64,000 nucleotides of DNA from Isoetes taiwanensis. Taxonomy: Eukaryota; Streptophyta; Lycopodiopsida; Isoetales; Isoetaceae. The notes below the pieces were generated by a model that saw only the letters and a list, made by a program, of their open reading frames with translations, ran no database searches and was not told the origin of the DNA. Both the position numbers and the translations under genes were made by a program. Shown in pieces: positions 1 to 64,000 of this stretch (its first letter is position 1; each line of letters begins with the position of its first letter). The stretch spans positions 16,005,491-16,069,490 of the forward strand of contig JAJEKV010000001.1 in NCBI GenBank assembly GCA_021234155.1, in the 5' to 3' direction.

Positions 1-140
1 CAGCAACCATGGTGCTCAGATGGAAAATAGTTTTAAAAAAACCTAATATTTGAAGCTGTATTTGATATACCAACAATTGGAGAAACTCATATTTGATCAT
101 AGACAACATAATCTTGAACTTGAACTCCTTGCCATATTCA

Positions 141-367
141 TCTTAAATTGTAGAAAGAACAGATATAACTAGATGTAGATAATATATTCAATATAGAACA
201 CTGGTTGAACAGGCCTCAATCGTAACCTAGATATATTGACAATGAACATACTAAGAGACACGATTATTCATATAGGAGGTGACTCTATATGATGACATGT
301 CATCATGTGCCACATCCGCGTGACCATGTGACTAAGGCTGAGTTGGCAAAGTTGTCATATTGTAACA
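141..367 (-). repeat. 3' LTR (left copy)
   Basis: About 227 bp, related to 7525-7735. The + strand ends in GTTGTCATATTGTAACA at 351-367. Directly outside is target duplication ATTCA (136-140), and directly inside is the polypurine tract (368-378). The terminal dinucleotide on one side is GA rather than CA, so the edge may be shifted by a base or decayed. Confidence 0.8.
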
Positions 368-378
368 CCCTCCCTCAA
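368..378 (-). other. Polypurine tract of the LTR element
   Basis: In minus-strand sense, the bases just before the 3' LTR read TTTGAGGGAGGG and then TGTTACA. This is where plus-strand priming of an LTR retrotransposon would be expected. Confidence 0.6.
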
Positions 379-1560
379 ACGAACTCCTCACCCATGATCA
401 AAATCAACTTCATATCTCAGGATCTGGTCCTTTCTTATATATCTTGTGGCCCTGTAAATTAGGAACTTGAACATGGAGTATTAATCTTTGCTTAGGTGCA
501 GTCTATATTGAGATATTCTGGCTTATGCAACTTATTACTAAATCAACTAAAATAAGATTCTCGATACTAGCAATAATAAATGATGTGCATATAATAGCTC
601 ATATTTTACATAGGCTTGAATGCTTATGAGTGGATCTGCAACTCAATGTCCTTGCATATTCATTGCTGAACATTGCTTCAATATAACACCTTCCATGTGC
701 TTTGTATTTTCATATAAATGGGTCTGCCTTCCCTTGTTGTGCATTGTGTGCATCTTCAGTCATATTCACTACTCCCTCCCTTGAGTAGCAAGATTGTGAA
801 TTTATGGTTCTCTTAAACGACAAATTTCTACTTTTGGAACAAGCATAAACTTTTTCCAATTCTTCTTCAACAACTCTAAGTTCTAGCCCTTCCAAATTGA
901 TGAACCCTCCTTGATTTATTGCAGGATTAGTAATGTTCAGCATCTCTATTACATTAGATTGCTTCTTGCCGTAAAGTCCCCTTCAAATCTCCATCGATCC
1001 CTTCCAAGTTGAATTTAGCATTTCTGCGTTCAAAATCGTCCTCATTTGATATTCTGAGACAATTTTAGCTGCCCCATTCTTGGCCTCTTCTCCAACCACC
1101 ATCTCTGCAACCATGTTCTATCTTGGACAAATTCTAATCTCGGCTTCAATAGCCATGGGATTTCTGTTTGGAATAGATACACGCGGCCTCTTCTAGACAT
1201 AATCTCATCCCTGCAAGATCTTCTGCAACAACATCTACTAATAATCTGGCCCGATCCATATGCTTAAATGCATGGGCTCTAATCTGGGCATCGATATTTT
1301 TGCATCTTCCTTTTGTTACCGCAACCCCATCACCATTAGAATATCTAGCAGCTGTATCAAACCTCCTGGTCCCGTGGGCTTTAATCTTGACTACATGAAT
1401 AACTTTTGAGGGTTCTCGAATCTTTGGGTCCTTTAACATGGGGTATTTTTTTACTTTATCAATAGGATTAACAAGGTCTCCATACTTGGTCTCACTTCTT
1501 GTTCTTCATGAATAGGAGCCCGGCCAAAGGCCTTAAAATTTAAATTGGAATCTTTAAATG
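379..1560 (-). other. Internal arm of the LTR element, no recognisable domain
   Basis: This stretch lies between the polypurine tract and the poly(A) tail of the nested LINE. It holds two short minus-strand reading frames (710-943, 77 residues; 1146-1439, 97 residues, rich in Lys/Arg/Asp). Neither resembles a retroviral-type domain I recognise. It may be the residual 3' part of the LTR element's own interior. Confidence 0.4.
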
Positions 1561-2004
1561 TTTTTTTTTTTTTTTTTGAAGAACTGTGTCATCAATATAT
1601 TAAAAGAATGGTAATGTTACAAAGCAAGTGAGGAGGAAGGAGAACTGCCCCAAAGAGACAGCGATACCTCGACACTCCACAACAAACTCACAGAAAAACT
1701 GCAACTCTACTGCTGTACAAACCGACCATCACCATCTACAACACCCAAGAAGTCCCGCCAAATGGCAAACTTCCGCTCTACTACTCCCGGGAACACTACT
1801 CCCGGGAACACCAGAAAGCTTTGAAATAGCTTGTACGAAGTCGAGAAATCGAGGAGAGGTCGCAGCTTTGAATCCCCCGAAAGATCCACAACCACCGCCG
1901 CTTCCAAATCAGCCACACCAACCAAGCCCGCTTTACCGGATGCAAGGCCTCTTTGTCGCAAGAGCGACCAAGCACCGGGATACACATGAAGGCGAAGCTG
2001 GCGG

Positions 2005-5000
2005 CTAGTCAATCTCACCAAACAGAGCCCTAACCCAATCCCAGGCAGCCTGCAAGTGAGGGCATAAAACCAGACAATGCTCCACAGTCTCATGATGAAG
2101 GCCACAACAAGGGCAGAGAGGGCTCACACCCGGCCTAAACCGACTCACAAGGGCATTCACCCTGATACAGCGGTGCACCCACGCCACGAAGCACCTAACC
2201 TTGATTGGGGAAGTGAGCTCCATGTCCACGCCCAAACCGAAGCGCCATCGAGAACCCGAGGAAGCTGCAGAGACCACTTGCACGAAGGGGCGGTGTGTCA
2301 TGAATAGCCAGACCCAGTAAGAAGACCGCGACAAAGCAAGAAGATACAACATCCGGATGAACCTTCCAAAACTGCACCACCACATCATCCCGAGGGACTA
2401 TAGGTATGTGTAGCAGAATATTCCCGCCACGTGCTCCCGTGACAGCGGCGAGCTCGAAAAGAACTCCCCACGGTTAGGCGACCACCCCAATACCAATCCT
2501 CCAAGGTGAGCCACAAAGAACTTCGCCTCCAGCGGGCTCTAGCGTCCAGAGCATGCGATGGCGCCAAGGGCAAAGCGCGCAGGGGTAGAGGAACCCACAA
2601 GAAAGGAGAAGAGTGGTGATAAACCGAGGCATAATCTAGCTGGAAGAGTACACGCACATGATCCCAAGCCCCATAACACTCACGTGGAGAAAAGGGGATG
2701 CATGTGGGAAAGGCGGAGACCATACAACAATGCCGGGGCAACTCCACATGCTGACGGCTTCCCAAACGCCACACAATGGCGAAGAGGCTGCAACAACAGC
2801 GTCGCACCAGAGAAGATGCTCCATCATGCGAGCGCTCCAAACAAACTTGGAGACCAACACCTTACTATCGGTGGCCAAATCCGAATGGCCAAGCCCCCAT
2901 CCTCCGGGCGGAGACACTTCCACCAAGCCACTTTAACAAAGCCCCTTCATCATCCCGCCCCACACAAAATTTGAACAATCTTATCCAAAGTCGTATCTTA
3001 CCCTCGGGAGCTAGCATCGCAGATCTCAGATATACACATGAGTACTACAAGTTACTGACTTGGCAATAGTGATCCTACTGCCATGGACAACTTGCTACCC
3101 TTCCACCAATTGAGGTGTTTCTGCAACCCCTGCAAAATCTCATCCCACACCCGCCCCATGGAAACATCCCCTCCAAAGGGAATACCCAACAGCTTAGTAC
3201 ACACATTACGGAAGCACCTTCCAAGGGAATAGAGCCAAACAAAGGGAAGGCGAGTCGGTGGGCCCATAATGCGGAGCACTTACCCCAATTAGGAAGAATG
3301 CACGAGGCCAAGGAGAAAGTATCTAACAAACCCTTCACATTCCCAAATTCCTCTCTTACGCCACCAAGAAGAGGAAAGTGTCATCGACAAACCGGTTAAT
3401 AATCTCGGCTGGCTACCATCCGCATCCAAGCCCATCCACCACTCCCTCCTCCATTGCAGCCAAAAAACAAGCGAGGCAGTGCCTCGCCACAATCGTAAAC
3501 AAAAGCGGCCAAAGGACACCGACGCACCCCTCTCGCCTAAGGAGAAAAAGGCGGAGGGTTCACCCGGCACACCAAAGTAGGCCGTCTTTGACCTAAGCGA
3601 CTTCATGATATCTCTCAGAAAAGCGTGGACCACGACCCAACGCTAACATCATGGCGGACAAGAACTCCCCAACGGACACTATCGTAGCTTTGGCAAAGTC
3701 AAGCTTAAGATAGGCAATGCCTTGACTCGTTCTTACGGCCCAATAAAGGCCCTCATAGGCTGCGGCAACATTAGTCAAAATGTTCCTCCCGGGGACAAAA
3801 TCGGTGCACCTTACTAATGGAAGAAGTCAACACCGGCTTCAACTTCTCTGCCGGGGCTTTCACAATAATCTTATACACGAGAGGACAACAAGGAGATAGG
3901 CCTCAATCATTAATAGTAGAAGGCTGCTTAACCTTAGGAATCAAGGAAATGCATGCGGTATTCAAGATCCTATCCATTTGAGAAGCTGCGGCAACTCAAG
4001 GTACACTGGTATACCGACTCACCAGCCCACTCTCAATAAGTCCGAAAAGAACTCCACGGGGATGCCATTCAGCCCAGGACATTTATCCTTGGCCATGCAC
4101 ATATATGCGTAGCTAAATCCTCTCACGGAGAGCTCCTGCTCCAAGCTCTCATCTTTGGTGAGAATAGATGGCTTAATGACCCCAAAACAAGCTCCTTCAT
4201 CTCACTGCTCATAGGGAAGAGTCGCATTTTGTCTGCGAAAAACCACGAGAAATGGGCATGCACATACCTCTGCAAATCAGCGGGATCCTCCAAAGTCCGG
4301 CCATCGGCAAAGCAAGGGGCGCCATAGATCTTTCGCGATATCGCCACGCCCTAGGCTGCTCACGAAGAACACCAGATGAACTTGTGTCCCCCTCCTTCAA
4401 CCGGTGGGCCGCCTTCACCGCGTGCCTCCCGCACTTTAACGCGCTCGAGCAACAATGCGTTGCAACAGCTTTGCATTCTCCCTAATACCATCGAAGGTCT
4501 GCGCCCAAATCCTCTCCAACTCGATAGAGACCATGCAACTCCTGCCGCTCACGCTACACCGCATTTGTCTACCAAAGACCTTAGCAAAACACTTCACCAC
4601 AGCCAAGGCAGGTCACCATACCGGACATACCCTTGAGAGATGAAAAGGTATCAAGCCACAACTCGGCCACCGGGCGAGAAATCCCGCATCGGCCCGGTAG
4701 GGTGTTCAAATGGAACACCGTTCTAGAGGGCGAGAGGCAAGCGCGAACCCCGTTGGACAAAAACGAGGGTAATGATCAGAAATGGAGGTAGGCAGAATGT
4801 TACTCGGTAGCAAAGAGGGCACACCATCCGGTCGCATGGGAAGCATAACACGGTCATGCCTAGCATCGCCCGGCCCACACTAATCGCCTATTACAATAGG
4901 TGAAAGACAAGTCCCGGGGACCTCAACCAAGGCCAAATCCTGCAACAAAGCGAGACCCTTTGGTCCCTCTCAAACCCATGCACAATCGGGTTCCGAGACC

Positions 5001-5506
5001 CAGGCGATCCTCTACTGCTCTACCATATTGAAGTCCCCTAACAACAACCAAGTGTCACACCCAACCCACCAAGGGCTCTTAACTTATTCCACGTGGCCCA
5101 TAAAGCACCCCGAGAAGGCTGATTAGGGGCATAAACATTAACAATCCCCACTCTTGCCCTCCCTCCACCCACTTAATTATTGCCCGACCAAACACATACT
5201 GGCTGCAGATGCGTGACACGCACATCCATCCTCCAAGCAATAAGAGTACCCCCACTAGTCCGCCCGGAAGAAGAAGCAATAGAGGCAAAGCGCCTACCAA
5301 CCATATTCATGAGCCTAGACATATCACCCACTGTGACACTTATGCTCTGAATGCAAACAATATCGGGGCCTTAGCTGCCCGAAGTACCAAAGAAACACGG
5401 GCCCTCTTACTACTAGAGGACCGCACCCCCGCACATTCCAACTAAGGATCGACTTATTCATCGGGAGGAGAAGTATCCAGCCCCACATGCCTACCCACCG
5501 GGCCAT
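2005..5506 (-). pseudogene. LINE ORF2 (APE endonuclease - reverse transcriptase - zf-RVT), broken
   Basis: The endonuclease start reads ILSWNVRGCGPLVVRGP (about 5430-5480). Central linker sequence resembling plant LINEs (IYGAPCFADGRTLEDPADLQ) lies at 4123-4347. The reverse transcriptase contributes YLKLDFAKA and FLSAMMLALG at 3593-3778, and LGIPFGGDVSMGRVWDEILQ near 3115-3279. The C-terminal zinc-binding tail, CPCCGLHHETVEHCLVLCPH, is at 2005-2120 (a Cx2C...Hx4C pattern as in zf-RVT). Every block lies in a different frame from the next, so frameshifts have accumulated. In an intact element the product nicks target DNA and copies the RNA into it. The YxDD catalytic box is not clearly preserved in any frame I followed. 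Confidence 0.75.
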
Positions 5507-6645
5507 CAGCCCACTCCGCGAGTCATCATCTAGAGCGGGATTAGTCGCGGCAATGTGACCCCGGTAAACTCATTGAGATTCCACTTCCAAAGCGTGTTGG
5601 AAGTCCCCATGCACCTCCATAGAGTATGGGCCACACTAGTCCCTACCTCCACCCGGGCTGCTCCGGCCACCTCATGCTTCGGCACATGCAGCTACAGGGA
5701 CATCCCCACCCGGGATCATCCGGCCTCACCCGGCCACGTCCTCGGACCTAGCCACAACCAAATCATCGAGCCCTCCCACGAGCCACCCCGTCCCCTAGCC
5801 ACGCCATCCATGGGGCGGCCCCGACAAGCACCCGGCCTCGTCCCACACCACCTCTCCCAACCACACCACCTCGTCCAGCTCCACTCGCGCACCACGAGGA
5901 GTCCTCAATGCATTTGCCTCGGGAGCGAGGAGGAATCCGGGGCCCCGCATAAGCACCCGCAACCCCCTATCACATCACAAGCACCCGGCGGGATCATCAA
6001 CATGGTCGGATGGTAGCACAATAGATGGAAACATCCGCCCGGATCACCGAGCCATTCAAAAGCTTCAATCGGGAAGAGAAAATGCCGGGGACCACTACGC
6101 CTTTGGAAGAGAAGTGGGCACAGCCAAAGCGGCGAGCAACCACGGATCTTGGGGACCTGCACAATAGAATGAGCCAAATATACACCCGGGCCATTAGCCA
6201 TAGAAACCAAGAAATCAGGCACCATTAGATCGGGGAGGAAGATCACGAATCACGGAACCAACACGGGATTTTAACCATTTGTCAAAGGCGGTGGACATTG
6301 CGGAGTATAATCTTGATACAACACATAAGATTCACCCAAAGTATCCACCCCTCGACTAACCAATTGCCATACGGAAGACTCAGCCTCAAACATGATTATG
6401 AAGAAATTATTTGGTAGGAATTTGACCGATGACACGGGCAAACCAATCCGCCTCGGATGTCCAAGAAGCCAAGAGCTAAACCTCCTCGGTGTCCAATATG
6501 TAACCCGTGAAGTAGCCCAATACCGCAAATGAAACTAGATTCTCAATGGTATGAACATGTGCGGTGTGATCAATATCTATCCATGGAGTCTCGGAAGAGC
6601 TACTGCGAGGTCAGCAGTGATGATCCTCCACAAATTTCGTGAGCC

Positions 6646-7281
6646 TTATGAACAGGCGGTCCTACACTCAGGAGCCTTGCACTTGATCCAATCACGAAAA
6701 CCACGGCGAATGATGCGAAACAACGGTGTCATTGCTCCACCGGGGCGGGCCACGGGGAGTTGGGGCTGCGCCACGGCATCCCTGAGAGGTATCGGGGGCA
6801 CCCCGGGAGGCACCTCGGCTACATGCACCCTAGAAGAGGGCACATCACCAGCAAGTGATCCCTTCCCAAGCACAGGGGAAGAGGGCATCACAGATCCAGT
6901 TTCCAAAGGGGGCATGCTTGATGGGATCAAGACCGGAGTCTCCAAAACACAATCTACTGGGGTCTCAGAATTATATTGAGAGGAAGAGCAATCCACATAC
7001 CTCTCAACCGAAGGGGATTCCAAGAGCTCCCTCATCTCTGCCACCAATTGCATGCCACTTCCTACAGCCCCCGCCTCTTCATGCATGCCGAGACCCGTGC
7101 CCTTCCCCTTTACTGGAGGATTCTTCCTCCTCGCCATCTCCCTTAGCTTCAGCCCCAAGCCATGAGGCTCAATCGATCCCCCATCAGCATGTCTGGCAGG
7201 AGCCATGACATCCGAACCAGTCTGGAAATCGGCTGTTTGCGGCAACAAACCACATGCAAAAGAGCTGATGCTATACACCAC
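6646..7281 (-). pseudogene. LINE ORF1-like region
   Basis: An open frame of 211 codons lies upstream of the endonuclease region in the LINE's own orientation, where ORF1 belongs. It is rich in Gly, Pro, Ser and charged residues (for example MARRKNPPVKGKGTGLG), with no CCHC knuckle visible. ORF1 proteins bind the LINE RNA, but that role here rests on position only. The frame may be a remnant or a non-coding 5' region. Confidence 0.4.
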
Positions 7282-7524
7282 CGGAAAGAGCTCGGAACAA
7301 GCTTTCCAAAGAGCCTAAGCACGCCAAAATCTGACACCAGATAAGAGAGATATCGCCGATCAAAGTTTCGCCGTCAGAACCCCAACCGCCCAATTCGACC
7401 GCCTTCCCTCTTCAACCAGAGCCTTTTCTCTTTCTCAATATCTTCTCAGGAGGAGGTTCTCCTACTTCCTCCTTCATGGCTGCATCCCATAATCGGATTA
7501 GGAGCACACAGGCTCTGATACGAT

Positions 7525-7735
7525 CTTAAATTGTAGAGAGAACAGATATAACTAGATACAAATAATATATTCAATATTGAAAAATGATTAAATAGGCCTC
7601 AACCACAACCTAGATATATTGACAATGAACATACTAATAGACACGGCGATTCATATAGGATGTGACTCGATATGGCGCCATGTCATCATGTGCCACATCA
7701 ACATGATCATGTGGCAGGGTTGTCATATTATAACA
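7525..7735 (-). repeat. 5' LTR (right copy) with adjacent primer site
   Basis: About 211 bp related to 141-367, ending on the + strand in TGTCATATTATAACA, followed by target duplication ATTCA (7736-7740). The Met-tRNA-type primer-binding site lies at 7511-7524 in minus sense. The two LTRs differ at many positions, which suggests an old insertion. Confidence 0.8.
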
Positions 7736-7740
7736 ATTCA

Positions 7741-9482
7741 TGCTTTGCATTTCTTTCGATCCATAACTAGCATGTTGCTGATATCTGTCGCTCCATAGAA
7801 CGTAAAGAATTTCTCGAGAAGTCCATTGCATGGCAATCTGACTTAACACTAGACCTGTCCCATGATGGAGAGCATTTAGCATGCTTCACAGAAAAATACA
7901 AAAAAAAATGTATCAACTCCCATTCTTATGAGTTATGCACTAGCAAACCCAAGGGGGTCAAGTAGCAAAAGCTTTATGTTCACACAAAGTAAAGTTGTCT
8001 TAATGAAAAGTTCTTTTATTTTTTTGGTTATAACGTTATTTTTCTAAGAGCAAGATACAAAAAATTGCATCTCAATCTGAAGTCTATGAAGGAAGATAGG
8101 GCCATTCAAGCATGACAGGGGCAAAAGTGTGTTCTACCTTTTGAGAACTAGTACTGGTTCCTAGAAAGTGGTTGTGATATAAAAATAACAACTTTAGGAA
8201 GGAGATGAATTTTGAGTTCAAATTATGCATATAAGTAGTTCATGAAGTCCTCCATTCTAGAAAAATGTTTGTTGAGTTTGAATTTGATGTTTTGACTTGT
8301 ACTTCTAATTTCAATTTTAGGAAAGTTATACAAATGGATAACATTGCTACATATGGCTCTAGGTTGTCCTCCAAAAAATCACATTATGAAAGTTTATAAA
8401 GATATAAAACTAATGCAAAAACAAGCTCGTGAAAAGGCAAAAAGACATGGTAGAAAAACATCAAACACGATTTCTGTACCTTCCCATTATTGGTACATTT
8501 AAAAATCAATAATACCCTTAGGTTAGTGCATCTCAAGTTGAGTTTTGGGACATGAGTAGCTCCTGGACCACTTTGTCTACAAAAAAATTTGTTGGTCATT
8601 ATCTTGAGGATTGTACTAAAATAGATAGCATCAATTATATTATGTAACCATGTTTATTCTAGATTTGTGCTTTAAGGTGTGACTTTACAAAATCACATTC
8701 TCAAAATATCAACCAACGCAAAAAGAACCAAGGATACATATGAAAAGCTTTTACTCTAAAAAATCAGAATAGACTGCCATCTGGAGTCCAGTTGCAGACC
8801 ATCATTGGTCCAAATGACTGAAAGTTTAAAATCAATAATGGCATTACGTTAATCAATTTTGATCTCAACTTTCGCATATAGTTTACTTGCATGATTCTAT
8901 GTAGGATAAAATTAGTTGATTAGGTGAGCTTACATAATTTAAGGGCAAGGTTGAAGCACAAAGAATTGAGAATTTATGGGGCACTTATGACTAATTGAAT
9001 CTACATGGATTTTCACTTACACCTTTCAAAAATCTTGTGAATGAAGCTAAAAAGCCATAGTATCATTCTATGAGGCAAAATGGATAAGGCTATTAAAGAT
9101 ATATGCTCTATGCAATTGGTCTCATGGACCATAAATGATGATGCATGCTTATATAAATTAAAACTTTAGAAATAACATGTTACTTTAACATGCAACTAGA
9201 GATTTATATTGCCAAGAAAGGCTTGCGTCAATGAAAAATATAATATACATGAAAGATGACTTACATGTAACATTATTCTACTTAGATGACAATGCTTTAT
9301 AGAAGAGATCTCTATATATATGTCATTGTTCACATTTTCAACTATTTTAAAGGCTTATTTGAGGAAAGGTAGTGTCTCTTCTATGTACCAAAGAAGCATA
9401 CATGAAATGTCATATGGTCTAATTACATATTGTCATGGCTAAACTTCACAACATTCGCATGAATTCATCAATAAACATCATT
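7741..9482. other. AT-rich stretch with no gene seen
   Basis: About 1.7 kb with many stops in all frames and no domain, repeat array or splice-compatible exon chain that I can support. It is the host flank between the LTR element and the DNA transposon. Confidence 0.6.
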
Positions 9483-9483
9483 A

Positions 9484-9545
9484 AACACGATTGCAAATTA
9501 AACGGGAGTGTTGCATCACTCCCGTTTCAAAGATTCCCTTTAAAA
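9484..9545 (+). repeat. Left terminal inverted repeat
   Basis: Contains GATTGCAAATTAAACGGGAG and CGTTTCAAAGATTCCCTTTA, with an internal mini-palindrome (ACGGGAGTG...CACTCCCGT). It is inverted relative to the sequence at 17810-17892, with some spacing differences. Confidence 0.7.
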
Positions 9546-9833
9546 AAACACCAAGTTTCTAAAATAAGCCTTTTTTGATAGTTGTTAAGAATTTCTAGAG
9601 GTTTGCATTTTTTTTCATGCCATTTTGGCCCATTATTAGACGAAAACTTTGTACTTATGAAACACAAATCATAAAAATAGCAAAATTTAGGCATAGACTT
9701 GAAGAGACTGAAAGCATTACAAAAAACAAGCACCAGAATAGAAAGGAAAAAAAAGTACTATGTTTTTAATAAATTGTTGTACATCAATATTGAAGATTCA
9801 TTGTAATAAATAATGATAATTTTAATATGCGAG

Positions 9834-12800
9834 TCAAAGATCTACATCATAGTCCTCCTCATTCTTTTTGCTGCTCTCTGCCATCTCGTCCTTCTGTTCT
9901 ATCTGCTCCTTTACTGGGGACTTGAGTTTTGTATCCTCCTTGTTCTCTGGAATGGTAGCTAAAGCTACTTCTTTAAGCTCGCAAAGGTTGCCTCATCGTC
10001 TAGTGATTTGGAGAATGGAGAGTTTGTATCTCCGAGGACGTTAGTTTAGCATAATCGATGAAGACTTGGCCCCTAACTCCGATTTTCATCCGGTAAAAGT
10101 AGGTAAGGCCTTGAGTCTCATCTTCACAAAATGCACGACCTCCTTATCAATATCCACGGCTACACAGTTGCGGCCCTTCTTAAGTGCACATGCGATAGTA
10201 GTACCAGAACCAGAGAAAGCATCAAGTACCCAATCTCCTGGACGCGAGAACATGTCCAGGAGATGGTTGATGAGCTTTGTGGTTTCGGTAGTGATTCACA
10301 ATCTGCCTTGTGCACTTGGGTCCCCGCAATTTCGTAAGACTGCTTGAAACTCTAGGGCGTTTGAAAAGTTTTTGGTGGCGGTGTTAAAAGTGATCCATGG
10401 TCCTCTTCCCATCAAAACTCCAATAAGCTACATGAAGGTACTCTACCTTGTGAGAGCAACCTTGGTCCTCCACCATGGTAGTTGATGTTCGTTTTGTACC
10501 TAGTGAAGCATATAAAGTGATATTAGCAAAAACAAGAAAACACTTGAAAACCGTAAACGGGGAAATACTATTCGAATACACACTACGTAATTAAAGAGAA
10601 AAGTAATTGTATTCGGAATAAGACTTACCGCACAAGGTTTTCATATCCACACCGAACCGGAGAACCAAAGTGATTTTGAAAGCCGATTCCACCAAGCGAT
10701 CGCATGCTCGAATGGAGCGTAACTAAACGCCAATGTTTGGCCGTTGAGATCTCCGCTTAATTCCTTCAATAAAAGCATTAAACTCGAAAATTTGAAGGGC
10801 TGGTCGTCAGATGCATTGTCTTTAAGCTTAAACCCATAGGGAAGATCAGCAATAACCAAAGTAAAGTCCTGTGGTTTAACCGATTCCGACAAGGTTCGGG
10901 CAATCACCATGAATGATTGAATATATAAATTGTTTTGATCAAACATGCGAGAATCTCGTGAGTCGGATGGTTCGGCTCTCAGTTCTTCTTTATTCTAAAC
11001 GACCTCTCTTCCCGTCTTTGTTCTAACCAAATTCATAAAGCCCTCGGGTAGGTCTTTATTTTTCTTTTGCTCTAAGAAAAACAAAACAACAACCGTCAAG
11101 AGATCGTTTGTGCGGAGAGAAGGAATTCTAAGTGTAATTACCCAGCCCTCAAAATTTGGTGAATATTGGACAATGTCGTCGGATGTGGCAATTGGGTAGA
11201 GTTCCTTGCACCTTTCCCATGTGTCGACGGCGTTTAGTTGCTCCATCAAACATGTTTGACATGTTATGACGTTTTTTGGCTGCAAGGCGTTAAGGAAACA
11301 ATGAGTTTAAACGAAAGAATGAAGGCAACGTAAAGAAAAACAAATACAAGTCAAGCTAATTGTATTACGGAATACAAACGGTTAACTTGTGATGCTACCT
11401 CGAAACAATATGCGAAAATAGTTCTACTCTGGGACAAACACATTGCTTCTCTAAAAAAGGCATGCGTATTCGAATACCACAGGCCAACATTCGAGGAGCA
11501 ATGTGTATTCCGAATACACATGCCTTCCTTCTGCGGGCAATGTGTATTCCGAATACAATGCCTTTCTAGAGACAAGCAATGTGTATTAGGAATACACATT
11601 GCCCGGGTAAAAAAGGCATGTGTATTCCTGAATACACCAGCCTGTAGATGTTTTTGGGAATCTAACATGCAATAACTAATGTTTGTGTCAGAGAACTTAC
11701 TTGTGTAATTCCTTTGACATTTCTTCTAGGCTAAACTCCTTATCAACAACTTTTTGGAGAAGCTGCTCGAGAAGCTCAGGTGGGAGAAGCCCCCGCATTT
11801 CCCTGGGACGGTAATGGTCATTTCTTTTTGGGTACGCGTCGAGCTTTTTCTTAGTAGTCTCCTTTCCTTGCTCTTTAACTCCCTATTTTCGAACATTGTA
11901 AATATCCGGTCACGAGTTCCCAAATGTTCAAGAAGATTCACGTTAAATAGTTGATTTGCTATTCTGGAATACATTTTGTGCTTACCTTGCCATCTCTAAA
12001 AGCTAACTGGAACCAGTTGTCGTGGCCAATGAGAGACTGCCTTTTGTTGGCCTCGTCATATTTCAGGCAGCATTCAATAGCACACGCCTCCTTAAGCTCC
12101 AAGGAAAATCTTGGCTTCTTGAGGTCCTCACCGTACTTTTCCTTGAATATTACGTACTCCCGTGCATGAACAGGATCTTGTCGTGAAGCTCATCTTTAGT
12201 TTATATTCGATTTGTCAAGATTGTGGGTGTTGGCAGCGATTTTTCGCTTCTTCATCGGTAAGACCCAAGAATGCTTAGCGAGGAGGGGAGGAGAGGTACC
12301 TCGGGTTCTTCTTCTCTTTATAAAGTTGCCTTCTTGCCTTAAAGTTTGTGATTGCCTCCCAAGGCGTAGTGAGTGTAGGTCTCTGCGTTTTTCTGCATCA
12401 TAGTCTGGGGGTTTTGCACTCTTCCTCGTCAACAAGGACAACTATTGGGGCCACATGAGCATTTGGATTGCTCCTTATTACGTCTTTCGAGGTTCCTTAA
12501 GTGATCGGCATAAATTTTCGCGAACTGAAGTGGCCTTTCACCAGCTTCATTTTTTGATTGGAAGCTTCATTGAAGTGGATCGGCAAATAAATTACACCTT
12601 GCACAAACTTGTGCAGGTTAATCTCTTCCATCTTTTCAATTTTGTCTTGTCAACTTTTTTTTTCCTTTATAGCAACACCGGGTGCTTTACCCTTCCCCTT
12701 CTTCTTCTTAGGTTCCTCGGAAATATCCTCTGCGCAATTAAGGCGCGTCCGCTTTTTTAGGCTCTTTAGCAAGCAATTGTGTCCCTTGGCGCTTCTTTGG

Positions 12801-13199
12801 TGGTGGTGACGGTGGCCTTTCGCCGACCGTGATGGACTCCCAGTTGTGATGAGGAATTGCTTTCGGGCTCGGTTGCTCATCCTCTTCCTCGGGCCCGGAC
12901 TCGTTGTAGGGGAAGTCTTGGCTCGTTGTGCCGAACATAGTTGATGATGGGCGGCGACCTCTTGTCGATGTAGTGAGCAACATACTTGTACAGAGAAGGG
13001 GCGAGGATTTACTTTCACCACTCTAAAATAGGATTCATCAACATGAATAAAGCCTTGGGATGTCTGAAAAAGGCAGTCTCCCTCGCTGGCCAGGACTCCC
13101 CGCCTACACTCCGGACCGGATGGTGCCCATGCAAACAAATTCCCTCTCATCGTACCTTTTTGCTCCAAAGACCTCAAACCGGACATGTAGGAAAGTAAG
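9834..13199 (-). pseudogene. DNA N6-adenine/N4-cytosine methyltransferase-like gene (N6_N4_Mtase fold), intron-bearing, frameshifted
   Basis: On the minus strand, motif IV reads VIADLPYGFK (about 10820-10860). Motif I, the AdoMet loop, reads DWVLDAFSGSGTTIACALKK (about 10180-10240; FSGSGTT at 10197-10217), followed by RNCVAVDID. The order IV then I is that of beta-class bacterial N4C/N6A methyltransferases (PF01555). N-terminal to this are a Pro/Lys-rich linker (about 12650-12983) and a conserved-looking block containing LKEACAIECCLKYDEANKRQ and LIGHDNWFQLAFRDGK, ending at a GTAAGC donor near 11987. Another exon ends EEMSKELHK at GTAAGT (about 11700), and another starts after GCAG near 11284. 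The last stop of an acidic tail (NEEDYDVDL) is at 9834-9836. Stops and shifts, for example near 10310 and 10086, break the frame. The motif is DLPY rather than DPPY or SPPY. Base specificity cannot be told. Confidence 0.75.
11463..11640. repeat. Cluster of five GTATTCnGAATAC palindromes in a methyltransferase intron
   Basis: Units near 11466, 11504, 11541, 11579 and 11620 have the core GTGTATTCCGAATACAC or a variant, spaced about 38 bases apart. Each is nearly its own reverse complement. The cluster lies in the long intron between the donor near 11700 and the acceptor near 11284. Confidence 0.85.
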
Positions 13200-14290
13200 T
13201 GTCTTTGTACTTTCGAAAGTACCCCCTTAAAAAAACCATTGAGTTTGAAAGTTTAAGTAGATGGCGGTATGAGATGTCTCCTCAACCCTTCTCGTGGGTG
13301 CGGTTTTCGTTGGGATTTTAACTGGTCCTCTTGTGTTGTTTCTTGCTGCCTTCTTGTGCATTGCAAATTGTGTGTAAACACGATCTTGTTAGAGAAAGCA
13401 ATGGCAAAAACTATTCGAATACAAAATGTCTTGCGAAAAAGGAAAAACAAGGGCAAAAAGAGGACCAAAATGCCAAAACAACACTTTGCAATCTTGACAA
13501 AAAACAGGTCTAAACAAGTTTTAAAAGCGGAAAAAAACACCTAAAGTCACTACAAAAATCACGGAAAAACAAACTTACAAAACAAAGAAACGCAATGTGT
13601 ATTAGGAATACACTTTAAGCCTTTGAGGAAAGGCGAACGTGTATTAGGAATACTTACGCCGCTCCCTCGGCGAAGTGTATTCGAATACACTTTCGCCTTT
13701 CCTCCAAGCGGTGTATTAGGAATACACTTACGCCTTCCCTCAGAAAGTGTATTCGGAATACACTTTCGCCTTTCCTCGGCGAAAGTGTATTCGGATTGAC
13801 ATTTCCTTTAAAGTGTATTCGGAATACACTTTCGCCGAGGGAAGGCGAATGTGTATTCCGGAATACACTTTCGCCTTCGAGGGAAGGCGTAAATGTATTC
13901 CGGAATAAGAAACAGACACACAAATGATTGTACCTTGTACTTTCTTACTCACCTCTCCATGTTTTCTCTATGAGTATCGGAATACAGCTCTGAATATTAT
14001 ATTATATTGGCCGGGCGATTTCACTTCGTAGACCGGAATGTCACGCGAACCTCAAGGCCAAAATTTCCTTTTAAAGGTGTCCATTCCGTCTTGCTCGTTT
14101 TCTATGTGAAGTGGAATACGTTTGGCCTACCGTTACGCTCTAGTGTATTCGGGAATAGCTTTTAGTTTGCCTTTCGCTTAATTGTTGCAGGAAGTTCTAC
14201 TTTTAGTAGGCGGGCTTGTATTCTGGAATAAGAAAAGCTCTGCAGTAGAGAAACATTATCTAAACTCTACACTGTTTTGCAGTTCTTAAG
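13200..14290. promoter_or_regulatory. Divergent intergenic region with a dense palindrome array
   Basis: This is the space between the two divergent transposon genes. From 13590 to 13910 it has about nine palindromes of the form AAGTGTATTCGGAATACACTT, often followed by TCGCC. More diverged copies lie near 13410, 13978, 14148 and 14218. A shared promoter or a binding platform for an element-encoded protein is inferred from position. No TATA box is assigned. Confidence 0.6.
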
Positions 14291-17200
14291 ATGACAAACC
14301 GCTTCGTCAACAAACTTCCACCACCTTTCGTTGTCTCAAGCTCGATGCGGTTCTCGAGGACACGCTTTGGGACCAACGTCGTTTCTTCAAGACCGAATTC
14401 TCCAGACTCCTACCTCGCTTCATCGTTCTTGCTTTCGAAGACACACCGAGTCCAAAGACGTAATGGACTTCCACCACCCTTCCAACCGGTCACCAAGTCA
14501 CGTAGAGAAGACACTGCGGCATCTCCTTCCAAAGAATCACCACTAGTTCGGCCGGGCTGCCACCACCCTTTGCTCCATCCCGGGACTCGCGAAGCTCCAC
14601 AACAAAGGGTGCTCAAGAACAAGCTACCCCCTTTTGTAGTTTAAAGCCTCCTTCGTGCAAACATACAAAGGAACACGTAGAAAACACGTAAGAAGGCGTG
14701 AGATTCACTACAATTTCTCTCACCGGGACTTCACTACAAATGAGGACGAAGCTCCAAGATGCACTCCTCTTCACACAACAAGGGTTGTGACACATGGATT
14801 TGAGAATTCAGTCCGGCTCTAAAGGAGATGTTTGCAAGAACTCCTTTTCAAGATGGTACAAAACAAACTGATGCCACAACCTCTTATGGGCCATCACCAC
14901 CCTTTAACACTGTACCCCGCCTATTAGGGGAACAACTTCACGTGGTTCTGTTTTCCTCTACAAGCACACCACTCGTGACGAGAGGAAGTCACCCCTCAGA
15001 GTAGAAGTTTCATCAGAAGATGAAGACACCAACGAGGAACAAAGAGATTACATGTTCTCAAGCCAATCTTCAAAGAAATTCAAGGTGGATTTTTGGTTTG
15101 AGGGCTTGCTCCTCTGCAAGAAGAAGAAATCTTATGGATGAACGAGAAAATGAGGAGACTTTTGAGAACTAAATGCTGCTCATTGGGTTGCATCAACGGA
15201 CTTAACATGGCTAAATTACGGCGGTTAGAGACAACTACTGAGTTCCATGACATTGGCGCACTGAATGCCTACTTAGCTTATCATGTAAGACCAGACCGCA
15301 ACACCTTCTTGCACTACATTAACCGCCAAGAAGTTTGCCGAAAATGTTTTATGGTTGTCCACCGTTTAGGGTCCACAAGAATGTCTAGAATACACAAAAA
15401 GACTGGACAAAAATCCAAGAATCGATGATCATTGTGGACCAAGAAGAGTTGTAACCATGCATGCCCTTCTTCTTTGTCCTGGATGGAGAAATATTTTAGA
15501 GAAACATGTGAGAAGCTACCTAACAACAACATGTATCATTTAACCGATAACATCACCAAAAAGATGTTTTAATGAGTACAAAAGAGACTTGCACTTCGCC
15601 TTCAAAGACATCTCTTACTCACACTTCACGACCGTGGAAAAGTGAATTCGGTCTTGTGAAAATTCCTAGAAAACATAGAATGTCCGTTTTTGCTCGAGGT
15701 GTGCGTAATTAAAGAGTCAACGAGAAAACCGCAAAAGACAGAGGTCAAAAAGAAGTAAGTTCATGTTCTCCAATCTCTCACTTGTTTTAGAGAAAATGCT
15801 TTGACCTGATTTCTTTCTACGGATATTGTGCATGAGAACCTTGCCGGACATCGTGAACAACAAAGCAAAGCAGAGAGAAGAAAGCTTGCCAAGCATAGAA
15901 AAAAGCTCTTGAACGTCCAGCGCAATACATGTCTGTTGTGATTGATGGAATGGACAAAAAACAACTCTACCACATTTCTTGAACATTCCTAAAGATGTGC
16001 GGAGGAATGTTTTGTTAAGGTCCACCTTGTAGGAGCTATGGTCTTCAAAGGAAGTCTAAGGTGCAAAAGTTTTTTGACGTATCCAAACTTGCATGGTGAC
16101 CCGAACCTCACAATTACAATTCTTAACAAGGTCCCAGGCGAGCAAGAGCAATTACCACCGATTGCTTTATGCGCAACTTGACAATACTACAAGGGAGAAC
16201 AAGAATCAAACACTCTTTCGCATCTTGTGCCATGTTAGTGGAGCTAGGGATCTTTAGAAAAGTGAAGCTCGGTTTCTTACTTGTAGGCCACACTCATGAT
16301 CAGATTGACCAAATGTTCAGCAGATTTTCTGTGCGCCTTAGAAGGAAGAAGGCTTTCTGTCTTCCTTCTTTAGTTCGAATTATTGAAGATTCTTACACTC
16401 CTACTCCAGTGGTCGATCTTCTTAAAGAGACTGCTGATTTCAGAGAGTTTGTTTTCTCTCAACGTTCAAAGAGAACAAGTTTGTGAACAAGTTGAATGAT
16501 CTCACCTTTCAACATCATATCAAGTTCTACTTGAAGGATGGCCAAAGCTTCTTACAGGGGAAGAAGTATACCACAACTAAGGACTGGAGTCCGCCAGAGG
16601 GATTACGCTTCCTTAAATATATTCCAGACACTTCCTTCATAGAACGTGCTGAGCAACTTCCTCTCAAAAATCCTAAGGAGTCCAAGGAAGAAAAGTACCC
16701 CGAGTCATCCTTAAAAGCCATTGAAAATGGAATTTCCTCGGAGCTTTAAGTACTTCTTAGAAGAAGATGGGATGTGGTGGAGTAATTTCTTTCTCGAACA
16801 GAAAAATTGTTGTACAAAACATAGCTCTAAGACGGTTGCAAGAACCATTTCAATGGCCTAACACCTTCCATCAACCCCAGCACCAAGCAGGTCCAAGCAG
16901 TGCTACATTTGCACCTGAAGTAGAAGACGAGGAGGACCGAGTCATGTACCTCGGACCAAGACGCAGGAATGAGCCCCAAGGTAATATCACAGAAATTACC
17001 AAAGGTATGCTAATTGCTCTTCCGATCGAGGAGGGATGACAAAGGTCGACCGATTCGGATAGCAAAAGTGCTTGACACGATCAAGGAGGAAGGCTTAGTC
17101 ACTAAACTCAAGATTCATTGGCTTTGCAACACGCTCGAAAAATGCTTTTGAAGGTAGATATGAGTTAGAAATGAGAAGCCAAGGAAAAGGGAGAAAGTCC

Positions 17201-17514
17201 AAGAAGGTGGGTTGTAGGGACGAGCTGAACCTTAATGACGTGACTATATTGTGCTATGATTTTAAATTGAAATCTGACAATCGTCTACGCCTGAAGACTA
17301 TCAATTTGCTTAAAAAAGCTTGTAATTATGAAGAAGATGATGAAGAAGGTGGTGACAATGCTTCACCGTCTGTTGATAGTGATGAGGAAGATAACTCAAA
17401 GCACTTCCTCAGTGTGATGATGAAAGAAGTGAAGGTGATGGCGATGGCATAAATGAACATGAGGACGTCCTGGATCCCTCTCTCATCACTCCTCACACTT
17501 TTGCACATAACTGA
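14291..17514 (+). pseudogene. DUF7869-like transposase, frameshifted
   Basis: Blocks in order on the plus strand: a Cys-rich block CCSLGCINGLNMAKLRR followed by RQEVCRKCFMVVHRLGSTRM (15170-15380); WMEKYFRETCEKLPNNNMYH (about 15480-15540); VVIDGMDKKQLYHIS (about 15935-15980); QLDNTTRENKNQ (16174-16209); LLVGHTHDQIDQMFSRFS (about 16278-16335). A C-terminal acidic region (17326-17500) ends at TGA 17512-17514. The DGMD, QxDNxxxENKN and GHTHDxIDQxFS blocks are the hallmarks I associate with the DUF7869 family, and they look like a DDE/RNase-H-type active site (inference). Several frameshifts and stops separate the blocks. The N-terminal part (14291-14644) is not recognisable. Confidence 0.7.
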
Positions 17515-17807
17515 GTCTTAGAAAAAGACTGTAAATTTTGATGTGAATATGAAGATTCTATCTTCAAATTTTGAGAATACTACAGTTTCAATTACACACT
17601 TACTTCAATTTTTTGTTAAATATTTTATCCTCTGAAATTAGAGTTTCTCTCTTAAAACATACTTTAAGAACATTCTTTTTGCTAAGAAAAGTGACACTTT
17701 AAAAAAGTCAATTCCTTCGTTGCAAAAAAAATTTAGTCATTTCGGGGGGGTCAAAATAGAATTTCATGCATCTTTTTTTTTTTTAACCTAATTTTACCCC
17801 CTTTTTC

Positions 17808-17892
17808 GTAAAAAAAAAGGGAATCTTTGCGGAATATTCCTTTTGCTCTCGTTTCAATGATTTGCTCCCGTTTAATACGCAATCTTGTTATT
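17808..17892 (-). repeat. Right terminal inverted repeat
   Basis: The + strand reads AAAAGGGAATCTTTG near 17815, then CTCCCGTTTAATACGCAATC at about 17865-17884. It is inverted relative to 9484-9545. The flank TTGTTATT follows, and no clear target duplication was found. Confidence 0.7.
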
Positions 17893-18614
17893 AGCTATAA
17901 TTATTGTGAAGTTTTGGACCTATAATTTTGGAGTTAACTTAATATTTTATGCTCTAATGTGTTAATCCTGTTGCTGTAGATCATATTTTAATCCCAAAAA
18001 TTGCATGGATACACCCTAGTTACACTATATATAAGTTGATAAGAGTTAAGTTCTATGTAGATAGATATAAGCATAATGCATCATTTATTACTCTCATGGT
18101 ATTATGGATGGTTCTTATTGAAGCATTTTAACATAAACTCTTGACCTGAATTTTGTATAGTAGATTCTTTTAATAAATATTGAGGTTCACATGATATATG
18201 AACATTCCAAAAAATCATAAACTATAGTTCATATAGTTACAGTTCATGACCACAAGAATTAAGTCAAAACTTGTTGTAATAAGAGAGAAATAATTCTCGA
18301 ACCTCAAGCGACTTTTTTGACCAAAATAGGATTTGGCCGCTTCTATCGATTACAAATGATAGCAAGAAAATAGTGTAGAGCCTGCCAAATTCTCCAATGT
18401 TTGAGCAATCACCACAAGATATAGGTGACCCCATTGGTTATGAAATTTTCAGATTTCATAAAGAAACAAATGAAGACTCAAAAGGTGGCGTATATTCCAA
18501 AATTAAAATTTCTATTGTGAGTTACATGGGTTTAAGGGGCAAAGGTCATGTGGGTCAATTTTAGCCCATGGATCAAGAATCGTCCTACAGACATGTCTAG
18601 TGTTAACAAGGAGT

Positions 18615-18840
18615 AGTAGGCAAATGAAGAATGATCCATGCAAACAAGTTGCTTTCAACGATCTGCCTTGCAACCTATATATTGTGAAGTGAACAGGGGA
18701 ATTCGTTTGAAAAAACTAACCTAGGGCAAATGAAGAATAGTCGATAGCCACAAGCTGCTTCCGACTATGTGCCTTGCAGAATAGCTTGTCGCAATCAGAA
18801 GGATAATTCGACCTGCAAATCTTCTTTGTGACCTGGAAAA
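18615..18840. repeat. Imperfect two-copy tandem repeat, period about 105 bp
   Basis: GGCAAATGAAGAAT...CAAG(T/C)TGCTT...TGCCTTGCA occurs at about 18619 and again at about 18724, with the same order of sub-blocks. Identity is moderate. Confidence 0.5.
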
Positions 18841-20779
18841 AGGTCTTGCAAAAGGTCTTGTAGCGTTTGACCTCTGGCTCCCAAGAGGAAAGCGGGTTAC
18901 AAAATACCCATATAAAGAAGAAAGCTGGAACAACTAAGGAAAAGTTAATTCTGCTCCTAAACGCATTTCAACTGATAGGATTACGGGAGATGTTTGAAAT
19001 GACCTTCAATGGCATACCTTATAGAAACATCTGATCCCACACTCTTATAGGGACCTAACTTTTGGAACAGAACCTATAATACATCTATCGAGCTTTGCAT
19101 GTCTTGATAAAATGCATGGCTAAACCATTATAAAAAATTACTAAGATTAATGCAGCAGTACTAGCATTCTAGATATGCTCATTAGTATATCTCATGGAAT
19201 ACGCCCAACAAATCACATGAAAACCATATTAAATATCGAAGTACAAAAGGAACCCCTATTATTATGGTGGATATTGATGGCAGAATTCCTGCAGGAGTTC
19301 ATTTTGTAAATTGTCATGTAATGTTGCATATTTTATGTCCTTTTCCTACTACTACAAACAATGACAAGCCTAAAAATTCACAATTTCCTGAAAAGTAAAT
19401 ATTTCTTGCAAATTTTCGTGTCCTATAACCCTATTGGTTCAATTGATATAGGAAAAAAATGAAGGAGCAATTAATGCACTCTTTCAGTTCCACCTTGATA
19501 TATAAAAACTAGTCCAAAGCACGTTTGATTACTTTGCATAGCAAATTATAGGTTATGATGTGGGTTGTGTTTCGTAATATAAAATTGAATACAATTATAC
19601 TATGCAGTTCGAGCTTCCAAGCTTATCCACACACGTTGAGGAGCTCCTCAAAAACATCTGAAGAAAAAACAACCAACCAGATAGACTTAGAAACAAAAGT
19701 TATCATTTAGGATCCTATTTTGGAATCTCCAAGTTGGCGTCTCTTCCATTTAAACCTCTTCTCTAGTGCTTGTGGTTGCCAAAAAGGGTTTTGAACTTCC
19801 AATTGATCATCTTTCTTTGGTGCTTGTGATTTCAACACCTATATATATAAACTGAAAATCTTACAACCTATACTATACCACCTAGGATTTTGCCGAGGTG
19901 TTTTATCTCAGATTTCTGTGAGGTGGAGGTGCGACATGGGTATGCTAGAATTGTAAGAAAGGTTGTCGGTTAGATATTTAAGGACTTAATGTCATTCAAC
20001 TGTGGTTAGACATTTATGGACTTAGTGTCATTCAACTGTAGTTATGAGGAAGTAGATTCTGTTTTGTCGGTTTTGGAATTTGATTCTCTTATTTTAAGGT
20101 AAATATGTTTTTAATCAATATATAGTAGGATGTCTTACGTGAACACCTAAGTCTGACAAATTGTTTTTAGCACATTACATGCATGCTGCATCTTCTAGTG
20201 TTAACATTGCAAAAATTAAGAACATAAATCACATCAAATACAGAGCTTTGACACTGTGCCATTAAATTTGTCGCTTCTTGATTGCCTAAGATTTGTAGTA
20301 TCAAACAATGCAGATTCTTGTCCAATAGAACTTAAAAAGGGTGAAAAAAAATGGTGAAATGAGTTTGTTCATCGTGCTAAAATAGCAAACACGGAGTAAT
20401 ATGGCATCTATGGCTTGCCATGAAATTTTCCTTTTCATCTTAGCTCTATTAAACAGTATTTCTCTACCTGGCAGAGCCTTCAGAATTATAATTTGGAAAT
20501 CTAAAAATAGAAAGCCAACTGGGTAACAAAAATGTATTTTTACATTCTGTAACCTACTTCTCCATCCAAGACCTGAAAATAATGGACATGCAAAAGAAAG
20601 AAGGAAAATAGGGCAGGCATTGCAAATTATGAGGCCAACTCTAAACTGGAATGAACAGAGCAGTGAAAAAGACGCAACATCATAAAAGGGAAGTTTGTCA
20701 AAGCATTGCTGACATTTGGCATACATGTGGATCAAAGAATTAATGATGGAAGTGTCCCTTCAAACCACCTTTGTAATAT

Positions 20780-20797
20780 CTGTGTGTGTGTGTGTGT
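20780..20797. repeat. (TG)n microsatellite
   Basis: An uninterrupted run of alternating TG, about nine repeats. Confidence 0.9.
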
Positions 20798-21711
20798 TTT
20801 ACGTCCCCAGCCTAGGCCTCCCAAGCCAATAAGATTTAAAGAAATGTTACAAACAACATTTGGAGATATACCCTCTAGTTGCTCTAAAGTGGAACAAAAT
20901 TACAAGAATACGGGCCTGTTTGAAAAAAGATGAATAGTTATTAATAACGACATCAACAAAAAGAAATGGATGCTAATAGAAGAGATGGTCATATTCATCC
21001 ACAAATGATTGTTCCAGAGATGCCATCACATGCGAGCTATGTTTGATACTGCTGTAGTTGTAGAAGATGGTCATGCTCCAGTACATCAGAGCTAATAATG
21101 ACAAAAAAGATATGAAGCTTGCTATATCCATAGTTTGGAAAGTTGGTGAGAGCAAGCATCATCGTATGTTTTGTCAAAATCATTCACTTTATTGCATACA
21201 AACAAACACAATTAGCTTCAAAAAGCACTGTATTTAAATATCTAACTGTATTAACTGCTCCATTTCATGATCTGAGTAGCCACACAATTGCCTAAAAACT
21301 TATCTGTGACATACATCATTAGGGTCCTCCAAAAGCTCTAGACGTCCAAATCTAGTAAGAGGAAAAGCAAGCTGATCTAATTGCCTAGCACACAAAGATA
21401 AATTGACATTGCTGCCATAATTCCTGGAAGATGGAAATGCAGTTTTATGATAAAGTAAAGGACATACATTAATATTGTGCTAAGAAACTTCTCAAGCAAT
21501 ATTGCATGATACAGAGCTGGAACCTTGATGGCTAAGGAAACATAGTGTTTATCTGAATCAGCTTGCTACAAACAAAAAGTGTTGACGGCTAGCTAGGTAC
21601 GTCAGAAGTTGTTTTATTTTATATACTTGCATCTGTCTCCTAATCTAGCAAAAAAAAATAGCATTCTCCACTTTGAAGACAGTTCTAAGGCCAAGCTAGT
21701 CTGCATTCATT

Positions 21712-21960
21712 GAGGCATGTGCCCAAAATGGGCATGCAAATGATGCCATACAACTGGTGGACAGAATGCTGACGAATGGTATGATACCAGATGTTATATG
21801 TTTTATTGGTTTACTATGTAGCTATGCTATGTCTATGGGCCAAGCTTTACATACGGCAATAGGAGTTCAACATTATGGATGCTTGATGGACTTAGGTGGC
21901 AATAATAGATGGAAGGATGAGACTATAGACATCATCATCATTGCTAACATGTGGTTCTAG
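21712..21960 (+). pseudogene. PPR protein fragment (PLS type)
   Basis: The frame reads EACAQNGHANDAIQLVDRML, then NGMIPDVICFIGLLCSYAMS and QHYGCLMDLGGNNRWKDE. This matches the plant pentatricopeptide pattern (GHxxxAxxLxxxM..G..PD..xFxxLLxxC and HYxCxxDLxGR) near the C-terminal repeats of PLS-class proteins. Such proteins bind organelle RNA for editing or splicing. Only about 80 residues remain, with no start, no E/DYW domain and an internal frame break upstream. Confidence 0.65.
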
Positions 21961-21989
21961 CCAATAGACACAATGTGGGTATCCATGCC

Positions 21990-22254
21990 GGATGCATGAT
22001 GATTTTGATGTAGGATAGCGAGCTGCAACAATACCAGACTGGAGTCCTATTTTAGTGATATGGTCATGGATTTGTCTCCCTTGTCCAATAGCTCTCATGT
22101 TGCTATGTTCTTTTAAAATGCTTGAATATGTATACTTGCCTGAATTGATCCTCTCATATTCCATTGTGTTATAGAGCTGAAGTGCCATCCCACCTTCGCC
22201 AGTTTTGGCATGGACTGCAATAATTGCACTCGATGTATACACTAAGTAATCCAT
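21990..22254 (-). pseudogene. PPR protein fragment (PLS type), opposite strand
   Basis: The minus strand reads SSAIIAVHAKTGEGGMALQL, then GKYTYSSILKEHSNMRAIGQ and GRQIHDHITKIGLQSGIV. This is a PPR 'S/L' repeat with the typical GxQIHxxIxKxGL. It points toward the plus-strand PPR fragment that ends at 21960, so the two are pieces of one or more PPR genes brought together by inversion. There is no intact gene. Confidence 0.65.
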
Positions 22255-22259
22255 GGTTA

Positions 22260-23010
22260 TCTTGCAAGTTAGTCACCTCTAGTTTGAAATGGAGGGAGTG
22301 GGCCACAATTCATTCGAATGCATGTACCATTGTGTGAATTGATGCTAAGATCTGCAAGTGAACAATAAAATGAAGTTAGGTCCACAAAAATAAAAGTAAA
22401 AGATACCTAAAGAACACTAGAAAGCACACATATTCACACCGCTTTCATCATCATATTATTTCTGACACAAATGAAAATGCCTGCTCTGTAATAACTTTCC
22501 TACCTGCTCACAGAATATCTTCACCATGTTCAGAGGCACACCTGAATAAGGTCCTTTGAGATAACTGAAAGTTTTCAAGCAGCATCCGAGAAGCTATCAC
22601 GGTTATTTTCGCTCAATAAATTAGCAGCCACCCATTCTTGCAGCAGATATATTTGACATCTGCATGCAATGCATATGTTCTCTTATGGAAATCAGTTAAG
22701 AATCATGGAAATCCTGTCAAATAAGTAGGAAACACCTATTCAGAGCATTTGGGTCTACTCTAATACCTCAAGTTTCCATTTGGCTCTAAGGTTGAACTAG
22801 CTCTAAACAAGTGATTATGCTTTTCTTTGAATCAAAGCAACCACGAATTCATGACAGAAAGAACCCTGATCTCCTTAGAATAATAAGACACAGTTTCCCA
22901 TTTTGGGCTAGTACTCCATCACAAGCACTACACAAGGTCGTTTTAGTATAGGAACTGCAACCTAGTTGCAAAAACGGTATAAGGTATATAAGCCAACATC
23001 TTTTTGTGGC
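22260..23010. other. Intergenic stretch, nothing recognised
   Basis: AT-rich sequence with no long open frame, repeat array or domain that I can support. Confidence 0.5.
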
Positions 23011-23013
23011 TAG

Positions 23014-23403
23014 TTTCTAGTTTTGGGCCCCGCCCCTTAAACATGACAGGCTGCCGCAAGTTTGGGTTGATTGTTTTTTTGGGTTGATTGGGGTTGTTGG
23101 GGTTGATTGGTGGTTGATTGGTTGATCCGTGAGAATCAATAACTGTTTTTTTTTTCTAGTTTGCCCCTCCCGTCCATTAAACATGACAGTGCTTGTAAGT
23201 TTGGGTTGATTGTTTTTGGGTTGATTGGGGTTGTTGGGGTTGATTGGTGGTTGATTGGTTGATCCGTGAGAATCAATAACTGTATTTTTTGTCTTCTTTA
23301 AATTTGTTTGTTGTCCTTTGTTTTTTTTCTTCTTCTTTAGATTGTTTGTCTTATTCACTGCGGCTGACTGTCCATTCCAGGGGGGGGGGTATAAACTAGA
23401 AGT
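23014..23403. mobile_element. Small TIR-like element with internal GGTTGATT tandem block
   Basis: The left end TTCTAGTTTTGGGCCCCGCC...TTAAACATGACAG...GCCGCA is roughly mirrored by the right end, whose reverse complement starts TTCTAGTTTATACCCCCC...GGACAGTCAGCCGCA. Inside, a block of about 130 bp made of GGTTGATT/GGGTTGTT words and ending GATCCGTGAGAATCAATAACTG occurs twice in tandem (about 23060-23146 and 23200-23282). A third TIR-like segment, CTAGTTTGCCCCTCCC, lies between them. No target duplication was found. Confidence 0.45.
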
Positions 23404-24183
23404 CACCCTTTTGTGACCTCTTGCAAAAGCATATCAGATTCTTGAAAGTCATTTATGGCCTACAAGCATAACTAACCTGTTAAATGCGGTTCAACACCTC
23501 AAAGATGAAACGGAACCCGAGTCTAAGATCGCCCATAGCTCGCCACTAGACATACAAGAAAAAAATGCTTTTATACCACAACTTTGCTATCGATAATTTC
23601 GACCAAAGCAAAGTTCTTAGAATCAAAAGCAGACAACCACAAAGATTTGAGAAGTGGCTACCATATTTGCAAAGTTGCTCTGCAGACTAGGTATTAGATC
23701 GCGCGGTGGCATTTCAATCATTGCTAGGAAACCTAATTCGGCTCTACCACAAAGATAGCTCGGTTTTGTTACGTTTCTACATCTATCGGCTATGATGGGA
23801 CTACCGGATCTACTCTAGTAAAGTGGAGACACCATTAAATACTGACCTCAAAACAAGTCGATTGACTCCATAGCATCCAAACCGGATCGTTTTCGCCTCG
23901 ATCCTAAAAAAAGAATGATACAAGAAATGGAAGGAATTGGCGAAACGCTAAAAAACGAAACAATATAAAGAAACAAAATGTTTACCCTAGAAGCGGCTAT
24001 AACCGCTATTGGATGCAAGAATGATGACAGAATCGAAGAAAAGCCGAGGAACGCTTCCCAAGATATCCCTACAGCACACATAAGCTAGCGTGACTTGGAA
24101 TTTCCATGAATTTCTGAAGCCGTAGATGAAATCCAACGACGGAAACATCAGCCACCTGCACAAAAATCCCACCTGGCAGCAAC

Positions 24184-24216
24184 GTGGACACTCTGAAATT
24201 GCTTCAAAGTGTCCAC
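24184..24216. promoter_or_regulatory. GTGGACACT inverted repeat in PAP-flanking repeat (copy 1 of 4)
   Basis: GTGGACACT and AGTGTCCAC form a perfect 9-bp inverted repeat with a 15-base spacer, followed by TTGCGTTTGTGCAAACGTGC. The same block recurs at 28153-28185, 31066-31099 and 35006-35038. Confidence 0.6.
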
Positions 24217-24235
24217 TTGCGTTTGTGCAAACGTG

Positions 24236-24241
24236 CTAATA

Positions 24242-24292
<51 letters not shown>
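24236..24292. repeat. (AAT)n microsatellite, unit A
   Basis: About 17 AAT units. The Leu/Tyr-run frames that cross it on the minus strand are artefacts. Confidence 0.95.
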
Positions 24293-24293
<1 letters not shown>

Positions 24294-25042
24294 TACAAGC
24301 ATAATAGGAAGCAACATAATATAAGGGTGCCAAATGAAGCAGCGTAATATGAGGGATGTCAAAGCGTGCCAATTGTAAATGCTACCTGGTTGCATCTACA
24401 AACTTTCTACCATCTAAGTAGGAAGATTGCTCCAGATAATCTCCACATTGGTTTATGATCTTCAAATATTCCTATCTCATTTACGCTACAGTTTCCTTGA
24501 AAATCAGGAACTTCTGCCATAAGCCCCTTTAGCAAAGCCTCTCGTGGCCAGCAAGACAAATTTTAGATTAGTTCATCGCTCAATACGTGCTCTATAGCTG
24601 TAATCCACTGGGTAGAAAACAAATTTACAAATGCACATACTATACGCTCCACAATCATGAAGGTAAATGGTGAAATAACAATTGCATATGGAAAAAGGAT
24701 GCTGCAATTTCTGAAGAGAATTCTCGTCCTAAATGACATCGAAATATGTTTGCTATCTCTTGCTGCAAAGGCTTTTATAAATTGTGTGGACCAGTATGCT
24801 GGAAAAAATGCTTTTCACATACACTGCTTCCACAATGTCTCAAATAGTGTTAAGAACAGAATGGAATAGAATTGAGGAGGCATGCATTTAGCAACCTAAT
24901 GCTGGTGAAAAGGGATGATGTCCACTATCATGTAATCCTACCAAATTACCATCTACTTAGCATGTCTACCATCAGATTTAAGCACATCCATGTTTATATT
25001 TTCAAATGAACATTATAGAATTTCTCCACATATAGTGTGTAG

Positions 25043-27666
25043 CTACGTATTTACAGCTTGCCAACCAGCCTTGGCTTGTCTAAGAGCCTTTACTCGATGT
25101 GATAGAAAACCAACCGTTATGCCAATAACCCAACCTAACAGAAGACAAAAGACACCAAAGAATGGACTGTACAGAAGTCTAGATCTGTGGGGAGGCAGCA
25201 GGTCCATCTTATTCTTGACATTCTGAGAAGGTATATCAACATAGTCATGAACTAACCCATCATGATTACCGACGTATGAGAGTCTCAGGTTGCTTCTGTT
25301 TGCATGCAGCCTTACATAACCAAATTCTTCACTTCTATACAATGACCAGTGTGGCTGTGGAAATATAGGAAAATCAGGTGGTCTGCCTGCCTTCCCAGGC
25401 TGGTTGCCAGTCCTGGCCACCCATTCCAATGACAACATGAATTGGAAACAAACCAGGTTCTCCACATGTAAAGTTCATTGTTGGGCATATTCTTTCATAC
25501 TTGTGAACATGTCCCCAGAGTACCAAGTCTACATTATACTTGAGCAACAAAGGTTCCAAGTGTGTTAGCATTTGGAGTCGTACAGGAGCATCCCTTGTCT
25601 CGTTGTTAGAGGTATACATTGGACGATGTCCAAGAACCACTATGAATGGAGTCCTTTCTATGTCAACCTTCTGCAGGTCTTCAATTAGAAAAGCATACTG
25701 ATCACTCCCAGGGAGAAAATTCGTCTCAGTTGAAAAGTAGACAAAATGTACTACTCCAAATGACAAAGAATAATAAAGATTTCTTATCGCAGGTGCCATT
25801 GTCCCTGTGTGTAAAGATGAATTGCCTGGCATTTGAAATCGTAAACTATAGGGGACACCACATTCACCGCCCCCATCTCTCCCATGGACATTAGCAGCCC
25901 AATCTGGCTTCCATGGCTGTAATGGCCAGTCATATTCATGATTTCCAATGCAAACATGATATGGCATACGGGCTGCTATGGGCTCTATTCTGGTGAAGAA
26001 TTCATCCCATAACCAGGCATAGCCTCTTGCATAGCTTATGTCACCTATATGTGAAATAAATGTTGGCTTTCCAGCAAGTGCTTCTAAATCACGCATTATC
26101 CAGCTGATAGTGTTCCTACTTTCAGCTTGAGTCCACATGAAAGTTTTGTATGGGACATAAGTCCCCATGTCCCCAAAAAAAAATGCATTTGTCTCATCAT
26201 ATACAACAGATGGAGAAATGAAACTGTAAATTTGGCTCCTTCATCGCTTCCAACCTATCAAGCACCACAACAAAACCTTCGTGATTAGCTCTGAGAACAG
26301 AAATAAACTGCCTAGAATCATCAGCATGTCAGCAATGCAACACCATTTTTTTCTCAAGCCATGTGTTTCATTAAATCCAATCCACTCCATAAATAGTACA
26401 TACATATATAGTCAGTGTTTTTAAGGTAAAATTAGAACAACTTATTGGCCCGCAAGATAATACCAATTTCTAATGCAGTACACTGTAGCCTACGAGACAG
26501 TAACTTTAAGGCTGTAATGCATACAATGGAATACAATACAATCCTCATACACAGTGCAATATATTTACTATCAATGAAATGAAAGCAGAAATGATAGTTA
26601 TGCAAAGGAAATAACTCATCTTCAAACATTTCAAGTTATGGCTGTAGATGCATTAATCTATACTTTTGCTAACTTTATTTAGATGGATATACGATGACAC
26701 TCGGTCATAAAGCATTTATCTGACAATGGCTTGTTATGTTCATGCATGATGGATGCTATGAAAAGTTAAACAAAATTTTGGTATATTTTTGCTTTCTTTC
26801 AAAATCTTGAGCGTCGAGTAACAATGTGTAATATAAATGAAGAATATATGAGAAATAAAGTCTGCAAAGTAACGACTGCATGGGTGTCAATTCTAAAGGA
26901 AAATATAATCCTATTCCTGTATGCATGTGCACAGCGGATAGAGAAGAGGTTGCGATTTAAATCAAACCTGGTAGAAGTACTGTGTTTTAGCTTTCAAATT
27001 CCTCATGACACCATTATGAATATAACCCGGATCTCTCCATCCAAGAGTTGTGTTTGCAGGTCTATCACACATTTCTGACTTTCTATATGTGACAACTGCA
27101 GTGGCAACTCTAAAGCCTAGCTGGCTATGATCCAAACCATACTTTACAGAAGTTTGAAGAGCATCCCTGGTAATGAACATCACTCGCATCTCTCCATCAT
27201 GAGAAGTTAGGGCCAAGTGTATTTGAGTAGGCTCATTGAAGTTCTGAAACAGGATGTTTTCACTTACTGCCAAGCGGATACTTGTATCTGGCAAAGGGTT
27301 TTTATCCTCGTCCATAGGGGTATCCTTACTGATGTTGGTAAGCAAGCCCTGAAACAATCTGAACTGATAGGGTGCCCGCATGTTGGTCAAAGGCAATTCA
27401 AGAGAGCATAACCCTGATTTCCAATCATCACATGAAGATGACAAATCAATGTAACCTATAAAATTATCATCTGCTGACTCGGGAGGTGTATATATGCCAA
27501 CCCAATTTAAATCTGCAGGTGAATCTACAGCATTAATTGTCATATTCACAGACTCACCTGAATGTTGTAATGGGAGCTTTGAAGTAATGGTGATAGATGG
27601 CAATGCATTGCCCATCTTTACAGAAAATAAGAAAATCAATATGATGGAAACCATTTTGATTGCCAT
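25043..27666 (-). pseudogene. Purple acid phosphatase, PAP2/PAP9-like, tail-anchored (copy A)
   Basis: A two-exon gene. Exon 1 (27666-26968, 233 codons) starts MAIKMVSIILIFLFSV, a signal peptide; the upstream in-frame ATG at 27882 is less likely. It then encodes the N-terminal beta domain and ends TQYFYQ before a GT donor. Exon 2 (26254-25043) has all five metallophosphatase motifs: [32 protein letters not shown] and LWGHVHKYE. It continues with YVGNHDGLVHDYVDIP and a C-terminal hydrophobic anchor (LLYSPFFGVFCLLLGWVIG). The family hydrolyses phosphate esters at an Fe-metal centre; members with this tail sit in organelle outer membranes. Two breaks are seen: about 4 bases seem missing after VGSDEG (about 26236), and GGCA is doubled near 25380. 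The catalytic domain is thus out of frame with both ends. Intact length would be about 637 residues. Confidence 0.8.
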
Positions 27667-28152
27667 GGCGGTCAAAGCAATGAATTTACAGATCCGATCT
27701 GGTAGATTGTAATAGAGGTAGATAACCCAATCTTTTTCTCTGGAGGGATGCAATGATCTTGCAGAAGCAACGAAGGCAAGAACAGAACAGAAGAGGACGA
27801 AGAAAAATGAATTAGAAGGAAACAAGGTCTGGACCTGTAACCGGCATCGGAGAACATTCCACGTCCATGGTGGAAAAGTCAATATGGGATATGCATCAGA
27901 AGATATCAGAACGTTTTTTTGAGGAATCCGCTAAACGAAAATCCCAAATTCCTGAGTTTAGACACGAGAGGAAGAGTCGCCATTCCGGCAATTGGAACGC
28001 GGGCAAACATTCTCCCCAACGCGCCAATACACGCTGGAATTTCCCTTAATTTTCTGTGACCGTCTGATTAAATCTAACGATGGAAAGTGCATCCACGTGG
28101 AAAAAAGTCCTAGTTGGCAGCAACGTGGAAAAAAGTCCTAGTTGGCAGCAAC

Positions 28153-28185
28153 GTGGACACTCTAGAATTGCTTCAAAGTGTCCAC
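28153..28185. promoter_or_regulatory. GTGGACACT inverted repeat upstream of PAP copy A (copy 2 of 4)
   Basis: Same GTGGACACT...AGTGTCCAC structure about 490 bases upstream of the PAP start. Nearby sub-blocks are duplicated in tandem here (CACGTGGAAAAAAGTCCTAG; AAGTGTCCACTTGCG). CACGTGG is a G-box-like core. Confidence 0.5.
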
Positions 28186-28645
28186 TTGCGTAAGTGTCCA
28201 CTTGCGTTTGTGCAAACGTGCTAAAAAAAATCGATTTTTTATAGTCTGCACACACTACATTTTGCTTTTATTACTATATATATAGAATTATACATCTGTT
28301 CAATTTGGCCACAACTGCACCAATATCTCTCCCTCCTTTGAACTTCCTCGATGATTATCATATTGAAAATTTACATTACTACTTTGCAGGAAATCTTCCT
28401 CAATTTCGTGCCGCCAAAAACATCGTCACTTTTGTTTTGTAGAAGCAGGTAACTTCACTTCAAAATATTCAGGATTACAAACTTCCATCCTCTCTTTATA
28501 TATGATTTGCTTTAATGCCAACTGATTTTTTATTTCTAGATTGATTTTTGTGAACCTTGTCCATGCTTTATTTTCCAACATTCAGAATTGTTGTGACAAC
28601 TAGATCTTGCATGAAAAATTAGAAGAATAGAATAGAATAGAGTTT

Positions 28646-29185
28646 TTATTGTCCACGGAGACCAATTGGCCTATGGGACCCAACAAGAGGCACAACAAGC
28701 GAATTACTGTCCGGGTTAAAAAACCCCCTCCCCGTCCTAAAGGGTTGTTTGGGGTACAGGAATAGGCTTGCTGTCAAACTATACAAATACAAAAACAAAT
28801 ACAAATATAAACAGAAATATGTACATGCATCAGGTAAGTTCCCGAGGGCCAAGCTGATCTCGACGATCCATGATCTCTTGAATGTATGAGCCAACCTCCG
28901 TATCGAGCTCATGCTCAGCATCTCATGCAGGGGCTGGCCAGGATGGACCAACTCAGCATAGCATGTCCGAATGTCATCATATGCTGGGCAACTCTGAAGG
29001 GTGTGGCATCCATCTTCCACAACTTCAACATGGCAGCGTTGACAAAGCCTCTTCTGACGCAGCTCCCCAACCCATCTCCCTGTCTCAATCCGGAGATGGT
29101 GTGCACCTGTCCGGATAGAGGCAATGGATCTGCGCTTTTTCATGGGCAGATGAGTGTGCAGGTAGCATTGCAGACCCCGCTCCAA
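28646..29185 (-). pseudogene. LINE ORF2 C-terminal zinc-binding tail (copy A)
   Basis: The frame encodes HHLRIETGRWVGELRQKRLC, then CQRCHVEVVEDGCHTLQSCP, a Cx2C...HxxxxC finger at the C-terminus of the LINE protein, followed by a short tail. It is separated from the RT frame by frameshifts. Confidence 0.75.
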
Positions 29186-29768
29186 CCTGGGATTTATGTG
29201 GCGTTGATAATGTCATGTCTTGACTTGTTCAAGGGTGCTGGCATCCCATAGCTTACTGAGGAAGCATGCGTCAAGGTACTGTCTGAGACTGTGGCAATCT
29301 ACCTCCGTTTGCACTTGGACGTACCTGTACACATTCCATCTGGCCAGCCACTGAGCTCTCTTTTCCCGCCATCAGGCTTTTAGGCGTTGAGGCCCCATTG
29401 CCATAGTGTAAGCGAGGTGAGGGAGATGAGTATCGTCCATGCTGACTACCTTCTGGAAGTAGACGATGTGTCTGTCAAGGGCTCCTCTTTGAAGTGGCAA
29501 GAAACCTGTTTTCTGCAACAGTATCTGGTATGGGACTGTGGACTTCACCCCCAGGGCTCGTGCCAAGAAAGCTTTTTGCACCTGCTCCAAGTGGCGAGGG
29601 AAATCACTGGGCCCCAGACCTCGATCCCATACAAAAGCGCAGGTTCTACTAGCACCTTGAATAGTGCGATTGGTGGGCCCAATCATATAGTTCCGCCTTG
29701 TGGCTATTGTTCTCCATTGCATAGAGTGCCTTCCAACTTGGTGCGGCTCGCAGCCGGATGGAATTATT

Positions 29769-30272
29769 TCAGTTCATGGCCGACAGGAACTCCACCCCCA
29801 AATATTTGTAAACAGACACCACTTCAACATTTTGGCCACGATAAGTGAGGATTGGAGGCGTTGGTTGGCATGTGGACGATACCAGAACCACCTTGGTTTT
29901 GGCTAAGTTGACATGCATTTCAATCACCTGGCAAAATGTGTCCAGGGCATTGAGATGGCGTTGCATGTCTGCCTGAGTGTGTGTTAGGAGGTCTACATCA
30001 TCATCATAGATCAGCTGCCTGATGATCTGGTGTAGGAGGTGGGCCCCAGTACCTCCATTATCAGCGAGTGAGCTCTCTAGCTGATCAATATACATGCCAA
30101 ATAGTGTGGAAGAGAGAGAGCACCCCTGACGGACCCCAATACTGCTCTCGAATGGTCGGCCTGCTGGTTGCAACCGGCCGGTGCATGTCTCATATAACCT
30201 GTACACCGCGTTCTGCAGGTCGGCAGGGACGCCTAGCTGCTGCAATCTTGCCCACAGCTTTTCCCGAGGCAC
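29769..30272 (-). pseudogene. LINE reverse transcriptase fragment (copy A)
   Basis: The frame contains MPREKLWARLQQLGVPADLQ, SIGVRQGCSLSSTLFGMYID (RT block 4), LIYDDDVDLL (the catalytic box, YDDD instead of the usual YADD; about 29997-30008), VNLAKTKVV and VSVYKYLGVEF. The reading frame is interrupted after 29769. Confidence 0.85.
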
Positions 30273-31065
30273 AATGTCAAAAGCCTTGGCGAAGTCTATA
30301 AAGCAGCAATACAGATCCTGCCGACGGTTCCTACTGTCCTCAACCAGAGTCCGCAGCGCGAAGATATGATCTATGGTTGAGTGCCTCGGCCTGAATCCTG
30401 CCTATGCGAGTGCCCGCACTTCTGCTGCTTCTGCCACTAGACATACAAGAAAAAAATGCTTTTATACCACAACTTTGCTATCAGATAATTTCGACCAGCA
30501 AAGTTCTTAGAATCAAAACAGACAACCACAAAGATTTGAGAAGTGGCTACCATATTTGCAAAGTTGCTCTGCAGACTAGGTATTAGATCGCACGGTGGCA
30601 TTTCAATCATTGCTAGGAAACCTAATTCGGCTCTACCACAGCATAGCTCGGTTTTGTTCTGTTCTACATCTACTGGCTATGATGGGACTACCAGATCTAC
30701 TCTAGTAAAGCTGGAGACACCATTAAATACAGCCTCAAAACAAGTCGATTGACTCCATAGCATCCGACAGATCGTTTCGTCTCGATCCTAAAAAGAATGA
30801 TACAAGAAATGGAAGGAATTGGCAGTAAACGCTAAAACGAAACAATATAAAGAAACAAAATGTTTACCCTAGAAGCGGCTATACTGCTATTGGATGCAAG
30901 AATGATGACAGGAATCGAAGAAAAGCCAGGAACGCGCTTCCCAAGATATCCCGGCGCACACATAACTGCTGTGACTTGGAATTTCCATGAATTTCTGAAG
31001 CCGTAGATGAAATCCAACGACGGAAACATCAGCCACCTGCACAAAAATCCCACACGGTAAAGAAC

Positions 31066-31099
31066 GTGGACACTCACGAAATTGCTTCAAAGTGTCCAC
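31066..31099. promoter_or_regulatory. GTGGACACT inverted repeat (copy 3 of 4)
   Basis: GTGGACACT...AGTGTCCAC in unit B, corresponding to 24184-24216, with small changes in the flanking bases. Confidence 0.5.
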
Positions 31100-31119
31100 T
31101 TTGCGTTTAATAAACGTGC

Positions 31120-31124
31120 TAATA

Positions 31125-31174
<50 letters not shown>
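31120..31174. repeat. (AAT)n microsatellite, unit B
   Basis: Copy of 24236-24292 with similar repeat number. Confidence 0.95.
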
Positions 31175-31176
<2 letters not shown>

Positions 31177-31925
31177 TACAAGCATAATAGGAAGCAACAT
31201 AATATAAGGGTGCCAAATGAAGCAGCGTAATATGAGGGATGTCAAAGCGTGCCAATTGTAAATGCTACCTGGTTGCATCTACAAACTTTCTACCATCTAA
31301 GTAGGAAGATTGCTCCAGATAATCTCCACATTGGTTTATGATCTTCAAATATTCCTATCTCATTTACGCTACAGTTTCCTTGAAAATCAGGAACTTCTGC
31401 CATAAGCCCCTTTAGCAAAGCCTCTCGTGGCCAGCAAGACAAATTTTAGATTAGTTCATCGCTCAATACGTGCTCTATAGCTGTAATCCACTGGGTAGAA
31501 AACAAATTTACAAATGCACATACTATACGCTCCACAATCATGAAGGTAAATGGTGAAATAACAATTGCATATGGAAAAAGGATGCTGCAATTTCTGAAGA
31601 GAATTCTCGTCCTAAATGACATCGAAATATGTTTGCTATCTCTTGCTGCAAAGGCTTTTATAAATTGTGTGGACCAGTATGCTGGAAAAAATGCTTTTCA
31701 CATACACTGCTTCCACAATGTCTCAAATAGTGTTAAGAACAGAATGGAATAGAATTGAGGAGGCATGCATTTAGCAACCTAATGCTGGTGAAAAGGGATG
31801 ATGTCCACTATCATGTAATCCTACCAAATTACCATCTACTTAGCATGTCTACCATCAGATTTAAGCACATCCATGTTTATATTTTCAAATGAACATTATA
31901 GAATTTCTCCACATATAGTGTGTAG

Positions 31926-34547
31926 CTACGTATTTACAGCTTGCCAACCAGCCTTGGCTTGTCTAAGAGCCTTTACTCGATGTGATAGAAAACCAACCGT
32001 TATGCCAATAACCCAACCTAACAGAAGAAAAAAAAGACACCAAAGAATGGACTGTACAGAAGTCTAGATCTGTGGGGAGGCAGCAGGTCCATCTTATTCT
32101 TGACATTCTGAGAAGGTATATCAACATAGTCATGAACTAACCCATCATGATTACCGACGTATGAGAGTCTCAGGTTGCTTCTGTTTGCATGCAGCCTTAC
32201 ATAACCAAATTCTTCACTTCTATACAATGACCAGTGTGGCTGTGGAAATATAGGAAAATCAGGTGGTCTGCCTGCCTTCCCAGGCTGGTTGCCAGTCCTG
32301 GCCACCCATTCCAATGACAACATGAATTGGAAACAAACCAGGTTCTCCACATGTAAAGTTCATTGTTGGGCATATTCTTTCATACTTGTGAACATGTCCC
32401 CAGAGTACCAAGTCTACATTATACTTGAGCAACAAAGGTTCCAAGTGTGTTAGCATTTGGAGTCGTACAGGAGCATCCCTTGTCTCGTTGTTAGAGGTAT
32501 ACATTGATGTCCAAGAACCACTATGAATGGAGTCCTTTCTATGTCAACCTTCTGCAGGTCTTCAATTAGAAAAGCATACTGATCACTCCCAGGGAGAAAA
32601 TTCGTCTCAGTTGAAAAGTAGACAAAATGTACTACTCCAAATGACAAAGAATAATAAAGATTTCTTATCGCAGGTGCCATTGTCCCTGTGTGTAAAGATG
32701 AATTGCCTGGCATTTGAAATCGTGAACTATAGGGGACACCACATTCACCGCCCCATCTCTCCCATGGACATTAGCAGCCCAATCTGGCTTCCATGGCTGT
32801 AATGGCCAGTCATATTCATGATTTCCAATGCAAACATGATATGGCATACGGGCTGCTATGGGCTCTATTCTGGTGAAGAATTCATCCCATAACCAGGCAT
32901 AGCCTCTTGCATAGCTTATGTCACCTATATGTGAAATAAATGTTGGCTTTCCAGCAAGTGCTTCTAAATCACGCATTATCCAGCTGATAGTGTTCCTACT
33001 TTCAGCTTGAGTCCACATGAAAGTTTTGTATGGGACATAAGTCCCCATGTCCCCAAAAAAAAATGCATTTGTCTCATCATATACAACAGATGGAGAAATG
33101 AAACTGTAAATTTGGCTCCTTCATCGCTTCCAACCTATCAAGCACCACAACAAAACCTTCGTGATTAGCTCTGAGAACAGAAATAAACTGCCTAGAATCA
33201 TCAGCATGTCAGCAATGCAACACCATTTTTTTCTCAAGCCATGTGTTTCATTAAATCCAATCCACTCCATAAATAGTACATACATATATAGTCAGTGTTT
33301 TTAAGGTAAAATTAGAACAACTTATTGGCCCGCAAGATAATACCAATTTCTAATGCAGTACACTGTAGCCTACGAGACAGTAACTTTAAGGCTGTAATGC
33401 ATACAATGGAATACAATACAATCCTCATACACAGTGCAATATATTTACTATCAATGAAATGAAAGCAGAAATGATAGTTATGCAAAGGAAATAACTCATC
33501 TTCAAACATTTCAAGTTATGGCTGTAGATGCATTAATCTATACTTTTGCTAACTTTATTTAGATGGATATACGATGACACTCGGTCATAAAGCATTTATC
33601 TGACAATGGCTTGTTATGTTCATGCATGATGGATGCTATGAAAAGTTAAACAAAATTTTGGTATATTTTTGCTTTCTTTCAAATCTTGAGCGTCTAGTAA
33701 CAATGTGTAGTATAAATGAAGAATATATGAGAAACAAAGTCTCCAAAAAAACGACTGCATGGGTGTCAATTCTAAAGGAAAATATAATCCTATTCCTGTA
33801 CATGCATGTGCACAGCGGATAGAGAAGAGGTTGCGATTTAAATCAAACCTGGTAGAAGTACTGTGTTTTAGCTTTCAAATTCCTCATGACACCATTATGA
33901 ATATAACCCGGATCTCTCCATCCAAGAGTTGTGTTTGCAGGTCTATCACACATTTCTGACTTTCTATATGTGACAACTGCAGTGGCAACTCTAAAGCCTA
34001 GCTGGCTATGATCCAAACCATACTTTACAGAAGTTTGAAGAGCATCCCTCGTAATGAACATCACTCGCATCTCTCCATCATGAGAAGTTAGGGCCAAGTG
34101 TATTTGAGTAGGCTCATTGAAGTTCTGAAACAGGATGTTTTCACTTACTGCCAAGCGGATACTTGTATCTGGCAAAGGGTTTTTATCCTCGTCCATAGGG
34201 GTATCCTTACTGATGTTGGTAAGCAAGCCCTGAAACAATCTGAACTGATAGGGTGCCCGCATGTTGGTCAAAGGCAATTCAAGAGAGCAAAACCCTGATT
34301 TCCAATCATCACACGAAGATGACAATTCAATGTAACCTATAAAATTATCATCTGCTGACTCGGGAGGTGTATATATGCCAAGCCAATTTAAATCTGCAGG
34401 TGAATCTACAGCATTAATTGTCATATTCACAGACTCACCTGAATGTTGTAATGGGAGCTTTGAAGTAATGGTGATAGATGGCAATGCATTGCCCATCTTT
34501 ACAGAAAATACGAAAATCATTATGATGGAAACCATTTTGATTGCCAT
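31926..34547 (-). pseudogene. Purple acid phosphatase, PAP2/PAP9-like (copy B)
   Basis: The duplicate of copy A: exon 1 34547-33849 (233 codons, start MAIKMVSIIMIF), exon 2 33134-31926. It shares copy A's two frame breaks (after VGSDEG near 33116 and the doubled GGCA near 32274). It has three more. Four bases are missing where copy A reads GHRPMY (near 32506), destroying the fourth phosphatase motif in frame. One C is missing in a C run near 32752. Two extra bases in an A run near 32030 cut the membrane anchor at FFGVFFFFC. Exon 1 is intact and differs by few residues (for example VYLYYNLPH upstream, SIMIFVFS in the signal peptide). It is certainly homologous; the extra breaks may be decay or consensus error. 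Confidence 0.8.
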
Positions 34548-35005
34548 GGCGGTCAAAGAAATGAATTTACAGATCCGATGTGGTAGATTGTAATAGAGGT
34601 AGACAAACCAATTTTTTTCTTTGGAGGGATGCAATGATCTTGCAGAAGCAACGAAGGCAAGAACAGAACAGAAGAGGACGAAGAAAAATGAATTAGAAGG
34701 AAACAAGGTCTGGACCTGTAACCGGCATCGGAGAACATTCCACGTCCATGGTGGAAAAGTCAATATGGGATATGCATCAGAAGATATCAGAACGTTTTTT
34801 TGAGGAATCCGCTAAACGAAAATCCCAAATTCCTGAGTTTAGACACGAGAGGAAGAGTCGCCATTCCGGCAATTGGAACGCGGGCAAACATTCTCCCCAA
34901 CGCGCCAATACACGCTGGAATTTCCCTTAATTTTCTGTGACCGTCTGATTAAATCTAACGATGGAAAGTGCATCCACGTGGAAAAAAGTCCTAGTTGGCA
35001 GCAAC

Positions 35006-35038
35006 GTGGACACTCTAGAATTGCTTCAAAGTGTCCAC
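35006..35038. promoter_or_regulatory. GTGGACACT inverted repeat upstream of PAP copy B (copy 4 of 4)
   Basis: Same structure as 28153-28185. The CACGTGGAAAAAAGTCCTAG sub-block that is doubled in unit A occurs once here. Confidence 0.5.
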
Positions 35039-36618
35039 TTGCGTAAGTGTCCACTTGCGTTTGTGCAAACGTGCTAAAAAAAATCGATTTTTTATAGTCT
35101 GCACACACTACATTTTTGCTTTTTATTACTATATATATAGAATTATACATCTGTTCAATTTGGCCACAACCGCACCAATATCTCTCCCTCCTTTGAACTT
35201 CCTCGATGATTATCATATTGAAAATTTACATTACTACTTTGGGTGAAATCTTCCTCAATTTCGCGTCGCCAAAAAACATCGTCACTTTTGTTTTGTAGAA
35301 GCGGGTAACTTCACTTCAAAATATTCAGGATTACAAACTTCCATCCTCTCTTTATATATGATTTGCTTTAATGCCAACTGATTTTTTATTTCTAGATTGA
35401 TTTTTGTGAACCTTGTCCATGCTTTATTTTCCAACATTCAGAATTGTTGTGACAACTAGATCTTGCATGAAAAATTAGAAGAATAGAATAGAATAGAGTT
35501 TTTATTGTCCACGGAGACCAATTGGCCTATGGGACCCAACAAGAGGCACAACAAGCGAATTACTGTCCGGGTTAAAAAACCCCCTCCCCGTCCTAAAGGG
35601 TTGTTTGGGGTACAGGAATAGGCTTCTTTGTCAAACTATACAAATACAAAAACAAATACAAATATAAATGAAATATGTACATGCATCGTAAGTTCAGGGG
35701 CCAAGGCGATCTCGACGATCCATGATCTCTTGAATGTATGAGCCAACCTCCGTATCGAGCTCATGCTCAGCATCTCATGCAGGGGCTGGCCAGGATGGAC
35801 CAACTCAGCATAGCATGTCAGAATGTCATCATATGCTGGGCAACTCTCAAGGGTGTGGCATCCATCTTCCACAACTTCAACATGGCAGCGTTGACAAAGC
35901 CTCTTCTGACGCAGCTCCCCAACCCATCTCCCTGTCTCAATCCGGAGATGGTGTGCACCTGTCCGGATAGAGGCAATGGATCTGCGCTTTTTCATGGGCA
36001 GATGAGTGTGCAGGTAGCATTGCAGACCCCGCTCCAACCTGGGATTTATGTGGCGTTGATAATGTCATGTCTTGACTTGTTCAAGGGTGCTGGCATCCCA
36101 TAGCTTACTGAGGAAGCATGCGTCAAGGTACTGTCTGAGACTGTGGCAATCTACCTCCGTTTGCACTTGGACGTACCTGTACACATTCCATCTGGCCAGC
36201 CACTGAGCTCTCTTTTCCCGCCATCAGGCTTTTAGGCGTTGAGGCCCCATTGCCATAGTGTAAGCGAGGTGAGGGAGATGAGTATCGTCCATGCTGACTA
36301 CCTTCTGGAAGTAGACGATGTGTCTGTCAAGGGCTCCTCTTTGAAGTGGCAAGAAACACGCTTTTCCGCAGCAAAAAGATCCGGTATGGGATCGTGGACT
36401 TCACCCCGTGGCTCGTGCCAAGAAAGCTTTTTGCACCTGCTCCAAGTGGCGAGGGAAATCACTGGGCCCCAGACCTCGATCCCATACAAAAGCGCAGGTT
36501 CTACTAGCACCTTGAATAGTGCGATTGGTGGGCCCAATCATATAGTTCCGCCTTGTGGCTATTGTTCTCCATTGCATAGAGTGCCTTCCAACTTGGTGCG
36601 GCTCGCAGCCGGATGGAA

Positions 36619-37122
36619 TTATTTCAGTTCATGGCGTGCGGAACTCCACCCCAAATATTTGTAAACAGACACCACTTCAACATTTTGGCCACGATAAGTG
36701 AGGATTGGAGGCGTTGGTTGGCATGTGGGACGATACCGAACCACCTTGGTTTTGGCTAAGTTGACATGCATTTCAATCACGGCAAAATGTGTCGGGGCAT
36801 TGAGATGGCGTTGCATGTCTGCCTGAGTGTGTGTTAGGAGGTCTACATAATCATCATAGATCAGCTGCCTGATGATCTGGTGTAGGAGGTGGGCCCCAGT
36901 ACCTCCATTATCAGCGAGTGAGCTCTCTAGCTGATCAATATACATGCCAAATAGTGTGGAAGAGAGAGAGCACCCCTGACGGACCCCAATACTGCTCTCG
37001 AATGGTCGGCCTGCTGGTTGCAACCGGCCGGTGCATGTCTCATATAACCTGTACACCGCGTTCTGCAGGTCGGCAGGGACGCCTAGCTGCTGCAATCTTG
37101 CCCACAGCTTTTCCCGAGGCAC
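36619..37122 (-). pseudogene. LINE reverse transcriptase fragment (copy B)
   Basis: Duplicate of 29769-30272, with SIGVRQGCSLSSTLFGMYID and LIYDDYVDLL. Relative to copy A the catalytic box changed from YDDD to YDDY, and the segment after VIEMHVNLAKTKVV is frameshifted. Confidence 0.85.
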
Positions 37123-37419
37123 AATGTCAAAAGCCTTGGCGAAGTCTATAAAGCAGCAATACAGATCCTGCCGACGGTTCCTACTGTCCTCAACCAGAGT
37201 CCGCAGCGCGAAGATATGATCTATGGTTGAGTGCCTCGGCCTGAATCCTGCCTATGCGAGTGCCCGCACTTCTGCTGCTTCTGTCCATCCTATCAACTGC
37301 TGCTCGAGGATCCCGGCAAGGAGCTTTGCAAACACTGAGCTGATCATGATGGTCCGGTAATTGGCTGGGCAATGCGAGTCTCCTGCCTTGTAGATTGGGA
37401 CAACCTTGCTAGTGGTCCA

Positions 37420-38334
37420 TCACGGGGGAAGACCTTCCCGCAATACCTTGTTGAACATGCCCCTCAGTACTGGTGCTATGGATGGCCCTGCCCACTTGAG
37501 TAACTCTGCCTGCATGCCATCAAGATCTGGTGTTTTCCCATTGGCTAGACATTGCAGCCCCTGCGTTACCTCCGCCTCTGTGATTGCTAGTACTGGTCCA
37601 TGCTGGGGGGGTAATGCTGCCCGTGCACCCTCCAGGTTGTAGAGTTGTTGTAGGAATTGCCCCCACTGGTCTGGAGTGATGTTTCCCGTGAGCGGTACTG
37701 GTCTTCTAAGCACTCTCTGCCAGAAGGTCCTGGGATGACGTTCCAGGAGGAAGAATATTTCCTGTTGATGGGCCGCAATGTACCTGGCCTTTCTAGCCTT
37801 GAGGGAAGTGTGGTATTGCTTGACTGCATCCGAGCGCAGCGCAGAGTCTGTGACCTGGCAGAGCCGGTATTTGCGTTCTTCGCACTCGGCATCGAACCAC
37901 CGGTTACGCGAAAAGGCCGTAGCTCTTGAGGTTTGTCGGGGGCGACTTCTCCCAAAATACCTCTCTGCAGCAGCCCCGAGGACGTCAATGAGCCTGCCTG
38001 CCTGCTGCTCCAGCGTTGAGCATTGTGAGATGCTTGCCAGATCCTCCGTAAGCATCTCAGAGTAAGTAGGAGCGCGCTCATAGTTCAGTCTGAGCTGGGG
38101 CATACGAGGAGGTGTTGGATAGACATCTGGGGCAACCTGCCAAGCCAGGTGGAAGTAGAGCGGTAGGTGGTCTGAGTCCACCTTCTTTTCGGCCATGTCT
38201 TGCTCGGCCACCAAAACATAGTCTACCACGCCAGACCCAACTCTCTGGTTCTCCTGCGTGCAAGTGTACAGGCTGAAGGATGGCCACGGTGCTAGCCCAT
38301 TGCAATATGCAGAGCAGCAACAACTGCCTCCCAT
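37420..38334 (-). pseudogene. LINE ORF2 endonuclease C-terminus and RT N-terminus
   Basis: This 304-codon open segment carries the last endonuclease box (VDSDHLPLYFHLAW, with the catalytic Asp-His), then a coiled, Arg/Gln-rich linker. It ends with NGKTPDLDGMQAELLKWAGP, the conserved segment just before the reverse-transcriptase fingers. It is the longest intact piece of this LINE family in the window. A TAG in VRALA*AGFRPRH and frameshifts follow. Confidence 0.85.
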
Positions 38335-39310
38335 AGCGCGAGACTTGAATGTCAGCTGATGCCCATGGCCAAGCTCCTTCTGAAGGGCTCAGCTGCAACA
38401 CATGATCTGTCAGAGGGTCAAATCTCATCGATTGTTCCATGCCAGTGCAGGCATTGAAGTCTCCAACGAGCACGACCCTACCCTCCTGCTTGTGATGTTG
38501 TATGTCATCGTATAGATCGACATTAGCCGGATGGTTGTGATAGAAGTTGCTCTCGGTATGTGGAAAGTAGCAAGCCGCGACAAAGAGAGGGCTATCACTG
38601 CAAATCTGCACGCGCACCCACAGGTACTTGTTATGTTTGTCTATCTTACACAGGGAAACTGACTATGCCAGAGTTGTCCGGAAGTAGCAGGCGACCCCTC
38701 CGTGTCTCCACTTTCCTGTGCATTCATTGAAGACAGAGTAGCGATGGTATCCTCGCAAGTCGGGTAGTCTATGTCCAGCATGCTCCCATGTTTCCATGAG
38801 GAAGATGAGGTCCATATCGGCAGCAACTGAGTTGAGACTGTCTTTCTTCTGCCATGGGAAGCCCTGACAATTCCAAGAGACCATGTGCAGGCACAATCCC
38901 TATTTGCTAGCAGGAGCTGCAGCAGTAGGTTTGGCGGTGGCAGCACATGCGGTAGTGGTGGAGGCGGCTTTTGGCATGTTGGCAGTGGCAGTTGAGGCCA
39001 TTGTGGTAGGATGTGCAGATGGGGTCGCGACAGAAGGGCCTTGAGCATTTGAGGCGCTTGCATTAGTATTATGTGGCCTAAAGATCTGCATCTTTTCCCG
39101 AACCATCCCTGCTGCGCCTCCCTGTTTGCGGACATTCTTGACTTTCTCCAACTCATGCCTGCGGTCCTCCTGTTGTGCCGGAGTCTACATACAGGGCAGT
39201 CCCCTTCAACTACCTGCCTTGGTGCAGGATGGCTACTCGCTCTTGCGTGTCCCTAACTGTGAAGATGACTACTCGGCAGTGATGACTTTATCATCCTCTA
39301 GCTGCTTCTA

Positions 39311-40480
39311 AACTATAGAAATGGTGGCGATTGTTTTCTATTTTTCCAACATTTTTATAGAAACGAATTTAGTAGAATTGGATGTTTTACCATAAAATTC
39401 AGGTTTTTACTGTAAAATATCTATTAATTTGGCGAATTTACTATAATTGAGATGCAATATTATCAAATTTTGGCAATTTTATGAAGTTCTTTAGCGTACG
39501 CATCCTAGTAAACCATCGAATCCAGATTTTAAAAAATGGTAAAATATAGCAACTTTACGAAGTTTCATACCTTAAAGCCATCACTGCTACTCGGAGACGT
39601 TCAGGGCATCGGGCTCCAGGAAATACAATATCGGACTTCTAAGAGGTACCCATGGAGAACTACTCCCTTCTAAAAATGTTTATTTCCCCACTGTTATAAA
39701 ACCGTTGAGAAATAAAGCAGTGGAACCTATTAGCTTTATTCTTCTTCTTTGTTTTTCCAGCATTTAATTGTCATGAAGTGGCCATTCTTTTATTATAGAG
39801 GATTCTGCTAGAATTCTTGCAAACTCAAGGGCATAGTCATGAACACTTGCATGTGATTCTTCCTACTTTTTTTCTGTGTTGAGCTTGATTTAGAAAAAAA
39901 GAAAACACAAAAGCCTTTATATAAGATCTATATATATGTCATTGATGAGAATATCTAGCATTAGGGAGGCTGTTTTGTATTTTTATGCATTTGTTCACAT
40001 GGTTTTTCTATGATTTCATTGTTGTATTCATGCAGGCATATTAGATAGTATTTCTAGAGTGCACCCTCTTTGGGCCATTAAATTTTATTGGCAGAAGAAA
40101 TCTAGTGGTTGTTGGGTTGTTCTCGCATGCAATGTTGCATGAATATTGCATGTGCTTTGCATCAAATCACATATTTTTGCCCTACAACATCAAATGCAAT
40201 TTTTGTATTTACACCAACAATATAGCACCTTCTTGGGTCTTAGCATCATTTAGTAAAGTTCTCAAAGGAATAAGATGATCAATATAGAATGATTGGACCA
40301 AAATCCTACTATTCCTTTGCTCTCACCCTATTACTATGCATATTTTAGAATAATTTGAAGATCTACAAACTTTTCACAAAGTTTGCAAAACCATGCTACC
40401 ATAATGGTTCGATAGTTTTCAGACTGCAATATAAGTTCTACAAATATAGAACGAATTATCCATACCTTTGAAAACCCTTC
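39311..40480. other. AT-rich stretch, no gene seen
   Basis: No domain or array. Part of 39340-39560 is very A/T-rich. Its edge against the LINE 5' end is uncertain because LINE 5' ends have no fixed sequence. Confidence 0.5.
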
Positions 40481-40539
40481 TATCAATGCCTGGTTAAAAT
40501 CATTATTAAAACATTTGCAACAATTAATTTATTGATATC

Positions 40540-41060
40540 TTAGCCTTTCATCTTGGTCAGCATGTAAAACGAGTGATGAAACCCTGGAGCACTGTCTAAT
40601 AGAATGTAGTGATCTACAACTAGTGTGTGTGAGGAAAGGTTCATGAATACACTAGGAACCAATCAGACCATCTTGATTTATCCAATGGAATGCGTATATC
40701 CTAAACATATGGCCTTTCAAATAGTTAAGGCTTGGACTCTATGGATCATATGGAAAAGAAGAAGAACAATAGTCCTTCATGAAGAATACATCTTAGGCAC
40801 TCAATTGGTGCATACTCTGGAGAGGTGCTTAAGAAAGTACAAATGCATACATGAGTGTGAGGCTACCTTGAAAGAGGTAGTTTGGGGGATTTGCATCAAA
40901 CTCTAACTGCTAGGGGTTTTCAATATCATATAAAAGGGTTGAAGATCGACTCTGTAGTTATCCCCTCTTCAAACTTGTGCAAGAGGGTGCCTATTTGCTA
41001 TATAGTCATGTAACATTCTCTCAATATTAAATAGAATTGTTTATCCATCAAAAAAAGAAG
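40540..41060 (+). mobile_element. L1-like LINE 3' fragment, 5'-truncated
   Basis: The plus strand reads TSDETLEHCLIECSDLQL (zf-RVT tail, about 40570-40620), then an open frame 40625-40906 with AWTLWIIWKRRRTIVLHEEY. This is the Trp-rich IW..R segment that ends plant L1 ORF2 proteins. A 3' region follows and ends in an A-rich tail (ATCAAAAAAAGAAG near 41050). The 5' part, including the reverse transcriptase, is absent. Confidence 0.7.
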
Positions 41061-41449
41061 AAGGGGTCTTTCATCTTGCTAAGCTTTTGATTTGCTTCTT
41101 CCACTAAGAATATTGATTGCATGATTTGGGTATTGTTGGAAAGACTAATTAATTACAGCTAGTAGCTGTACTTAAATTGAATAATCTACACAATGGATGA
41201 TAATCCATGTTAAAAGTTATCATACTAATTGCTAGGCAATTCTTGAGCCTCTCGTGACCAGATGAGTCCTTCGTTCATTAAAAAGAAAAAAAATTGAGTA
41301 TTTGTTGATCGTATGCAATTTGTAAAATATCATGTCCTAGTATTACTTTCAGCCCTTGAAGAATAAGTATAGATGAAGAAGGGAAGGATCAATAAAGTAT
41401 AAAATAGTTATGGCACAATAGGTTTTATCTCCTTGTTTATTAAAGCAGT

Positions 41450-41490
41450 CATTCTGTGGCAAGGTCCTATATAGCACATATGTTGGCCGA
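41450..41490 (+). repeat. 41-bp direct repeat, copy 1
   Basis: CATTCTGTGGCAAGGTCCTA...TGTTGGCCGA; recurs at 42640-42680 with one mismatch, 1.19 kb downstream. Confidence 0.85.
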
Positions 41491-41929
41491 AGTGAAGTGG
41501 TGTTCTCATTGAGCTTTGTAAAATCGTTGAGTACAAATTGATTCCCCTACTCGGGGTTGAACTTTTGACAAACTTGAAATTTGAATGCTCCGAAACTAGA
41601 TAATCATTGAGAGCAAAGGAATACAAGATAAAAGATGAGTTATTCATTATTTGGTCTATGCAAAGATGAAAAAACTGGCGACCCCTTCTTATCGGATGAA
41701 AAACCCCGTCTCTTTGGGTTTTCGAGGAAAAACCCTAAAGAGAAACGATCGCCAACGCTCTCGAAGAATGCCGTTAACATACGTCTGCCCACGGCGTTGA
41801 CAACTAAGAGAACTACAAGAAATGACCTGTAATAGAAAGTCTGAAAAAGAAGAAGAACCCGTTTGAAGGTTAGAAGCTTCAGACATAGGCATGTGCCAAA
41901 ATATCAAAAATATAAAAGCACTCGGCGGG

Positions 41930-42250
41930 TCCAGGGCCACGCGAGGAAGAAACAACAGCCGACCAATCGGAAACCGTTTGCGGAATGACCATCGCAAGAA
42001 AATATCCGATTAGTGCTGCCTCGGAGGCTACAGTGCCACGCCGAGAGAAACAACAGCCGACCAATCGGGAACCATCCGCGGAAAACACCATCGCAGGAAA
42101 AAACATCCAATTAGTGCTGCCTTGGAGGCTACAATGCCACGCCAAGAAAAAATGAATAGTGAACAAATATTGCCTTGGAGACCAAAATGTCATGCAGAGA
42201 AGAATGAAATGATATATGCCCCAGAGGCTACAGTGCCATTTCGAGAAAAA
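41930..42250 (+). repeat. Tandem repeat, period about 110 bp
   Basis: The block AAACAACAGCCGACCAATCG...ATTAGTGCTGCC...GAGGCTAC.(G/A)TGCCACG is present at about 41950 and 42050. A more diverged third part (GAGACC/GAGGCTACAGTGCCA) follows to 42240. Confidence 0.7.
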
Positions 42251-42610
42251 ATGAAGAATAAGAAAATATGCACTTGAAAAGAACACAGAAGAGAAAACAC
42301 GGAGGAATTTGGAGGTTGTCGGGGGACTCGAGACAAATGGACAGATAATAAAGGTGGTCAACCGACTGATAGAAAATGATAGAAAAGTTGGAGCAAGTTC
42401 ACAAGTGCAAGGTCAACAATCGAATATAATTGACTGCAGACAACCCATCAAGAGAGGGAGGGTAAGGGAAACTAGTAGGCTAGAAGAGAAGGAGAAAACT
42501 AGCAGAAAACTAGCTCAAGAGAACGCCGATGAGGAAGAAGCAAAAGAAACACGTATATAAAGGAAAAAGGGGCTCAAAATAGCAGATGACGTCCCTTGCC
42601 AAAGAATGGC

Positions 42611-42635
42611 GGTTCTATTGCTTCGCAATAGAACC
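42611..42635. repeat. Perfect 11-bp hairpin
   Basis: GGTTCTATTGC, loop TTC, GCAATAGAACC. No function is assigned in this eukaryotic context. Confidence 0.9.
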
Positions 42636-42639
42636 TTGA

Positions 42640-42680
42640 CATTCTGTGCCAAGGTCCTATATAGCACATATGTTGGCCGA
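42640..42680 (+). repeat. 41-bp direct repeat, copy 2
   Basis: Copy of 41450-41490. The two could bound a small unit or be a recombination footprint. I found no TG...CA ends or target duplication. Confidence 0.85.
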
Positions 42681-43028
42681 TAGAAGAGGAACAAATCCCA
42701 CAAAACTCACAAAGAGAGTGAAGGAACCAAGAAGCGAGATCAAAATGAAAGAGATAATGGAATCAAGTCAAAATGGGTACAGAAAATAATGGGATAAGAG
42801 AATGTGAATGGATACATGAGTCACCGAGGTCAAGCTGATAAGAAAAACTAACGCGAACAAGGTGGGGGATACTAAGAAGCCAAAGTACATGGAAAAATGA
42901 AGCTCTCTGTAGCAGGACAGAAGGACCTGAAGGGACACTAGGAACCGATGGAACATAAGAAGTACCCATCGTAGAAGGGTTGGATGGATGGAAGGCAGAT
43001 GCGGCAAAAGAGGACATGATAAGGGGGT

Positions 43029-43215
43029 CAGACAAGAAATAAAACTGAGGCAAAGAAAGGCTTACAGGGCATAAATGGATGACCAATGAAGGAAACTCAT
43101 TAGAAACGGCCAAAATGCAATAAACAAGAAATAAAACTGAGGTAAAGAAAGGCTCATAGGGCATAAATGGATGACCGAGGAAGGAAACTCATCGGAAACG
43201 GTCAAAATGCAATAA
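43029..43215 (+). repeat. Two-copy tandem duplication, about 95 bp
   Basis: ACAAGAAATAAAACTGAGG ... GGGCATAAATGGATGACC ... GGAAACTCAT..GAAACGG.CAAAATGCAATAA occurs twice in succession with about 90% identity. Confidence 0.85.
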
Positions 43216-44699
43216 CATGTATCTGGGCACAAAAGGTGAGTAGAGAAACTTCGGCGACGAATAAGGTAAAAATAGCGAAGAAGCCAAAATCAAAATGGGA
43301 CACAAGGAAAAGATAGAAAATGGATAAACGGAGAACGAGAAGCAAGGGGATAAGAGGACTCGAATGGGTGCAAGACCAATCGAGGTCGAGGAAGAACCCA
43401 TGGAACAGAAGCAACACCAATAGCAGTAGAGTTGGGTTGATGAAAAGCAGTTGCGACACATCAAGGACCAAATTCGGGAACATGAAATGAGAATTAGCGA
43501 AGCAGAATAAAGCGACAGACAGAGTAAATAGAAACAAGAAAAATATGACGGAGCAAAAAGATGCACTACTAGAAGACAAAAGGTAAAGATACTACAACCA
43601 AACTAAGACATAGAAAAAGATTATCAATGCAACTGAAATAAACCCATACCAAGGGAAAAGAAGTACATGAGAACACTTAGGTAATGAACAGTGGTAACAT
43701 GCGCAAAAGAACAAAGCATACTATGTACCAAAAATAATAAAAGCCGGAGGACTGAGCAAACTAGAGGAACAGAGACAACCAAAGAGTGAGGCAGCAAATG
43801 GAAGAAATATGAAAGTAAAAAAGTATGGAGACTAAAACGAAGATGAAACCAAGAAGTCAAACGGAGCCAAAGGGAAAAGATGAAAACAAGAAATCAACGG
43901 AGCTTGAGAGAATGGTTAATCCCCGCAATGCCTCAAGTCTGTGCTGCCTAAAGTACATGCATCAGTTGTCGTTAAGAATTGTTGTAGAATGGAATTTTAC
44001 CTTATGCTCTACGCGCATATTATAGCAGAAACCGGCACAGCAAAACACTACTCCCAGAATTGTAAAGCTACATTATAAATGCTGTGTCAAAGAAAGGCAA
44101 ATTTCAGTAATAAAGAACCTATATCAGCTAAGTGAAGAATGTACATAAATGACAGAACTCCAAAATGTTGCCGTTCGAACCGGAATTCTCAAGTTTTTGA
44201 CGCTTCTCTATAGTAGATGCGCTTCAACATAAAGATCACATAGCAAGTTGAAGACTAATAAAAGACAGTATAGCATGTTTAAGGAATAACAAAATGCATC
44301 TCCTACCACATCATTTGTATGACAACTATAGGACTGTATCCCTCTACATGAATAGTTACTGAAACCTGATAAGGATCTTTAACCTGCTTCTCACCTGAAT
44401 ACTAGGCTAGTCAGTTAAGTCACAAACTGTTAAGTCTTCTTTTAAGAAATATAACACCGATCAAAGAACATTACATTGCCAGTTGACTAGAAGAACACTA
44501 GGAGACTCTGTAGTTGGTGAATCTTCATTGGAGGCACTCAGTTTCACTTTCAAACCTTTTGATGGCAATACCTACAAAATGAAAACCCTAACTAAGTGTC
44601 ACCTCAGCTACAATCATATCACATGAAGCTCAAAACGTACTTTAACTAATGGTTTACGGACTCAAAATACAGAGAGTTGCCTCTGCTCTGTCATGAAGT

Positions 44700-45141
44700 T
44701 GCAAATGGATAGACCTTCATGTCAGTTAAAACCTTAAAATTGAAAGAATTCATTTGAAAACACTGCTTGTAATCCAAATGCATCCTTTCACAACCCCATT
44801 GTGTGCCATTGTGAACCTGCAAGCAGCACGTGAAAATATGAGAGTTCCAGAAAAGATATAACAATAAGAGGCTGTCAAATGCTTTGTAGACTTACCAATT
44901 TGTTTCCTCGTGGATTGAACTCAACTGTAAAACCTGCAAGTATGAGTGGCCCAGCTGGAGCACAGGAGGTGGCAATCACGATGGTAGCTCTAAAAACGAA
45001 ACCATCTTCCATATTATTAGAGATAAAGGAGAAAGGGATATCCACTTTGATAGCAGATATGACATACATTATCAAATGCATTTATAATTCACCTGCATTT
45101 TGATCGGTCAAGGGTAGCACCATAAATACAATTTGCAGGAT
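44700..45141 (-). CDS. Three phase-compatible exons of an unidentified gene fragment
   Basis: On the minus strand, an exon at 45141-45093 (after TTCCAG, ending before GTGAAT) encodes PANCIYGATLDRSKC. The next, 44989-44896 (after TTTTTAG, before GTAAGT), continues in phase as RATIVIATSCAPAGPLILAG and FTVEFNPRGNKL. The third begins at 44816 after TTGCAG and continues in phase as VHNGTQWGCERMHLDYKQCF, reaching a stop near 44720. Matching acceptor, donor and phase at two junctions support real splicing. I do not recognise the protein, and no upstream exons or start were located. It may be the 3' end of a host gene or a captured fragment. Confidence 0.45.
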
Positions 45142-46429
45142 CTGGAAGTACAGAGATATTAGCATAATGATACACATTTCAAGGTTAGACTTGAAAGCAT
45201 CCTAAATTGCATGCTACCTTTACATGTTGAGACACCAAGACAACTACCACATATGATGGAAACCTGAAGTGGACACCTGGGTGCAATGTTTCGTGACAGT
45301 TTGGGCAGCTATACATCTACACTATTTAACCTCTGTTGAGAAGACAGGGAGTCTTACACACTCTTGCAAGAAATTGCAAGAAATTGACCATTGCACAGTT
45401 CTCCAAACCTTGACGCTGGTATATGTGATACATGGATTTTGCCCAGCCTGCAGATTTAACGTACTTGCAAAATTGTTGATTCCATGCCATCTCCCACATT
45501 CAATTTGCAAATGGTTAGCAGACTCTCATCTTATGATCTCTATGCTATAGGTAAACTATTCAGAAGATACTGCTGCGTTGTCTATACTTGATATCCTCTT
45601 CCACCCCATGCGTGCTTGCCCAACCCCACTACAATTGGTTCTGAACATCAGATGCAATAACGATTCACTCTCTTGGTGAAGAAAAGTTTCTGAAGTCCGC
45701 CGATTGCCCATTTCTTATGTTCTTGATACCAGCCCATTTCATGTGATTCTTTTAGTGCTCTGACTGGCAGTCCATATAAGCCTTAGTAATGTACATGACA
45801 AATTCATACAATGCCTCTCTTTTTAATTGCAACATACCAGTTTCCGCTAGTCCATCAACTCAATTCTTTTGCATTTAATATTTATTGCCAAAACTGGTTC
45901 TTGTGCTTGATACCCATACAAATAACTATTGTGCTAACGCCCCTAGACATCTCCAAATTAGAAAGTCTGTTGTTTGATAACTTTTAAAAACTCCCAAAAG
46001 CTTAAGATCTTGATATCAACTAATGGAAGAGGTTCATGAAACTGGCCACATGGCTGCAGGAAAGGTCGTCCTATTGAAGAAGGCAAAATAAGAAGCATGA
46101 TAATGCATACCTCCAAACTGTCAAGGGCTTATATAATATGATGTGTACAATCAAAATTGAAGGGTTGTAAATCCTGCCTGTCACAGTCAGATAACTAAGA
46201 CTTGTTCAAACGAAACAAAGTGATGATGACAGAACGCACAGGATTACCCAAAACTGACTGCTACATAAACAATCAAGGACAGCCTAGATTCATCTCCAAG
46301 CTACTTTCGTCCCTTAAATAACAGAGTGAACAGAGCGATAAAAACTTGTGACAAGCACACTAGTCTAGATGGAGACTATATTCCTTCGATCATGATTACA
46401 ATGCAATAAGTAGAAGCAACAAGATGCAC
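45142..46429. other. Gene-free stretch, possibly introns
   Basis: Lies between the unidentified exons and the SMU1-like exon. No additional WD40 or other exon is identified with confidence. Confidence 0.4.
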
Positions 46430-46500
46430 CCTAATCTTCCCGTCCTGAGATCCAGATGCAAGCATTTCTGCATCTCTGCTAAAGGCAATGCAAATGCATC
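46430..46500 (-). pseudogene. SMU1-like WD40 exon (fragment)
   Basis: On the minus strand, after GTGCAG, the sequence encodes CICIAFSRDAEMLASGSQDG KIR before a GTGCAT possible donor. The segment FSRDxEMLASGSQDGKI is characteristic of SMU1, a WD40 protein of the spliceosome. Only one exon of about 71 nt is seen. The next SMU1 repeats are not found downstream, so this is a fragment, or the gene's other exons lie in sequence I could not resolve. Whether it belongs with the exons at 44.7-45.1 kb is unknown. Confidence 0.5.
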
Positions 46501-47312
46501 CTGCACGAAACCTTAGTTAAACACTTGATCAGACGAAAAGACTTCAGATACATTTTGATACATGGTTTATTCAGCTGCCTGCAATGTAAGCAATACCAAT
46601 CTTCCAAAGGAACAACACAAGAGAGCGAGACACACAATATAAATGCTCTTCCCGCGGTTTGCACAAACATATTCCAGCTTAAACGTCTTTGAATTACATG
46701 CTGCAGACGTTTCTTGCAATAGTAAACAGAAAGATTGTAGGTCTAAGGCAAACGAAAGTTTCCATGATTCTGGTGGGATAATGCAAAAAAGACCATAGGG
46801 CTCTGCCACAAGACGGATTTTGGCTATGAAACCTAAAGGGTTCTTGATTCTCTCTACAGTTGGGAAAATACATCTGCTTCATATGGACATAACTTGCAAG
46901 CATTAATTTCTATGAAATCATACCTTTTTAGTGCATATCTTCAAACAGTCTTAGCGCATGCCATTCCAGCACACGATTTTTTCTGTGGCATGGTCTGTGG
47001 CATGAATTGAACGTGATCAGCTTCCTAGAGCCTACCTTGTTCTTCATAGCTTGGAACTATTATCGTTGAAGAAAATACATTGAACATTGACATATCTTAG
47101 AAAGGTATAAATCCTCTTTCAACTTGCTTGTGTGGGCATGGCCTGCAAGCATTGCTATAATCAAAATAGATTCTTAAAGAGCACTCCTGAAAGCTAGAAA
47201 TGACGAAACACCATGGAGTTTAGAATCTTGCCTTTTTGCTGTGCATGAGACAAAGCCTCGAAATCCGAGAAAAAAAATTCATTGAAATGTAGATCCTTCA
47301 AGGCAGTGATGC

Positions 47313-47520
47313 CTAAATGAGCATGTGCCAATGAAGTTAAGCTGGATGCGATTCTCTGTTGAAGAAGGATAAGGCATACCTAGAGTCTTCCATATTTCTA
47401 TATTTAACCCCGTATCAAGTTACCAGAGAAAATGATCCGCTCCAACATCATCGTTTCCAGCTTATACCAGGTCGGTTCCTAAATGAGCATGTGCCAATGA
47501 AGTTTGTTGGATGCGATTAG
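47313..47520 (+). repeat. 40-bp direct repeat, two copies
   Basis: CCTAAATGAGCATGTGCCAA TGAAGTT...TGGATGCGATT occurs at about 47311-47350 and again at about 47480-47518. Confidence 0.8.
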
Positions 47521-47601
47521 GTTAACTTTGTTTGAGAGCGGCTGCCCACCTGTAGTGTGACCGAGAGTTTCTGACCAATCATAAGTTTGGAGCAGTCACC
47601 A

Positions 47602-47641
47602 GCATATCCTAGGGATATTCTAGCATATACCTAGGATATGC
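47602..47641. repeat. 12-bp inverted repeat
   Basis: GCATATCCTAGG and CCTAGGATATGC with a 16-base spacer. A second near-palindrome (GGGTTTGCCCCC...GGGGCAACCC) follows at about 47660-47690. Confidence 0.8.
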
Positions 47642-48413
47642 CAAAAACCCACATAAACAAGGGTTTGCCCCCCTAGGGGCAACCCAAAAACAAATATTGG
47701 ACGATCAGAGAAGAACAAAAGGATGAGACCAAATGGAATAATGGAGCAACTGGTAGAAATACTTGAGCAAATGGAGGGAGATACCTCTTCGAGACTGTTG
47801 GCGACAGAGATACCTGTTCGAGAATGTTGGAGACTGGATGAACTCAAGAAACCAATGAAGCCGAAGAGAGAAGATGATAATCCACAAAATCAAATGGAAC
47901 AAAGGAAGTAATGAGATAATATCGATAAAAATGAGACAAATGGATAATACGACAATGGGCAAACGAAGTAGATGGGGCAAGTAAGGGGGTCTAGAGTGCC
48001 GAAAGAGGTGGCTTATTGAGAGCAAAAGAGCAACAGAGGCAATCAGAGCAAAAAAGAAGGAAGATAAGAGATGAAAAAAGGGGATAAGAGAAGACGGAGA
48101 CAACGGAGCAACGAAGGAGTAGAATGAGAACCCTGGAAAACCAAAACTATGAGATGCATTAAAAGGACATAATGGAACCAAGAACAGAATGGAGGAAACT
48201 TGCAAACACAACAAAATCGAGAAGCGATATCAACAGAGCTATTATGAATGTGATCCTAAAGAGTCATAACATCAACAATGTTAAAGGGAACAACAAGCCA
48301 AAGGAACTGAATGCAAAGATAACCGGCATAGAGAAATGATATCAACAGAGCTAATGTGAAGATGAGGAGGATATAGCAAATGGAGCGCGCAAACAACACC
48401 ATAAACCAGGGAA

Positions 48414-48507
48414 GTCGAGACCAACCGAATAGATAGAGTACAAGCAAAAAATTGACACAGTCGAGACCAACCGAATAGATAGAGTACAAGCAAAAAATTG
48501 ACACAAT
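48414..48507 (+). repeat. Perfect 46-bp tandem duplication
   Basis: GTCGAGACCAACCGAATAGA TAGAGTACAAGC...AATTGACACA occurs twice back to back. Confidence 0.9.
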
Positions 48508-50426
48508 CGAATAGACGGATAATAAGGAGCAAAAGAATCCAAAGAAGCCCGATGACCATACCAATGAAATCTGGAGATAATAGAGACACGGTGAAAAAAC
48601 AATTGATATGGGCAACACATACAAGCACACACCTTAACCAACCATGAGAAAAATCATGCAGTACCAGAAAAACATGATGCATAAGATGCAAAAGCTCAAG
48701 AACTCAAAATCGAAGCGCCAATAATGCGATTTAACGTCCAACGACGAAAGTTAGGGAGATAATAAACTTTAACAAAGTATTATTCTGCGCAAGCACGACT
48801 AGAAGCGACAAACCAAGATGGCAAGAAAATGCAAAAATGATTAAAGTCCAAGGGGACGAGCAAAATCTAGGACTACTAGAGCCAGACCAGACAAAAGGTT
48901 TTATGGGCCTAAAAAACTGAAAAAAAACCCTTATTAACATCGTCTGCAGACCATGACAAAAATATGAATAACTAGAGATCATGGCAACAAAAATGAAATA
49001 ACCTCAAATATAAGGAGTCAAATGCACCCACAAATGCACATGACAAAATGAGTACCATAGAACAAATTGGGATACAGTGCAAGACTCACTCCATGCAGAA
49101 ATCCGCAAAACCTTGAATGATTGCACTAGGACCAATATTAGATGTGACCAGACCTAGAAATGGTAGTAACCTGAAAAAACTTGTAGGGGCGCACTAGAAC
49201 ATGAAGTGACAATAAACTTTACGAACCCATGCTCAACTATAAGATAGTATGCATACATTCGTGAAATGTAATTACCGTCACAGTGTGTAAATCATTGCAT
49301 ATCATGCGATCAAACCTCGATCCAAAACAAGAGAAGTTAAAATAATTTCAATAAATGAAGGTTTCTTACTGGGCCATATTTATTATCCTTGTTCATGTAT
49401 GAGCACCAAATGTGCAAAACGAATATTAATAAAGGATTTCTAAAAAACAACAACGCATATCAAAAACAAACCAAATAGTAACAAACAAGGAAATAATCAG
49501 TCAAAGGCATCCAAACCTCCAAAAACCAACTAGAATACATACACATACATCATACGAAGGATAGGCGAGTGCAAGATACAAAATATACAACCATAGAATA
49601 GGTGTGACACAAATAACCCATGAATCTACATGCACCATACCACCTCAGGTATCTAGACAATTAGAACAAGTGCCGCGTAAAGATGCTTACTAACATGGAA
49701 AGTGCATAGCCACAACCCTAGGCTAGACCTAGTATTCTAAACCAAATGGCGATAAATAAAAGAGGGCAAAATGAAACCCATGAAACCGCTTCAAGTTCAA
49801 GACACTTTAATAAAATAACGCACCTGATGCACGCGGCCACAAGTAATTCGAACGACATATTAAACCATGGAAGAACCTAATCCAAACGAGAAGCTTAAAG
49901 AAAGTCGTGACTGTTAATTCCATTGGATGAATTGATTGAAAAGGTGAGCACCCGATAAGCGGGTGGCTCACCTACTATAGCAAAAGCCATTGAATCACAG
50001 CAGAAGTTGCCGGCCTGCCTACTAAATGAACCGAGCTGCCTTTTGGAGGGCCGACACGTGGCGGAGTCGAAAAGTGCGGAAGAGGCAAATTGATAAGGAG
50101 CTCGGTTACAGGCTTGGTACAGGCTGGAAGCGGCAGATCAAAAAGAGGTCGAACACAGCCCCAAATCGAAGCATGGCAGGTCGGAATTGCGGCTGATAAA
50201 TGGATTAAGAGCCAAGGAGAATCCTGCTGATTGATACCTACACAAACGTGTTAAGCAGTATCTATGTTTTCGAACCCACAGAAACAAAAAATCCATTCTA
50301 GACAGATCAACGATTTCACACAGATATTACCCGATTCAAAAAGCAAACAAAGTCTTAATGCTGACCTTATCGGAACAGAAGCAAATTATTTTAAAGATAA
50401 AGGCGATGATCTAGATAAAAACAAGG

Positions 50427-50427
<1 letters not shown>

Positions 50428-50497
<70 letters not shown>
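50428..50497. repeat. (GATA)n microsatellite
   Basis: About 17 uninterrupted GATA units. Confidence 0.95.
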
Positions 50498-51359
50498 GAA
50501 GAGAGCAGAAGAAAAGGAACTTGATGCAAACGGAATCCAGGGAATGGAAAAATCGAGAGCCCAAATGCAAAAAACAAATATAACCAACGAAGAATAGAAG
50601 ATACTACTTAAGCCTCATCCTAAATAAAAACTTATCTGATTGGATTGAAACGACTCCAAAGAACTGTGTCTAGCTGACCCAGCACCCCAACCAAGCTCCA
50701 CCGATAAGAGGGTTGCAACCTAGTAATCCAGCCAGGTATAGGCACAAGGGCACAAGGAATTCCAGAGAATCAACGGCATGAAGGCAAAAAACTATGGGAT
50801 GGATCCTCCCATGTAGTCAATATACTAGATGCGCACACACAAAAGAACGGAGCGCCGTATTCCTACTCCGGGAAGTGGTAAACCGGGGCAGAAATCCGTG
50901 GTAAGCTCGGCCATGGATCGAATCACCATCGGCCTGCCAATGCATCATGCATCGGCCATCTCGGATGGCCCATCCGCTATCCGAGGCATGCATCCGAAGC
51001 CCATGCTATGGATGGGAACCGAAGGAAAGGGACTGCTCACACCCGCTTAAGGAATGGACTCCTCGCTGCTATGGAGAATGATGATCCCTCAATGATGAAC
51101 CGTACCCGCTCCTGCAATGGCACATGCAATCTGCAGTGGCAGGCCGTTTGAACCACCCGAAGTATGATTTCGAGGCTGCTATTGTAAAGAAATAAATATT
51201 ATTTTCTGCTATTGTTTTGCCACGGTTTTATGAAAGTGTTTTTTTAGTAATGTGCTCCATTTTGAAGATACATGTCAACCTAACAAGTTTTTAGCATGCT
51301 GCTTTCTTTTGCTAAGAAAACCCAACTTATCAAGTTTTTTAGCAAAATCAGTAAGTATT

Positions 51360-51508
51360 GTCACTGGATAACCAACCTTAACAGTAAGTATTGTCACATA
51401 GTCACCCTAACCTAATGTCATATACGTGCATAGAAGTTAACCCTAGACAACCATAGTAGTTAACTTAGTGACATATGCAAGTGTAATGGTTAGCCTGGAC
51501 AACCATGT
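51360..51508 (+). repeat. Left remnant of the 26-bp minisatellite
   Basis: Degenerate units (GGTTAGCCTGGACAACCATGT and relatives) belong to the same array as 56039-57860. The LTR element at 51509-56038 separates them. Confidence 0.8.
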
Positions 51509-51731
51509 TGTTAGAGCCTGAACTCTAACCTTGCAAGAAGGATGAAAAACCCAACAATCCAAGCTCAATCTATCAGATCAAGGCAATGCACAACACAAAG
51601 AATCATCATCTCCATAGCTAGATCAAGCAAAAGTCATCTCCCTCAATACACCGTCTCTCTCTGTTCTTCTCTCTCTGCTCAGATAATACAGTGATCATAA
51701 TCCCCCCTGCACACCATAATGCATACGTGCA

Positions 51732-52546
51732 CAGGGTAAATTTTAAGGGTCCTAAATGTTTTTCTATTCAAATTAAAGTTGGCTAAACCTATCTGGAAAT
51801 AAAAATTCATAGATTTTTATTAGGCGATATTTAATAAAATAGAACCCTTTAGTTATCTTCCCACTTGTCTAAAATGTAAAATTTATATGATATGAAATTC
51901 TTATATTGGCAAAATTTTCTTGATTGGTGGCTAAAGTGCAACTATTTAACTTCAAATTCTGAGCACTCATTATCACATGAATGGCAACTGATTCAATATG
52001 CTTCCATTACAAAACAGTAACAAAGATTCAAAGTACAATTCATAAGGAGCAAATAATATCATTTGAGGGAACACACATATTTATATCAGGGTCAAATGCA
52101 TCCAAATCGCTAATTTGGTGCATACAGCCCTTTAAGGTCAACAATTGCAAGAATAAAACACTATTACTTAGAGCTTAAAATGCTCACTACCTAACATTCT
52201 TCATAGTCTTTAACCTAAACAACTTATAGATTCACATTTATTATCCATCAAAACATGATTGATATAGCTAATGGCAATTCCTAAATTCAAGAGGCCCCTG
52301 AATAGATTCAACATGGCTATTTGAATTGATCAGGGTTTGCCTAATTAGCTTCAAAGAAGGCGATTTAGCATGCCATGATGCAGCCAATACTGGCTAAACT
52401 CTAGGCGTCCAAAATTTCTCCTCTTTCGAAATAGCTAAATTATTTTTTTCCTTAAAAAATGGTCTTTATTAACTTTAGCCACAAAATTTGATTAAAAGTC
52501 TAAAAAATAGCCATTTGGCGAATTTTAGCCACTCTTTAATACCCTG
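51732..52546. mobile_element. hAT-like non-autonomous DNA element inside the LTR
   Basis: It begins CAGGGTAAATTTTAAGGG and ends ...AATACCCTG, giving short inverted ends CAGGGTA. It is flanked by perfect 8-bp duplications TACGTGCA (51724-51731 and 52547-52554). An 8-bp duplication and CAGGG ends are typical of hAT. No transposase is encoded; the 65-codon frame at 51981-52178 is not recognisable. Confidence 0.85.
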
Positions 52547-52614
52547 TACGTGCAAATATCCTGCACGCGTGCATGTGCGTATATCACTCCATATACGGTA
52601 TACAATATCATATA

Positions 52615-52740
52615 CCACCTCAATAGTGGTGAGTGTGGTGAGTGGTGACCAGTGTGGTGACGAGTGTGGTGAGTGGTGACGAGTGTGGTGAGTGGTGAAT
52701 GGTGACGAGTGTGGTGACGAGTGTGGTGAGTGGTGACCAC
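52615..52740. repeat. GTGGTGAGTG/GTGACGA minisatellite within the left LTR
   Basis: Short GTGGTGAGTGGTGACGAGT units, shared with the right LTR (55915-56030). The His/Thr-rich frames crossing it are artefacts. Confidence 0.85.
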
Positions 52741-52941
52741 CCCAACAGTGGCGACCACAGTGGGAAAATGTGCCACTCCGTGGCGGAGAACCCACAACAA
52801 AAAGTACTCATATGGTCCTTGGGACATGCCCCCAAATGACACATTTACACCCTCCTCAAATCCAAATGGCTAATACAAACAAACTGGTCCAAAATGACAG
52901 TGACGAAACAGAGCCTCTGTAACTGTGGCAAACTTTGAAAG

Positions 52942-53526
52942 CTACAATGCTACAATGCTACAATGCTGAAACATAGGTCTGAACCATTCTAGGTACACTT
53001 CATTCATCAAAGCATAAAAAATTTGCAATTCTAGCTCATGGTTTAGTGCCAAACCATCAAAGCAAGTAAATTTCTCCATTTGAGGTATGTAAAGTTCTTG
53101 CTCAACTGGTATACATGTCTCAAATCTGAAAGTCTCATAAAGAGGACTGTTATCATGACTGTCGCCAAATTCAAGAGCACGTAACATATCTTTAGAGCGC
53201 TCAAATGCTGAAATATCAATGCTTTCCACTTCTACCTCACATAATAATGGTTCACCATCATCCAAAAATGTTTCATATGTGTGAAAAGTCTCAAACTCAG
53301 GGCTGCTCAAGCATCTATCACTTTCTTTCTCATGACAATGCTCAAATTTATCATTTTCACATAAAAGGACATGCTCATACTCTTCAACCTGTGAGATGTG
53401 ATTAGATTTACCTGATTTTTGTTTGTCCCATCCATGCTTGATTTCAAAGGATGATCTATATTCACTCCGCTGCCCATATCTATGTTTGCTTCTTTGACTA
53501 AATACACGTTCATACTCACATCGCAA
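52942..53526 (-). CDS. Unrecognised acidic ORF in place of pol
   Basis: A frame of 194 codons at the 3' end of the LTR element, in the element's sense. It starts MRCEYERVFSQRSKHRYGQR and is then rich in Glu, His, Cys and aromatic residues (for example EEYEHVLLCENDKFEHCHEK). It ends EWFRPMFQHCSIVAL. I recognise no domain. It overlaps the second ORF in another frame, and a frameshift could join them. Reverse transcriptase and integrase are absent, so this may be an accessory product of a non-autonomous lineage. Whether it is translated is unknown. Confidence 0.4.
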   Translation of the reverse strand: MRCEYERVFSQRSKHRYGQRSEYRSSFEIKHGWDKQKSGKSNHISQVEEYEHVLLCENDKFEHCHEKESDRCLSSPEFETFHTYETFLDDGEPLLCEVEVESIDISAFERSKDMLRALEFGDSHDNSPLYETFRFETCIPVEQELYIPQMEKFTCFDGLALNHELELQIFYALMNEVYLEWFRPMFQHCSIVAL

Positions 53527-53762
53527 AGAAATGGCCCTGGATCCTTGGACTGCCGGGCTGGTGGCTCTATTATACTCTTATTTGTATCATTTGAGATGAT
53601 TTGTTGGACTGAAATTTCTGATTTTGTTCTTCCTCCTAACTCTGGCAACAAATTGGGAGAATAATGCATCAATTGCTCAAGAGTAAGTGTAACTTTAGCG
53701 GCCAAAACTTGGCTGATCACATCGTCTTTATGTTGAATTTCCTCATCCACCATATGAGGCAT
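53307..53762 (-). CDS. Second ORF of the LTR element (protease-leader-like)
   Basis: Its ATG overlaps the gag stop (TGATG), an arrangement that allows coupled reinitiation or a -1 shift. The first part, ISQVLAAKVTLTLEQLMHYS PNLLPELGG, resembles the segment between gag and the aspartic protease in Gypsy polyproteins (KVxxTLExLxxxSPxxxxEL). No DTG/DSG protease site follows, so the pol part is lost. The rest is Ser/Asn/Lys-rich with no domain. Confidence 0.5.
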   Translation of the reverse strand: MPHMVDEEIQHKDDVISQVLAAKVTLTLEQLMHYSPNLLPELGGRTKSEISVQQIISNDTNKSIIEPPARQSKDPGPFLCDVSMNVYLVKEANIDMGSGVNIDHPLKSSMDGTNKNQVNLITSHRLKSMSMSFYVKMINLSIVMRKKVIDA

Positions 53763-55432
53763 CACGATGGGCTGATTTCTTCTATAGACTGAAACTGTTC
53801 TGTCGGCAGCACATTGAATTGCACCTTCTTAGGTGCTGACACCTTCAAAGCTTGTCCCTTCAAAGCCTTTGAAAAAGAGGTCTTTGTCTTCTCTGCTATT
53901 GGCACTACTCTTGGTTCTTGAACCACCTTTTGTGATCTTGTAATTGCATTTACTTCTCCAATCTCTTCTTCTTGAAATGGGTCACTGTCTACCTCAACAA
54001 ATCCACAATTTACTACTGATTTTGCCTTAATCTCTTGTTTCTTAAGCTCCTCAATAAGAGCCTTAACTTGAGGATTATCAATGTACTTTGCATCTTGAAC
54101 TCGAACATCATTATTAGGAAGAGGTACTGATTCAAGCACTTGCTGCCTTGTTGGATACTTGTTGGTTGCCCATTCCGGTTTCCCATGAATTTTCCAACAA
54201 GTACTCTCATCATGCTTGAATTCATCACATAACTTGCAATACAAATGAGCCTTACTTGGATACCATCCCTGTTTTGGCTGCACCATTTGTGTGGAACTCA
54301 TTGGAGCTTGTTGGGCAATTGCAGCTTGTGGCATCATTGGAACTTGTGGTATGATAGGTGCTGCTTGCATTGGTTGAATAGGAATAGGTGGTGCTTGCTG
54401 CATAACAGCAAATACTGGATTGGCCCTCTCAAATAATCTCTTCTCCCTACATTCTTGATCATTATGGCCCTTTATTTGGCATCTTGAGCAGAATTTCAGC
54501 AATCTACATGTAGTATCAGAATGTCCAATAGACCCACAATACTCACAAGTAATGAACTGAACCTCCCTTGGCTTCTCACCAATTGTAAGCTTAGAAATCT
54601 TAGCTGCAATATCCTCTATTTTATGCTCTGGAGCAGCAACTTCATGAATGTATCCTAGCTTATCTTCAGCCTTAAGAGCATACTTTTGTGCCTCTAGCAA
54701 GGTTGTAGGCTGTTTAGCCTTCACCTTATGAGCAATAGCTCGTTTCAGCCCCTTCACATACCATTGGATATCCATTTCATCATTCCTTGCAATCTTCCAA
54801 TGAATCACGGCTTTGAGAACCGCAATGTACCTCTGATTATACTCTCTAATTGATTCATCTTCCTTTTGTGTGAAATTTGTCCACCTTTCCATAGTCTTAT
54901 CCTTACCATGGACTTCTTGATAATTAGCAATGAATGCTTCCTTTAATTCCTGATATGTCATGGTATCTGGCTGAGTTTGTGCCCATTCCTCCACTGAATC
55001 TTGCAAAGAGCTATGAAACCAAAGCAAGTAATCAGCAGCCCATAACTTACATTGCTGGCAATACCTCTCAAACTTCACAATATGCTTCAAAGGATCCCGA
55101 TCCACCAGATCATCAAACTTTGGAATCCCCATTGTCTGAAAACCCCATACAATAGGTGGTATTACAGCCATCTCTGCCTCTTCTTGGGTTTCTTGAAATT
55201 GGAAAAACGAAATTGAATCTCCCTTCAATTTGAAAAACGAAATTGGATTACCTTCTAGATCGGTAAATGGAATCAAAACCTCCACGGATCGAGAATTAGA
55301 CCCCAGATCTGCTCCCAAATCTGAAAACGAAATTGAATCTTGATGCAATTTTGAGCCCAAAGATTGACTCACCGGTCCCCTTCTTGTGACGATGGAGCTT
55401 AGTGGGATCTCCTTCTTACTTCTCCTGGGCAT
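53762..55432 (-). CDS. Retrotransposon Gag polyprotein
   Basis: 556 codons, intact, starting MPRRSKKEIPLSSIVTRRGP about 190 bases inside the right LTR. The retrotransposon-gag domain is seen as WAADYLLWFHSSLQDSVEEW, TYQELKEAFIANY and ESIREYNQRYIAVLKA (about residues 130-260). Zinc knuckles are CEYCGSIGHSDTTC and CSRCQIKGHNDQEC (about residues 300-335), and a third is CKLCDEFKHDESTC after a Pro/Gln/Met-rich linker (about residues 395-410). Gag packages element RNA in virus-like particles in the cytoplasm. The open frame agrees with a recent insertion that depends on pol supplied elsewhere. The first codons use the ATG nearest the LTR. Confidence 0.9.
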   Translation of the reverse strand: MPRRSKKEIPLSSIVTRRGPVSQSLGSKLHQDSISFSDLGADLGSNSRSVEVLIPFTDLEGNPISFFKLKGDSISFFQFQETQEEAEMAVIPPIVWGFQTMGIPKFDDLVDRDPLKHIVKFERYCQQCKLWAADYLLWFHSSLQDSVEEWAQTQPDTMTYQELKEAFIANYQEVHGKDKTMERWTNFTQKEDESIREYNQRYIAVLKAVIHWKIARNDEMDIQWYVKGLKRAIAHKVKAKQPTTLLEAQKYALKAEDKLGYIHEVAAPEHKIEDIAAKISKLTIGEKPREVQFITCEYCGSIGHSDTTCRLLKFCSRCQIKGHNDQECREKRLFERANPVFAVMQQAPPIPIQPMQAAPIIPQVPMMPQAAIAQQAPMSSTQMVQPKQGWYPSKAHLYCKLCDEFKHDESTCWKIHGKPEWATNKYPTRQQVLESVPLPNNDVRVQDAKYIDNPQVKALIEELKKQEIKAKSVVNCGFVEVDSDPFQEEEIGEVNAITRSQKVVQEPRVVPIAEKTKTSFSKALKGQALKVSAPKKVQFNVLPTEQFQSIEEISPS

Positions 55433-55606
55433 AAAACTATGCTCCCCTTGTCAAATTCTACTCCACAAATCAATTACGGCAAAATACCCTTCACACAAGA
55501 AATTGCTCCTTTCTCAATGGTGCCATTCTTTACCGACGAACACTAATACCAATGGTAACAACTCCTTTTCCAATGGAAATTCTTGCCAATCAATGGTATG
55601 TCGAGC

Positions 55607-55622
55607 ACCGTGGTCGCCAAAT
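55607..55622 (-). other. Primer-binding site candidate
   Basis: In minus sense, ATTTGGCGACCACGGTG follows the LTR end CTAACA, the expected place for tRNA priming. A closely similar TGGCGACCACAGTGGG also follows the left LTR on the + strand (52749-52764). Confidence 0.55.
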
Positions 55623-56038
55623 TGTTAGAGCCTGAACTCTAACCTTGCAAGAAGGATGAAAAACCCAACAATCCAAGCTCAATCTATCAGATCAAGGCAA
55701 TGCACAACACAAAGAATCATCATCTCCATAGCTAGATCAAGCAAAAGTCATCTCCCTCAATACACCGTCTCTCTCTGTTCTTCTCTCTCTGCTCAGATAA
55801 TATAGTGATCATAATCCCCCCTGCACACCATAATACATACGTGCAAATATCCTGCACGCGTGCATGTGCGTATATCACTCCATATACGGTATACAATATC
55901 ATATACCACCTCAATAGTGGTGAGTGTGGTGAGTGGTGACCAGTGTGGTGACGAGTGTGGTGAGTGGTGACGAGTGTGGTGAGTGGTGAATGGTGACGAG
56001 TGTGGTGACGAGTGTGGTGAGTGGTGACCACCCCAACA
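55623..56038 (-). repeat. 5' LTR (right), 416 bp, intact
   Basis: TGTTAGAGCCTGAACTCTAA ... ACCCCAACA. The internal GTGGTGAGTG minisatellite lies at 55915-56030. It matches the left LTR with few differences (for example AATAC/AATAT before AGTGATC). Confidence 0.95.
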
Positions 56039-57860
56039 CATGTCCAGTGATAAACCTGGACATGCAAGTGTAATGGTAAACCTAGACAACTAAGTGTAGT
56101 GGTAAACCTGGACATGCACTTGAGATGGTAAACTTGGACATGTACGTGCAATGGTTAGCCTCGACAACTAAGTCTAGTGGTAAACTTGGACTTCCAGAGC
56201 ATATTTGGTAAACCTGGACATGTAGGTGTGTTGGTTAACCTAGACAATAATGTGTAGTGGTAAACCTAGACAACTAAGTGTAGTGGTAAACTTGGACATG
56301 CAAGTCCAATGGTAAACTTAGACAACCATGTCCAGTGGTAAACCTGGACATGCAAGTGTAATGGTAAACCTGGACAACTTAGTGTAGTGGTAAACCTAGA
56401 CAACTTAGTGTAGTGGTAAACCTGGACATGCACTTGAGATGGTAAACCTGGACATGTAGGTGCAATGGTTAACCTAGACAACCATGTCTAGTGGTAAACC
56501 TAGACAACTAAGTGTAGTGGTAAACTTGGACATGCAAGTCCAATGGTAAACTTGGACAACTATGTCCAGTGGTAAACCTGGACATGCAAGTGTAATGGTA
56601 AACCTGGACAACTTAGTGTAGTGGTAAACCTAGACAACTTAGTGTAGTGGTAAACCTGGACATGCACTTGAGATGGTAAACTTGGACATGTAGGTGCAAT
56701 GGTTAGCCTGGACAACTAAGTCTAGTGGTAAACTTGGACTTCCAAGTTAAATGGTAAACTTGGACATGTAGGTGTAATGGTTAACCTAGACAACCATGTC
56801 TAGTGGTAAACCTAGACAACTACGTGTAGTGGTTAACCTGGACATGCACTTGAGATGGTAAACTTGGACATGTAGGTGCAATGGTTAGCCTGGACAACTA
56901 GGTCTAGTGGTAAACTTGGACTTCCAAGTTAAATGGTAAACCTGGACATGTAGGTGTAATGGTTAACCTAGACAACCATGTCTAGTAGTAAGCCTAGACA
57001 ACTAAGTGTAGTGGTTAACCTGGACATGCACTTGAGATGGTAAACCTGGACATGCAAGTCTAATGGTAAACCTGGACATGTAGGTGCAATGGTTAACCTA
57101 GACAACCATGTCTAGTGGTAAACCTAGACAACTAAGTGTAGTGGTAAACCTGGACATGCACTTGAGATGGTAAACCTGGACATGCAAGTCTAATGGTAAA
57201 CCTGGACATGTAGGTGCAATGGTTAACCTAGACAACCATGTCTAGTGGTAAAGCTAGACAACTTAGTGTATTGGTAAACCTGGACATGCATTGAGATGGT
57301 AAACTTGGACATGTAGGTGCAATGGTTAGCCTGGACAACTAAGTCTAGTGGTAAACTTGGACTTCCAAGTTAAATGGTAAACCTGGACATGTAGGTGTAA
57401 TGGTTAATCTAGACAACCATGTCTAGTGGTAAACCTAGACAACTAAGTGTAGTGGTAAACCTGGACATGCACTTGAGATGGTAAACCTGGACATACACTT
57501 GAGATGGTAAACCTAGACAACTAAGTGTAGTGGTAAACCTGGACATGCACTTGAGATGGTAAACCTGGACATGTAGGTGCAATGGTTAACCTAGACAACC
57601 ATGTCTAGTGGTAAACCTAGACAACTTAGTGTAGTGGTAAACCTAGACAACTAAGTCTAGTGGTAAACCTGGACATGTAGGTGCAATGGTAAACCTGGAT
57701 ATGTAGGTGTAATGGTTAGCCTGGACAACTAAGTCTAGTGGGTATGTGGGTGTAATGGTTAGCCTGGACAACTAAGTGTAGTGGTAAACCTGGACATGCA
57801 AGTGTAATGGACTTGGACATGTAGGTGTGGTGGTTAGTCTGGACAACTTGGTGTAATGGC
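56039..57860 (+). repeat. 26-bp minisatellite array, about 70 units
   Basis: Units such as GGTAAACCTGGACATGCAAG TGTAAT and GGTTAACCTAGACAACCATG TCTAGT are all about 26 bp, starting GGTwAACCTrGACA. Different variants follow one another in a recurring order, indicating higher-order duplication of several-unit blocks. A few units near 57740 and 57810 are shortened. There is no spacer structure and no coding capacity. Confidence 0.95.
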
Positions 57861-57958
57861 AAATAATTAGGAAGCATGGTAGAAAATTTTGCACCAATGA
57901 CACTGGAACAGTGCCATGCAACTTAGATAATGAAAGTGGATTGCATGGAATATCAATC

Positions 57959-58150
57959 ATGTTATATTATTCCCCTGCATTGCCTGCTATATTATTAAAT
58001 GCTACATCAATCATAGTTGAAGAGTCCCATATCAATCATAGTTGAAGAGTCCCATATCAATCACAGCCTGCATCTGGGTTATAAGAAACCTCGACTATTG
58101 TCCTACTCTGCAAATGGTGAGCCCGAGACCATTTTTATATTTGACATGAA
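57959..58150 (+). repeat. 192-bp direct repeat, left copy
   Basis: Starts ATGTTATATTATTCCCCTGC and ends TTTGACATGAA. It is identical to 61141-61332 except for one base (GAGCCCGAG versus GAGCACGAG). Inside is a short tandem of CATATCAATCATAGTTGAAG AGTCC. Confidence 0.95.
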
Positions 58151-58573
58151 ATCTAATGGTTGAACAGAGCATATTTTTAAATTTGAAATGAAATCTAATG
58201 GTTGAAAAGAGCAAATGGTTGTTTGCCACGTGTATACCTATCTGAAGGCATGAGCTCGACTGTTTTGGCTATGGCCGAGTTCTGTTTCCCGGGTGAATGC
58301 GCTCAGTCTTAGTTCTGTTCAGCTCGCGCTCCCACCTGATCAAGGTCGAGAGGCAAACCGAAGCTCAAACGGAGCTCATCTGGTGCCGGCTTGGACCGTT
58401 GCAATGCCGGGGCCTCGCCTCGGTTTGGATCCACCCATGTAGTCCTACTACCCATGTAGGCAAACTGAAGCTCAAACGGAGCTCATCTGGCGCTGGCTTG
58501 GGCCGCTTGCATTGAAGGGCAGGGCTGCCACAAAGCTAAGCTCTATTTTTGTGGAATCTTAGGCTCAAGCGCA
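58151..58573 (+). promoter_or_regulatory. Upstream region of the C2H2-Ulp1 gene
   Basis: Contains ATGAAATCTAATGGTTGAA twice (about 58146 and 58188). It also has a diverged duplication of a block with (G/C)AAAC(C/T)GAAGCTCAAACGG AGCTCATCTGG (about 58350 and 58460). No TATA box is assigned. Confidence 0.4.
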
Positions 58574-60832
58574 ATGTCATCAGATTTAGAGAGCCTTTCT
58601 GACTCTGATAATGAGTACCAGCCCAGCTATGAAGAGAGGAAAGCTGCAGAAGCCGAGAAGGGGAAGGATCCGGTTGCTTTTCAAAAGGGAATAAAGAAGG
58701 GATCTGCCAAGAAGACACAGGTAGAAGAAGGGGAAGACGGGACAGGGGTGCGTTTACCTCCTGAGGTTGAAGCAGCTTTTAGTGATGACGACTCTGAGAT
58801 AGATCACATGAAGCAGGCATACTATTACTCCCAGAAGAAGAAGAGGCACTGCTGTTTAGTTCCTGGGTGTGTATGGGACACTGAAAAGAGGTTGAGGCTG
58901 CAGGCACACATGAGCAATGTACATAACCTTGCAGTTGTTGTGGAGGGAGCACCAGTGGGAAGACGCAGGCAAGCAACCACAAAGCAAAAGAGAAGGCCCA
59001 ACCGTGACCTTTCAGCATATCATCTTGCCTACAGAATGGACCCTGAGTACAGGTACAGGGTTAATCAGAGAAGATATCTGAGAAGGTGCCAAGACCATGC
59101 ACTCAAGATTGGTTGGGATCGGGTTAGCAAAATGAAGGGGTTGATAGGAGATAAGAAGGCAGCAGCCAAGAAATATGCTAAAGAGTATGTTGCCAGGAGG
59201 AATGCTGGGTGGGAAAAAGACAAGGAGGCCAGAATGGACAGATATACGAAGACTATAGCCACTGTTTATGGCTTAAAGGGTGTTGAGGAGCAAGAGTGGA
59301 ATGCCTTGGCTGCTGATGACAAGCAGACAAGAGAATCCGAGTGGACTTCCCAAGTTAACCATGTCATGGCAGATCTAAATGAAGAAATCCTCAAATCTGC
59401 TGTGTTGGAGCAAGCCCCCGAGGAGCCACCATCAGCAGAGCCCTCGGGCAGCCAGGTAAGTCCAGGTCCTTCATCTAGCCATGAGAATCAGCATTCGCCT
59501 TTTCCTTCCCCTCTGCTGCCCCATGCTGTAGTAGAGCTTTCTGATATGATTACACCATCAACACCAATGAGAGGGTCCTGCCCCATGAGAACAATGCTGA
59601 GCCTAGCTCCAGACTATAAGCTTGATTTCCACACCTTACAGCAGATAGAGGACCTCTTTACCATGACTGGGACTGGGAGGCCTAAATCCGGGAAGAAAAT
59701 TGTGCTTTCATACAACTGCCAATGGCCCATTCACGTCAAGAGCCCAATATGGGCCTGGGGTTCTGTCAAGAGAGGTGAATTTGTGATAGAGCAGGCCCAG
59801 GCAGAGTGCTTTGAGCGGACAGGCACAGACGATCCCGAGAAGATGTTCAAATCATGGGTGAACGAGGAATCTGTTGGGGCATATCTAATGTAAGTCAGAT
59901 GATGTTATTGATTTGCTATGTTTGCTTGAATTTAAAAACCATGATGTGCTGGCTTTAATCCAATTTTGCTTTATTTGCTTTCATGCATTCAAAACATGAT
60001 TCTATCTCATGCAATTCACATTGATCAGAGGAAGATTTGCTGGATACATCCTAGTTTGATGGGTCTGTATCTCTGCAAACATGATCACCTCTTCGAGAAG
60101 CTGCTCCCACTCCCACCAGCTCCATTGACGCAGAAGAAGAAGAGACAGGATTCAAATGAAGACGAAGGTAAGTTGACCACTACTATTTCCCATTAGTGTG
60201 TGTTTTTTTTTTACCCTCAAGCACTGATTTTTGCATTGGAGCCTGTATATATTCTGCTATGATGTCGAGATCTGCAAAGCTCTTGGGACGAATACACCCT
60301 CGTTGCTCCACTTTGATTGTGTTAGTGGCTACCATTCAACCTTGGAAAATGTTTCCATCAAGTAAGTTTATTTCCTTTGTGTATTGGTTTAGTCATCACA
60401 ATCTGAATTTCTTTTGATTTGCTTTAGTGTTCTCAAGAAAGTGCACGAGTCATGGTCTGCCAATCTGCCTGCCTGGTACAGATGTCCTCTTCTTTGTGTG
60501 CCATGCCCCGAGCAAGACAATGGATCTGATTGTGGCATCTACACTATATTGTATGCCAAGTACTTTCTCCAGGATTTCATTTTGAAGAAGGCCAAGGAAC
60601 CCTATCCGAAGGCAAGTAAAAAAGTCATATATTGTTTTGTTAACAATTGTTTATGCAGGGTCCAAATTAACTTTGCATTCTGTTTCCTTTCCAGATAACA
60701 AAAAACTGGTTTACCATTTCAGCAGTGGCCAATTGCAGGAAGTCCTTTTCCTTTATGCTAGGTAAACTGCATCAGGCTATAGTGACAGGTCACACGGCAA
60801 GGAAGACTCCAGCTCCAGCACAGGTTGAATGA
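58574..60832 (+). CDS. C2H2 finger - Ulp1-type cysteine protease protein, five exons
   Basis: Exons 58574-59889, 60031-60167, about 60215-60361, 60428-60611 and 60695-60832, with GT donors except exon 4, which uses AG|GCAAGT (a GC-AG intron). Exon 1 (438 codons) has an acidic start, one zinc finger (CCLVPGCVWDTEKRLRLQAH MSNVH, about residues 94-117) and a basic, Tyr/Arg-rich coiled region. Exon 3 has the protease His and Asp (HWSLYIF; LLHFDCVSGYHS); exon 4 has the Gln and Cys (EQDNGSDCGIYTILYAKYF). This is the C48/Ulp1 triad; the family cleaves SUMO-like proteins in the nucleus. Exons 1-2 and 3-5 join in phase. Between exons 2 and 3, one extra T in a T5 run seems to break the frame. Ulp1 domains are common in plant transposons, so a TE origin is possible. 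Confidence 0.7.
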
Positions 60833-61140
60833 GAACAATTATCTGAAAATTTCTGCTCTAAAAACAGTTATCTGAAAACGTTTTTTCTTGCTAACCCTTT
60901 GTATCAGGCCAGGGTGCCTTTTGTATTTGTATCGGCTCGGTGCCTTTTATATGAAAAGCTGATGTTATTTTGGCTTCAGATTTAAACATATCGTGCAAAC
61001 ATATCATGTAAACATAAAATTCCAAACATAATGTAAACATATTAAGTATATAGTTCTAAACATCATATAAACATATCTTCTAAACATAAAGTAAACATAT
61101 CTTGCAAACATATCATGTGAACATAAAATAGACTTACATA
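60833..61140. repeat. AAACATAT-rich tandem region
   Basis: About ten variants of (T/C)AAACATATC.TG(T/C)AAACATAAA lie between 60980 and 61135, downstream of the protease gene. Confidence 0.7.
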
Positions 61141-61332
61141 ATGTTATATTATTCCCCTGCATTGCCTGCTATATTATTAAATGCTACATCAATCATAGTT
61201 GAAGAGTCCCATATCAATCATAGTTGAAGAGTCCCATATCAATCACAGCCTGCATCTGGGTTATAAGAAACCTCGACTATTGTCCTACTCTGCAAATGGT
61301 GAGCACGAGACCATTTTTATATTTGACATGAA
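61141..61332 (+). repeat. 192-bp direct repeat, right copy
   Basis: Copy of 57959-58150 with one difference. It abuts the LINE that starts at 61333. Confidence 0.95.
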
Positions 61333-62547
61333 TTCGAGGGAAAAACCGTGGCAGCAATCAGCCTGCTGACAAACTGTCCTAACATATAAAATGCCAAAAA
61401 CACCCAAATATATACAGTCATGCACCGCACCCGTAGTGCCCAATCAGCGGGCAGCCAGGCGGGGGCAAAGGTGATCTCGGAGGTCCAGCACCTCCTGAAT
61501 GTACGACCCCAGGGCACGTACTGACGGTGTGTTCATCAGCAAATGTAAGGGCAAGTCCGGCCGTACTAATGGAGCGTATTTGGCCCGGATCTGACTGAAC
61601 GCTGGGCAACTCTGGAAAGTGTGAGACTCATCCTCAATGGCACCCGTTTGACAGCACTGACAGAGCCTGTCCTGGCGGGGCTCCCCAATCCACCTGCCCG
61701 TCTCGATGCGAAGATGGTGGGCACCTGTGCGAATGGAGGCAATGAGTCTACGCTTTTCAGGGCAACCGGGAACGCAGTAGAGTTTGTGGGCCCCCGGCTA
61801 ACCACGGGGTTTATGTGCTCCTTGTAATGGGCGTTTTGACTGCTCTAAGCGTAGGGGTCCCGAGCTTGCCAAGGAAGCAAGCGTCTAGGTACTCCCATGC
61901 AGTATCCACGATCGCCCAGCGTGTCCACACGCACGCATCGCGGCTCCTGCGACGTTCCATCTGGCGAAACCGATCTCTCTTAGCCCTCCAACAGACTACT
62001 CGGCATTGCGGACCCATTGCCGGTGTAAGCCAAAAGGGAGCCGAGCATCACCCATAGTAACCGCTTTTCGAAAAATAGGCGATGTGTCTATCAAGGGCTG
62101 CTCACCGGCTGCAAAGAATCCAGTTTCTGCAGCGAGGTCGATAGGGGTGAGGGTTTCACCCCAAGTGCGTGCCAAAAATGCCTCTCGCACCTGCTCCAAG
62201 TCATTCAGGTCGCCAAAGAGATGACAGGGCCCCAAACCTCGACCCCATCTGAAGGACAGGCTTGACCAGCGATTAAAACGGATGTGACCTGATGGCCCCA
62301 ATCATAGAGCTCACACGTGGATTTGTTTGTTCTCGCATGGCATAAAGCGCTTCCCTGCTCTTTGTCACCCATAAGCGGATAGACGCCTCCGGCCAGAGCT
62401 GCGAGGAGGGGAACTCCACCCTAGGTACTTGTAGGTGGGCGTGGACGCTCACAAAAATCCCCCCGATATGTGAGTGCAGGAGGCATGGGGTGACGTGAAG
62501 AGGATATGAGAACCACCCTAGTCTTGGCCGATTCACGCCAAGATGTC

Positions 62548-63256
62548 TCAGAGGCCTCGACAAAATGTGTCCGTGGCATCCGGTGAGATCGCGATAGCTT
62601 CCGGGATGTGGGCCAGCAAGCCAACATCGTCTGCATAGATGAGCTGGCGGATGACCTGGTGCAAAAGTTGTATGCCATCCCCCCCATGCTCAGTAAGCCA
62701 GGGCTCTAACTGATCAATGTAGAGGCCAAGAGTGTTGGTGAGAGGGGGCAACCCTGCCGGACCCCAATACTACTGGTGAATGCTTGGCCCGTCAGCTGCA
62801 TCCTGCCAAAACAACTCTCATATAACCTGTATATGGCATTCTGCACAGGCAGTGGGAGCCCCAATTGACGCAGTCTAGCCCACAGCTTTTCCCGGGGAAC
62901 CATATCAAAAGCCTTCGCGAAGTCCACAAAGCAACATACAAGTCCTGCCGATGATTCCGACTGTCTTCAATCAGTGCCCGCAGTGTAAAGATATGGTCAA
63001 TCGTTGAGTGGCGGGGTCTAAAGCCTGCCTGTGTGAGGGCTCGCACATCTGCTGCCTCTGCCCAGCGGGTCAACTGCTGCTCGAGAATGCCAGCCAACAG
63101 TTTGGCAAATACTGAACTGACCATGATCGTCCGGTAATTGGCCGGACAGTATGGGTCGCCCGCCTTGTGAATGGGAACAACCCTGCTTATGGTCCATTGG
63201 GCAAAAGTATGCTGGTGGGGTGCAAAAGCAGGCGTCTGGACACATGCTGACAGCAC
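62548..63256 (-). pseudogene. LINE reverse transcriptase, frameshifted
   Basis: RT blocks are spread over three frames: ANYRTIMVSSVFAKLLAGIL and AGFRPRHSTIDHIFTLRALI (63256-62900), FAKAFDMVPREKLWARLRQL and SSIGVRQGCPLSPTL (62927-62740), and YIDQLEPWLTEHGG through LIYADDVGLLAH (62751-62600). The catalytic YADD is intact, unlike in the duplicated copies. At least two frameshifts prevent a full product. Confidence 0.8.
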
Positions 63257-63448
63257 TCATATAGCACCCCATATGGCAGCTTGTTTAAGGTGTTACTGGT
63301 ACTAGCACACGGTAATTAGGTAATCAATAGAAATATGTAACAACTCCAATTAATAACAAGTGGAATACTATGATAGAATCGTACATCCAGGGTGCTGAAC
63401 TAAGTGCTGGGGCCGCGTTTTTTTGATACCCACTAGCATACTTTTGCC
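63200..63448. mobile_element. 249-bp MITE inserted in the LINE
   Basis: The ends GGCAAAAGTATGCTGGTGGG and (reverse complement of the right end) GGCAAAAGTATGCTAGTGGG are inverted repeats of at least 20 bp with one mismatch. Flanks CCATTG (63194-63199) and CCACTG (63449-63454) look like a 6-bp target duplication with one change. LINE homology to 37400-37430 resumes directly after it. There is no coding capacity. Confidence 0.85.
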
Positions 63449-64000
63449 CCACTGTCGGGGGAAACCTTCCTGCAATGCTCTGTTGAACAGGGTAGTGAGG
63501 ACCGGCACAAGCGGCTGCCCTGCCCATTTGAGTAACTCGGCCTGCATACCATCGAGGTCAGCTGCCTTCCCATTAGCTAGCCGTTGCAGGCCGTCCACAA
63601 CATCCTCCTCCACGAGAACCAATGGTGGGCCATCCTGTGGGGGTATGGGCGTACGCGTCCCTGGTGGGTCATAGAGCTGCTGCAAGTACTGTTCCCACTG
63701 TCCGGGTGTGATGTCCCCTGTAGGCTGGGCTGGCCTTCGAAGCACTCTGCGCCAAAAGGTTTGAGGATGAGTGTCCGGTAGAACATCTCCCCGATGCACG
63801 GCAAGGTACCGCCTTTGTCTCCTTCGATGGGCGCTGGGCATCGTGGTGGCTCGCAAGCCGGTACCGATCCAGAATGTGACGGAGCTGCCGCTATGCGTTT
63901 TTACTTCGCATCAAACCATCGGCCACAGCGAATGTTGCCGACCCCGAAGCAAGACGCTGTGGGAGGGGGGTCCGCCAGCACTGTCCACGCATCCCGTAAT

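Follow-up and report, generated by a model that had tools for sequence, protein, structure and literature searches.

A high-copy DNA transposon family pairing a DUF7869 transposase with a predicted bacterial-type amino-methyltransferase

A two-gene transposon and its ends

Positions 9484 to 17889 of the window (the whole 64,000-nucleotide stretch of DNA that was analysed) form one DNA transposon of 8,406 bp, with imperfect 25-bp terminal inverted repeats (TIRs) that start 5'-AACA and two divergent genes between them. The features of the element and its target-site duplications (TSDs) are as follows:

9480..9483, no strand: left TSD, ATTA (sequence; all 15 other long copies likewise have identical 4-bp TSDs)
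9484..9508, forward strand: left TIR, AACACGATTGCAAATTAAACGGGAG (TIR pattern match and other copies)
9834..13350, reverse strand: putative methyltransferase gene, decayed, at least five exons, 5' start approximate (open reading frames, frames and the L030 gene model)
10197..10223, reverse strand: methyltransferase motif I, DAFSGSGTT, AdoMet binding (PF01555, E=2.2e-14; copy alignment)
10830..10856, reverse strand: methyltransferase motif IV, VIADLPYGF, catalytic, DLPY for the usual DPPY (reading frame; copy alignment)
11361..11636, no strand: palindrome array 1, TGTATTCCGGAATACA type, within an intron of the methyltransferase gene (repeat analysis, copies)
11986..12690, reverse strand: possible ParB-like region, frameshifted in the window copy (weak profile matches, copies L029 and L030)
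13598..13867, no strand: palindrome array 2, intergenic between the divergent genes (repeat analysis, copies)
14291..17514, forward strand: transposase gene, decayed, with a Pro-rich N-terminal part, a DUF7869 core and a C-terminal beta domain
15938..16486, forward strand: DUF7869 RNase-H-like core with DGMD, QLDN and GHTHDQID blocks (PF25273; conserved aspartates; fold match)
17865..17889, reverse strand: right TIR (TIR pattern match and other copies)
17890..17893, no strand: right TSD, ATTA (sequence)

The TIR pattern GATTGCNNATTAAACGGGAG, with up to three mismatches allowed, was matched twice in the window, at 9489-9508 on the forward strand and 17865-17884 on the reverse strand, against a chance expectation of 0.01, and a search of the whole window gave no further copies besides this pair. 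The element actually ends a few bases outside these matches, and the initial annotation was right that one pair of inverted ends, now with ATTA on either flank, surrounds both genes. Its end coordinate of 17892 was wrong and is corrected to 17889. Scans of the window against Rfam, at gathering scores, and for tRNAs gave no match.

The divergent orientation described previously was also recovered, the DUF7869 match lying on the forward strand and the PF01555 match on the reverse strand. Introns are present in the genes as annotated, but frameshifts and stops, which that annotation did not mention, interrupt them as well; the window copy is decayed, its reading frames broken by several frameshifts and both genes containing one or more in-frame stops.

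Transposase and methyltransferase sequences

The window transposase matches PF25273 (DUF7869) at E=5.3e-26 and contains the DGMD, QLDN and GHTHDQIDQMFS blocks, in agreement with its earlier description as DUF7869-like. The window reading frame scores 91.8 bits and copy L030 174.8 bits against a gathering score of 26. Three aspartates, D39, D119 and D161 in the numbering of homologue P0001, are conserved in 44 of 45, 50 of 50 and 50 of 50 aligned sequences, and the predicted fold of the core matches integrases and Mos1; the core models as an integrase/mariner-type RNase-H fold with three conserved aspartates. DUF7869 relatives occur in Riccia sorocarpa, Adiantum nelumboides, Mytilus and Branchiostoma, at approximately 33-60% identity over at least a quarter of the query region, and the identity rises to 79% for P0001, an ENA protein. 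No paper mentioning DUF7869 was found in a literature search covering few subscription journals and no bioRxiv preprints. The C-terminus of the transposase weakly resembles BAH chromatin readers, with no significant E-value.

The second gene comprises an N-terminal region, a possible ParB-like region, linker exons and a predicted beta-class amino-methyltransferase; its model, with GT..AG introns, was taken from the better-preserved copy L030. The PF01555 match (54.4 bits in the window and 63.8 bits in L029, gathering score 26.7) and the presence of both VIADLPYGF and DAFSGSGTT bear out the annotated bacterial-type enzyme. A match to CcrM spans the entire catalytic part (E=2.6e-8), the phrog_67 DNA methyltransferase profile matches at E=1.4e-21, and methyltransferase models fill nearly all of the best 25 of 68 PADLOC matches for the methylase, with no PADLOC match for the other two proteins submitted. 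Catalytic motif IV precedes AdoMet motif I in the window and in better-preserved copies, the order of a circularly permuted enzyme, and by its sequence the second gene encodes a predicted amino-methyltransferase of bacterial type. At motif I the alignment includes 31-34 copies, of which 17-29 retain any given residue. The consensus of motif IV is (D/N/S)PP(Y/F/W), of which DLPY has three of four residues, one proline being consistently substituted. Across copies the counts are D in 30/34, L in 29/35, P in 33/35 and Y in 28/35; because the leucine is so widely shared, DLPY is not a mutation of the window copy.

Upstream of the methylase, three profile libraries place weak ParB-type matches on about one shared stretch of L029 and L030 (phrog_723 ParB, E=0.003; TIGR03764 ParB, E=0.04; DUF6551, E=0.0025), weak support for a possible ParB-like domain. 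The N-terminal half including this region had no tblastn match in phages. Searches of 5.8 billion proteins, the database that also yielded the DUF7869 relatives, returned no relatives of the window methyltransferase (6086 candidates scored) or of a three-copy methyltransferase alignment (8000 candidates scored), at a sensitivity limited in both cases by a short-word first step. The alignment likewise had no match in the prokaryote genomes scanned, and viral contigs gave a single weak methylase locus (L033).

Units of the palindrome TGTATTCCGGAATACA are spaced approximately 41 bp apart, and in array 2 degenerate units run on to about position 14232. Both array positions are occupied in 16 of 16 copies, and none of 162 units lies elsewhere in those elements. 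The palindrome arrays and the possible ParB-like domain are newly found here.

Recurrence of the gene pair in the genome

Other copies were sought in the window's own 1.66-Gb assembly, where the first look gave 2016 candidates for methyltransferase exons and 7053 for the transposase, 150 of each being scored. Among these best 150 matches per gene, 48 gene pairs lay no more than 30 kb apart, compared to 0.8 expected by chance, and 47 of the 48 were divergent. Fifteen long TIR pairs, selected by spacing, were fetched. All have identical 4-bp TSDs (as do L029, L030 and L032) and methyltransferase exons, and all except L022 have the transposase core (14/15). Twenty transposase-anchored loci were picked because a methyltransferase partner was missing from the match list; methyltransferase exons were nonetheless present in 16. 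Three of the other four have Copia-type retrotransposon sequence, recognised by eye, in the interval; the fourth, C919, has no such explanation. L031 has a transposase and an N-terminal methyltransferase part, with no methylase core or TIR in the 10 kb fetched. Both refuting observations named in the initial annotation were looked for. A search for transposase-only copies between TIRs found none among the 15 long pairs, and separate methyltransferase insertion ends were absent from the window, the ends of the two-gene long copies bracketing both genes. Since the architecture recurs across the window's own genome, the coupling of transposase and methyltransferase proposed by the initial annotation is settled. 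The window element is one decayed member of a cut-and-paste DNA transposon family with a high copy number.

Two readings were rejected. Megablast coverage of 0 suggested that the methyltransferase was absent from eight of the 15 long copies and from L022; the gene had diverged, and sensitive blastn and tblastn searches recover it at 52-81% DNA identity per 300-bp window. The 11-base TIR core occurs 864 times on the forward and 870 times on the reverse strand, compared to 1071 and 1089 in a backward-read control. The core count alone is therefore meaningless as a copy number, and copies were identified only by spacing, TSDs and gene content.

Among five short TIR copies, four have a 4-bp TSD and the fifth, L026, is a palindromic duplication with its flank. 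L024, L025, L027 and L028 share the TIRs, were evidently mobile in the same genome and are apparently non-autonomous. TIR elements of 3.5-4.3 kb, considered as autonomous relatives, were rejected as such, being without a transposase; they retain the ends and the palindrome arrays, and of the methylase no more than a single exon fragment.

Selection and module exchange

Between better-preserved copies the methyltransferase has pN/pS values of 0.13-0.21. For the methyltransferase region, pN and pS are 0.087 and 0.685 (L030 versus L009) and 0.118 and 0.778 (L029 versus L030); for the possible ParB region, they are 0.129 and 0.682, and 0.092 and 0.820, in the same comparisons. Across the first 16 copies the median dN/dS of the methyltransferase is 0.16 (within g2, 19 of 36 pairs unsaturated), and that of the transposase is about 0.6. 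These ratios indicate that the methyltransferase is kept by purifying selection as a component of the element.

The methyltransferase half reassorts against a more uniform transposase half. Module breaks at the palindrome arrays, first read from blastn pieces, were rejected by a window-by-window identity table, in which most shifts in identity fall outside the arrays, near 3.3 and 5.1-5.4 kb, and L018 alone shifts near 4.2 kb.

Possible roles of the methyltransferase

As the enzyme sequence is kept by selection, these elements may write their own DNA mark; the roles suggested in the initial annotation, namely, self-marking, escape from silencing and control of transposition, are inferences. 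The best overall explanation, and a probable one, is a high-copy TIR transposon whose selected methyltransferase would mark the element's own DNA. The N-terminal half of the protein and the two palindrome arrays may recruit it to the element, where it would add an N6-adenine or N4-cytosine mark. Such a mark could alter binding of the transposase or of host silencing machinery and thereby time or protect transposition. A parallel exists in bacteria, where Dam methylation times IS10/Tn10 transposition. A more elaborate form, in which the N-terminal, possibly ParB-like half of a captured methyltransferase targets the arrays, a non-5-methylcytosine mark spreads over the element, and swapped methyltransferase modules beside one common transposase confer different specificities, is rather unlikely; if it is true, the family, with its 150 or more scored and roughly two thousand first-look methyltransferase exon candidates, could place a second mark on the DNA of much of a plant's genome.

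That a methyltransferase gene or another element happened to sit inside a transposon copy has next to no chance of being right. Besides decay of the window copy, nothing favors such chance neighbors or nesting; the counts above from TIR copies, gene pairs and transposase-anchored loci oppose it, as does the window's lack of a second TIR set, and for the family it is refuted because the two-gene architecture recurs. An arrangement resembling restriction-modification, with transposase and methyltransferase as linked nuclease and antidote, would use marked ends to limit cutting by the element's own transposase or to restrict it to hemimethylated, freshly replicated ends. The strong linkage of both genes, their divergent layout on either side of a common control region that holds palindrome arrays, and beta-class relatives in phages and bacteria that are modification enzymes fit this idea; we nevertheless consider it unlikely, as the short TIR-sharing relatives evidently moved in the same genome.

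The mark could also be directed outward, the enzyme modifying host chromatin or competing with host 5-methylcytosine silencing, an anti-silencing purpose comparable to that of the TET/JBP genes of fungal DNA transposons. According to PMC12730594, several fungal DNA transposon superfamilies have repeatedly captured TET/JBP dioxygenases, which lends this reading some plausibility, as does the weak BAH-reader resemblance noted above. The chemistry is opposite, however, adding where TET/JBP remove, and we regard an outward mark as doubtful. Finally, the enzyme might methylate RNA, or it might bind DNA as a regulator of the element while being catalytically dead, as hinted by the leucine at the first proline of DPPY and by weak similarity of the motif IV exon to rRNA/tRNA guanine methyltransferase families (E 0.03-0.06). 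The IV-X-I motif order is that of beta-class DNA methyltransferases, the top matches are DNA methyltransferases and AdoMet motif I is kept in most copies, which makes these alternatives quite improbable.

Should the enzyme be active, a plant-like genome receives from a mobile element a non-5-methylcytosine DNA mark at 150 or more sites (the scored methyltransferase exon matches, decayed copies included), and the reality and function of 6mA/4mC in the lineage become testable at defined, repeated loci. Selection on an enzyme within a selfish element also makes this a clean case in which to study why modification genes are carried by mobile elements.

Comparison with known systems

DNA methylases are already known from mobile elements, namely, DIRS, Ty3/gypsy and virus-borne mariners. 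Methyltransferase-bearing mariners, whose hosts are large DNA viruses, are likewise DNA transposons with a DDE transposase and a methyltransferase. They have a Mariner transposase, an additional endonuclease gene and methyltransferases of the Methyltransf_26 or C5-cytosine type, whereas the present element has a DUF7869 transposase, resides at high copy in a nuclear genome, shows no endonuclease and carries a possible ParB-like part joined to a predicted beta-class amino-methyltransferase. Literature searches covering few subscription journals and no bioRxiv preprints found no paper that describes such a methyltransferase of the beta class in a DNA transposon of a eukaryote.

As described in PMC5890265 and PMC6338049, DIRS retrotransposons with a DAM-type adenine methyltransferase domain and DNMT-bearing retrotransposons are likewise selfish elements with their own DNA methyltransferase, under reported purifying selection in the DNMT elements, as for the present enzyme; they differ in being retrotransposons with C5 or DAM-type enzymes. 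According to PMC6338049, land plants such as tracheophytes lack DNA methylases encoded by transposons, a statement on which this family bears if its host, likely a plant, is a land plant. The fungal transposons of PMC12730594 also captured a DNA-base-modifying enzyme but have a methyl-oxidising dioxygenase and other transposase superfamilies. The N4CMT of bdelloid rotifers, as described in PMC8885841, is likewise a bacterial N6_N4_MTase (PF01555) of the permuted beta subtype that a eukaryote has retained. It is encoded by the host, carries a fused chromodomain and marks transposons, whereas the enzyme described here lies inside the transposon.

A transposon pairing a transposase with an amino-methyltransferase

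The initial annotation placed one pair of terminal inverted repeats (TIRs) around two divergent genes, which is borne out by the TIRs, the flanking target-site duplications (TSDs), and the strands of the two genes.

Features of the element in the window
9484-17889: transposon copy, 8,406 bp
Element ends 9484 and 17889: TIRs, 25 bp, imperfect
Both flanks of the element: TSD, ATTA/ATTA
Plus strand: transposase gene, PF25273/DUF7869 match (5.3e-26)
Minus strand: methyltransferase gene, PF01555 match (2.2e-14)

The proposed check of the exons against PF01555 and DUF7869 returned both profiles; both genes are disrupted in this copy. The inner TIR pattern occurs twice in the 64-kb window (versus 0.01 expected), each time at an element end. 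A subterminal hairpin-like repeat, AAACGGGAGTGTTGCATCACTCCCGTTT, at the left end (9498-9540) and a recurrent CGTTT...CTCCCGTTT motif at the right end, both recognized by eye, are possible transposase binding sites.

Coupling of the two genes across the genome

The window lies on contig C907 (16005491-16069490) of a 1.66-Gb assembly. In this assembly, the 11-base TIR core alone is not enriched (864 plus-strand and 870 minus-strand matches, versus 1071 and 1089 for a backward-read control). From the first 100 listed places, we took 15 inward-facing TIR pairs 6.8 to 8.8 kb apart, along with 5 pairs of shorter spacing. The 4-bp TSDs match perfectly in every one of the 15 long copies. The suggested search for further TIR-bounded copies upheld the pairing: by tblastn, methyltransferase exons are present in 15/15 long copies, some without every exon, and the transposase core in 14/15, having been lost from L022. 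The coupling of transposase and methyltransferase is real.

Because choosing copies by TIR spacing favors complete elements, two spacing-independent tests were made. Among the best 150 of 2016 methyltransferase and best 150 of 7053 transposase first-look candidates, 48 pairs lie within 30 kb, against 0.8 if hits were placed uniformly; the two genes are divergent in 47 pairs and 4.7 to 6.6 kb apart in 37. In the second test, 20 of the top-scoring transposase matches without a listed methyltransferase partner were inspected at the expected position, and 16 have methyltransferase exons (L035 only partially). At three of the other four loci, the interval holds Copia-type sequence, recognized by eye; the methyltransferase gene start is still visible at one (contig C963), and a palindrome array lies beyond the Copia-type sequence at another (C1034). 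At the fourth (C919), no methyltransferase exons were seen. Four more loci were taken whole, two with both genes listed (L029 and L030) and two with long transposase frames (L031 and L032). L029, L030, and L032 have both genes and 4-bp TSDs; at L031, the transposase is accompanied by an N-terminal portion of the methyltransferase gene, and neither methylase core nor TIR was found within 10 kb. Copies with a transposase but no methyltransferase between the TIRs had been named as counter-evidence to the coupling; the exons in 15/15 long copies and at 16/20 anchored loci speak against this, with C919 and L031 as possible exceptions.

Selection and modular exchange

Among the first 16 copies, median methyltransferase dN/dS over unsaturated pairs is 0.16 within g2 (synonymous sites saturated in 17/36 pairs) and 0.17 between g1 and g2 (saturated in 49/63); it is 0.57 within g1, and transposase values are 0.59 to 0.62. 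In a second analysis, 35 copies were projected on the better-preserved copy L030, and medians were taken from 12 picked by hand. Median pN and pS are 0.247 and 0.768 for the methylase and 0.170 and 0.752 for the possible ParB region preceding it; median dN/dS over unsaturated pairs is 0.32 (25/66 pairs) and 0.24 (20/48), respectively. For L030 and L009, pN/pS is 0.087/0.685 in the methylase and 0.129/0.682 in the possible ParB region; the corresponding values for L029 and L030 are 0.118/0.778 and 0.092/0.820, and the methylase dN/dS of the more closely related L030 and L043 is 0.42. Values near 0.4 to 0.6 are as expected from decaying copies. Low values on long branches show that the methyltransferase sequence was preserved as copies of the element proliferated.

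When 15 copies were aligned to the window element and identity was scored per 300-bp window, element positions 5701-8400, from the transposase core to the right end, were 85 to 97% identical in every copy having them. The left 3.3 kb falls into two classes (73 to 98% in six copies and 52 to 81% in nine), and the region from 3.3 to 5.1 kb splits separately: L010, L011, and L015 are alike in the former and unlike in the latter, and L012 and L014 the reverse. This discordance indicates reassortment of methyltransferase types beside one common transposase end. The identity changes are mostly not located at palindrome arrays.

Palindrome arrays, short relatives, and the transposase C terminus

Palindromes of the TGTATTCCGGAATACA type form two clusters in 16/16 long copies: 75 units lie in a methyltransferase intron and 87 in the intergenic stretch (a single one there in L019), with none elsewhere in these copies. 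Of the spacings below 150 bp, 78/130 are 39 to 42 bp. None occurs in the remaining 55.6 kb of the window; allowing up to 3 mismatches gives 7 window matches (0.28 expected), all within the element. These palindromes are candidate binding sites for the transposase or methyltransferase protein.

They also form arrays in L024, L025, L027, and L028, TIR elements of 3.5 to 4.3 kb that are flanked by 4-bp TSDs and lack the transposase, three of which retain one methyltransferase exon fragment. These are apparently nonautonomous relatives with mostly unrelated filler. L026 (G000:C179:611734-615673) is a palindromic TIR element with an inverted flank, a TSD mismatch, and methyltransferase pieces on both strands, either a fold-back element or an assembly artifact.

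Residues ~396-480 of the transposase homologue P0001 form a beta-rich C-terminal domain with weak, repeated Foldseek matches to the BAH-domain proteins DNMT1, EBS, and AIPP3, none significant by E value; it may be a chromatin reader. Named relatives of the transposase include Riccia and Adiantum, and DUF7869 also occurs in animals.

Other features of the window

25374-38400, minus strand: purple-acid-phosphatase-like gene (Metallophos), seemingly partly duplicated
26962-27930 and 33843-34811: near-identical phosphatase N-terminal open reading frames (ORFs), 6,881 bp apart
29769-30401 (RVT_1) and 36619-37251: near-identical reverse-transcriptase ORFs near the phosphatase ORFs
53762-55450, minus strand: Ty3/gypsy-type gag ORF, 562 amino acids (Retrotrans_gag, 1e-8)
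58469-59893, plus strand: ORF of 474 amino acids; a C2H2-like stretch is visible by eye, and Pfam gave no match at 0.01

The phosphatase region seems to be an ~6.9-kb tandem duplication including a retrotransposon piece. The closest solved structure to the phosphatase is diphosphonucleotide phosphatase 1, a lupin enzyme. Together with the transposase relatives in Riccia and Adiantum, this match points to a plant as the likely host.

Comparison with known systems

Mariners carrying methyltransferases (PMC3627910), DIRS and other retrotransposons with DNA-modifying genes (PMC5890265; PMC6338049), and fungal transposons with TET/JBP (PMC12730594) are already known. In the literature searched, we found neither a paper using the name DUF7869 nor a description of a beta-class amino-methyltransferase carried by a nuclear DNA transposon. 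What appears to be new is therefore a nuclear DNA transposon of this kind, with a DUF7869 transposase; as other transposons are known to carry DNA-modifying genes, the element is a variation on a known theme.
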